In this document: positions 1 to 64,000 of the stretch, piece after piece
Layout of the letters: each line of letters begins with the position of its first letter
Position numbering within the stretch: position 1 is the first letter of the stretch
DNA from: Ralstonia pickettii DTP0602
GTDB lineage: Bacteria > Pseudomonadota > Gammaproteobacteria > Burkholderiales > Burkholderiaceae
Reading direction: 5' to 3'
DNA: 64,000 bases
Assembly: GCA_000471925.1 (NCBI GenBank)
Contig: CP006667.1
Span: forward strand, 3,534,001-3,598,000
Notes under the pieces: model-generated
Database searches by the model: none
What the model saw: the letters and a program-made list of their open reading frames with translations, nothing else
What the model was told of the DNA's origin: nothing
Made by a program: the position numbers and the translations under genes

Positions 1-258
1 AACGCCGCCGACGGCTGGAGCGCCGCCGCGCCGTACGACGTGATCTGCATCTCGGGCTCGCTGCCGGCCATCCCGCAGTCGATCCTGTCGCAGGTCAAGG
101 TGGGCGGGCGCATCGCCGCCTTCGTGGGCGAATTGCCGGTGATGGAAGCGCGCCTGATCACGCGCGTGTCCGAGACCGAGTACCAGGTCGTCAACCTGTT
201 CGAGACCGCGGTCAAGCCCCTGCAGGGCGCGGCCCGGCCCTCGCAGTTCCAGTTCTGA
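1..258 (+). CDS. pcm: Protein-L-isoaspartate O-methyltransferase, C-terminal part (cut by window edge)
   Basis: The reading frame is open from base 1 to the stop at 258 and gives the last 85 residues of a class I SAM-dependent methyltransferase. The visible part has the pattern APYDVICISGS followed by a GGRIAAFVG strand, which matches the end of the Rossmann fold of the Pcm/PIMT family. Pcm repairs isoaspartyl residues in aged cytoplasmic proteins. The start, the SAM-binding GxGxG loop and the catalytic motif lie outside the window, so the family call rests on the C-terminal half and on context: pcm, a rhodanese gene and tolC commonly lie together in Burkholderiaceae. The rhodanese gene starts 13 bases downstream and is probably co-transcribed. 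Confidence 0.75.
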   Translation, partial: NAADGWSAAAPYDVICISGSLPAIPQSILSQVKVGGRIAAFVGELPVMEARLITRVSETEYQVVNLFETAVKPLQGAARPSQFQF

Positions 259-271
259 AGACGGAGTCATC

Positions 272-595
272 ATGCAGGTCATCAAGCCGACCGAACTGGC
301 CCAGTGGCTGGCCGACGCCAGCCGCGCCAAACCGGTCCTGCTCGACGTGCGTGAAGGCTGGGAGGTGCAGACCTGCGCCATGCCCGGCATCACCCACATC
401 CCGATGCGAGACATCCCCGCGCGCGCGGCCGAGCTGGACGAGGACGCCGACATCGTCTGCATCTGCCACCACGGCATGCGCAGCATGCAGGTGGCCGCCT
501 ACCTGGAGCGCCAGGGCTACGGCAAGGTCTACAACCTGACCGGCGGCGTCGACGCGTGGGCCAGCGAGGTCGACCCGGCCATGCCGAAGTACTGA
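272..595 (+). CDS. Single-domain rhodanese-like sulfurtransferase
   Basis: This 107-residue protein is one rhodanese domain with no signal peptide, so it should be cytoplasmic. The sulfur-accepting loop is CHHGMRS, with the catalytic Cys at residue 65 and a second Cys at 63. The loop has the length seen in sulfurtransferases rather than in Cdc25-like phosphatases. The C-terminal NLTGGVDAW motif is typical of the family. The start at 272 is preceded by a GGAG Shine-Dalgarno. The physiological sulfur donor and acceptor cannot be read from the sequence. It sits between pcm and tolC, in the conserved order of the family, and is probably in one transcript with pcm. Confidence 0.9.
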   Translation: MQVIKPTELAQWLADASRAKPVLLDVREGWEVQTCAMPGITHIPMRDIPARAAELDEDADIVCICHHGMRSMQVAAYLERQGYGKVYNLTGGVDAWASEVDPAMPKY

Positions 596-728
596 AGCCA
601 GCCGCGGCCTGCCGGTAACCGGCCGGCAGGCCGGCCGCGACCGCGGCAGTCCTGGGCAGGCACCCAGGCAGCAATCCGAAGAAGAAACGACCGTAGGCCG
701 TGGCTGTGCCCGGCAACCTGGAGGTGTC

Positions 729-2246
729 ATGACGTTTGCGCCCAACGCCCTGTCCGGAGCGATCCGGACGCGCCTGGCGATCGCGGTTTCCCTGCTTGCC
801 CCGCTGTTGGCTGTGGTGCCCGCGGCACCGGCAAGCGCGGCCGACCTGCTGCAGGTCTATCGCGATGCGCAAGCCAATGACGCGCAGTTCGCCAGCGCCC
901 GCTCGCAGCTGCTGGCCACGCGCGAGAGGCTGCCGCAGGGGCGCGCGGGGCTGCTGCCGCAGGTCATCGGCACCGCTGGCGCGTCGCGCACCAAGCTTGA
1001 CCAGACCGCGTCGCTGCCGCTCGGCACCGGCGCCAGTGCCTCCGGCACGCGCTTCTTCAACAACAACAACTGGCAGCTGCAGCTGAGCCAGCCGCTGTTC
1101 CGCTGGGACCGCTGGGAAACCTACAAGCAGGGCGAACTGGCCACGCTGGCGGGCGAAGTCACCTTCCACCAGGCCGAGCTCGACCTGATCACGCGCGCAG
1201 CGCAGGCCTACTTCGACGTGCTGGCGGCGCAGGACAACCTGTACCTGGCGCGCGCGCAGAAGAAGGCCATCGGCGAGCAACTGGAGCAGGCCAAGCGCAA
1301 CTTCGAGGTCGGCACCGCCACCATCACCGACACCAACGACGCCCAGGCCCGCTACGACCTGGCGACCTCGACCGAGATCGCCGCGCAGAGCGACCTGGAG
1401 ATCCGGCGCGCCACGCTGCAGCAGATCACTGGCAAGCCGGTCGACGAAGTGCTGGGCCTGCGCCCCGAGGCGCCCATCCCCGGCCCGCAGCCGCCCGATG
1501 TCAACGCGTGGGCCGCGCAGGCGGAGAGCAGCAACCTGCAGGTCAACCTGGCCAGCTACAACCTCGAGACCGCGCAGCGCGAGACCAACAAGGCCAAGGC
1601 CGGACACCTGCCGTCGGTCGACCTGGTGGCTTCGTACGGGTACACCAACCAGACCGGCAGCGCCACACAGGCGATCTCGACCCACTACAACGCGTCGCAG
1701 ATCGGCGTACAGCTGACCATGCCGATCTTTGCCGGCGGCCAGATCCAGTCGCGCGTGCGCGAAACGCTGGCGCTCGCCGACAAGGCCGCCAGCGACCTGG
1801 AATTTGCCCGCCGCACCGCCGCACAGACGGCGCGGCAGACGTATTCGGGCGTGTCCAACGGGCTGGCGCAGGTGAAGGCGCTGGAAGCCGCGGAACGCTC
1901 GGCGCAGAGCGCGGTGGAGTCCAACCAGCTTGGCTATGAGGTGGGTGTGCGTATCAATATCGACGTGCTCAACGCCGAGGCGCAGCTATTCTCCACCCGC
2001 CGCGACCTGGCCAGGGCGCGTTATGACACCATCATGAACGGGCTGCGGCTGAAGGCTTCCACCGCCGTGCTGCAGGAGTCGGACGTGGTGCAGATCAATA
2101 CGCTGCTGACCTCGTCGCCGGGCGCGTTGTACCAGCTGCCGGTGCCAGCGCAGGCGAACGGCAAGGTGCCGGCAAAACCCGCGTCCGCGGCCGAACGCCG
2201 GGGCGGGCGGCGTGAAGCGGTTCCGACCGGCACGCCGCGCTCCTGA
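729..2246 (+). CDS. tolC: TolC family outer-membrane channel protein
   Basis: The 505-residue product begins with a signal peptide (residues about 1-37, hydrophobic core near 18-32, probable cleavage at ASA/AD). It is followed by the duplicated long-helix architecture of outer membrane efflux proteins. Recognisable pieces are DLLQVYRDAQANDAQF at the mature N-terminus and the repeat-two segment with GYEVGVRINIDVLNAEAQLF. TolC trimers form the outer-membrane duct for RND/ABC efflux pumps and type I secretion. No inner-membrane or periplasmic partner is encoded next to it, which is normal for a shared TolC. The start is supported by a GGAGG Shine-Dalgarno six bases upstream. The last 40 residues are Ala/Pro/Arg-rich and poorly conserved in appearance. 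Confidence 0.92.
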   Translation: MTFAPNALSGAIRTRLAIAVSLLAPLLAVVPAAPASAADLLQVYRDAQANDAQFASARSQLLATRERLPQGRAGLLPQVIGTAGASRTKLDQTASLPLGTGASASGTRFFNNNNWQLQLSQPLFRWDRWETYKQGELATLAGEVTFHQAELDLITRAAQAYFDVLAAQDNLYLARAQKKAIGEQLEQAKRNFEVGTATITDTNDAQARYDLATSTEIAAQSDLEIRRATLQQITGKPVDEVLGLRPEAPIPGPQPPDVNAWAAQAESSNLQVNLASYNLETAQRETNKAKAGHLPSVDLVASYGYTNQTGSATQAISTHYNASQIGVQLTMPIFAGGQIQSRVRETLALADKAASDLEFARRTAAQTARQTYSGVSNGLAQVKALEAAERSAQSAVESNQLGYEVGVRINIDVLNAEAQLFSTRRDLARARYDTIMNGLRLKASTAVLQESDVVQINTLLTSSPGALYQLPVPAQANGKVPAKPASAAERRGGRREAVPTGTPRS

Positions 2247-2252
2247 GCGGCG

Positions 2253-2299
2253 GTCACAAAGCAAAACGGGCCGCGATTGGCCCGTTTTGCTTTGGTGAC
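2253..2299. terminator. Bidirectional intrinsic terminator between tolC and the lipoprotein gene
   Basis: A 20-base arm at 2253-2272 pairs with 2279-2299 around a six-base loop, giving a near-perfect stem. It carries an A-rich 5' side and a T-rich 3' side, so it can act in both directions. It lies between the convergent stop codons of tolC and the META/DUF4377 gene. Confidence 0.85.
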
Positions 2300-2307
2300 G
2301 GCTTACC

Positions 2308-3138
2308 CTACCGTGCCCGCGTGCGCGACTCCACATTCAGCAGCTGCCACCGGATCGACGACGCATCCGCCGGCGGGTTCGGCACCTGGTACTCGCGCAC
2401 GCGCAGCTTGTAGGACACGCCCTGCTCGAAGTCCAGCCCTTCGATCGGGCCATACCAGAGCTGCCACGGCGCATCGGGCGATTCGCGCCAGCGGTAGCAC
2501 ATCATCTTGCCGACGCCCGTGCACTCCACGCGCTGCGAATCGATATAGACGGTCTTCTCCACCCCGCCCGCATCCGTGCGCGCGCCGCGCTTGCCCACGC
2601 CTTCACGCTCGACAAACTGCAGCAGGTCGCCACTGGCGGTCTTCCAGACGATCTGCCGGCCGGTGCTGCCCGCCGACGGCTGCGTGCCGACGGTGGCGAA
2701 CGGCGTCTGCATCGCTTTGAGCAGCGCGGATTCGAGCTCCATGCGCGCCGGCGGGCAGGCCATGCGCGTGCCGGCGACGCGGTCGAAGCGGATGCCGGTG
2801 TCGGTCTTGCCATAGCTGCCGGTAAAACGGTTGCAGCCGCTGGTGCCGCTGACCGTGCCCTGCGCGGCATCGATGCCGTCGTTGAACTCGAAGATGATGG
2901 GCTCGCCGTTGTCGCCATGCGGGATGTCGCGCAGCGTACCGTCGGCTTGCTGCCAGCGCACCAGTTCCCAGCGGCTCGGGCCGGAGGGCTGGGTCTGGTT
3001 CAGGCTGGCGCCGGCACTGGGCAGGCCCGGCGCCGGGCCGGTGGTGCAGGCGGCAAGTGTGGCGGCAACGGTGACGAGGGCAAAGGCGGCGCAGCGCAGG
3101 CCGATCGTCCGACAGTTACCACGAAGGGATGTCTGCAT
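2308..3138 (-). CDS. META and DUF4377 domain lipoprotein
   Basis: The 276-residue protein starts at the ATG at 3138, which has an AGGAG site nine bases upstream; the frame is open further upstream but that part has no homology character. Residues 13-31 form a lipoprotein signal peptide ending in LAAC (lipidated Cys31). The middle (about 50-165) is a META/HslJ-type domain with SGTSGCNRFTGSY and RMACPPARMELE. The C-terminal 80 residues (VYIDSQRVECTGVG to LLNVESRT) look like DUF4377. Proteins of this architecture are envelope lipoproteins of unclear function, and HslJ is linked to heat and novobiocin tolerance in E. coli. The gene is convergent with tolC and divergent from the next glycosyltransferase. 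Confidence 0.85.
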   Translation of the reverse strand: MQTSLRGNCRTIGLRCAAFALVTVAATLAACTTGPAPGLPSAGASLNQTQPSGPSRWELVRWQQADGTLRDIPHGDNGEPIIFEFNDGIDAAQGTVSGTSGCNRFTGSYGKTDTGIRFDRVAGTRMACPPARMELESALLKAMQTPFATVGTQPSAGSTGRQIVWKTASGDLLQFVEREGVGKRGARTDAGGVEKTVYIDSQRVECTGVGKMMCYRWRESPDAPWQLWYGPIEGLDFEQGVSYKLRVREYQVPNPPADASSIRWQLLNVESRTRAR

Positions 3139-3420
3139 AGGGGAAAGCTCCTGTGACAAGGCGCCGGGGCCATTTGCGGCCATCGGCGCTACATGCTGGC
3201 TTAGAGCCTGGCGGATTCGAGCAAGTTCAGCATTTCCGGCTGCACAATGCTGCTGGGTAGTGTACCGCGCTGGCATTTCATGCCACGATCCGCCACCATC
3301 GCGGCGCAAACCCAAGGATAATTGCGGACCCACCCTGCCCTCCGACTCTATCGCCCTGGTAGCCATGCATCGCCACAACCCGCGCGCAGCCAGCCGCTAC
3401 GCTGCGCCACAGCCGCACCC

Positions 3421-4518
3421 ATGACGGGCCGCCGTATCTGCTTCCTGACCGGCACGCTCAACGCGATGGCGGGGGCCGAGCGCATGACCGCGACCATCGC
3501 CAACGCGCTCGCGGCGCTCGGCCACCACGTCACCATCCTGAGCCTGTGGGATACGGCCAGCCAGTTCCCGCTGCATCCGGCCATCCGCCATCAAGCGCTG
3601 TTCGCGCAGCGGCCGTCGTTCCGGCGCGAATATCTCGCCACCGTGGCCGGCATCCGCCGCCATTGCGCCGCGCACCGGACCGAGGTGCTGGTACAGGTCG
3701 ACACCATGCTCGCGCTGTTCGTGCTGCCGGCCACCGCCGGCATGGGACTGCATCATATCGCCTGGGAGCATTGCCACTTCGACGAGGATCTCGGCAAGCC
3801 GGCACGCAAGCTCGCCAGGCGCCTGGCGGCGCGCTTCTGCCGGCAGGTGGTGGTGCTGACGGAGCGGGATCGCAGCCGCTGGCTGGAAGCCCTGCGCCCG
3901 CGCAGCGACGTGGTTTGCCTGCCCAACCCGCTGCCCTTCCCCATGCCCGCCGCGCCCGCTCCGCGTACTCGGAAGACCGTGCTTGCCATGGGGCGGCTGG
4001 TGGCGGCAAAGGGCTTCGATGTGTTGCTGCGCGCCTGGCAGCAGGTCGCGGCACAGGAGCCGGAATGGCAACTGCTCATCCACGGCGAAGGCGAGGAGCG
4101 CCCTGCCCTGACCGCGTTGGCCGCGCAGCTCGGCCTGGAAGGCCGGGTCAGCCTGCCGGGCGTCTGCCACGACCCGGCGCAGGCCTATGGGCGCGCGTCG
4201 GTGTTCTGTCTGAGTTCGCGCTATGAAGGCTTTGGCCTGGTGCTGATCGAAGCCATGGCCTTCGGCCTGCCGATCGTATCGACCGATTGCGAGACCGGGC
4301 CGCGCGAACTGCTCGCGCCGGGACAAGACGCACTGGTCGTTCCCGCGGACAACGCCGAGGCGCTGGCCTCGGCGCTGCTGACGGTGATCCGGGAGCCGGA
4401 AACCGCAAGCCGGCTTGCTGCCAGCGGCCGGGCCAAGGCGAACGGATTTGCGCTGGAGCGGATTTCCGCGCAGTGGGACGCGCTGGTCAAGGCGCCGCCA
4501 TCCAGCGCGGCGCCTTAG
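3421..4518 (+). CDS. Glycosyltransferase family 4 (GT-B fold)
   Basis: The 365-residue protein begins MTGRRICFLTGTLNAMAG. An upstream in-frame extension to 3322 exists but lacks family character. The N-terminal half has the GAERM nucleotide-sugar domain opening and the C-terminal half has VLAMGRLVAAKGFDVLLRAW and the E-x7-E motif EGFGLVLIE at residues 269-277, typical of retaining GT4 enzymes. It probably adds a hexose to LPS core or a similar envelope glycan at the inner face of the cytoplasmic membrane. The acceptor and sugar cannot be deduced. It ends eight bases from the convergent waaA stop, and its placement next to waaA/waaC supports an LPS core role. Confidence 0.85.
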   Translation: MTGRRICFLTGTLNAMAGAERMTATIANALAALGHHVTILSLWDTASQFPLHPAIRHQALFAQRPSFRREYLATVAGIRRHCAAHRTEVLVQVDTMLALFVLPATAGMGLHHIAWEHCHFDEDLGKPARKLARRLAARFCRQVVVLTERDRSRWLEALRPRSDVVCLPNPLPFPMPAAPAPRTRKTVLAMGRLVAAKGFDVLLRAWQQVAAQEPEWQLLIHGEGEERPALTALAAQLGLEGRVSLPGVCHDPAQAYGRASVFCLSSRYEGFGLVLIEAMAFGLPIVSTDCETGPRELLAPGQDALVVPADNAEALASALLTVIREPETASRLAASGRAKANGFALERISAQWDALVKAPPSSAAP

Positions 4519-4526
4519 TCGTCAGC

Positions 4527-5816
4527 TCAGTCTTCCAGCACGGGCGCCAGCGCGGCCAGCGTGCGGACGGTCGCGCCGCGATGCAGGCCGGCAAAGGTCT
4601 GCGCATGCGCATGCATGTCGGCCAGGCGCGCCGGCTCGGCCAGCACGCCGGCGGCGGTGCGTACCAGCTCATCGGCATTGCCGACGCGCAGGCAAGCACC
4701 CGCGGCAATCGCATCCTCCGTCGCCTGCGCGAAATTGAAGGTATGCGGGCCGATCAGCACCGGCGTGCCGACCGCGCAGGCCTCGATCAGGTTCTGCCCG
4801 CCTAGCGGCATCAGGCTGCCGCCGATGAAGGCGAGGTCCGATGCGGCGAAGTACATCGCCATCTCGCCCATCGAATCGCCCAGCACGATATCCGCCGTGA
4901 TCGGAGCCTGCACCTTGTCGAGATCCAGCGCACTGCGGCGTTCGACCGAGAACCCCGCCCGCGCAGCCATCGCCGCCACTTCATCGAAGCGCTGCGGATG
5001 GCGCGGGATCAGCAGCAAGGCCGGACGCGGCACGTCGCCGGCCAACGCCTGCCAGCGCGAGAAGGCGTCGAGCAGCAGAGGCTCCTCCCCTTCGCGCGTG
5101 CTGGCGGCCGCGAGCACCTTGCGTGCGCCGAACGCCTTGCGCAGCCGTTCGCCCAGCGCCACGCCCGCCGGTGCGGGCTGCATGTCGAACTTCAGGTTGC
5201 CGGTGATCTGTACCGCCGGCACGCCCAGCGCGCGAAAGCGCTCGGCATCGCCAGCCGTCTGCGCCAGCACGCCCGCAAAGTCCCGGTACATCGACGCCGC
5301 CGCGCGCCCGAAGCGCGCCGTGCGCCGGAAGCTGCGCGGCGACAGGCGCGCGTTGACCAGGTACAGCGGCACCCCCGCCTTGCGCGCGCCGTGCACGACA
5401 TTGGGCCACACCTCGGTCTCCATCAGCATGCCCGCCTCCGGCCGGAAATACCGCATGAACCGCCCCACCAGCCACGGCAGGTCATACGGCAGGTAGCACT
5501 GCAGGATGCGCGGCTCCTTGCCGAACAGCTGCGCGCCGGTCTGGCGGCCGGTCGGCGTCATGTGCGTGAGCAGCAGGCGGTGGTGCGGATAGGCACCGAG
5601 CAGGGCTTCGATCAGCGGCTGCGCGGCGCGGGTCTCGCCGACTGACACGGCGTGGACCCAGAGCCACGGGCCCTTCCTTGGCAGGTTGCCGTAGACGCCC
5701 AGGCGCTCGCCGACATGCTGCACGTAGCCCGGCTCCTTGCGCGCGCGCCAGGCCAGGCGTAGCAGCGCGAGCGGCAACACGGCCAGCCACAATAGGCTGT
5801 AGATCAGGCGCAGCAT
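4527..5816 (-). CDS. waaA: 3-deoxy-D-manno-octulosonic acid (Kdo) transferase
   Basis: WaaA attaches Kdo from CMP-Kdo to lipid IVA at the inner membrane, the first step of LPS inner-core assembly. The 429-residue length is normal. It opens with a single membrane anchor (residues 1-20) followed by RKEPGYVQHVGERLG. The conserved VHAVSVGETRAA segment contains the catalytic Glu. The C-terminal half carries GDSMGEMAMYFAASDLAFIGGSL and the GGQNLIEACAVGTPVLIGPHTFNF signature. The start codon overlaps the waaC stop by one base (TGATG), so waaC and waaA are translationally coupled. Confidence 0.95.
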   Translation of the reverse strand: MLRLIYSLLWLAVLPLALLRLAWRARKEPGYVQHVGERLGVYGNLPRKGPWLWVHAVSVGETRAAQPLIEALLGAYPHHRLLLTHMTPTGRQTGAQLFGKEPRILQCYLPYDLPWLVGRFMRYFRPEAGMLMETEVWPNVVHGARKAGVPLYLVNARLSPRSFRRTARFGRAAASMYRDFAGVLAQTAGDAERFRALGVPAVQITGNLKFDMQPAPAGVALGERLRKAFGARKVLAAASTREGEEPLLLDAFSRWQALAGDVPRPALLLIPRHPQRFDEVAAMAARAGFSVERRSALDLDKVQAPITADIVLGDSMGEMAMYFAASDLAFIGGSLMPLGGQNLIEACAVGTPVLIGPHTFNFAQATEDAIAAGACLRVGNADELVRTAAGVLAEPARLADMHAHAQTFAGLHRGATVRTLAALAPVLED

Positions 5817-6922
5817 CAGGCAGGCACCCCGCGTACGCGGCAGGCGGCCTCGTAGACGTCATCGACCGATGGCACCACGCCGTCGTCGCCGACATTGGCG
5901 ATGCGCTCGGACCAGTAGCCCTCGGTCTTCCAGCGCCAGGTGGCGGTGTAGATTTCCACCGTGGGGCGGCACAGCGCCGCGGCGATATGGACCAGCCCCG
6001 TATCGACGCCGATCACCACCTCGGCCCGGTTGATCAGCCCGAAGCCCTGCATCACCGAGAATCGCGGCAGCACCTGCGCCTGCGGCACGCCGGCGGCGAT
6101 CTCTTCGGCGGCCTGGCGCTCCTTGTCGTTGCCCCACGGCAGCAGCATGGCCAGGCCCTCGGCGCGCAGCCGGTTGCCCAGTGCGTGCCAGTTCTGCACC
6201 GCCCACTTCTTGCGCGCGCCGGCCGTCGCGTGGAAGCACACGGCATAGCGCGCGGGCAGGTCCGCCCACAACGGATCGTCGACATGCAAGGACTGCGCGG
6301 CCGCCCCGAAGAACCGCGGCGGCTCCGCCGGCGCCATCCCGGTCAGCGCCGCGCCCAGCAAGCGCGAGCGGCGCACCGAATGGGTCTGGCGCGGCACCTG
6401 CACCGGATCGGTGTACAGCAGCCGTGCCGCCGGCTCATAGCCCGAGCCCTGCGTGGCATTGCCCAGCCCAATGATCGGCGCACCCGGCGCGCGCGTGGCC
6501 ACGCGCGCGACCACTGCGGTCTTGAGCAAACCCTGGCTTTCGATCACGGCGTCGTAGCGCTCGGCGCGCAGCGCATCGCGCACCGCGCCAATCTCGTGCC
6601 ACGTACCGCCCTGCAGGATGCGCTTGCGCCAGCGCCGCAGCGCGAACGGGATCACGCGGCGCACTTCCGGCAACAGGCGCACCAGTTCGACATAGCCTTC
6701 TTCCACCACCCAGTCGATCTCGGCGTCCGGCCAGCGCATGCGCAGGTCGTGCACCAGCGGCATGTTGTGGACCACATCGCCCAGCGACGACACCTTGACC
6801 AGCAGGATGCGCGGCCGCTGCGGCAACGGGAACGGCGCCGCCGCCGGCATGGGCTGCACCACCCCGGACGCGTCCGGCGATGCCTGTGGCACCGCCGCGC
6901 GCTCAGAACGGGAGCTGAGCAT
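5816..6922 (-). CDS. waaC: LPS heptosyltransferase I
   Basis: WaaC transfers L-glycero-D-manno-heptose from ADP-heptose onto Kdo-lipid A in the cytoplasm. The 368-residue protein shows the GT9 opening RILLVKVSSLGDVVHNMP, the central YDAVIESQGLLKTA, and the C-terminal LPWGNDKERQAAEEI and VIGVDTGLVHIAAAL motifs. The true family start is close to RILLVKV. The ATG at 6922 gives a 36-residue low-complexity extension and overlaps the 3' end of the phosphomannomutase gene by 20 bases; Met25 (6850) is an alternative start. The gene forms a minus-strand unit with the upstream phosphomutase gene and downstream waaA. Confidence 0.93.
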   Translation of the reverse strand: MLSSRSERAAVPQASPDASGVVQPMPAAAPFPLPQRPRILLVKVSSLGDVVHNMPLVHDLRMRWPDAEIDWVVEEGYVELVRLLPEVRRVIPFALRRWRKRILQGGTWHEIGAVRDALRAERYDAVIESQGLLKTAVVARVATRAPGAPIIGLGNATQGSGYEPAARLLYTDPVQVPRQTHSVRRSRLLGAALTGMAPAEPPRFFGAAAQSLHVDDPLWADLPARYAVCFHATAGARKKWAVQNWHALGNRLRAEGLAMLLPWGNDKERQAAEEIAAGVPQAQVLPRFSVMQGFGLINRAEVVIGVDTGLVHIAAALCRPTVEIYTATWRWKTEGYWSERIANVGDDGVVPSVDDVYEAACRVRGVPA

Positions 6923-8288
6923 CCGGCTTCTCGGCCAGGATCACGCGCTTGAACTCCGCCTGGATGCGCGCCAGCGCGGCGTCGTTGTCAGCCTCGAAGC
7001 GCATCACCACCACCGGCGTGGTGTTGGACGGACGCGCCAGGCCAAAGCCATCGGCATATTCCACGCGCACGCCGTCGATGGTGATTACCTCGCGCGCGCC
7101 TTCGAATTTGGCGTTCGCCTTGATCTTGTCCAGCAGCGTGAACGGCTCGCCCTCGGCACACTTGAGCTGCAGCTCCGGCGTATTGTTGGCGTTCGGCAGC
7201 GCGTTCAGCACCGCGCTCGGATCAGCGTGGCGCGACAGGATCTCCAGCAGGCGCGCACCGGTGTACAGGCCATCGTCAAAGCCATACCAGCGGTCCTTGA
7301 AGAACACGTGGCCGCTCATCTCGCCGGCGATCGGCGCACCGGTTTCCTTCAGCTTGGCCTTCACCAGCGAATGGCCGGTCTTCCACATCAGCGGCTCGCC
7401 GCCGTGCTGGCGGATCCACGGTGCCAGCTTGCCGGTGCACTTGACGTCGTAGATCACCTGCGCGCCCGGATTGCGCGACAGGATCTCCTCGGCGAACAGC
7501 ATCAGCTGGCGGTCCGGGAAAATCACCTGCCCATCCTTGGTCACCACGCCCAGGCGGTCGCCGTCGCCATCGAAGGCAAGGCCCAGCTCGCAGTCGGTCT
7601 CGCGCAGGCACTTCATCAGGTCTTGCAGGTTCTCCACATGCGCGGGATCGGGGTGGTGGTTGGGGAAGTTGCCGTCGACGTCACAGAACAGCTCAGTCAC
7701 CTCGCAGCCCAGGCCGCGGAACAGGTCGCCGACGAAGGCGCCGGCCACGCCGTTGCCGGCATCCAGCGCGATCTTCATCGGACGGGCCAGCTTGACGTCG
7801 CCGATGATGCGGTCGAGGTACTTCTGGCGCACATCGACCTGCTTGTAGGTGCCGCTGCCGCTGGCGAAAGTGCTGGCCTCGATGCGCTGGCGCAGCGCCT
7901 GGATCTGCTCGCCGTAGATCGCCCGGCCGGCCAGGACCATCTTGAAGCCGTTGTAGTCGGGCGGGTTGTGGCTGCCGGTGACCATGATGCCGGAGGTGGC
8001 GCGCACGCCGTCGATCTCGATATTGGTGGCGAAGTAGACCATCGGGGTGGCAACCAGGCCGATGTCGATCACATCCAGGGCGGCGGCGCGCAGGCCTTCT
8101 ACGAGGCCGGCGATGAGGTCGGGGCCGGAGAGGCGGCCGTCGCGGCCTACTACAACGGTTTTTTCGCCGAGTTCTGCAGCGGCCGAACCGAACGACAAGC
8201 CAATCAGGCGTGCGACGTCGCGGGTGAGCGTTTTGCCCACGATGCCGCGGATGTCATAGGCTTTGAAAATAGAAGGTTCGATTTGCAT
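6903..8288 (-). CDS. manB: Phosphomannomutase/phosphoglucomutase
   Basis: The 461-residue enzyme interconverts mannose-6-P/mannose-1-P and probably glucose phosphates, feeding GDP-mannose and other nucleotide-sugar pools. The phosphoserine loop VTGSHNP places the catalytic Ser at residue 106. The metal loop FDGDGDRLG and the sugar-specificity GEMSGHVFF loop are both present, and the N-terminus SIFKAYDIRG is classic for the AlgC/ManB type. The ATG at 8288 is chosen because it has AGGA seven bases upstream and starts right before the family N-terminus; a longer frame to 8330 looks spurious. It is the first gene of the waaC-waaA unit. Confidence 0.93.
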   Translation of the reverse strand: MQIEPSIFKAYDIRGIVGKTLTRDVARLIGLSFGSAAAELGEKTVVVGRDGRLSGPDLIAGLVEGLRAAALDVIDIGLVATPMVYFATNIEIDGVRATSGIMVTGSHNPPDYNGFKMVLAGRAIYGEQIQALRQRIEASTFASGSGTYKQVDVRQKYLDRIIGDVKLARPMKIALDAGNGVAGAFVGDLFRGLGCEVTELFCDVDGNFPNHHPDPAHVENLQDLMKCLRETDCELGLAFDGDGDRLGVVTKDGQVIFPDRQLMLFAEEILSRNPGAQVIYDVKCTGKLAPWIRQHGGEPLMWKTGHSLVKAKLKETGAPIAGEMSGHVFFKDRWYGFDDGLYTGARLLEILSRHADPSAVLNALPNANNTPELQLKCAEGEPFTLLDKIKANAKFEGAREVITIDGVRVEYADGFGLARPSNTTPVVVMRFEADNDAALARIQAEFKRVILAEKPDAQLPF

Positions 8289-8618
8289 ATGGCTTCCTGT
8301 CAGTCTGTCGGGCGCGACGCACACTGCCAAGACGTGGACGACGACACCAGATCGGGCTCTTGGAACGAATCAAAGGGGCTATTTTGCCGGATTGCGCGAC
8401 TGGCGGGCGGTATAATCGCCGCAATATACCGGACCGGCGCAATTTTCAGCGTCTGTCCTACACCTGAAGCTACACTTCGCCGCCCGCCAGGCCGCGCCTT
8501 TCGCTATCCGGTCGCATTGGACCCGACGGCGATTGCCCGACAATACGGAAGCTGCCATAACTCGCCGGTGCTTTCCGGCCAAGTGGCGGTTGCGACCTAG
8601 CTAATTTCGTACGCACAC
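8289..8618. other. Divergent intergenic region between phosphomutase gene and glycan operon
   Basis: These 330 bases separate the minus-strand phosphomutase unit from the plus-strand glycan operon. They contain a perfect TATAAT hexamer at 8411-8416. No open frame with protein-like character was found. The region probably holds the promoters for both directions. Confidence 0.6.
8411..8416 (+). promoter_or_regulatory. Candidate sigma-70 -10 box for the 8619-13487 operon
   Basis: A perfect TATAAT lies about 200 bases before the TTG start at 8619. There is no convincing -35 at 16-18 bases spacing; TTGCCG at 8384 is 21 bases away and TTGCGC at 8392 only 13. It is therefore only a candidate, and it would leave a long leader. 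Confidence 0.35.
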
Positions 8619-9758
8619 TTGACGTCCACCGCACAGCCTTCGCCGCGCCTGCGCATCGCTTATCTGATCACCAATTCGGAGATCGGGGGGGCGCAGTCGC
8701 ATGTCGCTGACCTGCTGCAGTCAATGCAGGGCCGCGCCGAAACCGTCTTGCTGGCGGGCGGCGAGGGGCCTCTGTTCGATATCGCCACCCGTACCGGGGC
8801 GAAAATCATGCGGCTTTCCCGGCTCGACAACGCCCTTTCTCCCTGGCGCGCCGTTACCGCCTTGCGCGAGCTGGTGCAAGCGCTGAAGACGGCGGCCCCT
8901 GACCTGATCCATGCGCACAGCGCCAAGGCAGGCGCGCTTGGCCGCATCGCCGGCTTCCTGCTGAGAATCCCCGTGGTCTACACGGTGCACGGTTTTGCCT
9001 TCAAGCCCGAAGCGCCATGGCGCCAACGTCTTGCCGCGCGCGCGGCGGAGTGGCTGCTGGCGCCGCTGGCATCGCGCGTGATCTGCGTTGCCGAGGCCGA
9101 GCGCCGGCTGGCCCGGTCACTGCCGGTTCCCGCCGATCGCATCGCGGTGATTGCCAATGGCATTCCGGACACCGAGCGTCGCGCGGCGCCGCAAGCGCCG
9201 CTGCGCAGGATTGTGATGGTCGCGCGCTTTGCCGCACCAAAGCGACCCGACGCGGTCATCCGCGCCTTTGCGCGAGCGAATCTGCACGATTGCGAACTGG
9301 TGCTGGCAGGCGACGGTCCGCAGCGCAAAGCCATGGAGCAGCTCGCACAACAGCTCGCGCCCGGGCGCGTACGTTTCCCGGGCAATGTAGCGGACATTGC
9401 CGCCCTGCTGGCGTCCGCGCAGGCCTTTGTGCTGGCCTCGGACCATGAGGGCTTGCCGCTGTCAGTGCTCGAAGCCATGCGGGCCGGACTCGCCGTGATC
9501 GCGTCGGACCTGCCCGGCATCGGCGAACAGATCGGGCACAGCAAGCATGGGCTGCTGGTCGACCACAATGACGAGCCCGGGTTTTCTGCAGCGCTGGAAC
9601 GCCTTGCCTCAGACGCCACACTGCGCGGCGCGCTCGGCGGTGCCGCACGCCTGCGTTGGGAGCAACACTATGGGCTGGAACGGATGACCGAAGCGACCTG
9701 GTCCGTCTATCGCGATGCACTGGCGCGCACGCCTCGCGCCGCTCGGGTGCCGACATGA
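8619..9758 (+). CDS. Glycosyltransferase family 4
   Basis: The 379-residue protein has a GT-B layout: an N-terminal acceptor domain starting RIAYLITNSEIGGAQSHV, the VYTVHGFAFKP motif near residue 120, then a nucleotide-sugar domain with RIVMVARFAAPKRPD and the E-x7-E motif EGLPLSVLE. It most resembles GT4 enzymes of exopolysaccharide and O-antigen clusters that act on a lipid-linked acceptor. The start is a TTG (8619); no ATG precedes the conserved RIAYLI strand in frame. Its stop overlaps the next start as ATGA. Substrate unknown. Confidence 0.85.
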   Translation: MTSTAQPSPRLRIAYLITNSEIGGAQSHVADLLQSMQGRAETVLLAGGEGPLFDIATRTGAKIMRLSRLDNALSPWRAVTALRELVQALKTAAPDLIHAHSAKAGALGRIAGFLLRIPVVYTVHGFAFKPEAPWRQRLAARAAEWLLAPLASRVICVAEAERRLARSLPVPADRIAVIANGIPDTERRAAPQAPLRRIVMVARFAAPKRPDAVIRAFARANLHDCELVLAGDGPQRKAMEQLAQQLAPGRVRFPGNVADIAALLASAQAFVLASDHEGLPLSVLEAMRAGLAVIASDLPGIGEQIGHSKHGLLVDHNDEPGFSAALERLASDATLRGALGGAARLRWEQHYGLERMTEATWSVYRDALARTPRAARVPT

Positions 9759-11077
9759 TGAACACAAAATCCGACAACCTGCGCCGACACGCCCTGCGCC
9801 ACCACATCGGCGGCTCCGAGACGGTGCGCCGGGTAAGCCGGATGCTGACTTGGGCGGTGCTCGGCCTGGCGTTGTTCGCGATCAGCGCGGTATTCGCCGA
9901 GATGGCCCATCGCGCGGGCTTTGTCACCTACGTGTTCACGCGCACGTTGCTGTGGTCGGTGGTGCCGTACCTGTTCGCGTTCATGCTGCTCAACCGCTCG
10001 CTGCACCTGCCGGCCATGGAAGGCAACAGCCTGGCGGGGCTGGCGGTCACTCTGCCCTTCTGCGGACTGCTTTTTGCCTTTGCCGCGTTCCACATCGAGT
10101 ATTCACGAGGCGCCCTGCTGCTGGCATATATCATCACGCTGGCCTGGATCTGGGCCGGTTACCGCCGCTTCGTGCAGAACTACGTGCCATTGTTCGGATA
10201 TACCGATCCGCATACCTTGACGCAGCTCGAGGCAATACTCGCCATGCCCGGAGCCGCGCCGGCAGCCCGCATCCGCTTCGAGCCGGTTGGCTCGCTGGAG
10301 GACGCCAGGCATTTCGACGGCCTGATGGTCGAGCGCAGCGTCACCGGCGATCCGGAACGCACGCGCCTGCTCGCGCACTACAAGATGAGCCATGTGCGGA
10401 TGTATTCGGTGGAGCGCGTTGGCGAAATGCTGACCGGCCGGGTCGGCCTGGCACATATCGACGAGAACTTCCTGGACGACTACGCGGCCCATTACCTGTA
10501 CGGCTATTTGAAGCGTGTGGTCGATATCGTCACCGTCCTGTGCCTGGCGCCGATCGCCGTGCCGCTGGGCCTGGCCGTCGCGCTCGCGATCCGGCTGGAA
10601 ACGCCTGGCGGCGCCATCTTCCGGCAGCAGCGCGTCGGCCTCTTCGGCAAACCGTTCGTGATGCTCAAGTTCCGCAGCATGGGCGTCGACGGCAGCGCGC
10701 CCGCCATGTTCGCCGCACGACGCGATCCGCGTGTCACGCGCGTTGGGCGGGTCATCCGCAAGTACCGCCTCGATGAGATCCCGCAGCTGTGGAACGTGCT
10801 GGTGGGGCATATGAGCCTAATCGGCCCCCGACCCGAACAGGCGCCGATGGTCGAGCAGTTCTCAGAAACCATTCCCTATTACCCGTATCGGCACCTGGTG
10901 CGCCCCGGCCTGTCCGGCTGGGCGCAAGTGCAGCAGGGCTATGCGGGGAGCCACGAGGAAACGGTGACCAAGCTCAGCTATGACTTGTACTACGTCAAGC
11001 ATTGCTCGCTGGCGCTTGATTTGCTGATTGGGGTGAAGACCTTGCGGACGCTGGCGACGGGGTATGGGGCGCGGTGA
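9755..11077 (+). CDS. Polyprenyl-phosphate sugar-1-phosphate transferase (WbaP/WcaJ type)
   Basis: The 440-residue membrane protein should start glycan synthesis by moving a sugar-1-phosphate from a nucleotide sugar to undecaprenyl phosphate. Residues about 25-140 contain several hydrophobic helices, a central soluble region follows, and the C-terminal 190 residues are the bacterial sugar transferase domain. That domain shows the entry helix VVDIVTVLCLAPIAVPL, FRQQRVGLFGKPF, LKFRSM, RKYRLDEIPQLWNVL and GPRPE...RPGLSGWAQV. The start is the first ATG of an ATGATG pair at 9755, overlapping the previous gene. The sugar (glucose or galactose in known relatives) is not readable. Confidence 0.9.
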   Translation: MMNTKSDNLRRHALRHHIGGSETVRRVSRMLTWAVLGLALFAISAVFAEMAHRAGFVTYVFTRTLLWSVVPYLFAFMLLNRSLHLPAMEGNSLAGLAVTLPFCGLLFAFAAFHIEYSRGALLLAYIITLAWIWAGYRRFVQNYVPLFGYTDPHTLTQLEAILAMPGAAPAARIRFEPVGSLEDARHFDGLMVERSVTGDPERTRLLAHYKMSHVRMYSVERVGEMLTGRVGLAHIDENFLDDYAAHYLYGYLKRVVDIVTVLCLAPIAVPLGLAVALAIRLETPGGAIFRQQRVGLFGKPFVMLKFRSMGVDGSAPAMFAARRDPRVTRVGRVIRKYRLDEIPQLWNVLVGHMSLIGPRPEQAPMVEQFSETIPYYPYRHLVRPGLSGWAQVQQGYAGSHEETVTKLSYDLYYVKHCSLALDLLIGVKTLRTLATGYGAR

Positions 11078-12228
11078 CCAGTCCAGCCATCCCGCGCATG
11101 CGCATACTCTTCATCTGCACCGGCCTGAAGACCGGCGGCGCCGAACAGCAGGTGGCCGGGCTGGCGAAGGCGTTCGTCCAGGATCGACACGACGTTGCGA
11201 TCGTGAGCCTCACGCCCGGATGCGAGGTGACCTTGCCGGCAGGCATTACAGTCGTGCATCTCAATATGCGCAAAACCGTGGCATCAATGGCGCGCGCGCT
11301 CCGACAATTGAACAGGTTTGTCCGTCAATGGCAGCCGCACATCATTCATACCCACATGGTGCACGCCAACCTGATGGGGCGCGCCCTCGCGGCGCTAATG
11401 GCTGCGCCACCGGTCATCTGTACGGCGCACAGCGCTCGCGAAGGCGGCCGCCTGCGCATGCTGGCCTACCGCCTGACCGACCGCTGGGCGGCGCTGAATT
11501 CGCACGTCAGCGAGAGCGCCAGGCAGGCGATGATCGACGCCGGTGCCGTGGTGCCGGAGCGCATCATTGTCATGCCCAACGGCATCGACACCGATCTCTT
11601 TCGCCCCGACCCGGCTCTGCGGCAGGTCACCCGCACGGCGCTGGGCATCTATCCCGGCACCAGACTGGTGGTCAATATCGGCCGCTTGGCCCCGGAGAAA
11701 GCCCAACCCCTGCTGATCCAGGCATTTGCCGGCATGGTGCGAACACCCGGCCACGCCGACACCCGGCTGCTGGTGGCAGGAGAAGGCCCGATGCGCGGCG
11801 CGCTGGAAGCGGCCATCCGCCAGCACGATGCGGCTGGGTTCATCACCCTGGCCGGAAACCGTCGAGACATACCCGCCCTCCTAAATGCCGCTGACCTGTT
11901 CGTGCTGTCCTCTGACGTGGAAGGCATGCCGCTGGCCGTGGGCGAGGCGCTCGCCTGCGGCTGCCCGGTGGTTGCGACCGATGCGGCCGGAGTGGCTGAA
12001 CTGCTTGGCGATGCCGGGATCATCGTTCCGCGCGGTAACGCGGACGCCCTCGCCAAAGCCATGTCCGACACACTGGCGCGCGGCATCGGATCTGACGCTG
12101 AACAGATGCGCCGGCGCCAGCGCGTGCTGGCGCACTGCAGCCTGGACGCGGTGGCGCGCAGGTGGCTCGCCTGCTATGCGGCAGTGGCCAGCGCCCATGG
12201 TAGCGTAACCTGCGCGGAGCCGACCTGA
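11074..12228 (+). CDS. Glycosyltransferase family 4
   Basis: The 384-residue protein opens MRILFICTGLKTGGAEQQVAGLA after a short leader and carries the HTHMVHANLMGR and VICTAHSAREGGRLRM acceptor-side motifs. The donor half has VVNIGRLAPEKAQPLLIQAF and an E-x7-E motif (EGMPLAVGE). It belongs to the GT4 group common in exopolysaccharide and LPS loci. The GTG start at 11074 overlaps the preceding stop (GTGA); an ATG eight codons later is an alternative. Its stop also overlaps the flippase start by one base, so all four genes of this block are coupled. Confidence 0.87.
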   Translation: MTSPAIPRMRILFICTGLKTGGAEQQVAGLAKAFVQDRHDVAIVSLTPGCEVTLPAGITVVHLNMRKTVASMARALRQLNRFVRQWQPHIIHTHMVHANLMGRALAALMAAPPVICTAHSAREGGRLRMLAYRLTDRWAALNSHVSESARQAMIDAGAVVPERIIVMPNGIDTDLFRPDPALRQVTRTALGIYPGTRLVVNIGRLAPEKAQPLLIQAFAGMVRTPGHADTRLLVAGEGPMRGALEAAIRQHDAAGFITLAGNRRDIPALLNAADLFVLSSDVEGMPLAVGEALACGCPVVATDAAGVAELLGDAGIIVPRGNADALAKAMSDTLARGIGSDAEQMRRRQRVLAHCSLDAVARRWLACYAAVASAHGSVTCAEPT

Positions 12229-13487
12229 TGCGGCGCCAGCTTGCCGGCAACCTTGTTTGGATGCTTGCTGAACGCGGCCTACAGGTCGCAGGCGGCATCG
12301 GCATCGTAGCCATGCTGGCGCGGGGGCTGGGGCCGGAGGGATTTGCACATTTCCAGTATGCGCAGGCGGTGGTTTATATTGCTGCCTCCGCTGCACTGAT
12401 CTGCGGGGGGGAGGTAATCATCCCGCGGCTGGTGGCGAACACTGATCCGATTGCACAGCATCGCTTGCTGATTCACGCTTTTGGCTTACGGATCGGGGCC
12501 GGTGTGCTGGCATACCTGCTGATCAGCGCATTCCTGCTAATCACGGAGCAAGGTTTGGATATCTGGGCGCCAACGCTGATCCTGGGCGTCGCAGTCATCC
12601 TGCGCGAACCGTTTGGCGTAGTGACTGCCTGGATGCAGTCACGCACATGGACTAGGCCCAATGCCGTTTTCAACGTCACGTCGCTGGCTGTCAAGGCAGC
12701 CTGCGTCGCACTGTTGTTCTGGGCCGGCAGCCAGAGCGTTCTTGCCTACGCGGCCGTATTCTCCTTCGAGCCGGTCATTGCCGCGATCCTGCTGACCCTG
12801 TACTACCTTGCCCGCGCACCACGCACTCACGTGGAGGTTGACCCGACGCTCGCCCGCGAGCTCTTGAGAAGCGGGGCCTTGTTCTGGGTGAGCTTCATGA
12901 TGATGATGGGATCGCGGCGTGTGGACCAGCTGCTGTTAAAGCCGCTGGTCCCTTTGACGGAGTTCGGCGCCTATGCGGCCTCCATGCAGATCCTCGACAA
13001 CTTTATCGTGCTTGCAACGATCCTGTCCGCCGGTATTGCGCCCATGTATGTCTATGCTCGGCCCACTATCGCCCAGGCGCGGCGCAATATCATGAAGATC
13101 GCCGGCGGGATGCTCGCCATTGGACTAGCGGGCGGGTTGGCCATAGCCGTTTGCGCACACTGGATCGTTCAGTTGCTCTACGGCCCGGCCTTTGCCGAGG
13201 CCGCCCATCTGCTACAGTTGGCCGCCCTGGCCTCAACACTCGTCTTTGCTGACGTTGGGTTGACCCTGCTACCAATCTACATGCGCCGGCCGCATTTGGT
13301 TGCCATCAAATGGGCGCTGGTGTGCGCCGTCACAATTGCCATCGATGTCGTCACCATCCCGGCCTTTGGCGCACGCGGCGCTATCCTGGGATATGCGGTG
13401 GCCAACCTGCTGGCGGTGCTTTTCGGGGCCTCCATCTGGCTGCGACAGGAGCCGGCGGCGCCCACCCCACGGGAGGCCAGTGCATGA
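12228..13487 (+). CDS. wzx: Wzx-like oligosaccharide flippase (MOP superfamily)
   Basis: The 419-residue protein is hydrophobic along its length, with about 12-14 predicted membrane helices. It has the polysaccharide-synthesis family opening GNLVWMLAERGLQVAGGIGIVAMLARGLGP (in pieces: helix one and the LGPEGFAHFQYAQAVVYI loop). Such proteins flip undecaprenyl-diphosphate-linked repeat units across the inner membrane. Its position last in a block that starts with a sugar-phosphate transferase supports this. No Wzy-type polymerase was recognised nearby. Its stop overlaps an ATG (13484) that opens only a ten-codon frame, suggesting that a fifth gene has been lost. Confidence 0.83.
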   Translation: MRRQLAGNLVWMLAERGLQVAGGIGIVAMLARGLGPEGFAHFQYAQAVVYIAASAALICGGEVIIPRLVANTDPIAQHRLLIHAFGLRIGAGVLAYLLISAFLLITEQGLDIWAPTLILGVAVILREPFGVVTAWMQSRTWTRPNAVFNVTSLAVKAACVALLFWAGSQSVLAYAAVFSFEPVIAAILLTLYYLARAPRTHVEVDPTLARELLRSGALFWVSFMMMMGSRRVDQLLLKPLVPLTEFGAYAASMQILDNFIVLATILSAGIAPMYVYARPTIAQARRNIMKIAGGMLAIGLAGGLAIAVCAHWIVQLLYGPAFAEAAHLLQLAALASTLVFADVGLTLLPIYMRRPHLVAIKWALVCAVTIAIDVVTIPAFGARGAILGYAVANLLAVLFGASIWLRQEPAAPTPREASA

Positions 13488-14222
13488 ATCAAGCCATCAT
13501 TTGGTTGTGGTGCTGACTGTGCAGGTTCCATTGCCGTGGCCAAAAGCTCCGTGGCGACGCGCAGGCCGCGTCACTATTCCAAATCCGCTTTGTTCCCGCT
13601 GCCATAGGAGCCCACGCCGTGGCTCCGCCAGTTCGTGCTCGCCATGGGGCAATGGCATGCCAAAGGATTTGATGTGCCTTTACGAGGCCCAAGGAACAAA
13701 GCGATCGCCTGAGTGAGGGCGGACGGTAGAGTCCTAGACGTGCTCGTAGCGCAAATTGATGAGCCCTGATAGCTTTTGGTCGTTTCGATTCAGCGGATCG
13801 CCGCACTGAACCAAGGGAACTTCTAAAAAATGACCAGAGTAGCGATCGGCAATGTCAATGTGTTGCCCCCTGGATAAGGCGACTCCTATGACCAGCCGCT
13901 GGCGCTGGGAAAATGGCTTGAATGCAACCTAGGATGCCATTGTGGCGGCACTTAACCTCGCAATCGCCTACGCATGCAGACGATCCGGTTAAAATGCGGG
14001 CTGCGTTGCCGAAAATACGCTACTCGGGCAAGCAACGTAGCAAGCGAAAGTAGCCGGCGCCCCCAGTGCGGACTTCCGGCCAGAGCTACTTGCGCGCTAC
14101 ACCGTACGAAGAAATTCGTGCAATGACTACAACAAGCCAACCAGAGCGCCAGCTGCCGCTGGGGACCACCCGGATGTCATGCACGAAAGGAAAATATATA
14201 GCAATTTTCAGGGAGGGGTTTC
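13488..14222. other. 735-base gap with decayed coding sequence, no intact gene
   Basis: No open frame here has a credible start with protein-like composition. A short plus-strand stretch around 13623-13712 translates to something protein-like (RQFVLAMGQWHAKGFD) but ends in stop codons on both sides. The sequence is less G+C rich than its flanks. It is most simply read as the remains of one or more genes removed when the block at 14223 was inserted. Confidence 0.5.
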
Positions 14223-15653
14223 GTGGTTTCCATGCCACTTGTAGTCGACTTGGACGGTACGCTGATTCGTACAGACATGCTCCACGAATCTGCGCTACGC
14301 GTATTGCGGGACAGCCCGGCAGACATCCTGCGCATTCCGCTTTGGCTTTCGCGAGGAAAAGCCGTACTAAAAGCACACCTAGCTGGACTCGTAAGCATCG
14401 ATCCAGCCTCCCTGCCCTACAACATAGAGCTGCTTGAATGGCTCAAGACTCAAAAGGCTGCGGGCCGCAAGCTGATCCTGTGCACAGCGTCGGACAAGTC
14501 AATGGCGCTAGCCATCGCCGAGCACCTGACCATCTTCGATGAGGTTATGGCTAGTGACGGTGTCACTAACCTGGCTGGCCCCAATAAAGCAGCCGCTCTC
14601 CACCAGCGCTTCGGCCAAGCAGGCTTCGACTACGTTGGCAACTCGAGTGCCGATATCACAGTCTGGCGCTGCGCGCGCAACGCCATCGTCGTCAACGGTT
14701 CGGCCAGTCTCGCCAAGGCAGCCAGGGGCTGCTGCGAGGTCGAGCGTGTGTTCCCGGCTGAAGGGCTCAGCTTCACAGCATGGCGCCGCATGCTGCGTAT
14801 CCATCAATGGCTCAAGAACCTCCTGCTGTTCGTGCCGATGTTCGCCGGCCATGAACTGACCAGCGGCACGACCTGGGTCGCAATGATCCTGGCGTTCTTT
14901 TCTTTCAGCATTTGTGCGTCGTCGGTCTATATTGCCAACGACCTGATTGACCTGGAAAGCGATCGCCAGCATCCACGCAAGCGCTTCCGCCCGTTCGCGT
15001 CGGGCCAAGCTCCTGCATGGATCGGGGTAGTACTAGCGCCAGTGCTGCTGCTGATCAGCGTGGCGCTGGCACTGTTCGTCGGTGGCAGTTTCCTTCCCTG
15101 GCTGTTTATCTACTTCATCGTCACCTGCATCTACTCTCTGGCGCTCAAACGAATCATCCTGGTTGACTGCCTTGTGCTGGCCTTGCTCTACACGCTGCGC
15201 ATCATTGCTGGTGCCGCCGCGGCAATGCTTCCGATGACGTTCTGGCTGCTGGCGTTCTCCATTTTCCTGTTCCTTTCGCTGGCCTTCGTCAAGCGCTATG
15301 CCGAGCTCGAGGTTCAGTTGCAGAGCGGGGAGCAGAAGGTCCACGGCCGTGGTTACTACACCACCGACGCCTCGCTGATCCAGTCGCTCGGGATCGGCTC
15401 GGGCATCGCTTCGGTGCTGGTTCTGGCGCTCTACCTGAACAGCAGTTCGATCTTGATTCTCTACCAGACCCCCGAGTTCGTCTGGGGCGCGGTGCTTGTC
15501 ATGCTGTTCTGGATAAGCTGGATGTGGATGAAGGCCCATCGAGGGGAAATGCATGACGATCCGCTGATCTTTGCCGTCAAGGACCGCGCCAGCCAGATCG
15601 CCGGGCTTGCCTTCGCCGTGGCACTGATTGCGGGAACGGTGAGTTGGCCATGA
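14223..15653 (+). CDS. HAD phosphatase-UbiA prenyltransferase fusion, decaprenyl-phosphate phosphoribosyltransferase-like
   Basis: The 476-residue protein joins two domains. Residues 1-180 form a HAD hydrolase with the nucleophile motif VDLDGTL (Asp9 and Asp11), LCTASD and GPNKAAALHQRFG. Residues 190-476 form a UbiA-type membrane prenyltransferase with ANDLIDLESDRQHP (from 238) followed by KRFRPFASG, then YSLALKRI and AFVKRYAELE. The UbiA part closely resembles mycobacterial Rv3806c, which makes decaprenyl-phospho-phosphoribose (DPPR). The HAD part could remove the 5-phosphate from DPPR, a step done by a separate protein in mycobacteria. The GTG start at 14223 has GGAGG six bases upstream; ATG 14232 is too far. 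Direct neighbour of dprE1/dprE2-like genes. Function is inferred from homology and context. Confidence 0.85.
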   Translation: MVSMPLVVDLDGTLIRTDMLHESALRVLRDSPADILRIPLWLSRGKAVLKAHLAGLVSIDPASLPYNIELLEWLKTQKAAGRKLILCTASDKSMALAIAEHLTIFDEVMASDGVTNLAGPNKAAALHQRFGQAGFDYVGNSSADITVWRCARNAIVVNGSASLAKAARGCCEVERVFPAEGLSFTAWRRMLRIHQWLKNLLLFVPMFAGHELTSGTTWVAMILAFFSFSICASSVYIANDLIDLESDRQHPRKRFRPFASGQAPAWIGVVLAPVLLLISVALALFVGGSFLPWLFIYFIVTCIYSLALKRIILVDCLVLALLYTLRIIAGAAAAMLPMTFWLLAFSIFLFLSLAFVKRYAELEVQLQSGEQKVHGRGYYTTDASLIQSLGIGSGIASVLVLALYLNSSSILILYQTPEFVWGAVLVMLFWISWMWMKAHRGEMHDDPLIFAVKDRASQIAGLAFAVALIAGTVSWP

Positions 15654-16948
15654 CCGCAGTCACCTCGTGGGGCCGGCTCGGCAGTTGGGAACACGACGTC
15701 CAGATGCTGACCGACCGCTCCAGAATCGCCGACCACCTCGCCGGGGCGCGTCCCGGCCTTGCGTATGGCATGGGCCGCAGCTATGGCGACGTCTGCCTGA
15801 ACCCCGGCAATGTGCTGTGGAAAACCACGGCGCTGGACCACTTCATTGCCTTCGACGAGACGCAAGGCAGAATCGTCTGCGAAGCCGGCGTGCTGCTGCG
15901 CGACATCCAGCGGCTCGCCGTACCGCGCGGGTGGATGCTGCCAGTGACACCAGGCACGCAACTGGTCACCGTCGGCGGCGCCATCGCAAACGATGTGCAT
16001 GGCAAGAACCACCACGTGTTCGGCACGTTCGGTGACAACGTCCGCCGGCTGACCCTCGTGCGTACCGATGGGACCCAGCTCGAATGCGGCCCCGACGAGA
16101 ACGCGCCCTGGTTCGCCGCCACCATCGGCGGCCTCGGACTTACCGGCGTCGTCGTCACCGCCGAACTGCAATTGCGTCGTGTCAGCGGCCCATGGCTCGA
16201 TACAGAGACAGTGCCGTACGCCAGCCTCGACGAATTCTTCGAGATCGCGGACGGCTCCGAAGCCGGGTGGGAACACACCGTGTCCTGGATCGACTGTCTG
16301 AGCGCCGGCAGCCAGCGCGGCCTGTTCATGCGCGGCAATCCGAGTGAAACAGCTAACCGGCCGGAACCGAAGAGTCGCGCCAGAACCATGCCGTTCGTGC
16401 CGCCGGTGTCACTCGTCAACGGCTTGACGCTACGTCCGTTCAACATGACCTATTTCCACCTCAACAAGTGGAAAGCCGGCCGCGGCATCGCCCACTACGA
16501 ACCCTTCTTCTATCCGCTCGACAATCTTCACGAGTGGAACCGGATGTACGGACCGCGCGGGTTCTTCCAGTACCAGAGCGTGGTACCACGCCCTGTCGGA
16601 CGCGACGCCGTGCAGGCCATGCTGCAGGAAATCGCCCGCTCGGGCGAGGGCTCGTTCCTTGCCGTGCTGAAGACGTTCGGCGACCGTGTCGCACCCGGCA
16701 TGCTCAGCTTTCCGCAGCCGGGCGTGACGCTCGCGCTCGACTTCCCTAACCGGGGCGACAAGACCACCGCACTGTTCGAGCGTCTCGACGCCATCGTCCG
16801 CGAAGCCAAGGGCCGCCTCTACCCAGCCAAGGACGCGCGGATGCCACGCGACCTGTTCGAATCCGGCTACGCCCGCCTGACGGAATTCCTCCCCTATCGT
16901 GACCCGGGCATCAGCTCCGCCCTGTCACGCCGACTCTTGGGACACTGA
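15650..16948 (+). CDS. dprE1: DprE1-like FAD oxidase (decaprenylphospho-ribofuranose 2-oxidase family)
   Basis: The 432-residue protein has the FAD-binding PCMH fold of vanillyl-alcohol-type oxidases. Visible motifs are YGMGRSYGDVCLNPGN, PVTPGTQLVTVGGAIANDVHGK (FAD site, residues about 99-120) and the C-terminal GRLYPAKDAR with Lys394, matching the active-site Lys of mycobacterial DprE1. DprE1 oxidises the 2-OH of decaprenyl-phosphoryl-ribose to a keto intermediate. At the position aligned with the benzothiazinone-reactive Cys387 this protein has Ala362 (in TLALDFP). The ATG at 15650 overlaps the stop of the HAD-UbiA gene (ATGA). Pairing with the DprE2-like gene makes the pathway call firm, but the exact lipid carrier and sugar are inferred. 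Confidence 0.88.
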   Translation: MTAVTSWGRLGSWEHDVQMLTDRSRIADHLAGARPGLAYGMGRSYGDVCLNPGNVLWKTTALDHFIAFDETQGRIVCEAGVLLRDIQRLAVPRGWMLPVTPGTQLVTVGGAIANDVHGKNHHVFGTFGDNVRRLTLVRTDGTQLECGPDENAPWFAATIGGLGLTGVVVTAELQLRRVSGPWLDTETVPYASLDEFFEIADGSEAGWEHTVSWIDCLSAGSQRGLFMRGNPSETANRPEPKSRARTMPFVPPVSLVNGLTLRPFNMTYFHLNKWKAGRGIAHYEPFFYPLDNLHEWNRMYGPRGFFQYQSVVPRPVGRDAVQAMLQEIARSGEGSFLAVLKTFGDRVAPGMLSFPQPGVTLALDFPNRGDKTTALFERLDAIVREAKGRLYPAKDARMPRDLFESGYARLTEFLPYRDPGISSALSRRLLGH

Positions 16949-16950
16949 AC

Positions 16951-17715
16951 TTGCAGAACCAGAACAAACGAATCGTGATCGTTGGCGCCACCTCGGCCAT
17001 CGCCGAACACTGCGCACGCAACTGGGTGAGCGAACCCGGCGCAGATCTCACGCTGGTGGTCCGCAACCGCAGCAAGGCGGAAACCATCGCAACCGACCTG
17101 CGAGTGCGCTGCCCAAGCGCGTCGGTCCGGATCGTCGAAGCCGACTTCGCCAGTGCCGCCGCAATCCGCCAGCTCGCAGATTCGCTAGCCGAAGCCGGCC
17201 CCCTCGATATCGTACTGATCGCGCACGGCACACTGCCCGACCAGGCCCAGTGCGAACAGGACCTTGAAGTAGCGGACGAAGCCATGCACATCAATGGCAT
17301 CTCGCCCGTGCTGTTCGCCGAAGCCTTCGCCGGCCAGATGGCCACCGCCAACCGCGGCACGCTAGGCATCATCGGCTCCGTCGCCGGTGACCGTGGCCGC
17401 AAATCCAACTACGTCTACGGCGCCGCAAAAGGCCTGGTGACACGTTACGCACAAGGCCTGCAGCATCGCATGGCGCTGATGAAGCGCACTGGCGTCAAAG
17501 TCGTGCTGATCAAGCCAGGACCTACCGCGACACCGATGACCGCGCATCTGACGGCACAAGCCGGCAAGATGGCCCGCGTCGAGGATGTCGCTAAATGTAT
17601 TGTCGATGGCATGGCCGCCGGCAAGCCGGTAATTTACGCACCGGGCAAGTGGGCAGTGATCATGATGGTGATCCGCCATTTGCCGCGGTTTGTGTTTGAT
17701 CGGATGGATATCTGA
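16951..17715 (+). CDS. dprE2: DprE2-like short-chain reductase (keto-ribofuranose 2-reductase family)
   Basis: The 254-residue classical SDR has the nucleotide-binding IVIVGATSAIAEHCA, the catalytic Ser143 and the YGAAK motif (Tyr156, Lys160). In the DprE1/DprE2 pair it would reduce the 2-keto lipid sugar to the arabino configuration using NAD(P)H, completing epimerisation of ribose to arabinose on the lipid phosphate. The GATSAIAE variant of the glycine loop is typical of DprE2-like SDRs rather than general dehydrogenases. The start is a TTG two bases after the dprE1 stop, and there is no better ATG. Co-translation with dprE1 is likely. Confidence 0.85.
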   Translation: MQNQNKRIVIVGATSAIAEHCARNWVSEPGADLTLVVRNRSKAETIATDLRVRCPSASVRIVEADFASAAAIRQLADSLAEAGPLDIVLIAHGTLPDQAQCEQDLEVADEAMHINGISPVLFAEAFAGQMATANRGTLGIIGSVAGDRGRKSNYVYGAAKGLVTRYAQGLQHRMALMKRTGVKVVLIKPGPTATPMTAHLTAQAGKMARVEDVAKCIVDGMAAGKPVIYAPGKWAVIMMVIRHLPRFVFDRMDI

Positions 17716-17834
17716 CTGCCGTCGCACCGGAGCAGAGACCGGCCAGCCTGGGGCACGATGTCAGTACCTTCAGTGCCGTCCTCCGGGCATGTACAAGCGA
17801 ATATACAAACCATCCAGAATTGACTGAGGCAAGC

Positions 17835-18779
17835 GTGAAGAACCTGAATGAGAAAATCATCCTCCCGGGCGGAGCCGGCCTGGTCGGACAGAACCTCGTA
17901 GCCCGTCTGCGCGACCTGGGCTACACGAACATCGTGGTGCTGGACAAGCACCGCACCAACGTCGACGTGCTCAAGAAGACGCAACCCGATGTCCATGTCG
18001 AGTGCGTCGATGTCTCGTCCCCCGGCGAATGGCTCAAGCACTTCGAAGGCGCATCCGTCGTCGTCATGCTGCAAGCCCAGATCGGCGGCACCGACTGGCA
18101 GGAGTTCGTCCGCAACAACGTCGACTCGACACGCGTGGTCCTCGATGCGATCAAGGCGAACAATGTGCCGTACCTGGTACACATCAGCTCGTCTGTCGTC
18201 GAATCCGTGGCCGATGACTTCTACACCCGCAGCAAGAAGGCACAGGAAGACATGGTGCTGGCCAGCGGAATACCTTGCCCCGTGCTGCGCCCGACGCTGA
18301 TGTTCGGCTGGTTCGACCGCAAGCACCTCGGCTGGCTCTCGCGTTTCATGCAGACGGTCCCGGTGTTCCCGATCCCCGGGGATGGACGCTATATGCGCCA
18401 ACCGCTGTATGTCGGCGACTTCTGCCGCATCATCATCAGCTGTATCGAGAACCGGCGCGGCGCAGGTGTGTACAACATCTCAGGCCATGAGAAAGTCGAC
18501 TACATCGACATCATCCGCGAGATCAAGCGGGCCACCCGATCCAAGACGCCGATCGTGCGCATCCCCTATGGGCTGTTCTATGCGCTGCTGTGGACCTGGT
18601 CGCTATTCGACAAGAACCCGCCATTCACGACGCAACAGCTTGCCGCACTCAGCGCCAAGGACGAATTCGAAGTCATCGACTGGCCTGGCATCTTCGGCGT
18701 CAACTCGACCCCGTTCAAGAAAGCTGTCGACGAAACCTTTAACGATCCGCGCTACAGCCGCGTGGTGCTGGAGTTCTGA
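17835..18779 (+). CDS. NAD-dependent epimerase/dehydratase (extended SDR)
   Basis: The 314-residue protein has an N-terminal Rossmann loop LPGGAGLVGQNLV, a VDVSSPGEW acidic strand, VHISSSVVESVADDFYTRSKK (Ser and Tyr-x3-Lys catalytic set) and RPTLMFGWFDRKHLGWL in the substrate half. It belongs to the sugar-nucleotide epimerase/dehydratase superfamily, but the exact reaction is not recognisable. The GTG at 17835 is preferred because GAGG lies five bases before it; a TTG at 17820 is an alternative. It directly abuts the FAD oxidoreductase gene, with the stop and next ATG adjacent, so these two probably act together in a lipid- or nucleotide-sugar modification. Confidence 0.78.
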   Translation: MKNLNEKIILPGGAGLVGQNLVARLRDLGYTNIVVLDKHRTNVDVLKKTQPDVHVECVDVSSPGEWLKHFEGASVVVMLQAQIGGTDWQEFVRNNVDSTRVVLDAIKANNVPYLVHISSSVVESVADDFYTRSKKAQEDMVLASGIPCPVLRPTLMFGWFDRKHLGWLSRFMQTVPVFPIPGDGRYMRQPLYVGDFCRIIISCIENRRGAGVYNISGHEKVDYIDIIREIKRATRSKTPIVRIPYGLFYALLWTWSLFDKNPPFTTQQLAALSAKDEFEVIDWPGIFGVNSTPFKKAVDETFNDPRYSRVVLEF

Positions 18780-20060
18780 ATGTCGCAACGCATCGCCGTA
18801 CTCGGCGCCGGTCCGATGGGCCTGGGCGCTGCCTACCAACTCGTGCGCGATGGGCACAAACCCGTCATCTACGAAGCCGATGACCGCGTGGGCGGCATGG
18901 CAGCCTGTTTCGATTTTGGCGGCACATCGATCGAACGCTACTACCATTTCCATGCAACGTCGGACGTCGCCTTTTTCGAAGTCCTGAAGGAACTCGGCCT
19001 CACCGACAAGCTGCAATGGCGCGAAACCAAGATGGGCTACTACTACCAAGGGCAGGTACAGCCCTGGGGCAATCCCATCGCACTGTTAAAGTTCAAGGGC
19101 CTTAGCTTCATAGCCAAGTTCCGCTATGGCCTGCACGCCTTCCTGTCGACCAAGCGCAACGACTGGCGCCCCCTCGACAAGGTCGAGGCGACCGGCTGGA
19201 TTCGTCGCTGGATCGGTGAAGAGGCATGGGAAGTGCTCTGGCGCCGCCTGTTCGACTACAAGTTCTACGACTACGCCTACAACCTGTCCGCAGCCTGGAT
19301 CTGGAGCCGCATCCGCCGGATCGGTCGCTCTCGCTATGACCTGTTCCACGAAAAACTCGGTTATCTCGACGGCGGTTCCGATACATTGCTGAACGCTATG
19401 CGCGACGCCATCATTGCGGGAGGCGGCGAGTTCCGCATGTCGACGCCCGTGCAGCGGGTCGTCATCGACAATGGCAGTGTCAAGGGTGTGGAAACCGGGG
19501 ATGGCATCGAAAGCTACGACAGAGTCATCAGCACCGTCCCACTGCCGTATGTGCCCCGTATCATGCCGGACTTGCCTGCGGATGTACTCGACAAGTTCAG
19601 AAGAATCAAAAACGTTGCCGTTGTCTGCGTCATAGCCAAGCTAAAGAAGCCGGTCACGGACAACTTCTGGCTCAACGTCAATGACCCCGGCATGGACATT
19701 CCCGGTATCGTCGAATATACGAACCTGCGCAAGATGCACGATCACATTGTCTACGTTCCGTACTACGTGCCGGGCGAACACCCGAAGTACAAGGAACCAG
19801 ACACGGTCTTCATCGACAAAGTGAAGTCCTACCTGATGAAAATCAATCCGTCGCTACAGGAAAGCGATTTTATCGAAGTCCGTGCCAGCCGCTACCGCTT
19901 CGCGCAACCGATCTGCGAGCCGGGATACCTCGACCGCCTGCCGCCGATCCAACTACCGGTAAAGGGCCTCCTTGTCGCCGACACGTCCTACTACTACCCG
20001 GAAGACCGCGGCATCTCGGAAAGCATCGGGCTCGCACGCAAGATGGCCCGGATGTTCTGA
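18780..20060 (+). CDS. FAD-dependent oxidoreductase of the protoporphyrinogen oxidase/amine oxidase-like family
   Basis: The 426-residue protein begins with a dinucleotide-binding fold (IAVLGAGPMGLGAAYQL, then VIYEADDRVGGMA) and continues with SIERYYHFH, WRETKMGYYYQG and FHEKLGYLDGGSDTLLNAM. This pattern matches the uncharacterised NAD(P)/FAD-binding group found in glycan clusters next to GtrA and epimerase genes. It shares its fold with UDP-galactopyranose mutase and protoporphyrinogen oxidase, but the catalytic residues of either are not obvious. A role in modifying a sugar donor is inferred from context only. The stop overlaps the gtrA-like start by one base. Confidence 0.8.
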   Translation: MSQRIAVLGAGPMGLGAAYQLVRDGHKPVIYEADDRVGGMAACFDFGGTSIERYYHFHATSDVAFFEVLKELGLTDKLQWRETKMGYYYQGQVQPWGNPIALLKFKGLSFIAKFRYGLHAFLSTKRNDWRPLDKVEATGWIRRWIGEEAWEVLWRRLFDYKFYDYAYNLSAAWIWSRIRRIGRSRYDLFHEKLGYLDGGSDTLLNAMRDAIIAGGGEFRMSTPVQRVVIDNGSVKGVETGDGIESYDRVISTVPLPYVPRIMPDLPADVLDKFRRIKNVAVVCVIAKLKKPVTDNFWLNVNDPGMDIPGIVEYTNLRKMHDHIVYVPYYVPGEHPKYKEPDTVFIDKVKSYLMKINPSLQESDFIEVRASRYRFAQPICEPGYLDRLPPIQLPVKGLLVADTSYYYPEDRGISESIGLARKMARMF

Positions 20061-20449
20061 TGCCGTCTCGTACCTTCCTGCTGTTCCTGCTGACCGGCGG
20101 TTTCGCAGCCACGGTCAACTGGACAAGCCGTATCGTCTACAACTTGTGGTTGCCCTACTCCTATGCAATCGTGGCCGCATACTTGACAGGCATGGTCACG
20201 GCGTTTGTATTGGCAAAGGTATTCGTTTTTACTACTTCCACCCAGTCGACAGGCCGCTCGGCGCTGATCTTCACGCTTGTCAACATCGCTGCGGTCCTCC
20301 AGACCTGGGGGGTTAGCGTAGTATTGGCCTACTATCTGTTACCCGCGCTTGGCGTGATATCGCACTCAAAGGAAATTGCACACTTGTTTGGAGTCGCCGT
20401 ACCTGTTGTTACAAGCTATATCGGCCACAAGAAATATTCGTTCCGATAG
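20060..20449 (+). CDS. GtrA family small membrane protein (probable lipid-sugar flippase)
   Basis: The 129-residue protein has four hydrophobic helices (around residues 5-25, 32-54, 68-92, 98-120) and the GtrA opening FLLFLLTGGFAATVNWTSR, with FVLAKVFVF in helix two and a final YIGHKKYSFR. GtrA proteins are thought to flip polyprenyl-phosphate-linked monosaccharides to the periplasmic face. Here it sits between the DprE1/DprE2-type module and a GtrII-like membrane transferase, consistent with flipping the furanose donor. Start at 20060 overlaps the upstream stop (TGATG). Confidence 0.88.
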   Translation: MPSRTFLLFLLTGGFAATVNWTSRIVYNLWLPYSYAIVAAYLTGMVTAFVLAKVFVFTTSTQSTGRSALIFTLVNIAAVLQTWGVSVVLAYYLLPALGVISHSKEIAHLFGVAVPVVTSYIGHKKYSFR

Positions 20450-20525
20450 GCTCTTTGGCCTGGATTGTGGCCATCTGCTCTAGGCCACTAGACAACCTTC
20501 CCTCAATCACCAGCAAGAGCTGTAT

Positions 20526-22112
20526 TTGGTGAAAATGCTGGGCGTTACAGAGGTAAACAGCCCCAACAATCCAAGAGCAGTACCCGAATCCTGGCAACAG
20601 ATAGATTTCCCAAAGAAAGTGAAGAATCAAGATATCCTTACGAACACCCGAACCTTGAGCAGGGACCAGATCGCGTTTTGTGGCGCTCTGTTAGGGTTGC
20701 TCCTCAGTAAGGGGCTCGCACTATTTCCGGCATATGGGCTGGATGACTACGTGGCAGTCCATCAGGATAGACATCCACTTTTCTATGTTTCGCAGGGTCG
20801 CTTTACTCAAGCCGCGATTCAGGTGGCCCTCTCAACTCTTGGAGTTACGCCAACCTCGATCGCCTGGACGTCCACACTGCTGTTCTTCATTTTTGCAGCG
20901 CTTGCCATCTCAAGCTCTCTGCTTTATATAGCACGGACTCGCGGCAACGGATTTACCTTCGCCGCAGCCGGAGCACTGATTGGGGCACATCCATACCTGA
21001 CTGAGTATTTTACGTTCAGGGAATCCTTGATAACCCAGGGCACGGCCTTCGGATTGCTAGCACTCGTTTTTGTGTTCGCTAGATACCATGAAAATACGAA
21101 CGAAAAACTCCCAAGACTGCATTCATTAGGATGGCTGGCAATTCCTCTGGTGCTTCTTGCTGGAGCCCAACAGACAACGTTTATTGTGGCCTTTTTCGTT
21201 GTGCTAGCGAGAATTACCGTAGATTCATTATGGAGCAGCCAGCAACGAGGATTCGCTGCTGCCCTTCGGGCTAACGCACCCGTTATATTTGCATTTGCAG
21301 CGGCAATCGTCATCTATGTACTTGCCTACAAGATCTGCAGGAACGCACTGAGCGCTGCATTAGATACAAGAGGGTCTATTGTAGCGCTCACCGAAATTAT
21401 CCCTAGGATAGCCAAGGTAGGCGATTTGACTTGGAAGATCCTTATTCAGTCTGAGCCAGTGTTGTCGGCCGTTCCCAAGATATTGCTTGCCTTGATCATT
21501 CTTTTCTTCCTTGGGAAAGTCGGACTCAAAAGCCCAAAGATTGCAGCAATGATTGTCTGCATGACGGCCGCGATGTATCTTGGAAGTGTATTTCTTATCA
21601 CCATCTCCGCCGTGTGGTGGCCAGTTCCGCGTGCGGTGTATGGAGTTGGCTTTGTTTACGGAGTAGTTTTATCGGTCATTTCGCTTTGGCTCTCGCACAC
21701 GGAAGCCCGCCAACTTTCCATCGGCGCTCTGATCGTTGCTATTATCTTTTCTTTCCACAGCAATGCAATGCTTCATGATCAGGCTCGGCTTAACCGGTGG
21801 GATTCATGGGTTGCCGGCGGCATCGCGAAAGACCTTTTGAAAAAAGGTATCTCGGCAGATCAAAAGGTCACTCTCGTGGGTGCGAAATGGAGACATCCCA
21901 TCGGCATGCGCACCCTTGAAGGGGATCTGAATGCCTCTGCACTACCCGTAGCTTGGGCAGCTCAGTATCTGATGATGGAAGTCACCGGCAGGTCTTGGAA
22001 CGTAGACTCTGTCGCACAAGCAGAGCAATGCAGGAACAGCCCCCCTTGGCCAGCTGACGAGTCAATCAAGATAATTTCCGGCTCAGTCTTCGTCTGCATG
22101 GGGGAACGATAG
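20526..22112 (+). CDS. GtrII-like polytopic membrane glycosyltransferase (GT-C type)
   Basis: The 528-residue product has about ten membrane helices and an N-terminal YGLDDYVAVHQDRH loop followed by VSQGRFTQAAIQVAL. This Asp-Asp...GR arrangement is typical of the glucosyltransferase GtrII family and other GT-C enzymes that use polyprenyl-phosphate sugars on the periplasmic side. It may transfer the furanose made by the upstream module onto O-antigen or another acceptor. The start is uncertain: TTG 20526, GTG 20529 and ATG 20535 are close together, with AAGAG at 20515. The gene is markedly less G+C rich than the genes before it, so it may have a different origin. The precise sugar and acceptor are unknown. 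Confidence 0.75.
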   Translation: MVKMLGVTEVNSPNNPRAVPESWQQIDFPKKVKNQDILTNTRTLSRDQIAFCGALLGLLLSKGLALFPAYGLDDYVAVHQDRHPLFYVSQGRFTQAAIQVALSTLGVTPTSIAWTSTLLFFIFAALAISSSLLYIARTRGNGFTFAAAGALIGAHPYLTEYFTFRESLITQGTAFGLLALVFVFARYHENTNEKLPRLHSLGWLAIPLVLLAGAQQTTFIVAFFVVLARITVDSLWSSQQRGFAAALRANAPVIFAFAAAIVIYVLAYKICRNALSAALDTRGSIVALTEIIPRIAKVGDLTWKILIQSEPVLSAVPKILLALIILFFLGKVGLKSPKIAAMIVCMTAAMYLGSVFLITISAVWWPVPRAVYGVGFVYGVVLSVISLWLSHTEARQLSIGALIVAIIFSFHSNAMLHDQARLNRWDSWVAGGIAKDLLKKGISADQKVTLVGAKWRHPIGMRTLEGDLNASALPVAWAAQYLMMEVTGRSWNVDSVAQAEQCRNSPPWPADESIKIISGSVFVCMGER

Positions 22113-22276
22113 TCCCCGCGTGGCAATTGGAAAGCAGGGTGTTCCAGACGTCAGCGTGCGAGCCGCGGTGACGCGTTGCGTCCGGTGGCATGTTCAGGCC
22201 CAAGGTACCGAAGCGAGCGATCAACGCCTGCTCGAGCGATCGCAATAGGAATGCCCATTACTGGGCACCCTCCACA

Positions 22277-22620
22277 CAGATCCCGGAAGTAGAAGAAGCG
22301 GCCCTTCACTGTGGAGGGCAACCAGGTGATGTCCCAGCACCAGACCTGGCTGGGGCCGTCGGCAGTGTGCGTGGTCGGCGCCCGGGGCTTGGCCTGTCGG
22401 CTGCGGCCGTGCCGGCGCCCCTGGCCCTCAGCCTTGAGACGGCGGTAGAACGTCGATTCCGAGGCCCGGTAGCGACCCTCGTCGGCCAGCTTCGGCACGA
22501 TCTGATGCGGCGTCAGGCTCTCGTAGCCAGGCTGGTTGGCGGCAGGCCAGCACGGCCTGCCGCTCCGCCTCGCGGTGCTTGGTGGCTGGCACCGGGCCGG
22601 CAAGATCCAGAGGTGCGGCC
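22277..22620 (-). pseudogene. IS3-family transposase (OrfB) remnant
   Basis: On the minus strand, the part around 22520-22277 translates to an OrfB N-terminal segment: TPHQIVPKLADEGRYRASES, then STFYRRLKAEG and VWCWDITWLPSTVKG, which contains the first catalytic Asp of the DDE triad (in WDIT). The more upstream part (KHREAERQAVLA) lies in another frame, so there is a frameshift near 22545. Downstream of the FYF at about 22280 homology stops abruptly. The second and third catalytic residues, OrfA and both inverted repeats were not found. This is an inactive scar. Confidence 0.8.
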
Positions 22621-22729
22621 GTATCAGGGCAAGTGACAGAAGTGGACGAGAGGCGTATCTGTCCACGCTGCCACCGAATGTTTCTCCAATCTTCCCGCAG
22701 GATGGCTAAGTGCGATTGCTAGGCGGTCG

Positions 22730-23536
22730 TCACTTCCAGTAATCTAGGAAGCCTTGCTTAAAGAGGTAGGTCGCTTTGCCTTCCCTTTCATTTGCGCGAT
22801 CGACAACGCGCTTAATCTCTTCAAATGGTCGCTTGAAGAAAAGCCATAGGCGCGATTCGACCTCGTAGATGGAGCACTGGTATCCCCATTCGCGGAACAG
22901 CACCTCCATGCTCCGGTTCGTAAAAAATGAGCAATGAACTGGCAGCAGGTAGAACCACTCAGGATCTGCGGGAATCTCTTCACGAACCAAGGTGTGTAGG
23001 CCCATCACACCGCTTGTGGAAACAAGCGCGTTAATCGCATCGAGACCTTCGCGTGTTCTTAAATGCTCGAACACGGATGTGGAAATAACGAAGTCAAACG
23101 TCGCCGGCATGGGCGCGGTCTTCAGAGCCGGTTCGGGGCACCCCATGTACCGATCGAAGTTCAGCAATGTACGGTCACTAACTCTCTGCAAGGCAGCAGA
23201 TAGTTGACCTCCGCCAGCTGCATAGTCAATCCATGGACGCTCGGCAGGTATCAGTCCCAGATGCGCGCAATCCGCAATGAACGCCGCCTGCGCGTCGATT
23301 CTGGCCAGCCATCGTGGATCGTCTGGATTGTGCTCAAGGGATTGGTAGCCTGAATGATATGCCGCATTCAGGGTGCTCCAATCCTCGTCGGACATGTCGG
23401 CATGGGTCTGAGAAAGAACAAATCCGCAACGAGCACACCGAGTGTACTCGACATCAGACAAACCGAAGCCTGAGAAGCGTTTGCTGAAGTACGGAAAGGA
23501 TGGGCCGGCACAGACCAAACAGCGATTGTTTTCCAT
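22730..23536 (-). CDS. SAM-dependent methyltransferase with N-terminal zinc-ribbon
   Basis: The 268-residue protein (from the ATG at 23536) starts with a CLVC...CARC four-cysteine motif (Cys6, 9, 34, 37), likely a zinc knuckle. A class I methyltransferase domain follows, with WIDYAAGGGQLSAAL as the SAM-binding glycine loop, FDFVISTSVFEHL and later HCSFFTNRSMEVLFREWGY. Such genes modify sugars in O-antigen clusters or act on small molecules. None of the possible starts (TTG 23557, ATG 23542, ATG 23536) has a good Shine-Dalgarno. It lies between the IS3 scar and the muramidase fragment, at the end of the minus-strand O-antigen cluster, and may methylate the chain. Confidence 0.8.
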   Translation of the reverse strand: MENNRCLVCAGPSFPYFSKRFSGFGLSDVEYTRCARCGFVLSQTHADMSDEDWSTLNAAYHSGYQSLEHNPDDPRWLARIDAQAAFIADCAHLGLIPAERPWIDYAAGGGQLSAALQRVSDRTLLNFDRYMGCPEPALKTAPMPATFDFVISTSVFEHLRTREGLDAINALVSTSGVMGLHTLVREEIPADPEWFYLLPVHCSFFTNRSMEVLFREWGYQCSIYEVESRLWLFFKRPFEEIKRVVDRANEREGKATYLFKQGFLDYWK

Positions 23537-23696
23537 GAGCATACGTGGGGTATCCAAAGATCATTGCCATTCTTTCCAGTGTAACAGGTGATGGCTGACT
23601 GACCATTCCCGGAGCCCTTAGGCCACGCGCCTGATCGCCCCCGGGGTACGGCCGAGTCCAGTGAATTACTCTTTATGACATCTTGCACAAGAGTGC

Positions 23697-23719
23697 AACC
23701 ACATTCCGGTGGTTTTTTT
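23697..23719 (+). terminator. Intrinsic terminator upstream of the muramidase fragment
   Basis: The arms AACCAC (23697-23702) and GTGGTT (23709-23714) form a short stem with a six-base loop, followed by a run of T to 23719. It precedes the muramidase fragment and could be part of the same phage-derived segment. Confidence 0.6.
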
Positions 23720-23803
23720 CATGCCCGCCTTGCGCGTGCTTCATCATTTCTGAAGCACGCATGCAATTACACAGATCCCGCCAGTCTACCGGGAGGCCAC
23801 AAC

Positions 23804-24004
23804 ATGGCCGCGATTCTCGACATGCTGGCCTACAGCGAGGGTACGTCGACCGTACCTGGTAGCGACGACGGCTACAACGTTAACGTCGGCGGCCAGATCT
23901 TACACGGCTGCGCCGCGCATCCACGCATCCCGGTGCTGACCAACTGGGGATGGAGCGACGCGGCAGGCCGGCACCAGGTCATGGCTGCTATGAACTTCCG
24001 ATAA
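23804..24004 (+). pseudogene. Phage muramidase/lysozyme fragment (N-terminal part only)
   Basis: The 66-codon frame starts at an ATG with GGGAGG seven bases upstream and reads MAAILDMLAYSEGTS, then DGYNVNVGGQILHGCAAHPR. This matches the N-terminus of phage muramidases of the GH24/GH104 type, whose catalytic Glu lies in the SEGT motif. The full enzyme would be more than 140 residues; here the frame ends after ...AAGRHQVMAAMNFR. It is inactive and probably a prophage remnant, placed between O-antigen genes on the opposite strand. Confidence 0.7.
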
Positions 24005-24039
24005 TCGAAAAATCGATCGCTCAGCAATCCGCGCAATCG

Positions 24040-25548
24040 TCACAGGTAGCCAGGAATCGCTGCAATGACTGACCGGAATTGCTCCCCCGTATGTCGATTT
24101 CTAAGGAGTTCTTCGGCCTGTTCCCAAAGCACCTGACTTTGTCGCGGATCCTCGATGAGGCGGCGGAGACCATGCACGTAACCCTGCACATCGTCCTGTT
24201 CGACTGGCACCCCCGTTTCCGGAGTAATAAACTCGCCGACCCCGCCAACTGATGACGCCACGATGGGAAGTCCTGCCGCCGTCGCGTCCAATAATACGAT
24301 AGGAAGTCCATCCCACGCCGAGGTATAAAGAAAGGCGGCGTACTCACCGTTTTCCACTAGGTGATCGAGGGAACTGAAAGGGCCATTTACAGTAACGTTA
24401 CCAAGGGCAACCATACGTGCGGCAAGGTTGCGCTCTTCCTGAGCATTACCACAGCCATGCACATCAAAACGCACGTCGGGCATCTCTGCCGCAATCTTCT
24501 CAAGCAGATCGACGCGCTTTTGTCGGCTAAAACGTCCCGCCCACAGCACTGTACGCCCCGAACCAGCACGGTATCGGGTAGCACCATTTAATGCGTGCGG
24601 GAAGTACAGAGTATGAAGCTTGTTGCTGCTGGCGCCAAATCGCTTTATCAGTTCACGTGGGTATGCCTGCGTGTCGCAGAAGACGCCGTCGAGATATGGC
24701 AGACAACTCGGAAAATAAATATCTGCGTAACTCCACCGTACGCCCTGATGATCAACGTCGTCGCAAAATACGCTCGCGAACATGGCCTTCCCCAGAGTAC
24801 GCAGGGACTGACCATGATGACGCACCACATCCCAGCCAAGGGAAGAATTGATCACATGAATAGTCTTCGCTGAAGACTGAATCAGGATTCTTGTCAGTAC
24901 CGCCATCTGCTCGTCGAAGGACAGACTACTGGCCAGCTCGCCGAAAGGCAGGAATCCAGCATCTTTTGGCAACCGATTTGCCCACGGCGACTCAGCATCG
25001 AGTGTTGCAATGACAAGCACCGATTTTCCGGCGGCGACCGCGGCTTCTGCGTGATGCAGGATTCCCTGGTCAGCACCTCCGTGCTTCAACCACGGCGCTA
25101 GGATGATCAGGTCAGGGGATTGCTCGCGTATCGCGGGATAGCATTCAGCGTAGAGGATGCCAGCCGCTGGCCTCAGCGGAAACACATACGGTTGGAACGA
25201 TGCTACCAGTTCATCCCTCGGGTACAACGAAGGTTCGATCTCAGCAAGTTCGAGCATCTCACCAATTGCCCAGTCTGGCAGTATCGCCGATGCAGCCCGA
25301 GGGGACACTTCCGTCTGCGCTGCGATTGCGGCCATGTCTCCGCTAACCGGTTGCGCTGGCGCAGCTTGCTCTATCAGTTGGCCTTCCAGTTGCCTGAACG
25401 AGATCGTATGCCCCCCAACAAGTGTCAATTTGGTGTAGTGAAGTAGAGTCTCTATCCGATCGCCAATTGACGGCGGCAGCATCCGCACGATCGGCTTGAA
25501 CACTGACCGCCAGGTAGCACGAACGACCTTCTTAACCAACAGCTTCAT
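24040..25548 (-). CDS. Glycosyltransferase family 4 with long N-terminal extension
   Basis: The 502-residue protein has about 140 residues of unassigned N-terminal sequence before the GT-B core begins (LIILAPWLKHGGADQGILHH). The donor domain shows TVLWAGRFSRQKRVDLLEKI, VNGPFSSLDHL and the late ATAAGLPIVASSVGGVGEFI. It is a retaining GT4 type enzyme of an O-antigen cluster; its sugar and linkage are unknown. The ATG at 25548 overlaps the stop of the upstream GT2 gene (ATGA). Its donor-domain sequence resembles the GT4 half of the 829-residue fusion at 31286-33775, suggesting duplication. Confidence 0.83.
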   Translation of the reverse strand: MKLLVKKVVRATWRSVFKPIVRMLPPSIGDRIETLLHYTKLTLVGGHTISFRQLEGQLIEQAAPAQPVSGDMAAIAAQTEVSPRAASAILPDWAIGEMLELAEIEPSLYPRDELVASFQPYVFPLRPAAGILYAECYPAIREQSPDLIILAPWLKHGGADQGILHHAEAAVAAGKSVLVIATLDAESPWANRLPKDAGFLPFGELASSLSFDEQMAVLTRILIQSSAKTIHVINSSLGWDVVRHHGQSLRTLGKAMFASVFCDDVDHQGVRWSYADIYFPSCLPYLDGVFCDTQAYPRELIKRFGASSNKLHTLYFPHALNGATRYRAGSGRTVLWAGRFSRQKRVDLLEKIAAEMPDVRFDVHGCGNAQEERNLAARMVALGNVTVNGPFSSLDHLVENGEYAAFLYTSAWDGLPIVLLDATAAGLPIVASSVGGVGEFITPETGVPVEQDDVQGYVHGLRRLIEDPRQSQVLWEQAEELLRNRHTGEQFRSVIAAIPGYL

Positions 25549-26342
25549 CGAATAGCTCCGCTACTACCATAGATCCATTCCTGCCATTTCTCTGGCTCAT
25601 CGAAGAAACGACTTGGCCGGACGGTTGCACCATTCTGCGCCATCTCAGTGACCATTGAGGACGCTTTCCGGCGATAGAACAACGCCGTCCTGGGTGCCGT
25701 TACATGCTTGATGCCATAAGCAAGCGTCTCGAGATTCCAATGCCAGTCTTCATAGCCGAAGCCGGTTGTACGGAGATGGGTTGGCTGGTAGGGGTGGCGC
25801 AAGTAGATGTCACGTGCGCCGAAGGAGCAAGACACCCACGGATGTACCATCATGCAACTGGATATCGGATAGCTTTCCGAGTCCATGTTAAAAGTCTTCG
25901 CAACGCAATGAATAGCGCCGAAGGAGATGGTTAGCTCGGGATGCACTATCACCGCTCCGTTTGCCATCTTGGCGGTCTGAAGCGCGGATGTAAACCAATC
26001 CTTGGAGTAGTAATCGTCTCCATCCAGGATGGCAACGTACGGCGCGCTTGCGCGCGCAATGCCATCATTTCGAGACGACGCCAAGTCTCCGTTATGAACT
26101 TTTACGACTTTGTCGCTTGGCCTAATCGCGGGATGAGTGGTCACAATTCGGGTCGTTTCCTCATCAGCCGAATCGAGTACAGCAACCAACTCGACTGAGA
26201 TGCCCGCGGCTTCGGATGCTACCCTCAATCGCGAAAACCCCAGTAATGCGAAGTTTGCCAAGACCTTTTCCCCATGAAAGGTCATGATGGCGCTAACCGT
26301 CGGATCTAGAGTCATCTCAATACGATTCGGCGACATTTCCAT
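25545..26342 (-). CDS. Glycosyltransferase family 2
   Basis: This inverting GT-A enzyme shows VSAIMTFHGEKVLANFAL at the N-terminus, the VKVHNGDLASSRNDGIARA nucleotide-binding segment and the YVAILDGDDYYSKDW motif that contains the metal-binding DGDD. A late FGYEDWHWNLETL segment supplies the catalytic Asp region (ED). The ATG at 26342 is preferred because AGGA lies nine bases upstream, giving 265 residues. A longer reading to a TTG at 26471 would overlap the epimerase gene by 43 bases, and ATG 26363 is another option. It is coupled to the downstream GT4 gene by ATGA. Substrate unknown. Confidence 0.8.
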   Translation of the reverse strand: MEMSPNRIEMTLDPTVSAIMTFHGEKVLANFALLGFSRLRVASEAAGISVELVAVLDSADEETTRIVTTHPAIRPSDKVVKVHNGDLASSRNDGIARASAPYVAILDGDDYYSKDWFTSALQTAKMANGAVIVHPELTISFGAIHCVAKTFNMDSESYPISSCMMVHPWVSCSFGARDIYLRHPYQPTHLRTTGFGYEDWHWNLETLAYGIKHVTAPRTALFYRRKASSMVTEMAQNGATVRPSRFFDEPEKWQEWIYGSSGAIR

Positions 26343-26428
26343 ACTCAGTGTTCCTATCTGCATATCCGGTGCATTGGACTCAGGGACGCAAGGGTAGTGC
26401 TCGATGGTACGACCGGTGGACCATCCGT

Positions 26429-27382
26429 CTACTGTTGGACCTGTGAATAGTTCTTTCGAATCCAGTCCCAAGTTTCGGCAATCCCCTCTTCGAGACGTGT
26501 CTGTGCGGTGAAGCCGCAGTCTCGCGTCAGCTTCGTGGTATTCAGGATGTTGTAGCGGACGTCGACGCCTCGCGATTCCACATAGCGTAGGTCTATATCC
26601 AGGCCTTGCGTGGCCAATACTGGCCGGATATGGTCGTTAATCAACCCGTTGATCGAAACACCCCTGCCAGTCCCAATGTTGTAAGCCTCGCCATTGGTGC
26701 CGGCCTGAATGGCAGCAACAATGCCCCGAGCGATGTCATCCACATGGACGTAGTCGCGAATGGCAGTACCATCACCGTAGATCGTAACTGGTTTGCCTTG
26801 CAGCGCTGACGCCATGACGGTGGGAATCAACCCTTGCCCCTTAAACGGGAGTTGTCCTGGCCCGTATGCATTTCCAGGCCGCACGACGATCCCACGAAGC
26901 CCGCGCTGCGCCACATAGAGGCCCAGGACCTTCTCGATCATGCTCTTGGAAGTCCCGTAGACCGATATCGGCCGTAGCGCTGCATCCTCCGCGAGCGGCC
27001 ACCTCTCGTCCGGGTCACCATAGACCGTGCCGCCCGAAGAGACGAAGACCAGGCGCGTATGCGGATAATCAAGGCAGCGGTCGAACAACTTGACAGCCGG
27101 TACGACATTCCGCTGAATCTCAGGCAGCACACTGGAGTCCAGGCCCAGCAGCATCGCCTTATGCACCAGATGGACAACGACATCGACGCCATCCAGCATC
27201 CGATCCAGGTCGGATGTTTCGCTGAAGTCCCCAGCAACGTATTCGATATCGCCGGCTGCCCTTTGCTCCGCAACTGGCACGTGGACATCGGCAACCCGAA
27301 CAGAAAATCCGGCTGAAAGACATCGTAGGGCAAGCCGGCTCCCAATAAAGCCGCCGCCGCCGATCAAAAGCACCTTACTCAT
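26429..27382 (-). CDS. NAD-dependent sugar-nucleotide epimerase/dehydratase
   Basis: The 317-residue extended SDR starts MSKVLLIGGGGFIGSRLAL and has VSSGGTVYGDP, the YGTSK catalytic pair and VRPGNAYGPGQLPFKGQG, close to the UDP-glucose/UDP-GlcNAc 4-epimerase group. It probably makes a UDP-sugar for the O-antigen, such as UDP-Gal or UDP-GalNAc. The start at 27382 is preceded by AAGGGA and matches the family N-terminus; the longer open frame to 27427 is unlikely. It lies directly downstream of the wecA-like gene, with a 110-base gap. Confidence 0.85.
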   Translation of the reverse strand: MSKVLLIGGGGFIGSRLALRCLSAGFSVRVADVHVPVAEQRAAGDIEYVAGDFSETSDLDRMLDGVDVVVHLVHKAMLLGLDSSVLPEIQRNVVPAVKLFDRCLDYPHTRLVFVSSGGTVYGDPDERWPLAEDAALRPISVYGTSKSMIEKVLGLYVAQRGLRGIVVRPGNAYGPGQLPFKGQGLIPTVMASALQGKPVTIYGDGTAIRDYVHVDDIARGIVAAIQAGTNGEAYNIGTGRGVSINGLINDHIRPVLATQGLDIDLRYVESRGVDVRYNILNTTKLTRDCGFTAQTRLEEGIAETWDWIRKNYSQVQQ

Positions 27383-27492
27383 TGTCAATTCCCTTGCTGC
27401 ATATGTCGATGCCGTTGCCAAGACCATGTACTTCCGCAGTGTAGATGCGGCAAATCACTCAAATACGGCTTGCCGCGATCTCATTTCCGCTT

Positions 27493-28593
27493 CTATCTGT
27501 CGGGCTTCTCGGCTCGTTGTTGCCGGATGCGCATGATCACTCTCCGGCCGATCCGCAGGCAACGCCATGCATTGCGCATGATGAGCAGATGTACGACCGT
27601 TAAGGCAAGGAAGCCTAGGAACAGTGTTTGTTCAGAGACACCGCGCTTCCAGCCATATACTCCGATCAGACCGAGCAGAGAATTGCTGATCACAATAATC
27701 CATACGATGACGTCCGGGCCGACGCCGAGTCGAAGCAGCACATGGTGCAGGTGAGTACGGTCTGCCGACAACGGGTTTCGCCGCTTCAGCGCCCGGCGGA
27801 TGACCACCGTCAGCAGGTCGATCAGAACGAAGCCAAACACCCAAAGCATTACGACGGGCGGCACATGCTGGCCGTTGTTGTACCGGCTTTGCGAAAGCTC
27901 CACGGCGAACCACAAAACGCTGTAGCCGAGCATCAGGCTGCCGGCGTCGCCGAGGAACACGCGCAAGCCACCACGCAGGGGGTTTCGCATATTGAAGAGC
28001 AAGAAGCCGAGGATGGCGCCACAGAAGATAACGCAGACACGTTGTGCCGCAACATTGCCGAGTTCTCCCGCCAGGTACGCTAGCCACGCGAACATGACAA
28101 ATGACAGCCCACCGGCCAGTCCGTCCAGTCCATCGCACATGTTCATGGCGTTGATGACCGATACTGCTGCAAACAGCGTCAGTGGGATGCCCCAGTCGGC
28201 GAGGACCACTTCGCGGCGCGCAAAGATGTCGCCGAGGGACGTCAGGTAGATGCCGCCCCAGGATGTCATCAGAATTGCCGCAAAAAGCTGAGCCGCGAGT
28301 TTGGCAACCGGCGACATTCCTTGCATGTCATCGATCAATCCAACCAGCGCGAGCAGCGTCAGGCCACCCAGCAGCGCGACGTAGTAGCCTTGGACCCGCA
28401 GGAATAACAAGCAGCCGGCCCAGACGGCGAGCGTGACAGCGATGCCGCCCACCAGCGGCACGGCACCCTGGTGGCGCTTACGGTTGTCGGGCCGGTCAAG
28501 CAGTCCCCCTACCATCGCCACAGGACGTAACAGGAGCACGCCTAGTGCCGAAACCAGGAACGTAAAGGCAGGAACCCAGAAATAATCGAACAT
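27493..28593 (-). CDS. wecA: WecA-like undecaprenyl-phosphate N-acetylhexosamine-1-phosphate transferase
   Basis: The 366-residue polytopic protein (about 11 helices) belongs to the MraY/WecA/WbpL family, which loads GlcNAc-1-P (or another HexNAc-1-P) onto undecaprenyl phosphate to start O-antigen. Diagnostic motifs are DRPDNRKRHQGAVPLVGG, LVGLIDDMQGMSP (Asp-Asp Mg site), NAMNMCDGLDGLAGG, RVFLGDAGSLMLG and SADRTHLHHVLLRLG. It ends a minus-strand series of sugar genes and stands six bases downstream of a GT2 gene. It is the second glycan initiator in the window, beside the WbaP-type enzyme at 9755-11077. Confidence 0.92.
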   Translation of the reverse strand: MFDYFWVPAFTFLVSALGVLLLRPVAMVGGLLDRPDNRKRHQGAVPLVGGIAVTLAVWAGCLLFLRVQGYYVALLGGLTLLALVGLIDDMQGMSPVAKLAAQLFAAILMTSWGGIYLTSLGDIFARREVVLADWGIPLTLFAAVSVINAMNMCDGLDGLAGGLSFVMFAWLAYLAGELGNVAAQRVCVIFCGAILGFLLFNMRNPLRGGLRVFLGDAGSLMLGYSVLWFAVELSQSRYNNGQHVPPVVMLWVFGFVLIDLLTVVIRRALKRRNPLSADRTHLHHVLLRLGVGPDVIVWIIVISNSLLGLIGVYGWKRGVSEQTLFLGFLALTVVHLLIMRNAWRCLRIGRRVIMRIRQQRAEKPDR

Positions 28594-28599
28594 GAGTAA

Positions 28600-29352
28600 T
28601 TAGCCCCCCGCCCGCAAACACGAGAAACGCCAGTAAGCGACGGACATAAACAGCCTCATCATGCTGGAGAGGTGCCACCAAATATAGCGCAGCCGGCGAC
28701 GGCTCGAGCGACGGGCATCGTGGATGACCGTGGCATCCTTGACCCAGTTCACCTGCCGGTGCATCAGATGTAACCGCAGGCAGATATCGACATCCTCGCA
28801 GTACAGGTGATAACGCTCGTCGAATCCACCCACGGCACGGAAGCTCTCGCTATCGAACATCAAGCACATGCCGGCCACCCAGTCCACCTGCTGGCGTGCA
28901 ATGGAGATGTCGTAGTCCGGCGACGACTTACCAGCTATCCTGCGCGCCACCAGCCTGGCGATGCTGGGCAAGCGGCGAGCGCTGTCCTCAATAGTCCCGG
29001 CGGGAGAGAACACGTGGGGTCCCGCGACGCCTGGGGCCTCGGATACACATGAAAGTAGCGGCGCGAAGGTCGTATCCGTTAGGCGCAGATCGGGATTGAG
29101 CACGGCAAAGTACGGCGTCTGGCATAGCGCGAATGCCGCGTTATGGTTGGCCCCGAAACCCTTCGGATGTGCATTATGAATAACCCGTATCCTTGGATCC
29201 AGTGCCTCGAAATTTCCGCCCCCGGCGTTTATCGTCAGCACAATCTGCATGCTTGGAATTGCGAGCAGCTGGGGAAGCAGTTGCACGAGCAACGCGTCCT
29301 GATGATGGCTGACCACCGATGCGGTCAGCAGACGCCCGTCAGTCCAAGCCAT
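28600..29352 (-). CDS. Glycosyltransferase family 2 (rhamnosyltransferase-like)
   Basis: The 250-residue enzyme resembles WbbL/RfbF-type rhamnosyltransferases. It has VVSHHQDALLVQLLP at the start, VIHNAHPKGFGANHNAAF, YFAVLNPDLRL (the NPD metal motif), VDWVAGMCLMFDSESFRAVGG and FDERYHLYCEDVDICLRLH (catalytic ED-D). Given the complete rfbBDAC set in this cluster, dTDP-L-rhamnose is a plausible donor. The final segment has amphipathic helices near RRLRYIWWHLSSMMRLF, for membrane contact. The ATG shares one base with the stop of the upstream gene. Confidence 0.85.
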   Translation of the reverse strand: MAWTDGRLLTASVVSHHQDALLVQLLPQLLAIPSMQIVLTINAGGGNFEALDPRIRVIHNAHPKGFGANHNAAFALCQTPYFAVLNPDLRLTDTTFAPLLSCVSEAPGVAGPHVFSPAGTIEDSARRLPSIARLVARRIAGKSSPDYDISIARQQVDWVAGMCLMFDSESFRAVGGFDERYHLYCEDVDICLRLHLMHRQVNWVKDATVIHDARRSSRRRLRYIWWHLSSMMRLFMSVAYWRFSCLRAGG

Positions 29353-31289
29353 TATTGCGACGCTCTCTGAAGAATCTCTGGCGACCAGACATAGCCGACC
29401 AACGCCGCAAACACTTGGGGCTGTGTATAGACGATTCGGTCAAAGTACGAATTAAATTCGCGAATGGCATTGATCACCGGCACGATCGGCATGCCTTCGA
29501 GCTTCAGGACACAACGGCGTCCGGCGCGCCATATCGCCTTCACATCCTCCATGTTCAACGCAACTGACCGGTCGCCGATGGCGATCTCAACCGGGGCGTC
29601 CTCGCCCGAAGCCATCCATCGCTCCTGGAAGCGGCGGCGCAGCCGGTTCGTCTTGCGCATCTGCGAGATACCGCTTGAAGTCGTCACCGAGCGCGAATGG
29701 ATACGGTGGCGATATAGCGCTTCCGGGATGTACCGGAACTCGCCCCGTTCGGCCACGGTCAGGGCAATCTCCCAATCTTGAATCCCGTCGAACGCGGGAT
29801 CCCCACCGCCGGCCCCCAAATAGGCCGAGCGACGTATGACCTTTAGATGTGATGCCACCATGCCGTCGAGTAGGTCGTCACGAATATTGCCGCTCGGCTT
29901 GATGCTGTCATAGCCGCCATAGTTGGCGCGGCGTATGACCGTGTCGTCATTGCCGACATCCAACCGGTCGGTGAAGAAATAATCGACATCAGGCTGCTTG
30001 GCAATCTCCGCCGCGACTTGGTTCAGGGCACCCTCGCCCAGCGCATCGTCACAGTCGAGGAATGCGATAAACCCGCCCCTCGCCTGTTCAACGGCTTCCA
30101 TCTGGCTCTTGATGATGCCGCGGTTCTCGTCATGAACGATTACATGCAGTCGCGCCAAACGATTGGCAAGCGCCCGCATTAGCCGAGTCACGCGAAGATC
30201 GCTCGAGCAATCTTCGACGCAGATCACGTCGAATGCCACGTCGCCCTGCGCACTCAAAGAGCCAAGGCAATTGCGCAAGAATCCATAGTGATTGTAGATG
30301 GGAACCACCACGGTGATGAGCGGCTTGTCGCACGGCGTCCCAAGCGGCGCGAGATCTCGCAGGATCAGTTCTGCCAGTTCTTCCGGCTCCGGCTCCTTCG
30401 GGGTCGGACCTGGCGCCTGTACCGCAGCAGCAGCCGATACCACTTGCCTCGACGCCTGTAGTGCGGCGATTTCGGCCCGGTAGGATGGATGCGAGCGATA
30501 GCATTGTTCGAACCACGCCATGCCAGCTTCAAAGAACAGCGGATGGCTGTGGCGCACTTTTTGGTCCAGATTGACTACCGCCTGGATCCAGGAGCGCCCC
30601 ATGTTCAGGTACGAGCGACGCATGCTGTGCTCGTGCTGCCGGTAGATGGCGGCATGAAGCGGCAGATAGGCCATCCGGTACTTGTTCAAAGCAAGCTGGC
30701 ACCAGAACTGCCAGTCCTCCTTGGCACGTGCGCCGACCTCGAACAGCACGCGGTCGAACACACGGCGATGAAAAAGCGCCCCGTGAATGGGAATGACAAA
30801 GCCGCGCTCCCACTTGAACAGGAAATCCTCAACGGACAGATCAAATTGCGCGATCGCCTCTTCCGGCTTGGAGAAGCTGATGAGCCATTCGTCCGCCAGC
30901 AGAAAATTGGATACCGACACGTCCAAGGCGTTCGCGACGGCGAAATGCTCGACCTGGCGCGTCAGTTTGCCGGGTAACAGTAGATCATCCGCATCGAGCA
31001 GTTGAATATAGGTGCCATTTGCCATCCGGATCCCGGTATTGCGCGCCGCCGAAAGCCCCGCATTTGGCTGATCCAGGATCTGAACCTCGGGGTAGTACGT
31101 CAGTAATTCTCGCAGCTGACGCGCTGTATGGGGATCCGTGCTTCCGTCGTTAACGACGATGATCTCGAGTTCACCCGCATAGGCAGCCTGCACGGACGCG
31201 ACCGACTCCATCAGATAGCCGGCCTGGTTGTAGCACGGAATCACCACGGAAATGAGCGGCCATTGCTCTGTCAGCTGACGTTGCGTCAC
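29352..31289 (-). CDS. Tandem double-domain glycosyltransferase family 2
   Basis: The 645-residue protein starts at a GTG (31289) that overlaps the upstream stop as GTGA; the open frame continues far upstream but that is a shadow of the next gene. The first GT-A domain (about residues 12-225) has ISVVIPCYNQAGYLMESV, VVNDGSTD and QLLDADDLLLPG. The second (about 318-540) has ITVVVPIYNHYGFLRNCL, VEDCSSD and FLDCDDALGEG. The two-domain arrangement suggests an enzyme that adds two sugars or alternates linkages, as in polymerising GT2 proteins of ABC-exported O-antigens. The last 100 residues are unassigned. Sugars unknown. Confidence 0.85.
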   Translation of the reverse strand: MTQRQLTEQWPLISVVIPCYNQAGYLMESVASVQAAYAGELEIIVVNDGSTDPHTARQLRELLTYYPEVQILDQPNAGLSAARNTGIRMANGTYIQLLDADDLLLPGKLTRQVEHFAVANALDVSVSNFLLADEWLISFSKPEEAIAQFDLSVEDFLFKWERGFVIPIHGALFHRRVFDRVLFEVGARAKEDWQFWCQLALNKYRMAYLPLHAAIYRQHEHSMRRSYLNMGRSWIQAVVNLDQKVRHSHPLFFEAGMAWFEQCYRSHPSYRAEIAALQASRQVVSAAAAVQAPGPTPKEPEPEELAELILRDLAPLGTPCDKPLITVVVPIYNHYGFLRNCLGSLSAQGDVAFDVICVEDCSSDLRVTRLMRALANRLARLHVIVHDENRGIIKSQMEAVEQARGGFIAFLDCDDALGEGALNQVAAEIAKQPDVDYFFTDRLDVGNDDTVIRRANYGGYDSIKPSGNIRDDLLDGMVASHLKVIRRSAYLGAGGGDPAFDGIQDWEIALTVAERGEFRYIPEALYRHRIHSRSVTTSSGISQMRKTNRLRRRFQERWMASGEDAPVEIAIGDRSVALNMEDVKAIWRAGRRCVLKLEGMPIVPVINAIREFNSYFDRIVYTQPQVFAALVGYVWSPEILQRASQ

Positions 31290-33775
31290 GCCGCACCCTC
31301 CTGCTCCGGCAGATAGCCGTCCAACGAACGTACGCGCTGGGCGAACGCATTCCAGCCATGCCGCTCGTCGATCAAAGCCGACAGCCGCTGCGCCTTCGCC
31401 AACGCCACCGCAGGCGAGCCAGCGATGGCCCGCATTGCATCGATATAGTCGACGGGCTCCGGGTTTTCCCTGAGCGGGTATCCTGTTTGCTCGCTCACAA
31501 GTTCCCCCACACCGCCCACCGTCGGGGCGATCAGCGGAATGCCAAGGGTGCCCACCTCGAGGAGAATGTTTGGCATCCCTTCCCAACGCGACGTAAAAAG
31601 GAATCCGTCATAAGGACCGAGCGCAATGAGTTCCGCCGGTGACGCGAAAGGGCCATGCAGGATGACATTCGACGGCAACGGAGCCATCTCCATATCCTTC
31701 AGCACGGCTTGGCCGAACACCTCGAAACGGATCGATGGACATTGACGTGCGATCGCGAAGAGCAGATCCACGCGCTTCTCTGCATCGAGTCGCCCCGCCC
31801 ACAGGAAACGCAGTTCTCTGTTCGCGCCGGCAGCGGACAGATGGGTGGCCTGTGCCTCCCGGCTCGACCTGGCGACAGCCTCGTCGAGCCGCACCGGATT
31901 GTAGACGGCTACAAGCTTGCTTTGCTCCTCCTCCGGCACGCGGAAGCTGGAAATGGCGCCCTCGATGAAGCGTCGGTTATCGGTCAGCAGCAGGTCGACT
32001 TGTCGAAATCCCTTGGGGAAGAAATTGGCCGCATAGCCGATAATATCCTTCCCATTATCTGCAAACTGCAGTGCGAAAATACTCGAGACTACCTTCATCG
32101 CCGCGCGCAGCTTCGGCCCGTCGGCAATAGTCAGCTGCCAGGCAACCTCGCTGTTGATGTTGTGGAACGTATGCGGCCGGATCATCAGGGCCAGATGCTG
32201 CAACGCCTTACCCTTGACCTTATAGCTCGAGCCGCTACCGAAATACGCGTCCAGGACAAGGACCTGCACACCATGCGGTAGTTGCACCGACTCGTCCACA
32301 GTCGGCCTGTCTGCCACGACGATCAATACGCTTTCGCCGGGATTGTTCTCCCGTACCACACGCGCAAAATTCAGGGCCGTCATCTCGGCGCCGCCCGTGC
32401 CGAGGAACGGCAGGACAAACATGTGCCCAAACGGCCCCGTCTTGCGAGACTGCTCGGACAAATCGGCCAGCATGCGACCCAGGATATCCTCTTCGGAAAC
32501 GCTCCAGCCGCTGCGCGACTCCTGACTGCTATTATGTGCGATGGTGTCCTTCAGCACCCCAAACACATCCGAACGCTGACCGCGCAGCAAAGCAAGGGTC
32601 GGGGAGGCATACTGCCTGATACGCCATTTGACATGCACGGGTAGCGGCGCCCGGTGATAAGCCACACGGGCGAGCCTCAATAGTTTTGGACGCAGTGTGC
32701 TCATGATTCGACGAAGTTGTTCCCTTTCATCTCGACCGCAACGGCCAGACGTGCCTTCTGGCTGCGCGCGTTGCATCAGCGCTAGTTGCTGCTCCAGGTA
32801 TGCGAACTGCTGGTCGCGCTCGGCATCCCGCTCCTGAAGCAGGCGACACGTTTCGCGCAACCTGCCTTCTTCGAGCAGCAGGTCGGCAATCAACTCTGCG
32901 AGGTCCCGCGGCGGCTGGTAGTCCTCGGTGCGATCAATTCCGCGTGGGCGTATCGCGGAGATGACGTTCGTCACCGTGGCGTCGCCGCGCTCCTTCAGCC
33001 CGGGATGGGCCGCGAAGCGACGGAAGTTCTCTCGTGTTGCCGCGTATGCCCTACACTTCAACAGATAGGGCGTAAGAACCTCCCGCGTCGTCTCGGCATA
33101 CTCCGTGATCATGCTGAGCGGGTCCTTGTGCGTGATATTGTTACCGTGTACCCGATACTGAAGCAACACACGATCGACCATCGAGAACCTTGCACCGGCG
33201 GCCAGCGCCCGGATCCACATATTCCAGTCAGGCGTATATGTGAGATCCTCACGAAACCCGCCCAGGGCATCGTGGAGTTCCTTCCGCAGGATCACCGACG
33301 AATGGCATAGGTGGTTTTCCCACACCCACTCGCCAGGAACATTCAGGTCACGCGAATCGTTGAACCATGCCGCAGCGGGGTCGCCCGGCAGGACTGTACC
33401 GGCTTCATCGACGACCTCGATCTTTGTGCCGCAGACGTCCATCTCAGGATGACACTGGAATTCAGCCACCTGAATTTCGAGCTTCTCCGGTAAAAAAACA
33501 TCGTCGGAATCGAGGCTCGCGATTAGCGTCCCGTTGCAATAACTATACGCCTTATTGTACGAAGCACAGGCCCCCAAATTGACTTCATTTCTAAACGCCC
33601 GGACACGGGCATCCTTGTACTGCGAAATAGCCTCCCAGGAACCGTCGGAAGAACAATCGTCGACAATGACAAGTTCCCAGTTTTGATATGTTTGCTCCAG
33701 TACTGACTCTATAGCTCGCCCGATGAAGCGCTCATAATTATAGGACGTCGTAATAATTGAAATAAGAGGACCCAC
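31286..33775 (-). CDS. GT2-GT4 fusion glycosyltransferase
   Basis: This 829-residue protein combines an inverting GT2 domain (residues 1-220: LISIITTSYNYERFIGRAIE, VIVDDCSSDGSWE, LIASLDSDDVFLPE) with a retaining GT4 domain (from about 445: MFVLPFLGTGGAEMTALNFA, LRFLWAGRLDAEKRVDLLF, ILLEVGTLGIPLIAPTVGG). Between them lies about 220 residues with a helical, Arg/Glu/Gln-rich segment that may form a coiled coil (around 290-340). Such fusions are typical of ABC-transporter-dependent O-antigen assembly, where one protein adds two different linkages. The start is a GTG at 33775 with only a weak ribosome site, but it fits the GT2 N-terminus exactly. Substrates unknown. Confidence 0.87.
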   Translation of the reverse strand: MGPLISIITTSYNYERFIGRAIESVLEQTYQNWELVIVDDCSSDGSWEAISQYKDARVRAFRNEVNLGACASYNKAYSYCNGTLIASLDSDDVFLPEKLEIQVAEFQCHPEMDVCGTKIEVVDEAGTVLPGDPAAAWFNDSRDLNVPGEWVWENHLCHSSVILRKELHDALGGFREDLTYTPDWNMWIRALAAGARFSMVDRVLLQYRVHGNNITHKDPLSMITEYAETTREVLTPYLLKCRAYAATRENFRRFAAHPGLKERGDATVTNVISAIRPRGIDRTEDYQPPRDLAELIADLLLEEGRLRETCRLLQERDAERDQQFAYLEQQLALMQRAQPEGTSGRCGRDEREQLRRIMSTLRPKLLRLARVAYHRAPLPVHVKWRIRQYASPTLALLRGQRSDVFGVLKDTIAHNSSQESRSGWSVSEEDILGRMLADLSEQSRKTGPFGHMFVLPFLGTGGAEMTALNFARVVRENNPGESVLIVVADRPTVDESVQLPHGVQVLVLDAYFGSGSSYKVKGKALQHLALMIRPHTFHNINSEVAWQLTIADGPKLRAAMKVVSSIFALQFADNGKDIIGYAANFFPKGFRQVDLLLTDNRRFIEGAISSFRVPEEEQSKLVAVYNPVRLDEAVARSSREAQATHLSAAGANRELRFLWAGRLDAEKRVDLLFAIARQCPSIRFEVFGQAVLKDMEMAPLPSNVILHGPFASPAELIALGPYDGFLFTSRWEGMPNILLEVGTLGIPLIAPTVGGVGELVSEQTGYPLRENPEPVDYIDAMRAIAGSPAVALAKAQRLSALIDERHGWNAFAQRVRSLDGYLPEQEGAA

Positions 33776-33799
33776 TTTTGTTTTCGCGCCTTTCTTTTA

Positions 33800-34933
33800 T
33801 CATTTTCTCATGATGTATTCGATCATGTCACAAATACGACTGGCACCAGTTTCCCCTAGTTCCCCAAAGAATGGTAAAGCCAGGACTTCCTGCGACACCT
33901 GGAATGCCACCGGCAATTCAGCCCGCGCTGCGCTCGGCAATGCCTGATAGCAGCTGAATTCACTGCACAACGGATAGAAATACCGGCGCGATAGGACGTT
34001 GAAGGTCTTCAGATTCTCATAAAGCTGATCGCGAGTAACCTTGCCGCCGGAGTACACCCGAATCACGAAGTATTGCAAGCTGGGCTTGACGCCTTCCGGC
34101 AAGGTTACGCACTCCAATCCCGCGACGCGCCCGAGTCGCTCCCTGTAGAGCGCCGCAATCCTGGCCCGCTTCGCTCGTTCATCGTCCAGGCACTCAAGAT
34201 TTGCCAGGCCCATGGCAGCCTGCAGTTCATTGAGCTTGCCATTGATGCCCGGCATGACGACATCGATTTCGTTCCTGATACCGAAGTTCTTCAGCAAATC
34301 GATGCGTTGCTTCAGTTCGGGATCCTTGACGGCCAGCGCACCGCCTTCCGCGGTATGAAACAGCTTGGTTGCATGAAAGCTAAACATCGTGCAATCGCCA
34401 TACTGGGCAATCGGCACCCCGTCGATCTCCGTGCCGAACGCATGGGCGGCATCGTAGATGACGCGCAGGCCGTAGGCATCGGCGATATTCTGGATCAGAT
34501 CCACGTGGCACGGAATGCCATACACATGCACGCCCAGAATACCAGTCGTGCGGGACGTGATCAGCCGCTCGATCTTGCTCGGGTCGATCGTCAACCGTAC
34601 CGGGTCAATATCGCAGAAGACGGGCGTGATGTGACCCCAATCAAGCACGTGAGGCGTTGCAGGGAATGTGAATGGCGTGGTGATGACCTCGCCAGACAGA
34701 CGCAGCGCCTTGCATGCGGCGACCAGAGCAATGGTGCCATTATTGAAAAGCGAAACGCGCTGGGCTCCGAGATAGGTCCGCAGCGCCTGCTCCAAGGCAA
34801 CGTGCTTGCCGCCGCCATTAGTCAGCCATCCGGACTCCCAGATTTCCGCCACAAGCTCCTGATAGCGCGAGAGTGACGGAAGCATCGGACGCGTGACGTA
34901 GATCTGTTGCTCAAAGGGCTTTGGCGCACTCAT
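33800..34933 (-). CDS. DegT/DnrJ/EryC1 family sugar aminotransferase
   Basis: The 377-residue PLP enzyme has SGWLTNGGGKHVALEQAL, the FNNGTIALVAACKAL cofactor region, DAAHAFGTEIDG and FSFHATKLFHTAEGG with the Schiff-base Lys190. Family members transaminate 3- or 4-keto nucleotide sugars with glutamate. Together with rfbA/rfbB (dTDP-4-keto-6-deoxyglucose) and the adjacent acyltransferase, a dTDP-amino-dideoxy sugar is likely. The ATG at 34933 overlaps the acyltransferase stop (ATGA); the large upstream extension in the same frame is a shadow. Confidence 0.9.
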   Translation of the reverse strand: MSAPKPFEQQIYVTRPMLPSLSRYQELVAEIWESGWLTNGGGKHVALEQALRTYLGAQRVSLFNNGTIALVAACKALRLSGEVITTPFTFPATPHVLDWGHITPVFCDIDPVRLTIDPSKIERLITSRTTGILGVHVYGIPCHVDLIQNIADAYGLRVIYDAAHAFGTEIDGVPIAQYGDCTMFSFHATKLFHTAEGGALAVKDPELKQRIDLLKNFGIRNEIDVVMPGINGKLNELQAAMGLANLECLDDERAKRARIAALYRERLGRVAGLECVTLPEGVKPSLQYFVIRVYSGGKVTRDQLYENLKTFNVLSRRYFYPLCSEFSCYQALPSAARAELPVAFQVSQEVLALPFFGELGETGASRICDMIEYIMRK

Positions 34934-35619
34934 GCCTGCTCTCCCGGCGTCTGGTTTGACCAGGAAACATCGTGCTTCCGAATTGCCTTGGCAGGAACGC
35001 CAACGGCTGTCACATCCGGTGGCAGATCGGCAACCGCAACCGCCCCGGCACCGAGCACGGTACCGGCTCCTACGCGTACATGCGGAATAAGCTTGACGCC
35101 CGTGCCGGCCATGACACCTTCGCAAAGGTGCACATTCCCTGATACGTTGACGCTTGGGTTCAGCGTGACGAAGTCCTCCAGCACCGCATCGTGGCCGATC
35201 GTGCAACCGAGGTTCACGTGGACGTGCCGGCCGATGACGATATCGGTGGTAATCATCGCACCCGCGCAGATCACTGTGCCCTCGCCCATCTTGACCTGCC
35301 GCCCGACCCACGCGCTCGGGTGAATCAGGGTCGCGAATCGCACCCCGAAGCGGGCTTGCATCCGTTCGGCGATGGCCCGCCGCGCACTTGTGTCCCCGAT
35401 GGCCACTACCATCTCGACATTGGCTGGCGCCTCCCAGGAATCGGTGGTAATGACCGGCAGTCCATGCACAGGCTCCGACACTTCATAGCCCGGATCGACC
35501 AGAAAACCTTGTACGTCCCAGCGTTGCGCCTCGGCATTCATGTCAAGGGCGACCTGCAGCACCTCGCGCGCAAAGCCGCCCGCGCCGTAGATCACCAGTG
35601 GTGTCGGTCTCGCAGTCAT
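34930..35619 (-). CDS. NeuD/PglD-like left-handed beta-helix acyltransferase
   Basis: The 229-residue protein has an N-terminal nucleotide-binding part (LVIYGAGGFAREVLQVALD) and a C-terminal hexapeptide-repeat helix from about residue 95 (VGRQVKMGEGTVICAGAMI, VNLGCTIGHDAVLEDF). The His of IGHDA fits the catalytic base of PglD. It probably N-acylates the amino sugar made by the aminotransferase next door. The ATG at 35619 overlaps the wzt stop (ATGA), so wzt, this gene and the aminotransferase are coupled. Confidence 0.88.
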   Translation of the reverse strand: MTARPTPLVIYGAGGFAREVLQVALDMNAEAQRWDVQGFLVDPGYEVSEPVHGLPVITTDSWEAPANVEMVVAIGDTSARRAIAERMQARFGVRFATLIHPSAWVGRQVKMGEGTVICAGAMITTDIVIGRHVHVNLGCTIGHDAVLEDFVTLNPSVNVSGNVHLCEGVMAGTGVKLIPHVRVGAGTVLGAGAVAVADLPPDVTAVGVPAKAIRKHDVSWSNQTPGEQA

Positions 35620-36950
35620 ACGCCCTCCAGCACTGGCGAAACTTCTACTTCGGCGACGGTGACCTTGTTGTCCCATGCCGTGGCTCCGTAAATCGGCAGG
35701 TGCCCGGCGCGGTCCACGCGAAACTGACAGGCGATCGGCACGTGGTCGCACGTTTCCACCAGGCCGATGGAGAGATCAACTGGAACGGCCAGCACCGCCG
35801 CCACCGTGTAATCACCTTCCTTGAGCCTAACGCGGAACGACCAGTCCACGACATGGACGCTTCCTTTGCACGGAGACTCAATATGGCATTGCTCGATGCC
35901 ACTATCCGAATACACGATGTCGAAGCCGTTCTTGTCCTTGATGTGATACCCGAAGCTGAGCAGCGGCAAGTCTTTCTGAACCCGAAACTTCATCCGCAAC
36001 GTGACCTTCTCGCCAAAGTCGACAGATTTGGCCGGTCGGCCGCGCGAATCCAGCAGGGCCACACTCAGATATTCGGCCATCCCGTTCTGCAAGCGCTGAT
36101 AGGAGGCGCGTGCCTTAAATGCGGCCTCGAATTCCGCATCTTCCGCGGCCGCAGCCGCCCTGGTCTCGCTGGCCGACGCTTGCTTTCCACCACTGGGGGC
36201 AATGCGCTGGCGCCGTTGAACATACTGGGCGTAGTATGTCTCCACCACCGACTCCGTGTCGCCGTTTGCAAGCATCGATCCGTGGTCAAGCAGGACGGCT
36301 CGCGAACACAGCGCCTTGACGGCGCCGGGGTCATGACTCACGAACAGCAACGTCACGCCATCGTCCATAAGCTTCTTGAGCAGCGCCATGCATTTGGCCT
36401 GGAAGAAGGCATCCCCCACCGACAGCGCCTCATCGACGATCAAAATTTCCGGATTGACGTGCACGGCGACGGAGAACGCAAGCCGCACGTACATCCCCGA
36501 GGAATACGTCTTCAGTGGTTGATCAATGAAGTCGCCAATCTCGGAGAAATCGACAATCTGTTGAAAGCGCGCCTCGATCTGCTCGTCGGTCATGCCCAGC
36601 AGTTGGGCATACATCTTCACGTTTTCACGCCCCGAATATTCGGGATTGAAGCCCGAGCCCAGTTCCAGCAGTGCCGCAACGCGGCCGGTCACCGAGACCG
36701 TACCGGTGGTTTGATTGAGCGTGCCCGCGAGCAGCTGCAGCAGCGTGGACTTGCCCGAGCCGTTGTGGCCGACGATGCCCACGTTTTCTCCGCGCCGAAT
36801 CTCCAGCGAGATGTCCCGCAGTGCCCAGAACTCCCGATAGTATTGTTTTCGGCCCCTGGCCAGCATCTGCAGGAGACGATCCTTGGGGCTATCGTAGATT
36901 TCGTAGCACTTCCCAAGATTTTCCGTGCGTACGATCACATCAGAGGACAT
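35616..36950 (-). CDS. wzt: O-antigen ABC exporter ATPase with C-terminal cargo-binding domain
   Basis: The 444-residue protein carries Walker A GHNGSGKST, the signature LKTYSSGMYVRLAFS, Walker B ILIVDEALSVGD and the switch His in FVSHD. After residue about 300 follows a beta-rich Wzt C-terminal domain (VSVALLDSRGRPAKSVDFG; FGYHIKDKNG). In the E. coli O9a type this domain recognises a chain-terminal cap. The ATG at 36950 fits the family N-terminus; the longer frame is spurious. It overlaps the permease stop by 11 bases. Confidence 0.92.
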   Translation of the reverse strand: MSSDVIVRTENLGKCYEIYDSPKDRLLQMLARGRKQYYREFWALRDISLEIRRGENVGIVGHNGSGKSTLLQLLAGTLNQTTGTVSVTGRVAALLELGSGFNPEYSGRENVKMYAQLLGMTDEQIEARFQQIVDFSEIGDFIDQPLKTYSSGMYVRLAFSVAVHVNPEILIVDEALSVGDAFFQAKCMALLKKLMDDGVTLLFVSHDPGAVKALCSRAVLLDHGSMLANGDTESVVETYYAQYVQRRQRIAPSGGKQASASETRAAAAAEDAEFEAAFKARASYQRLQNGMAEYLSVALLDSRGRPAKSVDFGEKVTLRMKFRVQKDLPLLSFGYHIKDKNGFDIVYSDSGIEQCHIESPCKGSVHVVDWSFRVRLKEGDYTVAAVLAVPVDLSIGLVETCDHVPIACQFRVDRAGHLPIYGATAWDNKVTVAEVEVSPVLEGV

Positions 36951-37758
36951 CAGCAAACCCCTTCCTGGTCTTCTGGAACCATGCATAGCCGAGCCAGGCA
37001 ACGGCGCAGCAGGCTAGCGAATAGACCGACCACTCGCCCCAGTGGACCGGGGAACCCCAAACGAGGACGTTCCGCGCCTGTTCGATGGGGAAAGTAAGTG
37101 GATTGAATTTCGCCACCGTTTGCCATTGCTCAGGCAGAGATGAAATGGGAAAGAACACCGGCGACAGGAACATCAGGGCCGTGATCACGAGCCCGATGGT
37201 CTGACCGATATCCCTGAAGTACACGCCCGTGGCCGCGAGCCACCAGCTCAGCCCGGCGATGAAGAGCAGGAAAGGCGCCATCACGACGGGCAACAGAAAG
37301 ACGGTGACTGGCACACCATTGCCCACGGTCCACTCGAAGACTAGCAGCACAATCAGACTGATTGCCGCGTGGAACAGCGCCGACAGCAGGTGCGCCAGCG
37401 GTAAGATCTCGAGCGGAAACACGACCTTCTTTACGAAGTTCGCATTGGCGAGGATCGTTCCGGGTGCCCTGCTGATGCACTCGGAAAAAATATTGAACAC
37501 GATGAGCCCCGCGAAGAGCACGATTGCAAACTCGGTCTTTGACGTCGATCCGGCGCCCCATCGGGCCTTGAAGATAGCCCCGAAAACAAAGGTGTAGATC
37601 GCCAGCATGAACAGTGGCGTCAGCAGGGACCACAGAATGCCGAACAGCGATCCTTTGTAGCGACCGCCGACATCACGCCGGGCGAAACTCAGAATCAGGC
37701 CCTTGTGCTGCAGCATCGATCGACTCAGAGACAATATCGAAGTTTCAAATTTCTGCAT
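36940..37758 (-). CDS. wzm: O-antigen ABC exporter permease
   Basis: The 272-residue ABC-2 type permease has six membrane helices and the family opening FARRDVGGRYKGSLFGILW. It also shows NFVKKVVFPLEILPL and YFRDIGQTIGLVITALMFLSPVFFP. It forms the membrane channel that exports the lipid-linked polysaccharide to the periplasm together with Wzt. ATG 37758 is chosen over the TTG two codons earlier. It lies 24 bases downstream of rfbC. Confidence 0.9.
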   Translation of the reverse strand: MQKFETSILSLSRSMLQHKGLILSFARRDVGGRYKGSLFGILWSLLTPLFMLAIYTFVFGAIFKARWGAGSTSKTEFAIVLFAGLIVFNIFSECISRAPGTILANANFVKKVVFPLEILPLAHLLSALFHAAISLIVLLVFEWTVGNGVPVTVFLLPVVMAPFLLFIAGLSWWLAATGVYFRDIGQTIGLVITALMFLSPVFFPISSLPEQWQTVAKFNPLTFPIEQARNVLVWGSPVHWGEWSVYSLACCAVAWLGYAWFQKTRKGFADVL

Positions 37759-37782
37759 ACTCAATGCGTTACCAACACGTCA

Positions 37783-38334
37783 TTAAGAAAAAGTTTCCGC
37801 AGCATCGAGCCGGATTCCTTTCTGATCCTTCTTCGCCAAGATCGGGGGACCGGAAAGCGGCCAATCGATCGCAAGCGCTGCGTCGTTCCATAGTAGGCTA
37901 CGCTCGTACTCGGGGTACCAGTAGTCCGTCGTTTTGTACAGGACATCCGCAGAATCCGAAGTCACCACAAAGCCATGCGCGAAACCCTCGGGCACCCACA
38001 ATTGACGCTTGCTTGCTTCCGACAGCGTCACCCCCACCCATTTACCAAAGTTTGGGGAGCTTTTACGCAGATCGACCGCAACGTCGAAGATTTCGCCAGC
38101 AGTTACACGAAGCAATTTTCCTTGCGGCTTCTGAATCTGATAATGCAGCCCGCGCAGCACCCCGCGGACGGAACGCGAATGATTGTCCTGCACGAAGGTC
38201 CGGCGAATTCCGGTAGCTTCTTCAAAAATCTTGGCATTGAAACTTTCCATGAAGAAACCCCGCTCGTCCCCGAATACCTTCGGCTCAAGAATTAAAACCT
38301 CGGGCAGGGCGGTCTGTATAACAGTGAGAGTCAT
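37783..38334 (-). CDS. rfbC: dTDP-4-dehydrorhamnose 3,5-epimerase
   Basis: RfbC (RmlC) converts dTDP-4-keto-6-deoxyglucose to the L-lyxo form, step three of dTDP-rhamnose synthesis in the cytoplasm. The 183-residue cupin contains the GVLRGLHYQ catalytic His segment, the [11 protein letters not shown] strand and the VPEGFAHGF pattern. Length and motifs are standard. The ATG overlaps the rfbA stop by four bases. Confidence 0.95.
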
Positions 38335-39209
38335 TTGACGCTACCCGAAATGATTTGCTGCAGGTATTTGCCATAGCCACTCTTGCAGAGCGGCGTTGCG
38401 AGCTCCGCCACTTGCTCCGCGCTGATCCACTTGCTGCGATAAGCGATCTCTTCCGGGCATGCCACCATCAGGCCTTGCCGATTCTGCAGCGTCGCAATGA
38501 AGCTAGCGGCTTCGAGCAAAGAGTCATGAGTACCAGTGTCGAGCCATGCGTACCCCCGCCCCATGATCTCCACTTCCAGTTGTGCGGCCTCCAGGTAGCG
38601 CTTGTTTACATCGGTAATCTCGAGCTCCCCTCGTGCCGAAGGCTTGATGTCCGTGGCAATGTCGCAAACCTGATTGTCGTAAAAATAAAGCCCCGTAACC
38701 GCATAGTTCGAGCGGGGCTTGGCCGGCTTCTCTTCCAAGGAGAGCGCACGAAAATTGCTGTCGAATTCCACCACACCATATCGCTCGGGATCATGCACGT
38801 GGTACGCGAAGACGGTTGCACCTTCCTTTTGATTTGCGGAACGAGTGAGCTGGCCGACCAGATCATGACCGTGGAAGATGTTGTCGCCGAGGATCAGCGT
38901 GGACGGGTCGTTGCCAATGAACTTGCGGCCGATGATGAAGGCCTGGGCCAAGCCGTCCGGCGAGGCTTGCACCGCATACTGTAGGTTGATCCCCCACTTG
39001 CTGCCATCCCCGAGCATGTCGGCAAAGCGCGGCGTGTCTTCAGGGGTCGAGATGATCAGGATTTCGCGAATCCCCGCCAGCATCAGCGTGGACAGGGGAT
39101 AGTAGATCATCGGCTTGTCATAGACCGGCAGCAGTTGTTTGGAGACCGATCGCGTTATCGGATAGAGCCGAGTACCGGAACCCCCGGCGAGGATGATGCC
39201 CTTGCGCAT
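38331..39209 (-). CDS. rfbA: Glucose-1-phosphate thymidylyltransferase
   Basis: RfbA (RmlA) makes dTDP-glucose from dTTP and glucose-1-phosphate. The 292-residue protein shows the nucleotidyltransferase loop [39 protein letters not shown] and [20 protein letters not shown]. Standard length. Ten bases separate it from the upstream rfbD stop; it is coupled to rfbC. Confidence 0.95.
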
Positions 39210-39219
39210 GATGTCTTGC

Positions 39220-40134
39220 TCAGGAAAGGATCTGGTCCAGCAGGAAATGCACGCCCTGCTGCCAATCCGGAAGATGGATACCGAAGGTCTGGCGCATCTT
39301 GGCCGTGTCCAGGCGGGAGTTGGCTGGACGTGGAGCAGGCAACGGATACGCCGTGGCGGGGATCGCTTCGATGCGCGCCGGTTCTACCTTCAGCTCTGTG
39401 CCTTTGGCGGCGGCATAGCGCAGCACTTCAGTGGCATAGGCGTGCCAGGTTGTCTCGCCTGCTGCGGCCAGATGGTAAATACCTGAGACAAAGTCCTGCC
39501 TGTCACCGAATAGCCAGTGCCGCGCCACAATCTGCGCGGTCACATCAGCAATCAATGCGGCCGTAGTAGGCGCACCGAACTGATCGGAAATCACGCGCAG
39601 GCTGTCGCGCTCGCGACCAAGACGCAGCATGGTCTTGGCGAAGTTTCCGCCGTGGGCTCCGGCTACCCAGCAGGTCCGCAGGATCAGCGCTGAGCCACCG
39701 GCCGCGGCAATGGCCTGCTCGCCGGCCAGCTTGCTTTTGCCGTACACCGATTGCGGGTTGACCGCGTCGGTTTCGACATAGGCGCCTTCCTTGCTACCGT
39801 CAAAAACATAGTCAGTCGAGTAGTGGACCAGCAGGCTGCCAAGCGCCTTCGCTTCTTCGGCGAGAACGCCTGCGGCTGTGCCATTGATGGCATAGGCCAG
39901 TTCGCCTTCGGTTTCCGCCTTGTCGACCGCCGTGTAGGCAGCCGGATTGACGATCACATCGGGACGGTGTTCGCGCACCACGCGCCGGATTTCGTCCGGG
40001 CGCGAGAGATCGCAACCGGCACGATCCAACGCCACCACGCTACCCAGTGGCGCCAGGCTACGGCGTAATTCGAAGCCGACCTGGCCATTGCTGCCGGTAA
40101 CGAGGAAGGTGGGAATGGCCGCTTTACGCTGCAT
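39220..40134 (-). CDS. rfbD: dTDP-4-dehydrorhamnose reductase
   Basis: RfbD (RmlD) uses NAD(P)H to complete dTDP-L-rhamnose. The 304-residue SDR has [38 protein letters not shown] and the YGKSK catalytic pair. Its start overlaps the rfbB 3' end by 11 bases. Confidence 0.95.
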
Positions 40135-41188
40135 ATTGCTTCGCCACCCAGTGCCGGTACTCGCCGGACATCACGTCGAGGACCCACGCCTGATTATCCA
40201 GGTACCACTGCACCGTCTTGCGCATCCCGGACTCAAACGTTTCCGCCGGCTTCCAACCCAACTCGCGCTCCAGCTTGCGAGCATCGATGGCATAACGGCG
40301 GTCGTGCCCCGGACGATCCTTCACGAAGGTAATCTGGTCGCGGTAAGAACCGGTGGCCTTGGGGCGCAGTTCGTCCAGCAGGTCACACAGAGTGTGCACC
40401 ACATCTAGGTTTGTTTTCTCGTTCCAACCGCCGACGTTGTAGGTCTCACCAAGACAGCCCTTCGCAAGCACCTCTCGGATCGCCGAGCAATGATCGCGCA
40501 CATACAGCCAGTCGCGCACATTCAGACCATCGCCATAGATCGGCAGCGGCTTGCCCGCGATCGCGTTGGCGATGATCAGCGGGATCAGCTTTTCCGGGAA
40601 ATGGTACGGACCGTAGTTGTTGGAACAGTTTGTCGTCAGGACCGGCAGGTCGTAGGTATGGTGATACGCGCGCACCAAATGATCCGAGGCCGCCTTGGAT
40701 GCCGAGTATGGGCTATTGGGCGCGTACGGCGTGATTTCCGAGAACTGGGGATCGGTCTCGTTCAGCGAGCCAAACACTTCGTCGGTCGAGACATGGAGGA
40801 AGCGGAATTCAGACTTGGCCTGTCCTTCCAGGCTGCCCCAGTAAGCGCGAGCTGCTTCCAGCAGCGTGAAGGTGCCAACGATGTTGGTCTGGATGAATTC
40901 GCCCGGCCCATGAATGGACCGGTCTACATGGCTTTCTGCCGCGAAGTGCACGACTGCACGCGGCTTGTAGATCGCAAAGAGCTTGTCCAGGGCATCACGG
41001 TCACAAATATCCGTTTGCGAGAACACGTGGCGCGGATCGTTTTCCACCGACGCCAGAGTCTTCCGGTTGCCCGCATAGGTGAGCTTGTCGACGTTAATGA
41101 CCCCGTCAGCCGACTTGTCGCCCAACCATGCCAGAACGAAATTGGCACCAATGAATCCGGCACCGCCTGTGACCAAAATATGCGACAA
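40124..41188 (-). CDS. rfbB: dTDP-glucose 4,6-dehydratase
   Basis: RfbB (RmlB) converts dTDP-glucose to dTDP-4-keto-6-deoxyglucose, the branch point for rhamnose and for 4-amino sugars. The 354-residue extended SDR has [41 protein letters not shown] and [13 protein letters not shown]. The start is a TTG at 41188 with a strong AAGGAG six bases upstream. It is the first gene of the minus-strand O-antigen cluster, so the cluster promoter should lie in 41189-41418. Confidence 0.95.
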
Positions 41189-41418
41189 AACTTGCTCCTT
41201 GCCTCGATATGTTTCGATGACCCGACAAATGCCGAGCGCCCACCTTGTCCCCTTCAGGACGGGCGGGGCGTTAAGTGCCTGCAGAAGTGGCGGTATTCTA
41301 TCCGACGGAATGCCCTAACCTACGTCCTCCCTCCCTCTTTTTGTAGCCTCATGTAACCGTGCCACGGTATATCGGTCACAAAACTACAAATAGAAGCGAA
41401 ATAATTCTCCCACCGCTG
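41189..41418. other. Divergent promoter region between rfbB and apaH
   Basis: These 230 bases lie between two divergent genes. No JUMPstart/ops element was found upstream of rfbB. A weak minus-strand TAGAAT is present at 41300-41295, but it has no matching -35 hexamer. Confidence 0.4.
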
Positions 41419-42267
41419 ATGCTCAACACAAAATTGCCTCTTACAACACCTCACGCCATCGGCGACCTTCAGGGCTGCGCCCCCTCCCTCGACACTCTCC
41501 TCGAGCGGCTCGCCCCTGAAACCCCGCTGCGCTTTGTCGGCGACCTGATCAACCGCGGCCCCGCCGCGCTGCAAACGCTGCGCACCGTCCGCGCCATGGG
41601 CAGCCGGGCCGAAACCGTCCTCGGCAACCATGACATCCACCTGATGGCCGTCGCCGCCGGCGTGCGCAAGCCGGGCAAGTCCGACACGCTCGACGACATC
41701 CTCGCCGCCCCCGACTGTGAGGACTTGCTCACTTGGCTGCGCCACCGCCCGCTGGCCCTGCTGGAAAACGACTTCCTGCTCATCCACGCCGGCGTCCTCC
41801 CCCAATGGACCGCCGCCCAGGTTATCGACCTGGCCCGCGAAGTCGAAGAGCAGTTGCAGGGCCCCAACTGGCAAGGCTTCCTGGCCGACGTCTTCGGCAA
41901 CGCCGCGGATCGCTGGCACGATGGCCTGCGCGGCATCGAGCGGCACCGGGTGGTGGTCAATGCCCTCACCCGGCTGCGCAACTGCACCGTCGATGGCGTG
42001 ATGGACTTCAAGACCAAGGAAGGCCCGGGCAAGGCGCGCGAGGGATTCATGCCATGGTTCGACGTGCCAGGACGACGCACGGCCGATGTGACCGTCGTGT
42101 GCGGGCACTGGTCGACGCTGGGACTTGTGATGCGCCCGGACCTGATGGCGCTGGATACGGGTTGCGTGTGGGGCGGCAAGCTGACGGCGGCGCGCCTCGC
42201 GGCGGATCCGGCCGAGCGGACTCTGATCCAGGTGGATTGCCCGCAATATTGTGACCCGCTGGCCTGA
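41419..42267 (+). CDS. apaH: Symmetrical bis(5'-nucleosyl)-tetraphosphatase
   Basis: ApaH hydrolyses Ap4A to two ADP in the cytoplasm and also decaps Np4-RNA. The 282-residue metallophosphatase has AIGDLQGC, FVGDLINRGP, VLGNHDIHLMA and LIHAGVLPQW, the standard metal ligands, and a late VCGHWSTLG. The ATG at 41419 is the closest start to the family N-terminus; an in-frame GTG at 41359 is an alternative. It is convergent with the acyltransferase gene. Confidence 0.93.
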   Translation: MLNTKLPLTTPHAIGDLQGCAPSLDTLLERLAPETPLRFVGDLINRGPAALQTLRTVRAMGSRAETVLGNHDIHLMAVAAGVRKPGKSDTLDDILAAPDCEDLLTWLRHRPLALLENDFLLIHAGVLPQWTAAQVIDLAREVEEQLQGPNWQGFLADVFGNAADRWHDGLRGIERHRVVVNALTRLRNCTVDGVMDFKTKEGPGKAREGFMPWFDVPGRRTADVTVVCGHWSTLGLVMRPDLMALDTGCVWGGKLTAARLAADPAERTLIQVDCPQYCDPLA

Positions 42268-42308
42268 ACGGCCACCCCACCCCGCCTCGCCGGCGGACAG
42301 CAGCACGG

Positions 42309-43142
42309 TCAGCTGATGGCGGCGGTGGCGGGTTCGGGCTCGTCCCCCGGCGCGACGGGCTGGTTTAGCCGGCGGGCCGTGTCGACGGCCTGCTCGGCCG
42401 CGCCCTGGCTGAGGTGGAGCACCACTTCCCTGGCGGCACCCGCCAGTTCCCGACGATCCCCCGAGACCGGCACCAGCGCCGGCCCGATCACCAGCCGGGC
42501 CTTGATCCGCGGCGCGCGCAGGATGGCCTCCAGCGATTGCAGCAACGTGGTGTCACCGATGTAGGCAGCCGCCAGCGTCGGCTGTCCTGTCGCCGCATCG
42601 AGATAATTCAGCCCTAGCGGCTGCACCGGCAACCCGCCGGAAATCGGCGCCTGCATCAGGTTGGCGTGGAACGGCAGCACTGCGGTGCCATCAGTGGTGG
42701 TGCCCTCCGGAAACACCCCCACCAGGTCGCCCTGCAACATCACATCGGTGATGTTGTGCAGCACACGATGTGCATCGCGCTTGCGGCCGCGTTCGATAAA
42801 GATGGTGCCGGTCTTGTCGCACAGCCAGCCGATCACGGGCCAGTCGCGGATCTCTGACTTGGCGACGAAGCGCACCGGCTGCCAGCAGTGGATCACGTAG
42901 ATATCCAGCCAGGAAATATGGTTGGAGACCACCATCGCGCCCTGGCGCGCCGCGCCATGCACCGCGGCGCCGGTGGCGTCAACCACTTCCAGTTCCACGC
43001 CCAGGATGCGCAGCAGCCGGCGCGACCAGCGCCGGATATGCCAGGCGCGCGAACTCACGCCCAGCCACGGGAACAGCACGGCGCAGGTCAACAGCCCGCG
43101 CAGCAGGTGCAGCACCAGCGCGGTCTTGCGCAGCCAGATCAT
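42309..43142 (-). CDS. 1-acyl-sn-glycerol-3-phosphate acyltransferase-like protein
   Basis: The 277-residue protein has an N-terminal membrane segment (residues 5-25) and the PlsC acyltransferase motifs NHISWLD (His-x4-Asp) and FPEGTTTDG. It probably acylates lysophosphatidic acid at the inner membrane; a role in acylating another lipid cannot be excluded. The ATG at 43142 overlaps the pyrC-like stop (ATGA), placing it at the end of the pyr operon. The long frame extending upstream to 44264 is a shadow of pyrC. Confidence 0.87.
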
Positions 43143-44422
43143 GCGTTTGCGTGGTTTCCGTAGACGACCTGGCCGCCGACCAGCGTCATGCGCACCTTGC
43201 CTTCCATCTCGTAGCCGAGCCACGGCGAGTTCTTGCCCTGGCTCTTGATCGAGCGGCGGTCGACCTTCCACACCTGCTTCGGATCGAACAGGCAGATGTC
43301 GGCGGCGCTGCCGGTGGCAATCGTCCCGGCCTTCAGGCCGATCACGCGCGCGGGTTCCGAGGTGATGCGCGCCAGTGCCTGCGCCAGCGGCACCTTGTGC
43401 TCGGTGGCCCAGCGCAGCGTCAGCGGCAGCAGCAGTTCCAGGCCGATGGCACCGGGGGTGGCTTCGGCGAACGGCAGCAGCTTCTCGTCGTCGTCCACCG
43501 GGGTGTGGTCGGAGCACAGCGCGTCGATGGTGCCGTCGGCCAGCGCGGCGACGATGGCGTCGCGGTCGCGGGTGCTGCGCAGCGGCGGCGAGAAGCGCAT
43601 CTGTGAATTGAAGTAGCCGATATCCATGTCCGTCAGCGAGACGTGGTGGATATTGACGTCGCAGCTCACCGGCAGGCCTTCGCGCTTGGCCTGGCGCACC
43701 AGTTCCAGCCCGGCGGCCGAGGACAGGCGGCACAGGTGCACGCGCGCGCCGGTGCTGCGCATCAGTTCGAAGATGGTGTGCAGGCGCACGGTCTCGGCGA
43801 TCACCGACACGCCGGACAAACCCAGGCGCGACGCCACCGCGCCGCTGGCCGCCACGCCGCCGCCGAGGAAGGGGTCTTCCGGGCGCAGCCACACGGTGAA
43901 GCCGAAGGTCTGCGCGTACTGCAACGCCCTCAGCAGCACCTGGGTGTTGCGCACCGGCTGCTCGGCCTGGCTGAAGCCGACGCAGCCGGCCTCCGTCAGC
44001 TGGTTCATCTCGGTCAGGATCTCGCCCTTCAGGCCCAGCGTCAGCGCACCCAGCGGGTAGACGTGGGTCTGGTTCAGCGTGCGGGCGCGGAACTTGAGCA
44101 TCTCGACCAGGCCGGGCTCGTCCAGTACCGGGTCGGTGTCGGGCGGGCATACCAGGCTGGTGACGCCGCCGGCGGCGGCCGCGGCGACTTCGGATTCGAG
44201 CGTGGCCTTGTATTCGTAGCCGGGCTCGCGCAGGCGCGCGCACAGGTCGACCAGGCCCGGGCACACGATCAGCCCCTTGGCGTCGATGGTCTTGTTGGCG
44301 GTGAAGTCTGCCGGGGCGCTGCCCACGCCGACGATCTTGCCGGCGGCGATATAGAGGTCCTGCGTGGCGTCGGTGTTGCTGGCCGGATCGATCAGGCGGC
44401 CGCCCTTGATGTGAATCTTCAT
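43139..44422 (-). CDS. pyrC: Dihydroorotase-like protein, probably non-catalytic (PyrC' type)
   Basis: The 427-residue protein has the amidohydrolase fold of type I dihydroorotase: [15 protein letters not shown] near residue 55, [11 protein letters not shown], and [14 protein letters not shown]. In active enzymes the first motif is D-x-H-x-H; here both His are replaced, by Cys61 and Arg63, so the binuclear metal site is incomplete. Pseudomonads carry a similar inactive PyrC' that is needed to assemble their PyrB. The gene sits directly after pyrB, which supports that structural role. A true pyrC is expected elsewhere in the genome. The ATG at 44422 fits the family start; the longer frame is spurious. 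Confidence 0.88.
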
Positions 44423-44478
44423 AGCTTGGCTTGTCGTGTCGCTTGGCGTGTTCGGTATGTTGTGGCTCGACGGCATCG

Positions 44479-45453
44479 TTATTCGTCGCTGTTCCCGGCC
44501 ACGATGCCCATCACCGCCATGCGCACGGCGATGCCGAAGGTCACCTGGTTCAGGATCACCGATTGCGGGCCGTCGGCCACGGCGGAGTCGATTTCCACGC
44601 CGCGGTTCATCGGGCCCGGGTGCATCACGATGGCGTCGCGATTGGCCAGCGCCAGGCGCTCCGGCGTGAGGCCGTAGGCCTTGAAGTATTCCTGCGCCGA
44701 CGGCAGCAGCGCGCCGCTCATGCGCTCGTTCTGCAGCCGCAGCATGATGACGACGTCCACGCCCTTCAGGCCCTCTTCCATGTTGTGGAAGACGCGCAGG
44801 CCCATCTGCTCCAGCCCGGTCGGCAGCAGCGTGCGCGGCCCGATCGCGCGCACTTCCGGCACGCCCAGCGTGGTCAGCGCGTGGATATCCGAGCGCGCCA
44901 CGCGCGAGTGCAGGATGTCGCCGACGATGGCCACCGTCAGGTTGGTGAAATCCTTCTTGAAGTGCCGGATCGTGTACATATCCAGCAGGCCCTGCGTCGG
45001 GTGCGCGTGGCGGCCGTCGCCGGCGTTGATCACGTGCACGTGCGGCGCGACGTGCTCGGCGATCAGGTAGGGCGCGCCCGAGCTGGCATGGCGCACCACG
45101 AACATGTCGGCGGACATGGCCGACAGGTTGTTGATGGTGTCCAGCAGCGACTCGCCCTTGCTGGTCGACGAGGCGTTGATGTTCAGGTTGAGCACGTCCG
45201 CCGACAGCCGCTTGGCCGCGATCTCGAAGGTGGTGCGGGTGCGGGTGGAGTTCTCGAAGAACAGGTTGAACACGCTCTTGCCGCGCAGCAGCGGTACCTT
45301 CTTGACATCGCGGTCTGAGTCGGACAGCGATACGAACTGGCTGGCGGTGTCGAGGATGTGCGTGATCATGTCACGCGACAACCCCTCGATCGACAGCAAG
45401 TGCTTCAGTTCGCCATTCTTGGTGAGCTGCGGGTTGCGGAACGTCTTGGTCAT
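44479..45453 (-). CDS. pyrB: Aspartate carbamoyltransferase catalytic chain
   Basis: PyrB forms carbamoyl-aspartate, the first committed step in UMP synthesis. The 324-residue protein shows the carbamoyl-phosphate loop [38 protein letters not shown] and [11 protein letters not shown]. It has a short extra N-terminus before the catalytic core. It lies between pyrR and the pyrC-like gene, and no pyrI regulatory gene is present. Confidence 0.95.
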
Positions 45454-45551
45454 GGCTGGTCGGGCGCGGGCAAAAAACGGGGGGATCTGGTCTCAGGGCG
45501 TGGTGTCAGGCGCGCCGGGTGCGCGTCGGGCAATCGGGCATGCAGGCCGGC

Positions 45552-46082
45552 TCAGTTGCCGGCGGTCGGTTCGGTGGCGAAGGCGAAGCGCGCCGCGGCG
45601 CCCTCGCCCTGGCGCGACAGCACCAGCGTCGTGCCGGGCGGCAGCGCCATCTCGGCGGCGGTCAGGTCGGCGGCAACCGGCAGCTGGCGCCCGCCGCGGT
45701 CGACCAGCACGCCCAGCGCCACGCGCGCGGGGCGGCCATAGTCGAACAGTTCGTTGACGGCGGCGCGGATGGTGCGGCCGGTGGCCAGCACATCGTCGAT
45801 CAGCAGGATATTGCGGTCCTCGACCGAAAACGGCAAAGTGGTCGGCTGGGCCTGGCTGTGCAGGCCCTTCTTGGCGTAGTCGTCGCGATGGAAGGCGACG
45901 TTGATCACGCCATGATCGGGCAGATTCAGGTCGGCGGCGAGCCGCGCGGCGATCCATGCACCGCCGGAATGAATGCCGGCCACCGACCAGCGCGCGCGCT
46001 CGGCGTCGGGAATAAGCGCCCGGGCCTGGTCCAGCAGCTTGCGGTACAGCGACTCGGCGTCGGGAACGGAAATCTGCGTCAT
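45552..46082 (-). CDS. pyrR: PyrR-type bifunctional regulator/uracil phosphoribosyltransferase
   Basis: The 176-residue PRTase-fold protein has [16 protein letters not shown], the PRPP loop [18 protein letters not shown] and a [13 protein letters not shown] end, typical of PyrR. PyrR binds pyr mRNA in Gram-positives and has uracil phosphoribosyltransferase activity; in this group an RNA-binding role is not certain. Its ATG overlaps the ruvX stop (ATGA). The 98 bases before pyrB show no convincing attenuator. Confidence 0.9.
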
Positions 46083-46504
46083 AGCGGGAATTGGTCGAAA
46101 TATTGTTGCAGGATGATGCGGGCGGCTTCGGCGTCCAGCTCACCGCGACGGGCGCCGGCCATCGAGGCGGCGCGCGAGGAATAACGTTCGTCCACCCATT
46201 CCACCGGCAGATTGAAGCGGCCGTTGAGCTGGTTGCCGAAGCGCCGCGCCAGCCGCATCATCGGCTGCTCGTCGCCTTCCGGGTTGACCGGCATGCCGAC
46301 GATCAGCTGCACCGGGTTCCACTCGCGGATCAGCTCGCCGACTGCCTCGAAGCGGCCTTCAACCGTGATATTGGGGAGGATGGTCAGCGCACGCGCCTCG
46401 CGCGTGATGAAATTGCCCAGCGCGACGCCGATCTTTTTTTCGCCATAGTCGAATGCCAGGACCGTGCCGTCGCGGGGCAGTTCGCGCCCCACGGCGTCAG
46501 GCAT
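46079..46504 (-). CDS. ruvX: Putative pre-16S rRNA nuclease / Holliday junction resolvase-like
   Basis: The 141-residue RNase H-fold protein has [30 protein letters not shown] and [11 protein letters not shown], carrying the expected acidic residues. YqgF proteins process the 5' end of 16S rRNA. The ATG at 46504 overlaps the yqgE stop by eight bases; the longer frame is a shadow. It is coupled to pyrR. Confidence 0.93.
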
Positions 46505-47069
46505 GCCCGGCCTCGCCCGACAGCATGTTGACGTCGACGCCCAGCAGGCCGATGGCCGCGGCAAAGCGCCCTTCGGGCGGCACGCTGAAGATGATCTCGG
46601 GATCGGCCTGGACGGTCAGCCAGCCGTTGCGGCTGAGTTCTTCCTCCAGCTGGCCGGCACCCCAGCCGGAATAACCCAGCGTCAGCAAGAAGCGGTGCGG
46701 GCCGCTCCCGTTGGCCACGGCCTCCAGCACGTCCTTGGAGGTGGTCATTTCCAGTCCGCCCGGCACCGCCAGCGACGAGACGTAGACGCCGACCGGGTCG
46801 TGCAGCACAAAGCCGCGCTCGGTCTGCACCGGGCCGCCGAAATAAACCGGCTGGTGCGCCACGGGCTGGATCTCGAGCTTGAGGTCGATCTTGTCGAACA
46901 GCGTGGCCATGTCGATATCGATGGGCCGGTTGATCACCAGCCCGAGCGCGCCACGCTCGTTGTGTTCGCAGATGTAGACGACGGAACCCGAAAAGGTCGG
47001 ATCGGCCATGCCAGGCATGGCAATCAGGAACTGATTGGTCAGATTGATGGGTGCTTCGGGCTTCGCCAT
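46497..47069 (-). CDS. yqgE: YqgE/AlgH family protein (UPF0301)
   Basis: The 190-residue protein begins [20 protein letters not shown] and continues with [19 protein letters not shown] and [17 protein letters not shown], which define the family. Its biochemical role is not established; pairing with ruvX is widely conserved. An ATG three codons earlier (47078) is an equally possible start; neither has a clear Shine-Dalgarno. Confidence 0.92.
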
Positions 47070-47182
47070 GCCTTGCATTTTATCAAATCGCCGGGGGTCT
47101 TCCGGAAAAGATTGGCGGGCGTTGCAGTGCAGCAATGAGCGCCCGGCCACGCTGTCCGCTTGTCATCAAACTGCCGTTCGCC

Positions 47183-47890
47183 TTATTCCTTGCCGCTCAG
47201 CAGCGCCAGGTCTTGCGCCGTCAGCCAGCGCCACTCGCCTTCGGCCAATGCGGGATCGAGCTGCAAACCGCCGATCGCGCTGCGATGCAGCGCGTCCACA
47301 TGGTTGCCGGCCGCGGCCACCATGCGCTTGACCTGATGGTACTTGCCTTGCAGCAGGGTCAGCCGCAGGCTGCGTTCGCCGGTGATCTCGCAGGCTTCTG
47401 CGGCGATCGGGGCGGGTTCATCAATCAGCTGGACGCCAGTGCACAGCGCCTCGGCCTGCGCCTGCGTGACCGGCTCGGCAGTCGTCACTTCGTAGACCTT
47501 GGGCACCTTGCGCTTGGGCGAGGTCTGGGCGTGAATGAACTGGCCGTCGTCGGTCAGCAGCAGCAGGCCGGTGGTGTCGTGGTCTAGGCGGCCCACGGCC
47601 TGCACTTCGCGCTGGCGCAGGGGCACCGGCAGCAGGTTGTACACGCTCTCATGGTGGCGCGGGCGCTGCGAGCATTCGTAGCCCGACGGCTTGTTCAGCA
47701 TCAGGTAGGCCTTGGTGCAGGCGAGCCATTCCTCGCCATCGACGGTCAGCCGCAGGCCGTCCACTTCGAACTGCGCGCGCGGGTTTTCGCACAGTTCGCC
47801 GTTGACCTCGACCAGGCCGGCGGCGATCAGGTCGCCGCAGTACCGGCGCGTGCCAAAGCCCTGGGATTGGAGGATACGGTCGAGTGTCAT
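47183..47890 (-). CDS. rsuA: Pseudouridine synthase of the RsuA family
   Basis: The 235-residue protein has an N-terminal S4-like RNA-binding part (LDRILQSQGFGTRRYCGDLI) and a catalytic domain with VGRLDHDTTGLLLLT, where the Asp is the nucleophile, and LLQGKYHQVKRMVAA. Members modify U516 of 16S rRNA or a 23S position. The first one is favoured but not certain. It is divergent from phrB. Confidence 0.88.
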   Translation of the reverse strand: MTLDRILQSQGFGTRRYCGDLIAAGLVEVNGELCENPRAQFEVDGLRLTVDGEEWLACTKAYLMLNKPSGYECSQRPRHHESVYNLLPVPLRQREVQAVGRLDHDTTGLLLLTDDGQFIHAQTSPKRKVPKVYEVTTAEPVTQAQAEALCTGVQLIDEPAPIAAEACEITGERSLRLTLLQGKYHQVKRMVAAAGNHVDALHRSAIGGLQLDPALAEGEWRWLTAQDLALLSGKE

Positions 47891-48052
47891 GTGTGCTTCG
47901 GTAAGAAAGTTGCAGTGGGTCCGGAATGGCAGAGCGGCGGCTTGCCGTTGCCGCCTTGCTTCGCCGAATCGCTATGTTAGGGTATCGCGGCGACCGCCCC
48001 GGCGTTCGCGCGATTTCCCCTTGTCCTGGTTTCCGTCAATCGACAGTCGAGC

Positions 48053-49609
48053 ATGCAGGCAGCAGACACTCCGGCATCGGCACGCAAACCCTACCGGATC
48101 GGCCAGCACTTCGAGCGCGGGCTGGTCTGGTTCCGGCGCGACCTGCGCACCGCCGACCACGCGGCGCTGCATTATGCCCTCAGGCACTGTGCCCGGGTGT
48201 GGTGTGTGTTCGTGTTTGACCGCGACATCCTGGATCCGCTGCTGGCACGCGGCCTGCAAGCCGACCGGCGCGTCGGGTTCATCCGGCAATCGCTGCTGGA
48301 GCTGGCCGACACGCTCACTGCGGCCGGCGGTGGCCTGGTCGTGCTGCACGACCGCGCCGAAGACGCCATCCCGGCGCTGGCGCGCGAGCTCGATGTGCAG
48401 GCCGTCTTCGCCAACCACGACTACGAGCCCGCCGCCAACGCCCGCGACGAAGCCGTGCGGCGCGCACTGGCGGCGCAGGCGCGCGTGTTCTTCAGCTTCA
48501 AGGACCAGGTGGTGTTCGAGCGCGACGAGGTCCTGACCGGCCAGGGCAAGCCGTTCTCGGTGTTCACGCCTTACAAGAATGCCTGGCTGCGCACCGTGCA
48601 GCCATTCGACCTGCGCCCCTATCTGATCGACCCGTACCTGCAGGCACTGGCGCCGTTGCCGCAGGCGCACCGCAAGCCCGTGCCGACACTCGAACAGCTC
48701 GGCTTCCGCGAAAGCAACCTCACAGAGATCGCCATGCCCACGGGCGCCTCGGGCGCGCTGGCACTGTTCGAGGAGTTCAGCAACCGCATCGGCGACTACG
48801 GCCGCCGGCGCGACTACCCTGCCCTGCGCGGCCCGAGCTACCTGTCGGTGCACCTGCGTTTCGGCACGATCTCGATCCGCACGCTGGCGCGCACTGCGCA
48901 TGAAGCCGTGCTGCGCGGCGGCGCCGACAGCGTGGGCGCCGCGGTGTGGCTGTCCGAGCTGATCTGGCGCGATTTCTATTTCATGATCCTGCACCACCAT
49001 CCGCGCGTGGCGGACGGCGCGGCCTTCCATCCGGCCTACGACACGATCCGCTGGCAGGACGGCGAGACCGGCGAACGCTATTTCCGCGCCTGGTGCGGAG
49101 CCGCCACCGGCTATCCGCTGATCGACGCCGCCATGCTGCAGATCCGGCAGAGCGGCTATATGCACAACCGGCTGCGCATGGTCACGGCGAGTTTCCTGGT
49201 CAAGGACCTTGGCGTCGACTGGCGACGGGGCGAGCAGTACTTTGCCGACCAGCTCAACGATTTCGACTTTGCCGCCAACAACGGCGGCTGGCAGTGGGCA
49301 GCCTCGACCGGCTGCGATGCGCAGCCGTGGTTCCGCATCTTCAACCCGGTGACGCAGTCGGAGAAGTTCGATCCGCAGGGACGCTTTATCCGCAAGTACC
49401 TGCCGCAGCTGGCGGCGCTGCCGGACAAGTACCTGCACGCGCCATGGACGGCGCCGGAGGACGTGCTGGCGGCTGCCGGCGTGCGCCTGGGCGACAACTA
49501 CCCGCGCCCGCTGGTGCAGCATGACGTGGCGCGCAGGCAGACGCTAGCGCGTTATGGGGTGGTTAAGGAAGCCGGCAAGCGCGACGCGGCCGGCATCATG
49601 GAGGACTGA
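48053..49609 (+). CDS. phrB: Deoxyribodipyrimidine photolyase
   Basis: PhrB repairs cyclobutane pyrimidine dimers using blue light. The 518-residue protein opens with GLVWFRRDLRTADHAAL (antenna-binding domain) and ends with the FAD domain: LSELIWRDFYFMIL, MLQIRQSGYMHNRLRM, NNGGWQWAASTGCDAQPWFR and FIRKYLPQL. The Trp electron-transfer residues lie within these motifs. The length is a little above average because of a 20-residue N-terminal tail. The start is an ATG at 48053. Confidence 0.94.
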   Translation: MQAADTPASARKPYRIGQHFERGLVWFRRDLRTADHAALHYALRHCARVWCVFVFDRDILDPLLARGLQADRRVGFIRQSLLELADTLTAAGGGLVVLHDRAEDAIPALARELDVQAVFANHDYEPAANARDEAVRRALAAQARVFFSFKDQVVFERDEVLTGQGKPFSVFTPYKNAWLRTVQPFDLRPYLIDPYLQALAPLPQAHRKPVPTLEQLGFRESNLTEIAMPTGASGALALFEEFSNRIGDYGRRRDYPALRGPSYLSVHLRFGTISIRTLARTAHEAVLRGGADSVGAAVWLSELIWRDFYFMILHHHPRVADGAAFHPAYDTIRWQDGETGERYFRAWCGAATGYPLIDAAMLQIRQSGYMHNRLRMVTASFLVKDLGVDWRRGEQYFADQLNDFDFAANNGGWQWAASTGCDAQPWFRIFNPVTQSEKFDPQGRFIRKYLPQLAALPDKYLHAPWTAPEDVLAAAGVRLGDNYPRPLVQHDVARRQTLARYGVVKEAGKRDAAGIMED

Positions 49610-49640
49610 GGCACCTCGGGATGGAAGAAATGCCGGCGGC

Positions 49641-50831
49641 TCAGGCCGCCAGCATCGCGCTCTCGCGATAGTGGCGCTGCGCCTCCTCGAAGCGCTCGGT
49701 TTCCTCGAACAGCCGCGCCAGCGCCAGGTGGGTGCGCACGCGCAGGCGGCGCTGCTGGTCGGGATCGGCATACTTCAGCGCACGCTCGAAGCTGGACTGG
49801 GCCTTGCCCCACAGCTTCTCGCCCAAGCACAGCACGCCCAGCGTGTAGTAGAGGTCGGCGTCGGCGGGATGCGAGGCCAGCCATTTCTCGGCCTGCTGGA
49901 TCTGCGGCAGCGCGTGGCCGGGCACGGCGCAATCGGCGTAGCGCAGCACCAGGCGGCTGTCCCAGTTGACCTTGAGCGCGTCCTCGACAATGCGGCGGGC
50001 TTCGTTCTGGCGGCCCAGCGCGGCAAAGTAGCGCGCCGCGGGTTCGGCGATGCGCGTGGCGCGGCGTTCATCGGCGGACAGCGAGCGCCAGAACTCGGTC
50101 AGCGCGTCGGCATCGTGGCGGCGCTCTTCGAGCATGGCTTCGACCGCCATCTGCTTCAGGCGCAGGGCCAGCACCGGATGCAGCGAATTGCGCTTTTCCA
50201 GCGAGCGCGCCAGGCGCAGCACCTCTGACCAGTTCTTCAGGTGCTGGTGCGCGCGCAGCGCAATGCGCTGCACGTGGATCTGGCGCGCGCCCTGCGCCTG
50301 CAGCTGGGCGATGGTTTCCAGTGCGCCGTCGGCGTCGCGGGCATCGACCAGCAGTTCGGCCATCGATACCAGCCGCGCCTGTTCGCGCTCGGGATCCGTG
50401 ACCTGCGCCATCCAGGCGTCGCGCCGGTCGGTCTCCTGCATCCGGTGCGCGGCGCGGGCGCCGATCAGCGCGGCGGTCTGGGCCTGGTCCTCCCAGGACT
50501 GGGCCTCGCGCGCGCAACGCTCGGCGCGGGCGAAGCGGCCCGCGAACAGGTTCTCGATCGATTCGCGCAGCGCCGCCTGCGCCTTGTTCATGCGGCTGCG
50601 CTCGCGGTAGGCGGCGGCGCGGCGCGGCATGTCAGACAGGTGGCGGACGGTGGTCATCACCGTCCACACCACAAAGAACACCAGCAGCAGCAACGCCAGC
50701 GCGAGGTTCAGCGACAGCTCGACGCGATATGGCGGATAGAACAGCACCACATTGCTGTGGTTGAACTGCGTGAACAGTGCCAGCCCGACGGCGCCGCCAA
50801 ACAGGACCGCAACCCAGAACAGAAGGCGCAT
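49641..50831 (-). CDS. hemY: HemY protein (heme biosynthesis-associated, TPR)
   Basis: The 396-residue inner-membrane protein has two N-terminal helices (residues 1-20 and 40-62) and the HemY N-terminal signature region with VVLFYPPYRVELSLN. TPR-like helices fill the rest (AEKWLASHPADADLYYTLG, RLFEETERFEEAQRHYRES). In proteobacteria it always accompanies hemX/hemD but its reaction is unknown; it is not the Bacillus protoporphyrinogen oxidase of the same name. It starts four bases after the hemD/hemX gene. Confidence 0.92.
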   Translation of the reverse strand: MRLLFWVAVLFGGAVGLALFTQFNHSNVVLFYPPYRVELSLNLALALLLLVFFVVWTVMTTVRHLSDMPRRAAAYRERSRMNKAQAALRESIENLFAGRFARAERCAREAQSWEDQAQTAALIGARAAHRMQETDRRDAWMAQVTDPEREQARLVSMAELLVDARDADGALETIAQLQAQGARQIHVQRIALRAHQHLKNWSEVLRLARSLEKRNSLHPVLALRLKQMAVEAMLEERRHDADALTEFWRSLSADERRATRIAEPAARYFAALGRQNEARRIVEDALKVNWDSRLVLRYADCAVPGHALPQIQQAEKWLASHPADADLYYTLGVLCLGEKLWGKAQSSFERALKYADPDQQRRLRVRTHLALARLFEETERFEEAQRHYRESAMLAA

Positions 50832-50835
50832 GGGC

Positions 50836-52977
50836 TTACTCCTTCTTCAGGGCCTGCAGCGCGCCCAGGCTTTCGGACATGGTCGGCAGCTGCACCGTGA
50901 CCGCGCCCGCCTGCGCCTGCTTGAGCAGGGTCAGCACGCCCTGCACGCGGCGCGACTTGGTATCGAAATAGCGGCCGATCATGGCCTGCGCCGCCGCCAG
51001 GTCATTGCGGAACACCGGCTCGTTGCGCGACAGCAGCGCCAGGCGCGCATTGAGCAGGCGCAGCTTGACGTTCTCGCGCAGGAACCAGCCCTGGTCGCCG
51101 GAAAGCAACAGCGCTTCCGCGTCGTCGACCTTGCGGATGCGGATCACTTGCGCCAGTTCTTCGCGCAGGTAGTCCCACACGCGCGTGAACCAGCCGCCGG
51201 TGGCGGCGTTGCCATTGGCGGCCGGCGCGCTGGCCCCGGCCGCGCCGCTGCGCGCGGCATCCTTGCGGGCGTCGGCTTCGCTACGCTCGAGCATGCGCTC
51301 GCTGGACAGCAGCGGCAGCACGTCGACCTGGTTGATGGCCTCGTCCAGCTTGATCGCGGCGCCGGTCAGGTCGGTGTCGGGCACGGCCTTCATGCGCGCG
51401 ATATCGCGCGCGATCGCACGGCGCAGCAGGTTGTATTGCGGCTTGTCGGTGCGCGCCAGGCGGGTGTCGGCGCTTTGCAGCGCGGCCAGCGCGACCTGCA
51501 CGTTGCCGGTCAGTTGCAGCTGCTGGCCGGCATTGGTCAGCAGTTGCTGGATCTCAGCGATTTCCCAGTCATCGCGGTTGCGCATCAGGTCCTGGTAGAC
51601 CTGCTCGAGCGCCACCTGCTTGTCGCGGGTCTCACCGACCTGGCTTTCCAGCGCGCCGACCTTGGCCTGCAGTTCCTTGACGGTGTCCTGTGCGTTGCGC
51701 GTCAGCACGCGCGATTCCTGCACCAGCGCATCGTTGCTCTGCTGGCGGCGGGCCAGCTCGCCGGTCAGGTGGTCCACGCGCTGCTGCAGCCACCAGAAGC
51801 CGCCAGCGGTGGCCACCACCAGCAGGGCGACCAGCGCCCACAGCGCGGCGGGACGGCGCGAAGCGGAACCGGGGGCACCGTTTACGGCGGGATTGCCTGG
51901 GCCCGGTGCGGGCGCGGAGGCCGCGGTGGGCGGCGGCGTAGCGGAGGAGGACGTGGTTTCTTGCGTCACGCGTTCGACCTTCGTTGACGTTGCAGGGACT
52001 GCTGTGGGTACTGCGGCGGGCGCCGGGGAGGCGGCCGGTACGGGTGGCGGTGGCGTGCCGGCCATGACTGGGGCCGGCACGGCTTTGGCAGGCGTGCCGG
52101 CCGGTGCCGGGCCGGCATGGGCATCGGCCCACTGCAGGCACGCCGCCAACAGGCCGGCATCGCCGGGCGCGGCACGCTGGATATGAGTAAAGCCCAGCGA
52201 CTGCGCCTGTTCGGCGATTCTCGCATGCGGCGCGATGCACTGCACCTGCCGCAGGTCAGCGGCTTCCTCCGCAGACAGGTGTAGCCGCGCCAGCGCATCG
52301 AGGTTGCGCACCGCTTCGGAGCTGGTCAGCAGCCAGGCATAGGGCGGCGCACCGGGGCGCAGGCTGTCGCGCACGGCCTGCCATTGCATCGCGGTGGGCT
52401 CGGGCAGCGTGCGGCGGTAGGCCTCGACCGCCTCGACCCGCGCACCGGCTTCACGCAGCCGGTCGCCGAGCCAGTCGCGCCCGCCGTTGCCGCGGATGAT
52501 CAGCACCTGCTTGCCCGCGAGTGCGGCGGGATCGAGCTGTGCCCACAGGGCTTCGGAATCGAAGCGCGGCGTGTCGGCATCGTGGCTGCCGTCGTCGGTA
52601 CCGTTGCCGTTGGCGGCAGCGCCGGCCGGCGCGATCACGTGGAAGGCTGGCGGCGCGATCCCGCGGTCGGCCAGTGCGGCCACGCTGGCGGGGCCGACCA
52701 CGGCCACGGGCACCTGCACCGGCCATTGGGCCACGGCCGCACCGTGCACGGCCGCCAGCGCATCGAGCGCATAGGCAATCGCATTGGGGCTGACGAAGAC
52801 CACCAGCGCAAACTCGGGCAGCCGCGCCAGCACCGCGCGCAGCGGCACGTCGTCGGCGGCGGGGCCGATTGCCAGCAAGGGAAAGCTGAGTACGTCGAGA
52901 CCCGCGGCCTGCAGCGCCTCGGTCAGTTGCCGGGACTGCCCGGCGGGTCGTGTCACAACGACGGTCGGGCTGGGCAT
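50836..52977 (-). CDS. hemD: Fused uroporphyrinogen-III synthase HemD and HemX membrane protein
   Basis: The 713-residue protein joins two parts. Residues 1-287 are uroporphyrinogen-III synthase (TVVVTRPAGQSRQLTEALQA, FVSPNAIAYAL, LIIRGNGGRDWLGDRLREAG, WLLTSSEAV). A Pro/Ala-rich linker (about 288-372), one membrane helix (375-395) and a coiled-coil-rich HemX domain follow. HemD closes hydroxymethylbilane to uroporphyrinogen III. HemX is of unclear function. In many proteobacteria the two are separate genes; here one start (ATG 52977) serves both. It lies ten bases downstream of hemC. Confidence 0.9.
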   Translation of the reverse strand: MPSPTVVVTRPAGQSRQLTEALQAAGLDVLSFPLLAIGPAADDVPLRAVLARLPEFALVVFVSPNAIAYALDALAAVHGAAVAQWPVQVPVAVVGPASVAALADRGIAPPAFHVIAPAGAAANGNGTDDGSHDADTPRFDSEALWAQLDPAALAGKQVLIIRGNGGRDWLGDRLREAGARVEAVEAYRRTLPEPTAMQWQAVRDSLRPGAPPYAWLLTSSEAVRNLDALARLHLSAEEAADLRQVQCIAPHARIAEQAQSLGFTHIQRAAPGDAGLLAACLQWADAHAGPAPAGTPAKAVPAPVMAGTPPPPVPAASPAPAAVPTAVPATSTKVERVTQETTSSSATPPPTAASAPAPGPGNPAVNGAPGSASRRPAALWALVALLVVATAGGFWWLQQRVDHLTGELARRQQSNDALVQESRVLTRNAQDTVKELQAKVGALESQVGETRDKQVALEQVYQDLMRNRDDWEIAEIQQLLTNAGQQLQLTGNVQVALAALQSADTRLARTDKPQYNLLRRAIARDIARMKAVPDTDLTGAAIKLDEAINQVDVLPLLSSERMLERSEADARKDAARSGAAGASAPAANGNAATGGWFTRVWDYLREELAQVIRIRKVDDAEALLLSGDQGWFLRENVKLRLLNARLALLSRNEPVFRNDLAAAQAMIGRYFDTKSRRVQGVLTLLKQAQAGAVTVQLPTMSESLGALQALKKE

Positions 52978-52987
52978 CGGGCGGGCC

Positions 52988-54004
52988 TCAGGCAGGAGCT
53001 TGGGAGCCGGAGGGATCGGCAAGCGCCGCGAGGATGGCCTCGGCCCCCTGCGCGACCAGTTCGCGCGCGCACGCCTGGCCGAGCGCTTCGGCAGCGGCCG
53101 CGTCCGCGGCGGGCCCGGAAGCCGAGGCACGGATGGCGCGGGAGCCGTCGGGCAGCGCCACAAAGGCGTCCAGCTTCAGCTGGTCACCCTCCCAGCGGGC
53201 GTGGGCGGCCAGCGGCACCTGGCACGAGCCGCCCAGCATGCGCGACACGGCGCGCTCGGCGGTCACGGCCAGCAGGGTCGGCTGGTGGTTCAGCGGCGCC
53301 AGCCATTCGGCCAGTTCGGGACGGTTGGCCAGAATCTCGATGCCAAGCGCGCCCTGCCCCGCGGCGGGCAGCGACGCCTCGATCGGGATCAGCGCGCGGA
53401 TGCGCTCGCCCAGGCCCAGGCGCTTGAGCCCGGCGGCAGCCAGGATGATGGCGCCGTACTCGCCGCGGTCGAGCTTGCCGAGCCGGGTATCCAGGTTGCC
53501 GCGCAGCGGCTTGATCACCAGCTGCGGGTAGCGGCTGCGCAGCGCCGCCTCACGGCGCAAGCTGGAGGTGCCGACCACGGTGCCGGCCGGCATCTCGTCC
53601 AGCGAGGCGTAAGTGGAAGACACCAGCGCATCGCGCGGGTCTTCGCGCTCCATCACCGCGGTCAGGGCGAAGCCGGCGGGCAACTCCATCGGCACATCCT
53701 TGAGCGAATGCACCGCCAGGTCCGCGCGGCCTTCGTCCATCGCGAACTCCAGTTCTTTGACAAACAGACCCTTGCCGCCGACTTTGGACAGCGTACGGTC
53801 TAGAATCTGGTCTCCGCGCGTGGTCATGCCAAGAATGGACACGTCGCACGCGGGATAGTATTGTTGCAACGCAACACGCACATGTTCGGCCTGCCACATG
53901 GCCAGGCGGCTCTCTCGGGAGGCGATGACGAGCGTTTGCGGAAGATTGCGAGACACGACAGCGGTAGAGGAAGAGGTGGCAGACAAGATTGCGGGTGCTT
54001 GCAT
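52988..54004 (-). CDS. hemC: Hydroxymethylbilane synthase (porphobilinogen deaminase)
   Basis: HemC joins four porphobilinogen molecules. The 338-residue protein shows [44 protein letters not shown] (in parts), [12 protein letters not shown] and [13 protein letters not shown], where the Cys binds the dipyrromethane cofactor. There are about 20 residues before the family core, so a start a little downstream is possible. It is the first gene of the hemC-hemD/X-hemY operon and is divergent from ppc. Confidence 0.94.
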
Positions 54005-54070
54005 CCGTCAATGGTAGCACGCGACCCAATAGCCGCTCCGCCCCATTAGATAAGCATACGAGGAGATTGC

Positions 54071-57000
54071 ATGACGCAGCATGCTGCGCGCCCCGGCGGC
54101 CGGCGGACCGGTTCGGCCGCCAAAAACCAGACCCCAGTCACGGCCTCCGGCCATAGTGACGTAGGAGGCGCATCTACTCCCAAATCCCCCCGTTCGGCTC
54201 CTGGCAAAGGCGCTAAGCGCGCTACCCAGCCACAGCTTTCGATCGTGTCGAGCAACGGAACCACCCTCGCCTCGCCCGTGCGTCGCACCGCCGACAAGGA
54301 CCTGCCGCTGCGCGAGGACATCCGCTTCCTGGGCCGCCTGCTGGGCGACTGCCTGCGCGAACAGGAAGGCGACGCCGCCTTCGAGGTAGTCGAGACCATC
54401 CGCCAGACCGCGGTGCGCTTCCGCCGCGAGAACGACCGAGCCGCCGGCGCCGAGCTGGACCGCCTGCTCAAGCGCCTGTCGCGCGACCAGACCAACCAGG
54501 TGGTGCGCGCGTTCAGCTATTTCTCGCACCTGGCCAATATCGCCGAGGACCAGCACCACAACCGCCGCCGCCGCGTGCATGCGCTGGCCGGCTCGCCGCC
54601 GCAGGCGGGCAGCCTGCCGCACGCGCTGGAGGCGATCGACGCCGCCGGCGTGACCGGCAAGCAGCTGCGCAAGTTCCTGGACGAGGCGCTGATCGTGCCG
54701 GTGTTGACCGCGCACCCGACCGAAGTCCAGCGCAAGAGTATTCTCGACGCCGAGCGCGAGATCGCCCGCCTGCTGGCCGAGCGCGACCTGCCGATGACGG
54801 CACGCGAGCGCGAGCACAACACCGCGCAGCTGCGCGCCAAGGTCACCACGCTGTGGCAGACCCGCATGCTGCGCGACGCGCGCCTGACGGTGGCCGACGA
54901 GATCGAGAACGCGCTGTCGTACTACCGCACTACCTTCCTGCGCGGCATCCCGCAGCTGATGAGCGAACTGGAAGAAGACATCGCCGCGGTGTTCCCGGCC
55001 ATGCGCAAGCGCAAGGGCACGCCCGGCGCCCAGCCGACCCCGCTCGCGCCTTTCATGCAGATGGGCTCGTGGATCGGCGGCGATCGCGACGGCAATCCCA
55101 ACGTCACCGCCGAGACGCTCGAGCATGCCGCCAGCCAGCAGGCCCAGCTGATCCTGGACTGGTACCTGGACGAAGTGCATGCACTGGGCGCCGAGCTGTC
55201 GATGTCCACGCTGATGGTCGACGCCAGCCCCGAGCTGCTGGCGCTGGCCGAACGCTCGCCCGACCACTCCGAGCACCGCGCCGACGAACCCTATCGCCGC
55301 GCGCTGATCGGCATCTACGCGCGCCTGGCCGCGACCTGCAAGACGCTCACCGGCCACGCCGCAACGCGCCGCCCGGTGGCGCCGGCCGAGCCGTATGACA
55401 GCGCCGAGTCCTTTGCCGCGGACGTGCAGGTGGTGATCGATTCGTTGCGCGCCCACCACGGCCAGGCGCTGGCCAGCAACCGCATCGACGCACTGGCGCG
55501 CGCGATCGCCGTGTTCGGCTTTCACCTGGCTTCGGTCGACATGCGCCAGGTGTCGGACGTGCACGAGGCGGTCATCGCCGAACTGTTCGCCGCCGCCGGC
55601 ATCGCCGCCGACTACGCCAAGCTGCCCGAGCAGCGCAAGCTGGAACTGCTGCTGGCGGAGCTGCGCCAGCCGCGCCTGCTGACGCTGCCCTGGCACGAGT
55701 ACTCGGAGCAGACCCGCAAGGAACTGGCGATCTTCGCCGCCGCGCGCGAGCTGCGTGGCCGCTACGGCAAGCGCATCGCGCGCAACTACATCATCTCGCA
55801 CACCGAGACGCTGTCGGACCTGGTCGAAGTGATGCTGCTGCAGAAGGAGTCCGGCATGCTGCAGGGCACGCTGGGCAGCAAGACCGACCCGGCGCGCATG
55901 GAGCTGATGGTGATCCCGCTGTTCGAGACCATCGAAGACTTGCGCAATGCCGCCGGCATCATGCAGTCGCTGCTGGACCTGCCGGGCTTCGATTCGGTGA
56001 TCGCGCACCATGGCGTCGAGCAGGAAGTGATGCTCGGCTACTCCGACTCGAACAAGGACGGCGGCTTCCTGACCTCGACCTGGGAGCTGTACAAGGCCGA
56101 ACTGGCGCTGGTGCAGCTGTTTGAGCAGCGCAAGGTCAAGCTGCGCCTGTTCCATGGCCGCGGCGGCACCGTCGGCCGCGGCGGTGGCCCGACCTACGAC
56201 GCCATCCTGTCGCAGCCGCCGGGCACGGTGAACGGCCAGATCCGCCTGACCGAACAGGGCGAGATCATCAACAGCAAGTTCGCCAACGCCGAGATCGGCC
56301 GGCGCAACCTGGAGACGGTGGTCGCCGCCACGCTGGAAGCGTCGCTGCTGCCGCAGCAGAACGCGCCCAAGGACCTCGACATGTTCGAGGCGGTGATGCA
56401 GCAGCTGTCGGACCGCGCCTTCACGGCCTACCGTGACCTGGTGTACGAGACCCCCGGCTTCAAGGACTACTTCTTCGCCACCACGCCGATCACCGAGATC
56501 GCCGACCTGAACCTGGGTTCGCGTCCGGCCTCGCGCAAGCTGATGGACAAGAAGAACCGCCGCATCGAAGACCTGCGCGCGATCCCGTGGGGCTTCTCGT
56601 GGGGCCAATGCCGGCTGCTGCTGCCGGGCTGGTACGGCTTCGGCAGCGCGGTCAGGGAGCTGCTGGACAGCGCGCCCGATGACAAGGCGCGCAAGTCGGC
56701 CGTCACCACGCTGCGCCGCATGGTCAAGACCTGGCCCTTCTTCTCGACGCTGCTGTCCAATATGGACATGGTGCTGGCCAAGACCGACCTGGCGGTGGCC
56801 TCGCGCTACGCGCAGCTGTGCGACGACGCTGCGCTGCGCCGCAACGTGTTCAACCGCATCAGCAAGGAATGGCACCTGACCTGCGAGATGCTGGCGCTGA
56901 TCACCGGCCACCAGGAACGGCTGGCGGACAATCCGCTGCTGGCGCGCTCGATCAAGAACCGCTTTGCCTACCTCGATCCGCTGAACCACTTGCAGGTTGA

Positions 57001-57109
57001 GTTGCTCAAGCGCTACCGCTCGGTCAAGGATGGCGATGACATCCGGGTTCGGCGAGGTATCCACCTGACCATCAACGGGGTGGCGGCGGGGTTGCGTAAT
57101 ACGGGCTGA
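54071..57109 (+). CDS. ppc: Phosphoenolpyruvate carboxylase
   Basis: Ppc makes oxaloacetate from PEP and bicarbonate to refill the TCA cycle. The 1012-residue protein is longer than the E. coli enzyme (883) because of a roughly 75-residue basic, Pro/Ser-rich N-terminal tail. The core shows [16 protein letters not shown] with the catalytic His, [45 protein letters not shown] and the C-terminal [14 protein letters not shown]. The ATG has GAGGAG eight bases upstream, which supports the long N-terminus. Confidence 0.96.
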
Positions 57110-57131
57110 TCGCACGCACAGCGCGGGTCGC

Positions 57132-57297
57132 CCCCCTCTCCCGCGCCAGTGGGAGAGGGGGCGGGGGTGAGGGCTGGCGCCTGCAACGGGCGACGGCCTC
57201 CCCTGCGCCGGGCCCGGCTCTGCCGGAACTTCGACCCCTGCAGTACTGCCAACGCCTGCCCTCACCCCCTGCCCCTCTTCCTCATGTGGTAGAGGGG
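57132..57297. repeat. Composite inverted repeat with two hairpins downstream of ppc
   Basis: Perfect 12-base arms GGGGGTGAGGGC (63-74 of 57100s: 57163-57174) and GCCCTCACCCCC (57258-57269) are inverted around 83 bases. Outside them stand two hairpins: CCCCCTCTCCC/GGGAGAGGGGG at 57132-57161 and CCCCTCT/AGAGGGG at 57272-57297. The arrangement resembles the G/C-rich intergenic palindromes that recur in Burkholderiales genomes. It lies between convergent genes and may also end transcription. Confidence 0.7.
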
Positions 57298-57325
57298 AGC
57301 AAACAAGGGGCGGGCTTGCGCCTCA

Positions 57326-57937
57326 TCACCCCACGAACGCACCTGGCACCGGGTCCTCACCCAACGCATGCAGCAGCACCGCCCAGTGCATCGCCTCGTC
57401 ACCGAGGATGCTGCCCGCTGCCCGCGTCAGCTCACGATTGTAGAAGTTCGGCAGCACGCCCAGGTAGGCCGCGGTGGCGCCCTTCTCCAGCCCCGCGGCA
57501 AAGCGCAGCACATCAGCCTGGGTCTTCAGCTGGCCAGCCGGGAAGTTGTATTCGGAGGTCTTCTTCGCCATCACCGGCGTGCCCCCCAGCTTCTGCACCG
57601 TGCCCGCCAGCACCTGCGCATGCGCCTTGTGGTGGCCCTGGAATTTCACCGCCGTATCCAGTACGGGCTTTTGCAGCAGCCCGCTTTCCGCGCCGACCTG
57701 GTAGGCCGCGATCGCCTGGTATTCCAGCCCCAGTGCGGTATTCAGGATATTGATGTCGTCTTTGGTGCTGCCTGATTCCGTCTGCGCCCAGGCCGGCATC
57801 GATTCGCCCAGCGTGATGACGGCCAGCGAGCCGAGCGCGAACAAGCCCGGCGCCTTGAGCAGCCCGCGCCGGCGGGCATCCGGCAGCATGACGATGGTTT
57901 CAATCTCGCGCGCGGGCATCTGTGACATGCGGTCCAT
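57326..57937 (-). CDS. Ferritin-like domain protein with Tat-type signal
   Basis: The 203-residue protein (ATG 57937, with AGGAG seven bases upstream) has an N-terminal RRRGLLKAPGLFALG segment resembling a twin-arginine signal, with cleavage near AWAQ. The rest is a four-helix ferritin-like domain with LEYQAIAAYQ, FQGHHKAHAQVL, LEKGATAAYL and LGDEAMHWAVLL, which supply Glu/His positions for a possible di-metal site. The likely location is the periplasm. The function is not established; such proteins are often in operons with ECF sigma systems or stress genes. It is divergent from the sigma factor gene. Confidence 0.8.
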   Translation of the reverse strand: MDRMSQMPAREIETIVMLPDARRRGLLKAPGLFALGSLAVITLGESMPAWAQTESGSTKDDINILNTALGLEYQAIAAYQVGAESGLLQKPVLDTAVKFQGHHKAHAQVLAGTVQKLGGTPVMAKKTSEYNFPAGQLKTQADVLRFAAGLEKGATAAYLGVLPNFYNRELTRAAGSILGDEAMHWAVLLHALGEDPVPGAFVG

Positions 57938-58041
57938 GGTGATCTCCTGTGAGGGATGAAGACGTGGCGCCCCGGTCCGGGGTGCCTGGCTTGCGCCTGT
58001 CACTTGTACGCACGCGCCGCACGTTTGGATGCATCGCTATC

Positions 58042-58047
58042 TATAAT
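58042..58047 (+). promoter_or_regulatory. Candidate -10 box for the sigma factor operon
   Basis: A perfect TATAAT lies 30 bases upstream of the GTG at 58078. No good -35 is visible at the usual spacing. An autoregulated ECF promoter was not recognised. Confidence 0.35.
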
Positions 58048-58077
58048 CCCGCAGAGCCCCTGCGAGGACCCGTCCCG

Positions 58078-58677
58078 GTGCCCCCTTCTACCCAGCCGTC
58101 CTATGCCATGCCGGCCGATCCCGACCGGCTCGCGGCATTGCTGCAATCCGTGGCCCTGGGCGACCGCCAGGCGCTGCGCGGCATCTATGACCTCACCGCA
58201 ACGAAACTGTTTGGCCTCGCGCTGCGTATCACTGGTAGGCGCGATTGGGCGGAGGATGTCGTGCAGGAGAGCTTTGTCAGCATCTGGCACCACGCCGGCG
58301 ACTACCGGCCGCACCTGGCCGCGCCGATGACCTGGATGACCGCGATCGTGCGCAACCGGGCGCTGGACTGCCTGCGCCGCGCCGCGGCTGCGCGCGTGCC
58401 GCAGACCGTCGAGTTGGAGGAAGACCTGGGCGAATGGCTTGCCGATGACGCCGCCGGCCCGGCCGAACTGGCCGACGCCAGCCAGCAGGCGCGCGCGCTG
58501 AACCGCTGCCTGCAGCGGCTGGAGCAGTCGCAGCGCCAGGCCATCGTGCTGGCCTACCTGCAGGACCTGAGCCACGCCGAGCTGGCCGCGCGGCTGCGCG
58601 TGCCGCTGGGGACGGTCAAGTCATGGGTGCGCCGCGGGCTGGAGCGGCTGCGCAGTTGCATGGAGGCGGCAACATGA
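58078..58677 (+). CDS. ECF-type RNA polymerase sigma factor
   Basis: The 199-residue protein has region 2 (GRRDWAEDVVQESFVSIWHH, MTWMTAIVRNRALDCLRR) and region 4 (SQRQAIVLAYLQDLSHAEL, VPLGTVKSWVRRGLERLR), the minimal ECF layout. It most resembles the SigK/RpoE-like group paired with RskA-type anti-sigma factors. The GTG at 58078 has GAGGA nine bases upstream; ATG 58108 is an alternative, and an open frame further upstream is spurious. The stop overlaps the anti-sigma start (ATGA). Confidence 0.92.
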   Translation: MPPSTQPSYAMPADPDRLAALLQSVALGDRQALRGIYDLTATKLFGLALRITGRRDWAEDVVQESFVSIWHHAGDYRPHLAAPMTWMTAIVRNRALDCLRRAAAARVPQTVELEEDLGEWLADDAAGPAELADASQQARALNRCLQRLEQSQRQAIVLAYLQDLSHAELAARLRVPLGTVKSWVRRGLERLRSCMEAAT

Positions 58678-59426
58678 AGCTGGCCTCCCATCCCGAACTG
58701 CTCGACCGCATCGCCGCCCAGTACGCGCTGGGCGTGCTGCGCGGTGGCGCGCGCCGCCGCCTGGAACAGATGGCGCGCGAAGAGCCCGCGGTGCGCGCCG
58801 CCATCCACCGCTGGCAGGATAGGCTCTCGGGCGTGGCCGAATTGCAGGCGGCCGCCGAGCCGGTCGACAAGGTCTGGTGCGGCATCGAGGAGCGGCTTGG
58901 CTGGAAGGCCGCCGAGGCTCGCGGCCAGTCCGCCCGCCCCATCCGCCCTGCCGACCTCGCCGGCGGCTGGTGGCAGCGCCTGTGGTCGACCCCGGTCTTC
59001 TGGCGCGGCGCGGCGGCGGCGATGGCCCTGGTGGCGGTAGTGGCCATCGGGCTTGGGGTGCGCCTGGCCCAGCAGGGCGAAGCGGCGCCGGCGGAGATCG
59101 TCGCAGTGCTGAACGACGACCGCGCCCAGCCGGCCATGCTGGTGTCCTGGGATGCCGGCGCGCGCAGCCTGATCGTGCGGCGCCTGGATCACCTGGCACT
59201 AAGCGAGCGGCAGGTGCTGCAACTGTGGGCGCTGCCGGCCGGCGGCAAGCCAAGGTCGCTCGGCGTGATCGGACGGGCGCCGGAAGTGCGGCTGGCGCTG
59301 GCGCAATTGCCCGAGGCTGTGCCCGCGCTGGCGGTCAGCATCGAGCCGCCCGGCGGCTCGCCCAATGCCGACGGGCCGAGCGGCCCGGTGGTATTCAAGG
59401 GACCTGTGATCCACAGCCGGCTCTGA
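58674..59426 (+). CDS. RskA-type anti-sigma factor
   Basis: The 250-residue membrane protein has an N-terminal cytoplasmic anti-sigma part ([26 protein letters not shown]), one membrane helix (around residues 113-133) and a periplasmic C-terminal domain with [20 protein letters not shown] and [10 protein letters not shown], typical of anti-sigma-K factors. It should hold the sigma factor at the membrane until a signal triggers proteolysis. The start at 58674 is coupled to the sigma gene. Confidence 0.9.
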
Positions 59427-59475
59427 CGAACGGCGCCGTCGTGCCGGCCAGCGCCGCCAGCCGGCCGGCCGGCGA

Positions 59476-59481
59476 TATAAT
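59476..59481 (+). promoter_or_regulatory. Candidate -10 box for argH
   Basis: A perfect TATAAT stands 76 bases before the argH ATG. The -35 region is G/C-rich and not recognisable. Confidence 0.4.
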
Positions 59482-59557
59482 CCCCGTTTCCCAATTTCTC
59501 GCGCCCGCCGCCGTCCACACGGCGCCCGCCTGCCGCGAGCCACTGCCGCTGACGTCC

Positions 59558-60970
59558 ATGTCCACCTCCCAACTTGCCAAGAAAGGCGAAGCCTGGTCCG
59601 CCCGCTTCTCCGAACCGATGTCCGATCTGGTGAAGCGCTACACCGCCTCGGTGTTCTTCGACAAGCGCCTGGCCCTGTTCGACATCCAGGGCTCGCTGGC
59701 CCACGCGGCCATGCTGGCAAAGCAGGGCATCATCGCCGAGGCCGACCGCGCCGAGATCGAGCGCGGCATGACGCAGATCCGCGGCGAGATCGAGGCCGGC
59801 GGCTTTGAATGGAAGCTGGACCTGGAAGACGTCCACCTGAATATCGAGGCACGCCTGACCGCGCTGGTGGGCGATGCCGGCAAGCGCCTGCACACCGGCC
59901 GCTCGCGCAACGATCAGGTCGCGACCGACATCCGCCTGTGGCTGCGCAGCGAGATCGACAACATCATCGCCCTGCTGGGCGCCCTGCGCGGCGCGCTGCT
60001 GGACCTGGCCGACCAGAACGCCGACACCATCCTGCCGGGCTTTACCCACCTGCAGGTGGCACAGCCGGTCACCTTCGGCCACCACCTGCTGGCCTACGTC
60101 GAGATGTTCACCCGCGACGCCGAGCGCATGGCCGACTGCCGCAAGCGCGTCAACCGCCTACCGCTGGGCGCCGCCGCGCTGGCCGGGACCAGCTACCCGA
60201 TCGACCGTGAATTCGTCGCGCAGCAGCTGGGCTTTGACGGCGTGTGCCGCAATTCGCTCGACGCCGTGTCGGACCGCGATTTCGCCATCGAATTCTGTGC
60301 CGCCGCCGCGCTGGTAATGACCCACGTGTCGCGCTTCTCGGAAGAACTGGTGCTGTGGATGAGCCCGCGCGTGGGCTTTATCGACATCGCCGACCGCTTC
60401 TGCACCGGCAGCTCGATCATGCCGCAGAAGAAAAACCCCGACGTGCCCGAGCTGGCGCGCGGCAAGACCGGCCGTGTCAACGGCCACCTGATTGGCCTGC
60501 TGACGCTGATGAAGGGCCAGCCGCTGGCGTACAACAAGGACAACCAGGAAGACAAGGAACCGCTGTTCGATACGGTCGATACCGTGGTCGACACGCTGCG
60601 CATCTTTGCCGACATGGTGCCGGGCATCACCGTCAAGCCGGATGCCATGCGCGCCGCTGCGCTGCAGGGCTACGCCACCGCCACCGACCTGGCCGACTAC
60701 TTGGTCAAGAAGGGCCTGCCCTTCCGCGACGCCCACGAAGCCGTGGCCCACGCCGTGCGCGCCTGCGACAGCCGCCAGTGCGACCTGGCCGACCTGACCG
60801 TGGCCGAGCTGCGCGACGTGTCCGGGCTGGGCGACAAGGCCGCGCTGATCGGCGGCGACGTACACGCCGTGCTGACCCTGGAAGGCTCGGTCGCCGCGCG
60901 CAACCATATCGGCGGCACCGCGCCGGACCAGGTGCGCGCCGCCATCGCGGCCGCGCGCGCTGCCCTGTAA
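59558..60970 (+). CDS. argH: Argininosuccinate lyase
   Basis: ArgH splits argininosuccinate into arginine and fumarate. The 470-residue protein has [38 protein letters not shown] and the superfamily signature [12 protein letters not shown] with the catalytic Ser loop. The ATG at 59558 fits the family N-terminus; the much longer open frame upstream is a shadow of the anti-sigma gene. Confidence 0.96.
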
Positions 60971-61010
60971 TCCGGACGGCGCTGTAAGTTTCGCGTAAGT
61001 TTTGCGCAAG

Positions 61011-61046
61011 AAAAAGCCACCGCGGCGCGAGCCCGGTGGCTTTTTT
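61011..61046 (+). terminator. Intrinsic terminator after argH
   Basis: GCCACCG (61016-61022) pairs with CGGTGGC (61034-61040), preceded by A5 and followed by T6. This is a standard terminator 40 bases after the argH stop. Confidence 0.85.
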
Positions 61047-61161
61047 CATAGGCGTTTCCCACTTTGGCGCAATCTCGTCGATCCCCGTAGGTAGTAGCCC
61101 CTAGCGCCGCCAAATTTTGTTACAGATAAACTAAGCGCCGCAAAAACCGGGGAGACAACCC

Positions 61162-61704
61162 ATGTATTACTTGCTTGGTCTGTCACGACAGATCGACAGG
61201 TTGAATCAGCACACGGGCAGGCTTGCAAACATCATGATCCTGCTGTCGTGCCTGATCAGCGCAGGCAACGCCCTTCTGCGCTATGGCTTCAACTTGAGCG
61301 ATAACTGGCCACTCGAACTGCAGTGGTATATGTTTGCCATCGCCGTGATGTTCGGCACCTCCTACACCTTCCAGCGCAATGAGCACGTGCGTGTAGACCT
61401 GATCTACGGCAACGTCTCGGAACGCGCGCAGCACTGGATCGACATCTTCGGGATCGTCGTGTTCCTGCTGCCCTCGTGCCTGCTGTTCACCTGGCTGTCG
61501 TGGGATTCGCTGTTCCTGCCCTCGTGGCGCATCCTCGAGCAATCGGGCAATTCCGGCGGCCTGCCGCGTTACCCGATCAAGCTGGTGGTGCCCGTCGGCT
61601 TCGCCCTGCTGACGCTGCAGGGCGTGTCCGAACTGATCAAGCGCTTCGCCGCCCTCAAAGGCCTGGTGCGCATCGAATCCAAGTACGAGAGGCCGGTTCA
61701 ATGA
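61162..61704 (+). CDS. TRAP transporter small permease (DctQ type)
   Basis: The 180-residue protein has four membrane helices (around 22-42, 52-72, 92-115, 136-158) and the DctQ pattern NWPLELQWYMFAIAVMFGTSYTFQRNEHVRVDL (seen in two pieces). It pairs with the large permease directly downstream to import an organic anion with Na+ or H+. GGGGAG precedes the ATG. The substrate-binding DctP gene is not in the window. Confidence 0.92.
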   Translation: MYYLLGLSRQIDRLNQHTGRLANIMILLSCLISAGNALLRYGFNLSDNWPLELQWYMFAIAVMFGTSYTFQRNEHVRVDLIYGNVSERAQHWIDIFGIVVFLLPSCLLFTWLSWDSLFLPSWRILEQSGNSGGLPRYPIKLVVPVGFALLTLQGVSELIKRFAALKGLVRIESKYERPVQ

Positions 61705-63440
61705 TTCCGTTGGAATATATGCCGCCGCTGATGTTCGGCGGCCTGGTGGTATTCATGCTGATCGGCTTCCCGGTCGCATTCTCGCTGTCGGCGGTGGGCC
61801 TGGCCTTCGGCTTCCTGGCGATCGAATGGGGTTACTTCCCGCTCAGCTTCCTGCAGGCCGTGCCCAGCCGCGTGTTCGGCAGCGTGCTGGCCAACGAGCT
61901 GCTGCTGGCGATCCCGTTCTTCACCTTCATGGGCGCCATCCTGGAGAAGTGCGGGCTGGCCGAGGACATGCTGGACTCCATGGGCCAGCTGTTTGGCCCG
62001 GTGCGCGGCGGCCTGGGCTATTCAGTGATCATCGTCGGCTTCATCCTGGGTGCGATTACCGGCACGGTGGCGGCACAGGTGATCGCCATGGCGATGATCT
62101 CGCTGCCGGTGATGATGCGCTACCGCTACAACATGAAGTACGCCACCGGCGTGCTGGCCGCTTCGGGCACCATCACGCAGCTGGTGCCGCCGTCGCTGGT
62201 GCTGGTGGTGCTGGCCGACCAGCTCAAGACCCCGCTGGGCAGCGCCGACGTGGGCAGCATGTACCTGGGCGCGTGGGGCCCGTCGGTGGTGCAGATCGCG
62301 CTGTTCGCGCTCTATACCTTCATGCTGGCCCGCTTCAAGCCTGACTGGCTGCCGCCGGTGCCGCCGGAGGCGCGCACGCTGCGCGGCTGGGCGCTGTGGC
62401 GCAAATGCCTGCGCGGCATCGTCCCGTGCGCGGTGCTGATCTTCCTGGTGCTGGGGACGATCATGATGGGCATTGCCACGCCGACCGAATCCGGCGCCAT
62501 GGGCGCAGTCGGCGCGCTGGTGCTGGCCGTGATCCGCGACAAGGCCTTCAGCCGCATCGACCGCCAGATCTATCGCGTCGGTATCGCCGCCACGCTGGTG
62601 GCCGCGGCCATCGGCATCTTCGCCTTCGGCTCACATGCGTTCCGTATCCCGCTGGCGGTGGTGTATCTGGTCATCCTCTGGCTGCTGCTGCGCGCCGGAC
62701 AGATGACCGAGCTGCGCCTGCTGATCGTCGACGCCTACCAGTCCACCGCGCGCCTCACCGCGATGGTGGTGTTCATCCTGATCGGCTCCACCTGCTTCTC
62801 GGTGGTGTTCCAGGGCGTGGACGGCGGTGCGTGGGTGGAGCACCTGTTCACCTCGCTGCCGGGCGGCTGGATCGGCTTCCTGATCGTGGTGAACCTGTTC
62901 ATCTTCTTCCTGGCCTTCTTCCTCGACTTCTTCGAGATCGCCTTCATCGTGGTGCCGATGCTGGCGCCGGTGGCGGTCAAGGTGCTGGCGCCGGTGGTGG
63001 CGGACTCCATGGGCGGCAATCCGGAAGCCGCCGCAACGGCTGCACTGGTATGGTTCGGCGTGATGCTGTGCGTGAACATGCAGACCTCGTTCATGCATCC
63101 GCCGTTCGGCTTTGCCCTGTTCTACCTGCGCGGCATCGCGCCGAAGGAAGTTAAGAGCTCGGACATCTACTGGGGCGCCCTGCCCTGGGTGGGTCTGCAG
63201 ATGGTGATGGTCGTCATGGTGATGTTCCTGCCGGGCATGGTGACAGGGCTGCTGGACAAGGGCACGCTGCGCCATAGCAATGCCGCCGAGGTCAGCATCC
63301 CGCTTGGTGGGGAGCCGGAGAAGCCAGCCACGCAGCCAGGGCCGGGTGCCGCCTCCGCGCCCGGTACGCTGGAACTGCCAGGTGCTGCGGAGCCGAGCGA
63401 GCCGGCCGCGCCGCAATTCGAGTTCGAGAAGAAGAACTGA
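61701..63440 (+). CDS. TRAP transporter large permease (DctM type), with extended C-terminus
   Basis: The 579-residue membrane protein has the DctM motifs FVMLIGFPVAFSLSAVG-like first helix, IPFFTFMGAILEKCGLAEDML, YSVIIVGFILGAITGTVAA and ATPTESGAMGAVGALV. It is longer than the usual 425-440 residues: an inserted helical part lies around residues 280-350 and a Pro/Ala/Glu-rich tail of about 45 residues ends it. The ATG at 61701 overlaps the small permease stop (ATGA). The substrate is unknown. Confidence 0.9.
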   Translation: MIPLEYMPPLMFGGLVVFMLIGFPVAFSLSAVGLAFGFLAIEWGYFPLSFLQAVPSRVFGSVLANELLLAIPFFTFMGAILEKCGLAEDMLDSMGQLFGPVRGGLGYSVIIVGFILGAITGTVAAQVIAMAMISLPVMMRYRYNMKYATGVLAASGTITQLVPPSLVLVVLADQLKTPLGSADVGSMYLGAWGPSVVQIALFALYTFMLARFKPDWLPPVPPEARTLRGWALWRKCLRGIVPCAVLIFLVLGTIMMGIATPTESGAMGAVGALVLAVIRDKAFSRIDRQIYRVGIAATLVAAAIGIFAFGSHAFRIPLAVVYLVILWLLLRAGQMTELRLLIVDAYQSTARLTAMVVFILIGSTCFSVVFQGVDGGAWVEHLFTSLPGGWIGFLIVVNLFIFFLAFFLDFFEIAFIVVPMLAPVAVKVLAPVVADSMGGNPEAAATAALVWFGVMLCVNMQTSFMHPPFGFALFYLRGIAPKEVKSSDIYWGALPWVGLQMVMVVMVMFLPGMVTGLLDKGTLRHSNAAEVSIPLGGEPEKPATQPGPGAASAPGTLELPGAAEPSEPAAPQFEFEKKN

Positions 63441-63825
63441 GCGGCAAATTGCCGCCGGCATGGCCGTGGAGCCCCGCAGCGATGCGGGGCTTTTTCATTG
63501 GTGCGTGCCTGCCGGAATGGCGCAACCGTGACTTCCCCGCGGCGACTGAGGCGCGAATTCGACACGGCAGGTGAACGCTGGCCTCATCGGGCCATGGCGC
63601 GCTTGCAAGCCGGGCGCGCCTCACTACGATGATTGCAAGGTGCCCTTGAATAACGGGCGGCAGCCGTTGTCGGCGATCCTTTGGAATCGGCGCTGAGGCA
63701 AGACAGAAAAGACGATGAACACGCACATCCTGCAATCTGCACCACGGCTGGCACTCACGGCCGCTGCCCGTCGGCAGGCGATGATCTCCACAATGCCGAA
63801 CTGGCGTGCCCGCAAGGGTAGCGAA
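63441..63825. other. 385-base intergenic region
   Basis: This stretch holds the terminator after the TRAP operon. A 42-codon frame (63715-63843) overlaps the Rieske start and has no family character or ribosome site. I see no further gene. Confidence 0.5.
63471..63495 (+). terminator. Intrinsic terminator after the TRAP permease operon
   Basis: GCCCCGCA (63471-63478) and TGCGGGGC (63483-63490) form a perfect stem with a four-base loop, followed by T5. Confidence 0.9.
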
Positions 63826-64000
63826 CATGCGCGGACAGCCTGAAGCAGTGAGCGCCCGCGACAGGATACGCGTGGCGTCCGCGGCCTCCCTCAAGGAGGG
63901 CTGTCTGCTGCCGGTGCAGGCGGAGGGCGTCGAAATCGTACTGGTGCGCCACCGCGGCGCGGTATCTGCCTACCAGGGCCGCTGCCCGCATCGGGGCACG
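63826..64000 (+). CDS. Rieske [2Fe-2S] protein, N-terminal part (cut by window edge)
   Basis: The frame runs from ATG 63826 past the window end. It shows VASAASLKEGCLLPVQAEG and the first Rieske iron ligand box CPHRG at the very end (Cys and His of C-x-H). This is the N-terminal ferredoxin domain of a Rieske protein, such as an oxygenase component or a small Rieske ferredoxin. The second box lies outside. No promoter was identified. Confidence 0.8.

Follow-up and report, generated by a model that had tools for sequence, protein, structure and literature searches.

A candidate lipid-linked pentose cassette with DprE1- and DprE2-type enzymes in the O-antigen island of Ralstonia pickettii DTP0602

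Seven genes in a 64,000-nucleotide stretch of the Ralstonia pickettii DTP0602 genome (hereafter the window) likely make up a periplasmic system for decorating O-antigen, and the bacterium probably makes a lipid-linked five-carbon sugar and attaches it to its outer polysaccharide. The unit consists of HAD-UbiA, DprE1, DprE2, Epi, FADox, GtrA and GT-C genes. In the proposed model, HAD-UbiA would carry out the first two steps, both of which were demonstrated for a homologous enzyme elsewhere, polyprenyl-phosphate arabinofuranose would then arise through oxidation at C2 by DprE1 and re-reduction by DprE2, and Epi and FADox would next act on the lipid-linked sugar. GtrA would flip this lipid-linked sugar, and the GT-C enzyme would transfer the pentose onto the O-antigen, itself the product of adjacent genes. 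The DprE1/DprE2 step in this host, the Epi/FADox reaction, the flipping, the transfer and the acceptor are the parts of the model that we infer. The model is favoured by the architecture of HAD-UbiA, which is like that of Citrobacter ORF15, together with an ABC-exported O-antigen nearby.

Gene set and identity of the enzymes

Gene content, motifs, fold, linkage and location were read from this genome (Table 1). An earlier note on this DNA had described three coupled genes with UbiA-, DprE1- and DprE2-type products, and ORF positions as well as profile and structure matches agree with this: the three ORFs share a strand, the UbiA and DprE1 ORFs overlap by 4 bases, and the gap between DprE1 and DprE2 is 2 bases. 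However, while those genes are as named, the N-terminal HAD domain and the four downstream genes had been overlooked. The start of Epi was set at GTG (17835); the ORF list has TTG at 17820. A chance run of genes was rejected on locus linkage counts and conserved plasmid gene order, and promoter and terminator scans gave sites no more numerous than in shuffles.

Table 1. Features of the cassette and of the surrounding island (window positions)
Feature	Coordinates	Strand	Basis
HAD phosphatase (PRP) fused to predicted UbiA-type polyprenyl-phosphate 5-phosphoribosyltransferase (HAD-UbiA)	14223..15653	+	NF006088, PF12710, PF01040, 8j8j, motifs
DprE1-type FAD oxidase (predicted polyprenyl-P-ribose 2-oxidase)	15650..16948	+	NF053785, solved DprE1, catalytic residues
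DprE2-type SDR reductase	16951..17715	+	NF053786, NF005489, S143/Y156/K160, DprE1 linkage
Epi, extended-SDR epimerase-like protein	17835..18779	+	PF01370; GxxGxxG at 12; Y130, K134
FADox, FAD oxidoreductase, amine-oxidase/phytoene-desaturase fold	18780..20060	+	NF005560, PF01593, structure model
GtrA-family small membrane protein, putative flippase of lipid-linked sugar	20060..20449	+	PF04138 E 8e-14
GT-C fold membrane glycosyltransferase, GtrII-like, putative pentosyltransferase	20526..22112	+	predicted fold
O-antigen island holding the cassette	5817..44478	.	waaA/argF anchors and spacing, Pfam, GC drop
waaA (island flank)	4527-5816
argF (island flank)	44479-45453
Wzx-like (in island)	12228-13487
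ABC exporter (in island)	35616-37764
dTDP-rhamnose genes (in island)	38331-41188

The profile and structure matches that point to UbiA, DprE1 and DprE2 genes are far beyond chance. The HAD-UbiA protein scored 668 bits against NCBIfam NF006088 (cut-off 351), carries the Pfam domains PF12710 (residues 7-146) and PF01040 (residues 208-444), and matched the Rv3806c structure 8j8j with E 2.4e-27 over 189-466. Its HAD motif DLDGT at 9 and its NDxxDxxxD motif at 239 are intact. It is thus predicted to be a polyprenyl phosphoribose synthase with a PRP (HAD) phosphatase, a pairing that marks three-component systems. A second phosphatase (DUF212/PAP2) was nearby in 21 of 38 loci with an unfused UbiA compared to 0 of 44 fused loci (Fisher 1.6e-9, kinship ignored), as would be expected if the HAD domain performs removal of the 5-phosphate. 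The separate non-HAD phosphatase of the mycobacterial type was not found, with DUF212 near 0 of the 44 fused loci and the HAD fusion present instead.

DprE1 scored 330 bits against NF053785 (cut-off 500) while the runner-up FAD family reached 40 bits, and it matched the solved structure 21gq, which we take to be M. tuberculosis DprE1, with E 3.5e-70; 160 of 409 aligned residues (39%) are identical to those of M. tuberculosis DprE1. DprE2 scored 151 bits against NF053786 (cut-off 250) and 243 bits against NF005489 (cut-off 267). Both proteins are under the mycobacterial equivalog cut-offs, which speaks against the seven-gene O-antigen reading, yet they are homologous and keep the main catalytic residues. 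Residue comparisons used ORFs from 65 (DprE1), 55 (DprE2), 51 (UbiA), 18 (Epi) and 19 (FADox) of 88 DprE1 loci, and single DprE1 residues are numbered, and presumably have the roles assigned, as in M. tuberculosis. Counterparts of Tyr60, His132, Gln336, Lys367, Tyr415 and Lys418 were retained in 65/65 aligned DprE1 relatives, and DprE2 residues S143, Y156 and K160 in 55/55. At the positions of Tyr314, Asn385 and Cys387 the window DprE1 has Phe, Thr and Ala; the first two changes also speak against the seven-gene O-antigen reading, and the third is shared by most aligned relatives (Ala in 60 of 65). This cysteine is the covalent target of benzothiazinones in DprE1. In the same 88 loci DprE2 was near in 88, UbiA in 82 and GtrA in 68, although these counts lean towards close relatives since 80 loci were best matches. 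The phosphoribosyl-lipid pathway with DprE1/DprE2-type epimerisation put forward earlier is supported.

The phylogeny check suggested in the earlier note was run with FastTree, which placed the window and M. tuberculosis DprE1 together in a clade separate from 14 general FAD oxidases (local support 0.91); the grouping with general oxidases that would have told against the earlier proposal did not appear. The tree contained 54 DprE1 sequences, including one M. tuberculosis piece, and 14 other oxidases (of 19 picks); it took 52 of the 88 loci, ORFs of at least 520 aa were dropped, and it was midpoint-rooted because the 14 other oxidases were not one clade. Recent transfer from mycobacteria was rejected, as the window DprE1 shares 53-95% identity with relatives in its genus and as much as 76% with best-match loci, compared to 39% with M. 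tuberculosis. In the phage collection nothing matched DprE1, and HAD-UbiA had one match (33% over 44% of length), so that a phage vehicle is unsupported by these searches; one phage example of such a system is mentioned by Kelly et al. 2024 (PMC11127046). The module had been considered surprising in a betaproteobacterium. However, 47 of 299 genomes sampled from the phylum have DprE1 relatives. A betaproteobacterium with DprE1 is thus not unusual, and the pathway in Gram-negatives was published in 2024 (PMC11127046).

Epi and FADox

Epi and FADox would seem to convert the lipid-linked sugar a second time, and the product may thus not be plain D-arabinofuranose. Tentatively, and at somewhat less than an even chance, they would form a second oxidase and reductase/epimerase pair mirroring DprE1/DprE2 and making a further sugar before flipping. 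Epi residues Y130 and K134 occur in 18/18 aligned relatives, and FADox scored 577 bits against NF005560 (cut-off 252). This bears on the suggestion that the genes supply D-Araf: the DprE1/DprE2 pathway is supported, but because the seven-gene unit has two further oxidoreductases, the final sugar may be a different one, with D-Araf as an intermediate.

If the donor were plain polyprenyl-phosphate D-arabinofuranose, Epi and FADox would serve something else, for example a nucleotide sugar for the O-antigen, and would only be co-inherited. DprE1/DprE2 without Epi and FADox is indeed the common form, with Epi absent at the cut-off used from 39 of 47 DprE1 genomes, which implies that elsewhere Araf by itself suffices as the product, and Kelly et al. 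tie DprE1/E2 to Araf glycans (PMC11127046). However, all 21 genomes with FADox at 45% identity or more (this one included, from two partly overlapping draws) carry Epi and DprE1, and in 7/7 plasmid records the six donor genes are complete and identically ordered, with FADox identity down to 46%. Additionally, three close relatives (G025, G043 and G007) retain Epi and FADox despite different O-antigen backbone genes. We consider mere co-inheritance unlikely, though it deserves some weight. FADox hits below 36% identity (G205, G360 and G374) were excluded from the 21 genomes; no Epi was found in the stretch read and no DprE1 in the genome. The Epi-FADox pair lies on a contig other than that of DprE1 in 4 of the 21 genomes, and Epi and FADox are apart in G382; these split-contig genomes speak against the seven-gene O-antigen reading.

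It is also conceivable, but improbable, that FADox and Epi alter the polyprenyl carrier, for example by desaturation, and not the sugar. The best Foldseek matches of the FADox model were phytoene desaturase (5mog) and protoporphyrinogen oxidase, and the NCBIfam matches also included hydroxysqualene dehydroxylase and carotenoid desaturases, with scores that fell well short of the cut-offs. However, this fold also occurs in amine oxidases and others, the fold matches are a guide only because the model has moderate confidence (pLDDT 68), and Epi resembles a sugar epimerase.

Under the second-conversion reading, inversion of C3 by Epi and FADox would give lyxofuranose; other products might be a changed ring form, a keto pentose or a deoxy pentose. 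Lyxofuranose is in no solved structure, perhaps as two inversions would be required (Kelly et al., PMC11127046). The literature search, with the supplement of PMC11127046 (further candidate systems) outside its scope, found no description of the Epi-FADox pair. What is new here is the linkage of Epi and FADox to DprE1, as this kind of pathway has been known since 2024.

Location, flippase and transferase

Placement in an O-antigen locus, as proposed in the earlier note, was confirmed: the cassette sits in the variable island bounded by waaA and argF, both here and in 4/4 close relatives, whose islands were read through to argF, and GC in the window drops between 12 and 42 kb. Only one of the four relatives (G059) has the GT-C gene (67%), and it alone has backbone genes 22730, 24040, 29352, 31286, Wzt and Wzm at 73-92%. 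The other three have the six donor genes at 80-97% with no GT-C match, and their backbone-gene matches were none or distant. Across these four relatives GT-C sharing thus tracks the O-antigen backbone genes, with G059 the only sharer. Given the Wzx-like flippase also present in the island, the acceptor could be a second glycan, which counts against the seven-gene O-antigen reading.

GtrA (PF04138) would supply the flippase of a lipid donor system; its predicted role fits although its family differs from the MATE-type prototype. The GT-C model has pLDDT 90.6, and among the 50 fold matches listed, 46 were GT-C enzymes or complexes containing one, 3 were GPI-transamidase chains, which we take to be GT-C-like, and 1 was a pyrophosphatase. 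The model therefore has the predicted fold of a three-component transferase, though fold matches do not prove sugar specificity. No Foldseek match of the GT-C model had E 1e-3 or better, which speaks against the seven-gene O-antigen reading. The protein had no sequence match among solved structures and none in Pfam or NCBIfam; 7 of 44 aligned proteins match PF14264 (GtrII family) and the window protein does not. A family 2 glycosyltransferase domain, as in a GtrB-type synthase, was absent from all seven cassette proteins.

Glycosylation of a protein such as pilin, as in Pseudomonas paraeruginosa, would make the island location incidental. Homologous genes are reported there for pilus arabinosylation (PMC12369383), but the waaA-argF location in this genome and 4/4 relatives and the tracking of GT-C with backbone genes make this very unlikely. 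The genus also has a more distant DprE1 group (53-55%), which is outside the island in 2/2 genomes where this was discernible and would suit a different target better. It is scarcely credible that DprE1 and DprE2 are sugar or alcohol oxidoreductases of a general kind, with no relation to lipid-linked ribose: both fall below equivalog cut-offs, and in some sources DprE1 relatives go under the names L-gulonolactone oxidase or L-fuco-beta-pyranose dehydrogenase, but the next FAD family is at 40 versus 330 bits, the tree separates them from 14 oxidases, and UbiA is near in 82/88 loci.

Relation to known systems and implications

The mycobacterial decaprenylphosphoryl-arabinose pathway comprises Rv3806c, Rv3807c, DprE1, DprE2 and Rv3789. 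The cassette shares with it a homologous phosphoribosyltransferase, DprE1 (160/409 identical) and DprE2, but its phosphatase is a fused HAD, its Cys387 position is mostly Ala (60/65), it holds one transferase and not several arabinan enzymes, and it adds Epi and FADox. The three-component pentofuranose system of Citrobacter youngae O1/O2 (ORF12-15, PRP-PPPRS, GT136) adjoins an ABC-exported O-antigen, and the product of its HAD-UbiA protein, ORF15, was identified by NMR (Kelly et al. 2024, PMC11127046). Both systems have a HAD-UbiA fusion with matching domain order, a PRPP-derived lipid-linked pentose (predicted here), an auxiliary SDR epimerase (O2 in Citrobacter), a small membrane flippase, a GT-C transferase and an ABC-exported O-antigen neighbour. 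They differ in that the flippase is GtrA here and MATE-type there, and C2 epimerisation here would be by DprE1/E2, with a separate SDR and FAD oxidoreductase; the GT-C of the cassette has GtrII-type relatives.

The Shigella/Salmonella GtrA-GtrB-Gtr(type) systems likewise combine a GtrA flippase with a serotype-specific GT-C transferase that adds a periplasmic O-antigen side chain (Fig. 1 legend, PMC11127046), but use a GtrB donor synthase where the cassette has a five-gene pentose branch. Pseudomonas paraeruginosa (PSPA7_6245-6251/TfpW) has a UbiA-dependent D-Araf pathway in a Gram-negative; there the target is pilin and the phosphatase is separate (PMC11127046), and the available part of PMC12369383 mentions no Epi/FADox pair. 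In Azorhizobium noeCHOP, similarity to M. tuberculosis led to the proposal that noeC, noeH and noeO make a precursor of D-arabinose, but the acceptor is Nod factor. The literature yielded no Cupriavidus O-antigen structure with arabinose and no xylofuranose structure with Burkholderia.

DprE1-type enzymes are common outside mycobacteria, and the aligned relatives lack the cysteine targeted by benzothiazinones, most having Ala in its place. If the second-conversion reading is true, lipid-linked pentose chemistry would have a separate and widespread branch in the six-gene donor pathway, and the Epi/FADox reaction, which can be tested by published assays, could give a sugar so far absent from known glycans. 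With the six donor genes conserved and the GT-C swappable, surface glycans that bear pentose are to be expected in many Proteobacteria.

Core genes and the phosphatase domain

The earlier note described three coupled genes encoding a UbiA prenyltransferase, a DprE1-like oxidase and a DprE2-like reductase, and open reading frames were found at those positions, tightly packed on one strand. The genome containing the window is 8.1 Mb in three contigs, and the nearest named relatives of the window DprE1 come from Cupriavidus. Domain search showed that the first product joins a HAD phosphatase domain (residues 7-146) to a UbiA prenyltransferase domain (residues 208-444); it is a member of NCBIfam NF006088 and has Rv3806c, the phosphoribosyltransferase of M. 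tuberculosis, among its matches. Its HAD motif DLDGT (residue 9) and UbiA motif NDLIDLESD (residue 239) are both intact, and all 51 aligned relatives share the four N/D residues of the UbiA motif.

Coordinates of features in the window and in compared DprE1 loci
Feature	Sequence	Coordinates	Strand
HAD-UbiA fusion	window	14223-15653	+
DprE1-like	window	15650-16948	+
DprE2-like	window	16951-17715	+
620-residue island protein	window	6738-8600	
353-residue island protein	window	9715-10776	
Wzx-like flippase	window	12228-13487	
ABC exporter	window	35616-37764	
Membrane protein family	L036	7220-8920	
Membrane protein family	L063	12047-14158	
Membrane protein family	L087	12109-13842	

The DprE1-like protein has 160 identities over 409 residues aligned with M. 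tuberculosis DprE1, and the equivalents of Tyr60, His132, Gln336, Lys367, Tyr415 and Lys418 are unchanged in all 65 aligned relatives. Unlike the M. tuberculosis protein, it has Phe at the Tyr314 position and Thr at the Asn385 position. The position of Cys387, the covalent benzothiazinone target, is occupied by Ala (60), Ser (3) or Thr (2) in the 65 relatives, so this cysteine is absent from them. The Ser-Tyr-Lys set of the DprE2-like protein is present in 55/55 aligned relatives. Both window proteins scored under the curated equivalog cut-offs for DprE1 and DprE2. The assignment of the oxidase to DprE1 rather than to general oxidases was upheld by a tree in which the window and M. tuberculosis proteins formed one clade, separate from 14 other oxidases.

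DprE1 relatives number at least 7,999 protein clusters and at least 575 genome loci; in a draw of 299 genomes from the phylum, 47 contained one (E 1e-60 or better). In the 88 loci used for neighbourhood counts (8 from the genus and the 80 best hits elsewhere), DprE2 was near DprE1 in 88, UbiA in 82 and the fused HAD in 44. A DUF212/PAP2 phosphatase was nearby in 21 of the 38 loci having UbiA without HAD versus 0 of the 44 fused loci (Fisher 1.6e-9). That two unrelated phosphatases are mutually exclusive across loci argues that the HAD domain would perform the step done by Rv3807c in M. tuberculosis.

Other loci had different features. A second architecture (L043, L048, L084 and similar) has unfused UbiA on one strand; in L043, L048 and L084 the opposite strand carries DprE1 and DprE2 together with a 137-residue GtrA-type protein. 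DprE1 of non-mycobacterial Actinomycetota (Subtercola, Demequina, Leucobacter, Rathayibacter; L109-L111, L114, L115, L121) shares 53-56% identity with the window protein, more than the M. tuberculosis protein does (39%).

The waaA-argF island and its transferase

The region lies between waaA on the left and argF on the right, which share a contig in 52/60 genus genomes at a spacing of 16.3-48.8 kb. GC in the window is 0.64-0.71 up to 12 kb, 0.54-0.63 from 12 to 42 kb and 0.65-0.68 past 42 kb. By content it is an O-antigen island, with a Wzx-like flippase, dTDP-rhamnose-type genes, many glycosyltransferases and an ABC exporter (ATPase with a Wzt C-terminal domain). With both a flippase and an exporter, the island may serve the synthesis of two surface glycans. 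No Pfam family was matched by two of its proteins (620 and 353 residues), which are 92% and 91% identical in genus genome G041.

A DprE1 relative of at least 53% identity was found in 9 of the 60 genus genomes, and nearly all others had only short 23-34% matches. The cassette is within the island in all five genomes with 83-100% DprE1 identity (the source genome and four relatives); DprE1 of 53-55% identity, in four genus genomes, is outside the island in both genomes where it could be placed. The G041 island (waaA 99%, argF 100% identical) had no gene for DprE1, DprE2, UbiA, the FAD oxidoreductase FADox, GtrA or GT-C, and its sole match to the epimerase-like Epi (23%) was within rmlB.

The islands of the four close relatives (G059, G025, G043, G007) were compared, reading through to argF. 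Only G059 has the window backbone genes (22730, 82%; 24040, 73%; 29352, 79%; 31286, 78%; Wzt, 89%; Wzm, 92%), and only G059 has a counterpart of the window GT-C (67%). The other three keep the donor genes at 80-97%; their islands gave no GT-C match, and the backbone genes were unmatched or matched only distantly or in part (best, Wzm at 58% in G025). In G043, a different GT-C-like protein sits between DprE2 and Epi. Thus, across five genomes the donor genes stay the same and the transferase varies with the O-antigen, as would be predicted if the O-antigen were the acceptor.

The Epi-FADox pair

The draw of 299 phylum genomes contained 8 with Epi and 9 with FADox, and all 8 Epi genomes had FADox adjoining and DprE1 in the genome (Fisher 2.2e-7). 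A second draw of 369 genomes added 13 with FADox of at least 45% identity, all 13 with Epi and DprE1, so that in both draws, source genome included, this held for 21/21. Three FADox matches below 36% identity come from genomes in which DprE1 was not found, and no Epi lies in the sequence that was read. Epi adjoins FADox in 20 of the 21 (the exception is G382), and DprE1 is within about 10 kb of the pair in 17; it is on a different contig in G198, G668, G694 and G382, and in two of these the pair sits where its contig begins. The order UbiA-DprE1-DprE2-(GT-C)-Epi-FADox was seen in 14 of the 17 linked genomes, with GtrA after it in 13 and a HAD match in 9 of the 14; in the other 3, Epi-FADox-GtrA is inserted between UbiA and DprE1. 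The six donor genes are complete and identically ordered on each of the seven plasmid records that gave a FADox match at E 1e-60 (four from Rhizobium and one each from Burkholderia, Agrobacterium and a Rhodobacteraceae). Among the 88 loci, Epi and FADox (>250 bits) occurred jointly in 21 and never alone; counting weaker Epi-like matches raises the Epi total to 27.

FADox has a phytoene desaturase/amine oxidase fold, and Epi carries the family signature of nucleotide-sugar epimerases; its Tyr130 and Lys134 are present in 18/18 aligned relatives. The pair is absent from 39 of the 47 DprE1 genomes, so DprE1/E2 do not require it, and no case was seen of the pair lacking DprE1. This distribution is most simply explained if Epi and FADox act downstream of DprE1/E2 on the same lipid-linked sugar.

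A membrane protein family near DprE2 and Epi in 17/88 loci has a WDMWxG-like motif close to the start in several members; the members tried had no Pfam match, and it is probably another GT-C.

Comparison with known pentofuranose systems

Kelly et al. (2024; PMC11127046) showed in Citrobacter a HAD-UbiA fusion, ORF15, that produces lipid-linked ribofuranose, a GT-C enzyme, GT136, that transfers it to the O-antigen, and an SDR epimerase that converts the side chain to xylofuranose. They also found DprE1/E2 homologues among their candidate systems for Araf glycans, and noted systems of greater complexity in Xanthomonas and Bacillus, with several epimerases or GT-Cs and no assignment made; according to them, no solved structure contains lyxofuranose. 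Pseudomonas paraeruginosa pili are described as arabinosylated through related genes (PMC12369383), and arabinosylation of Azorhizobium Nod factors by related genes has been proposed. Judged by its genes, the window system is of the same kind as these systems, in a variant form with a GtrA flippase, a GtrII-like GT-C, DprE1/E2 and the Epi-FADox pair.
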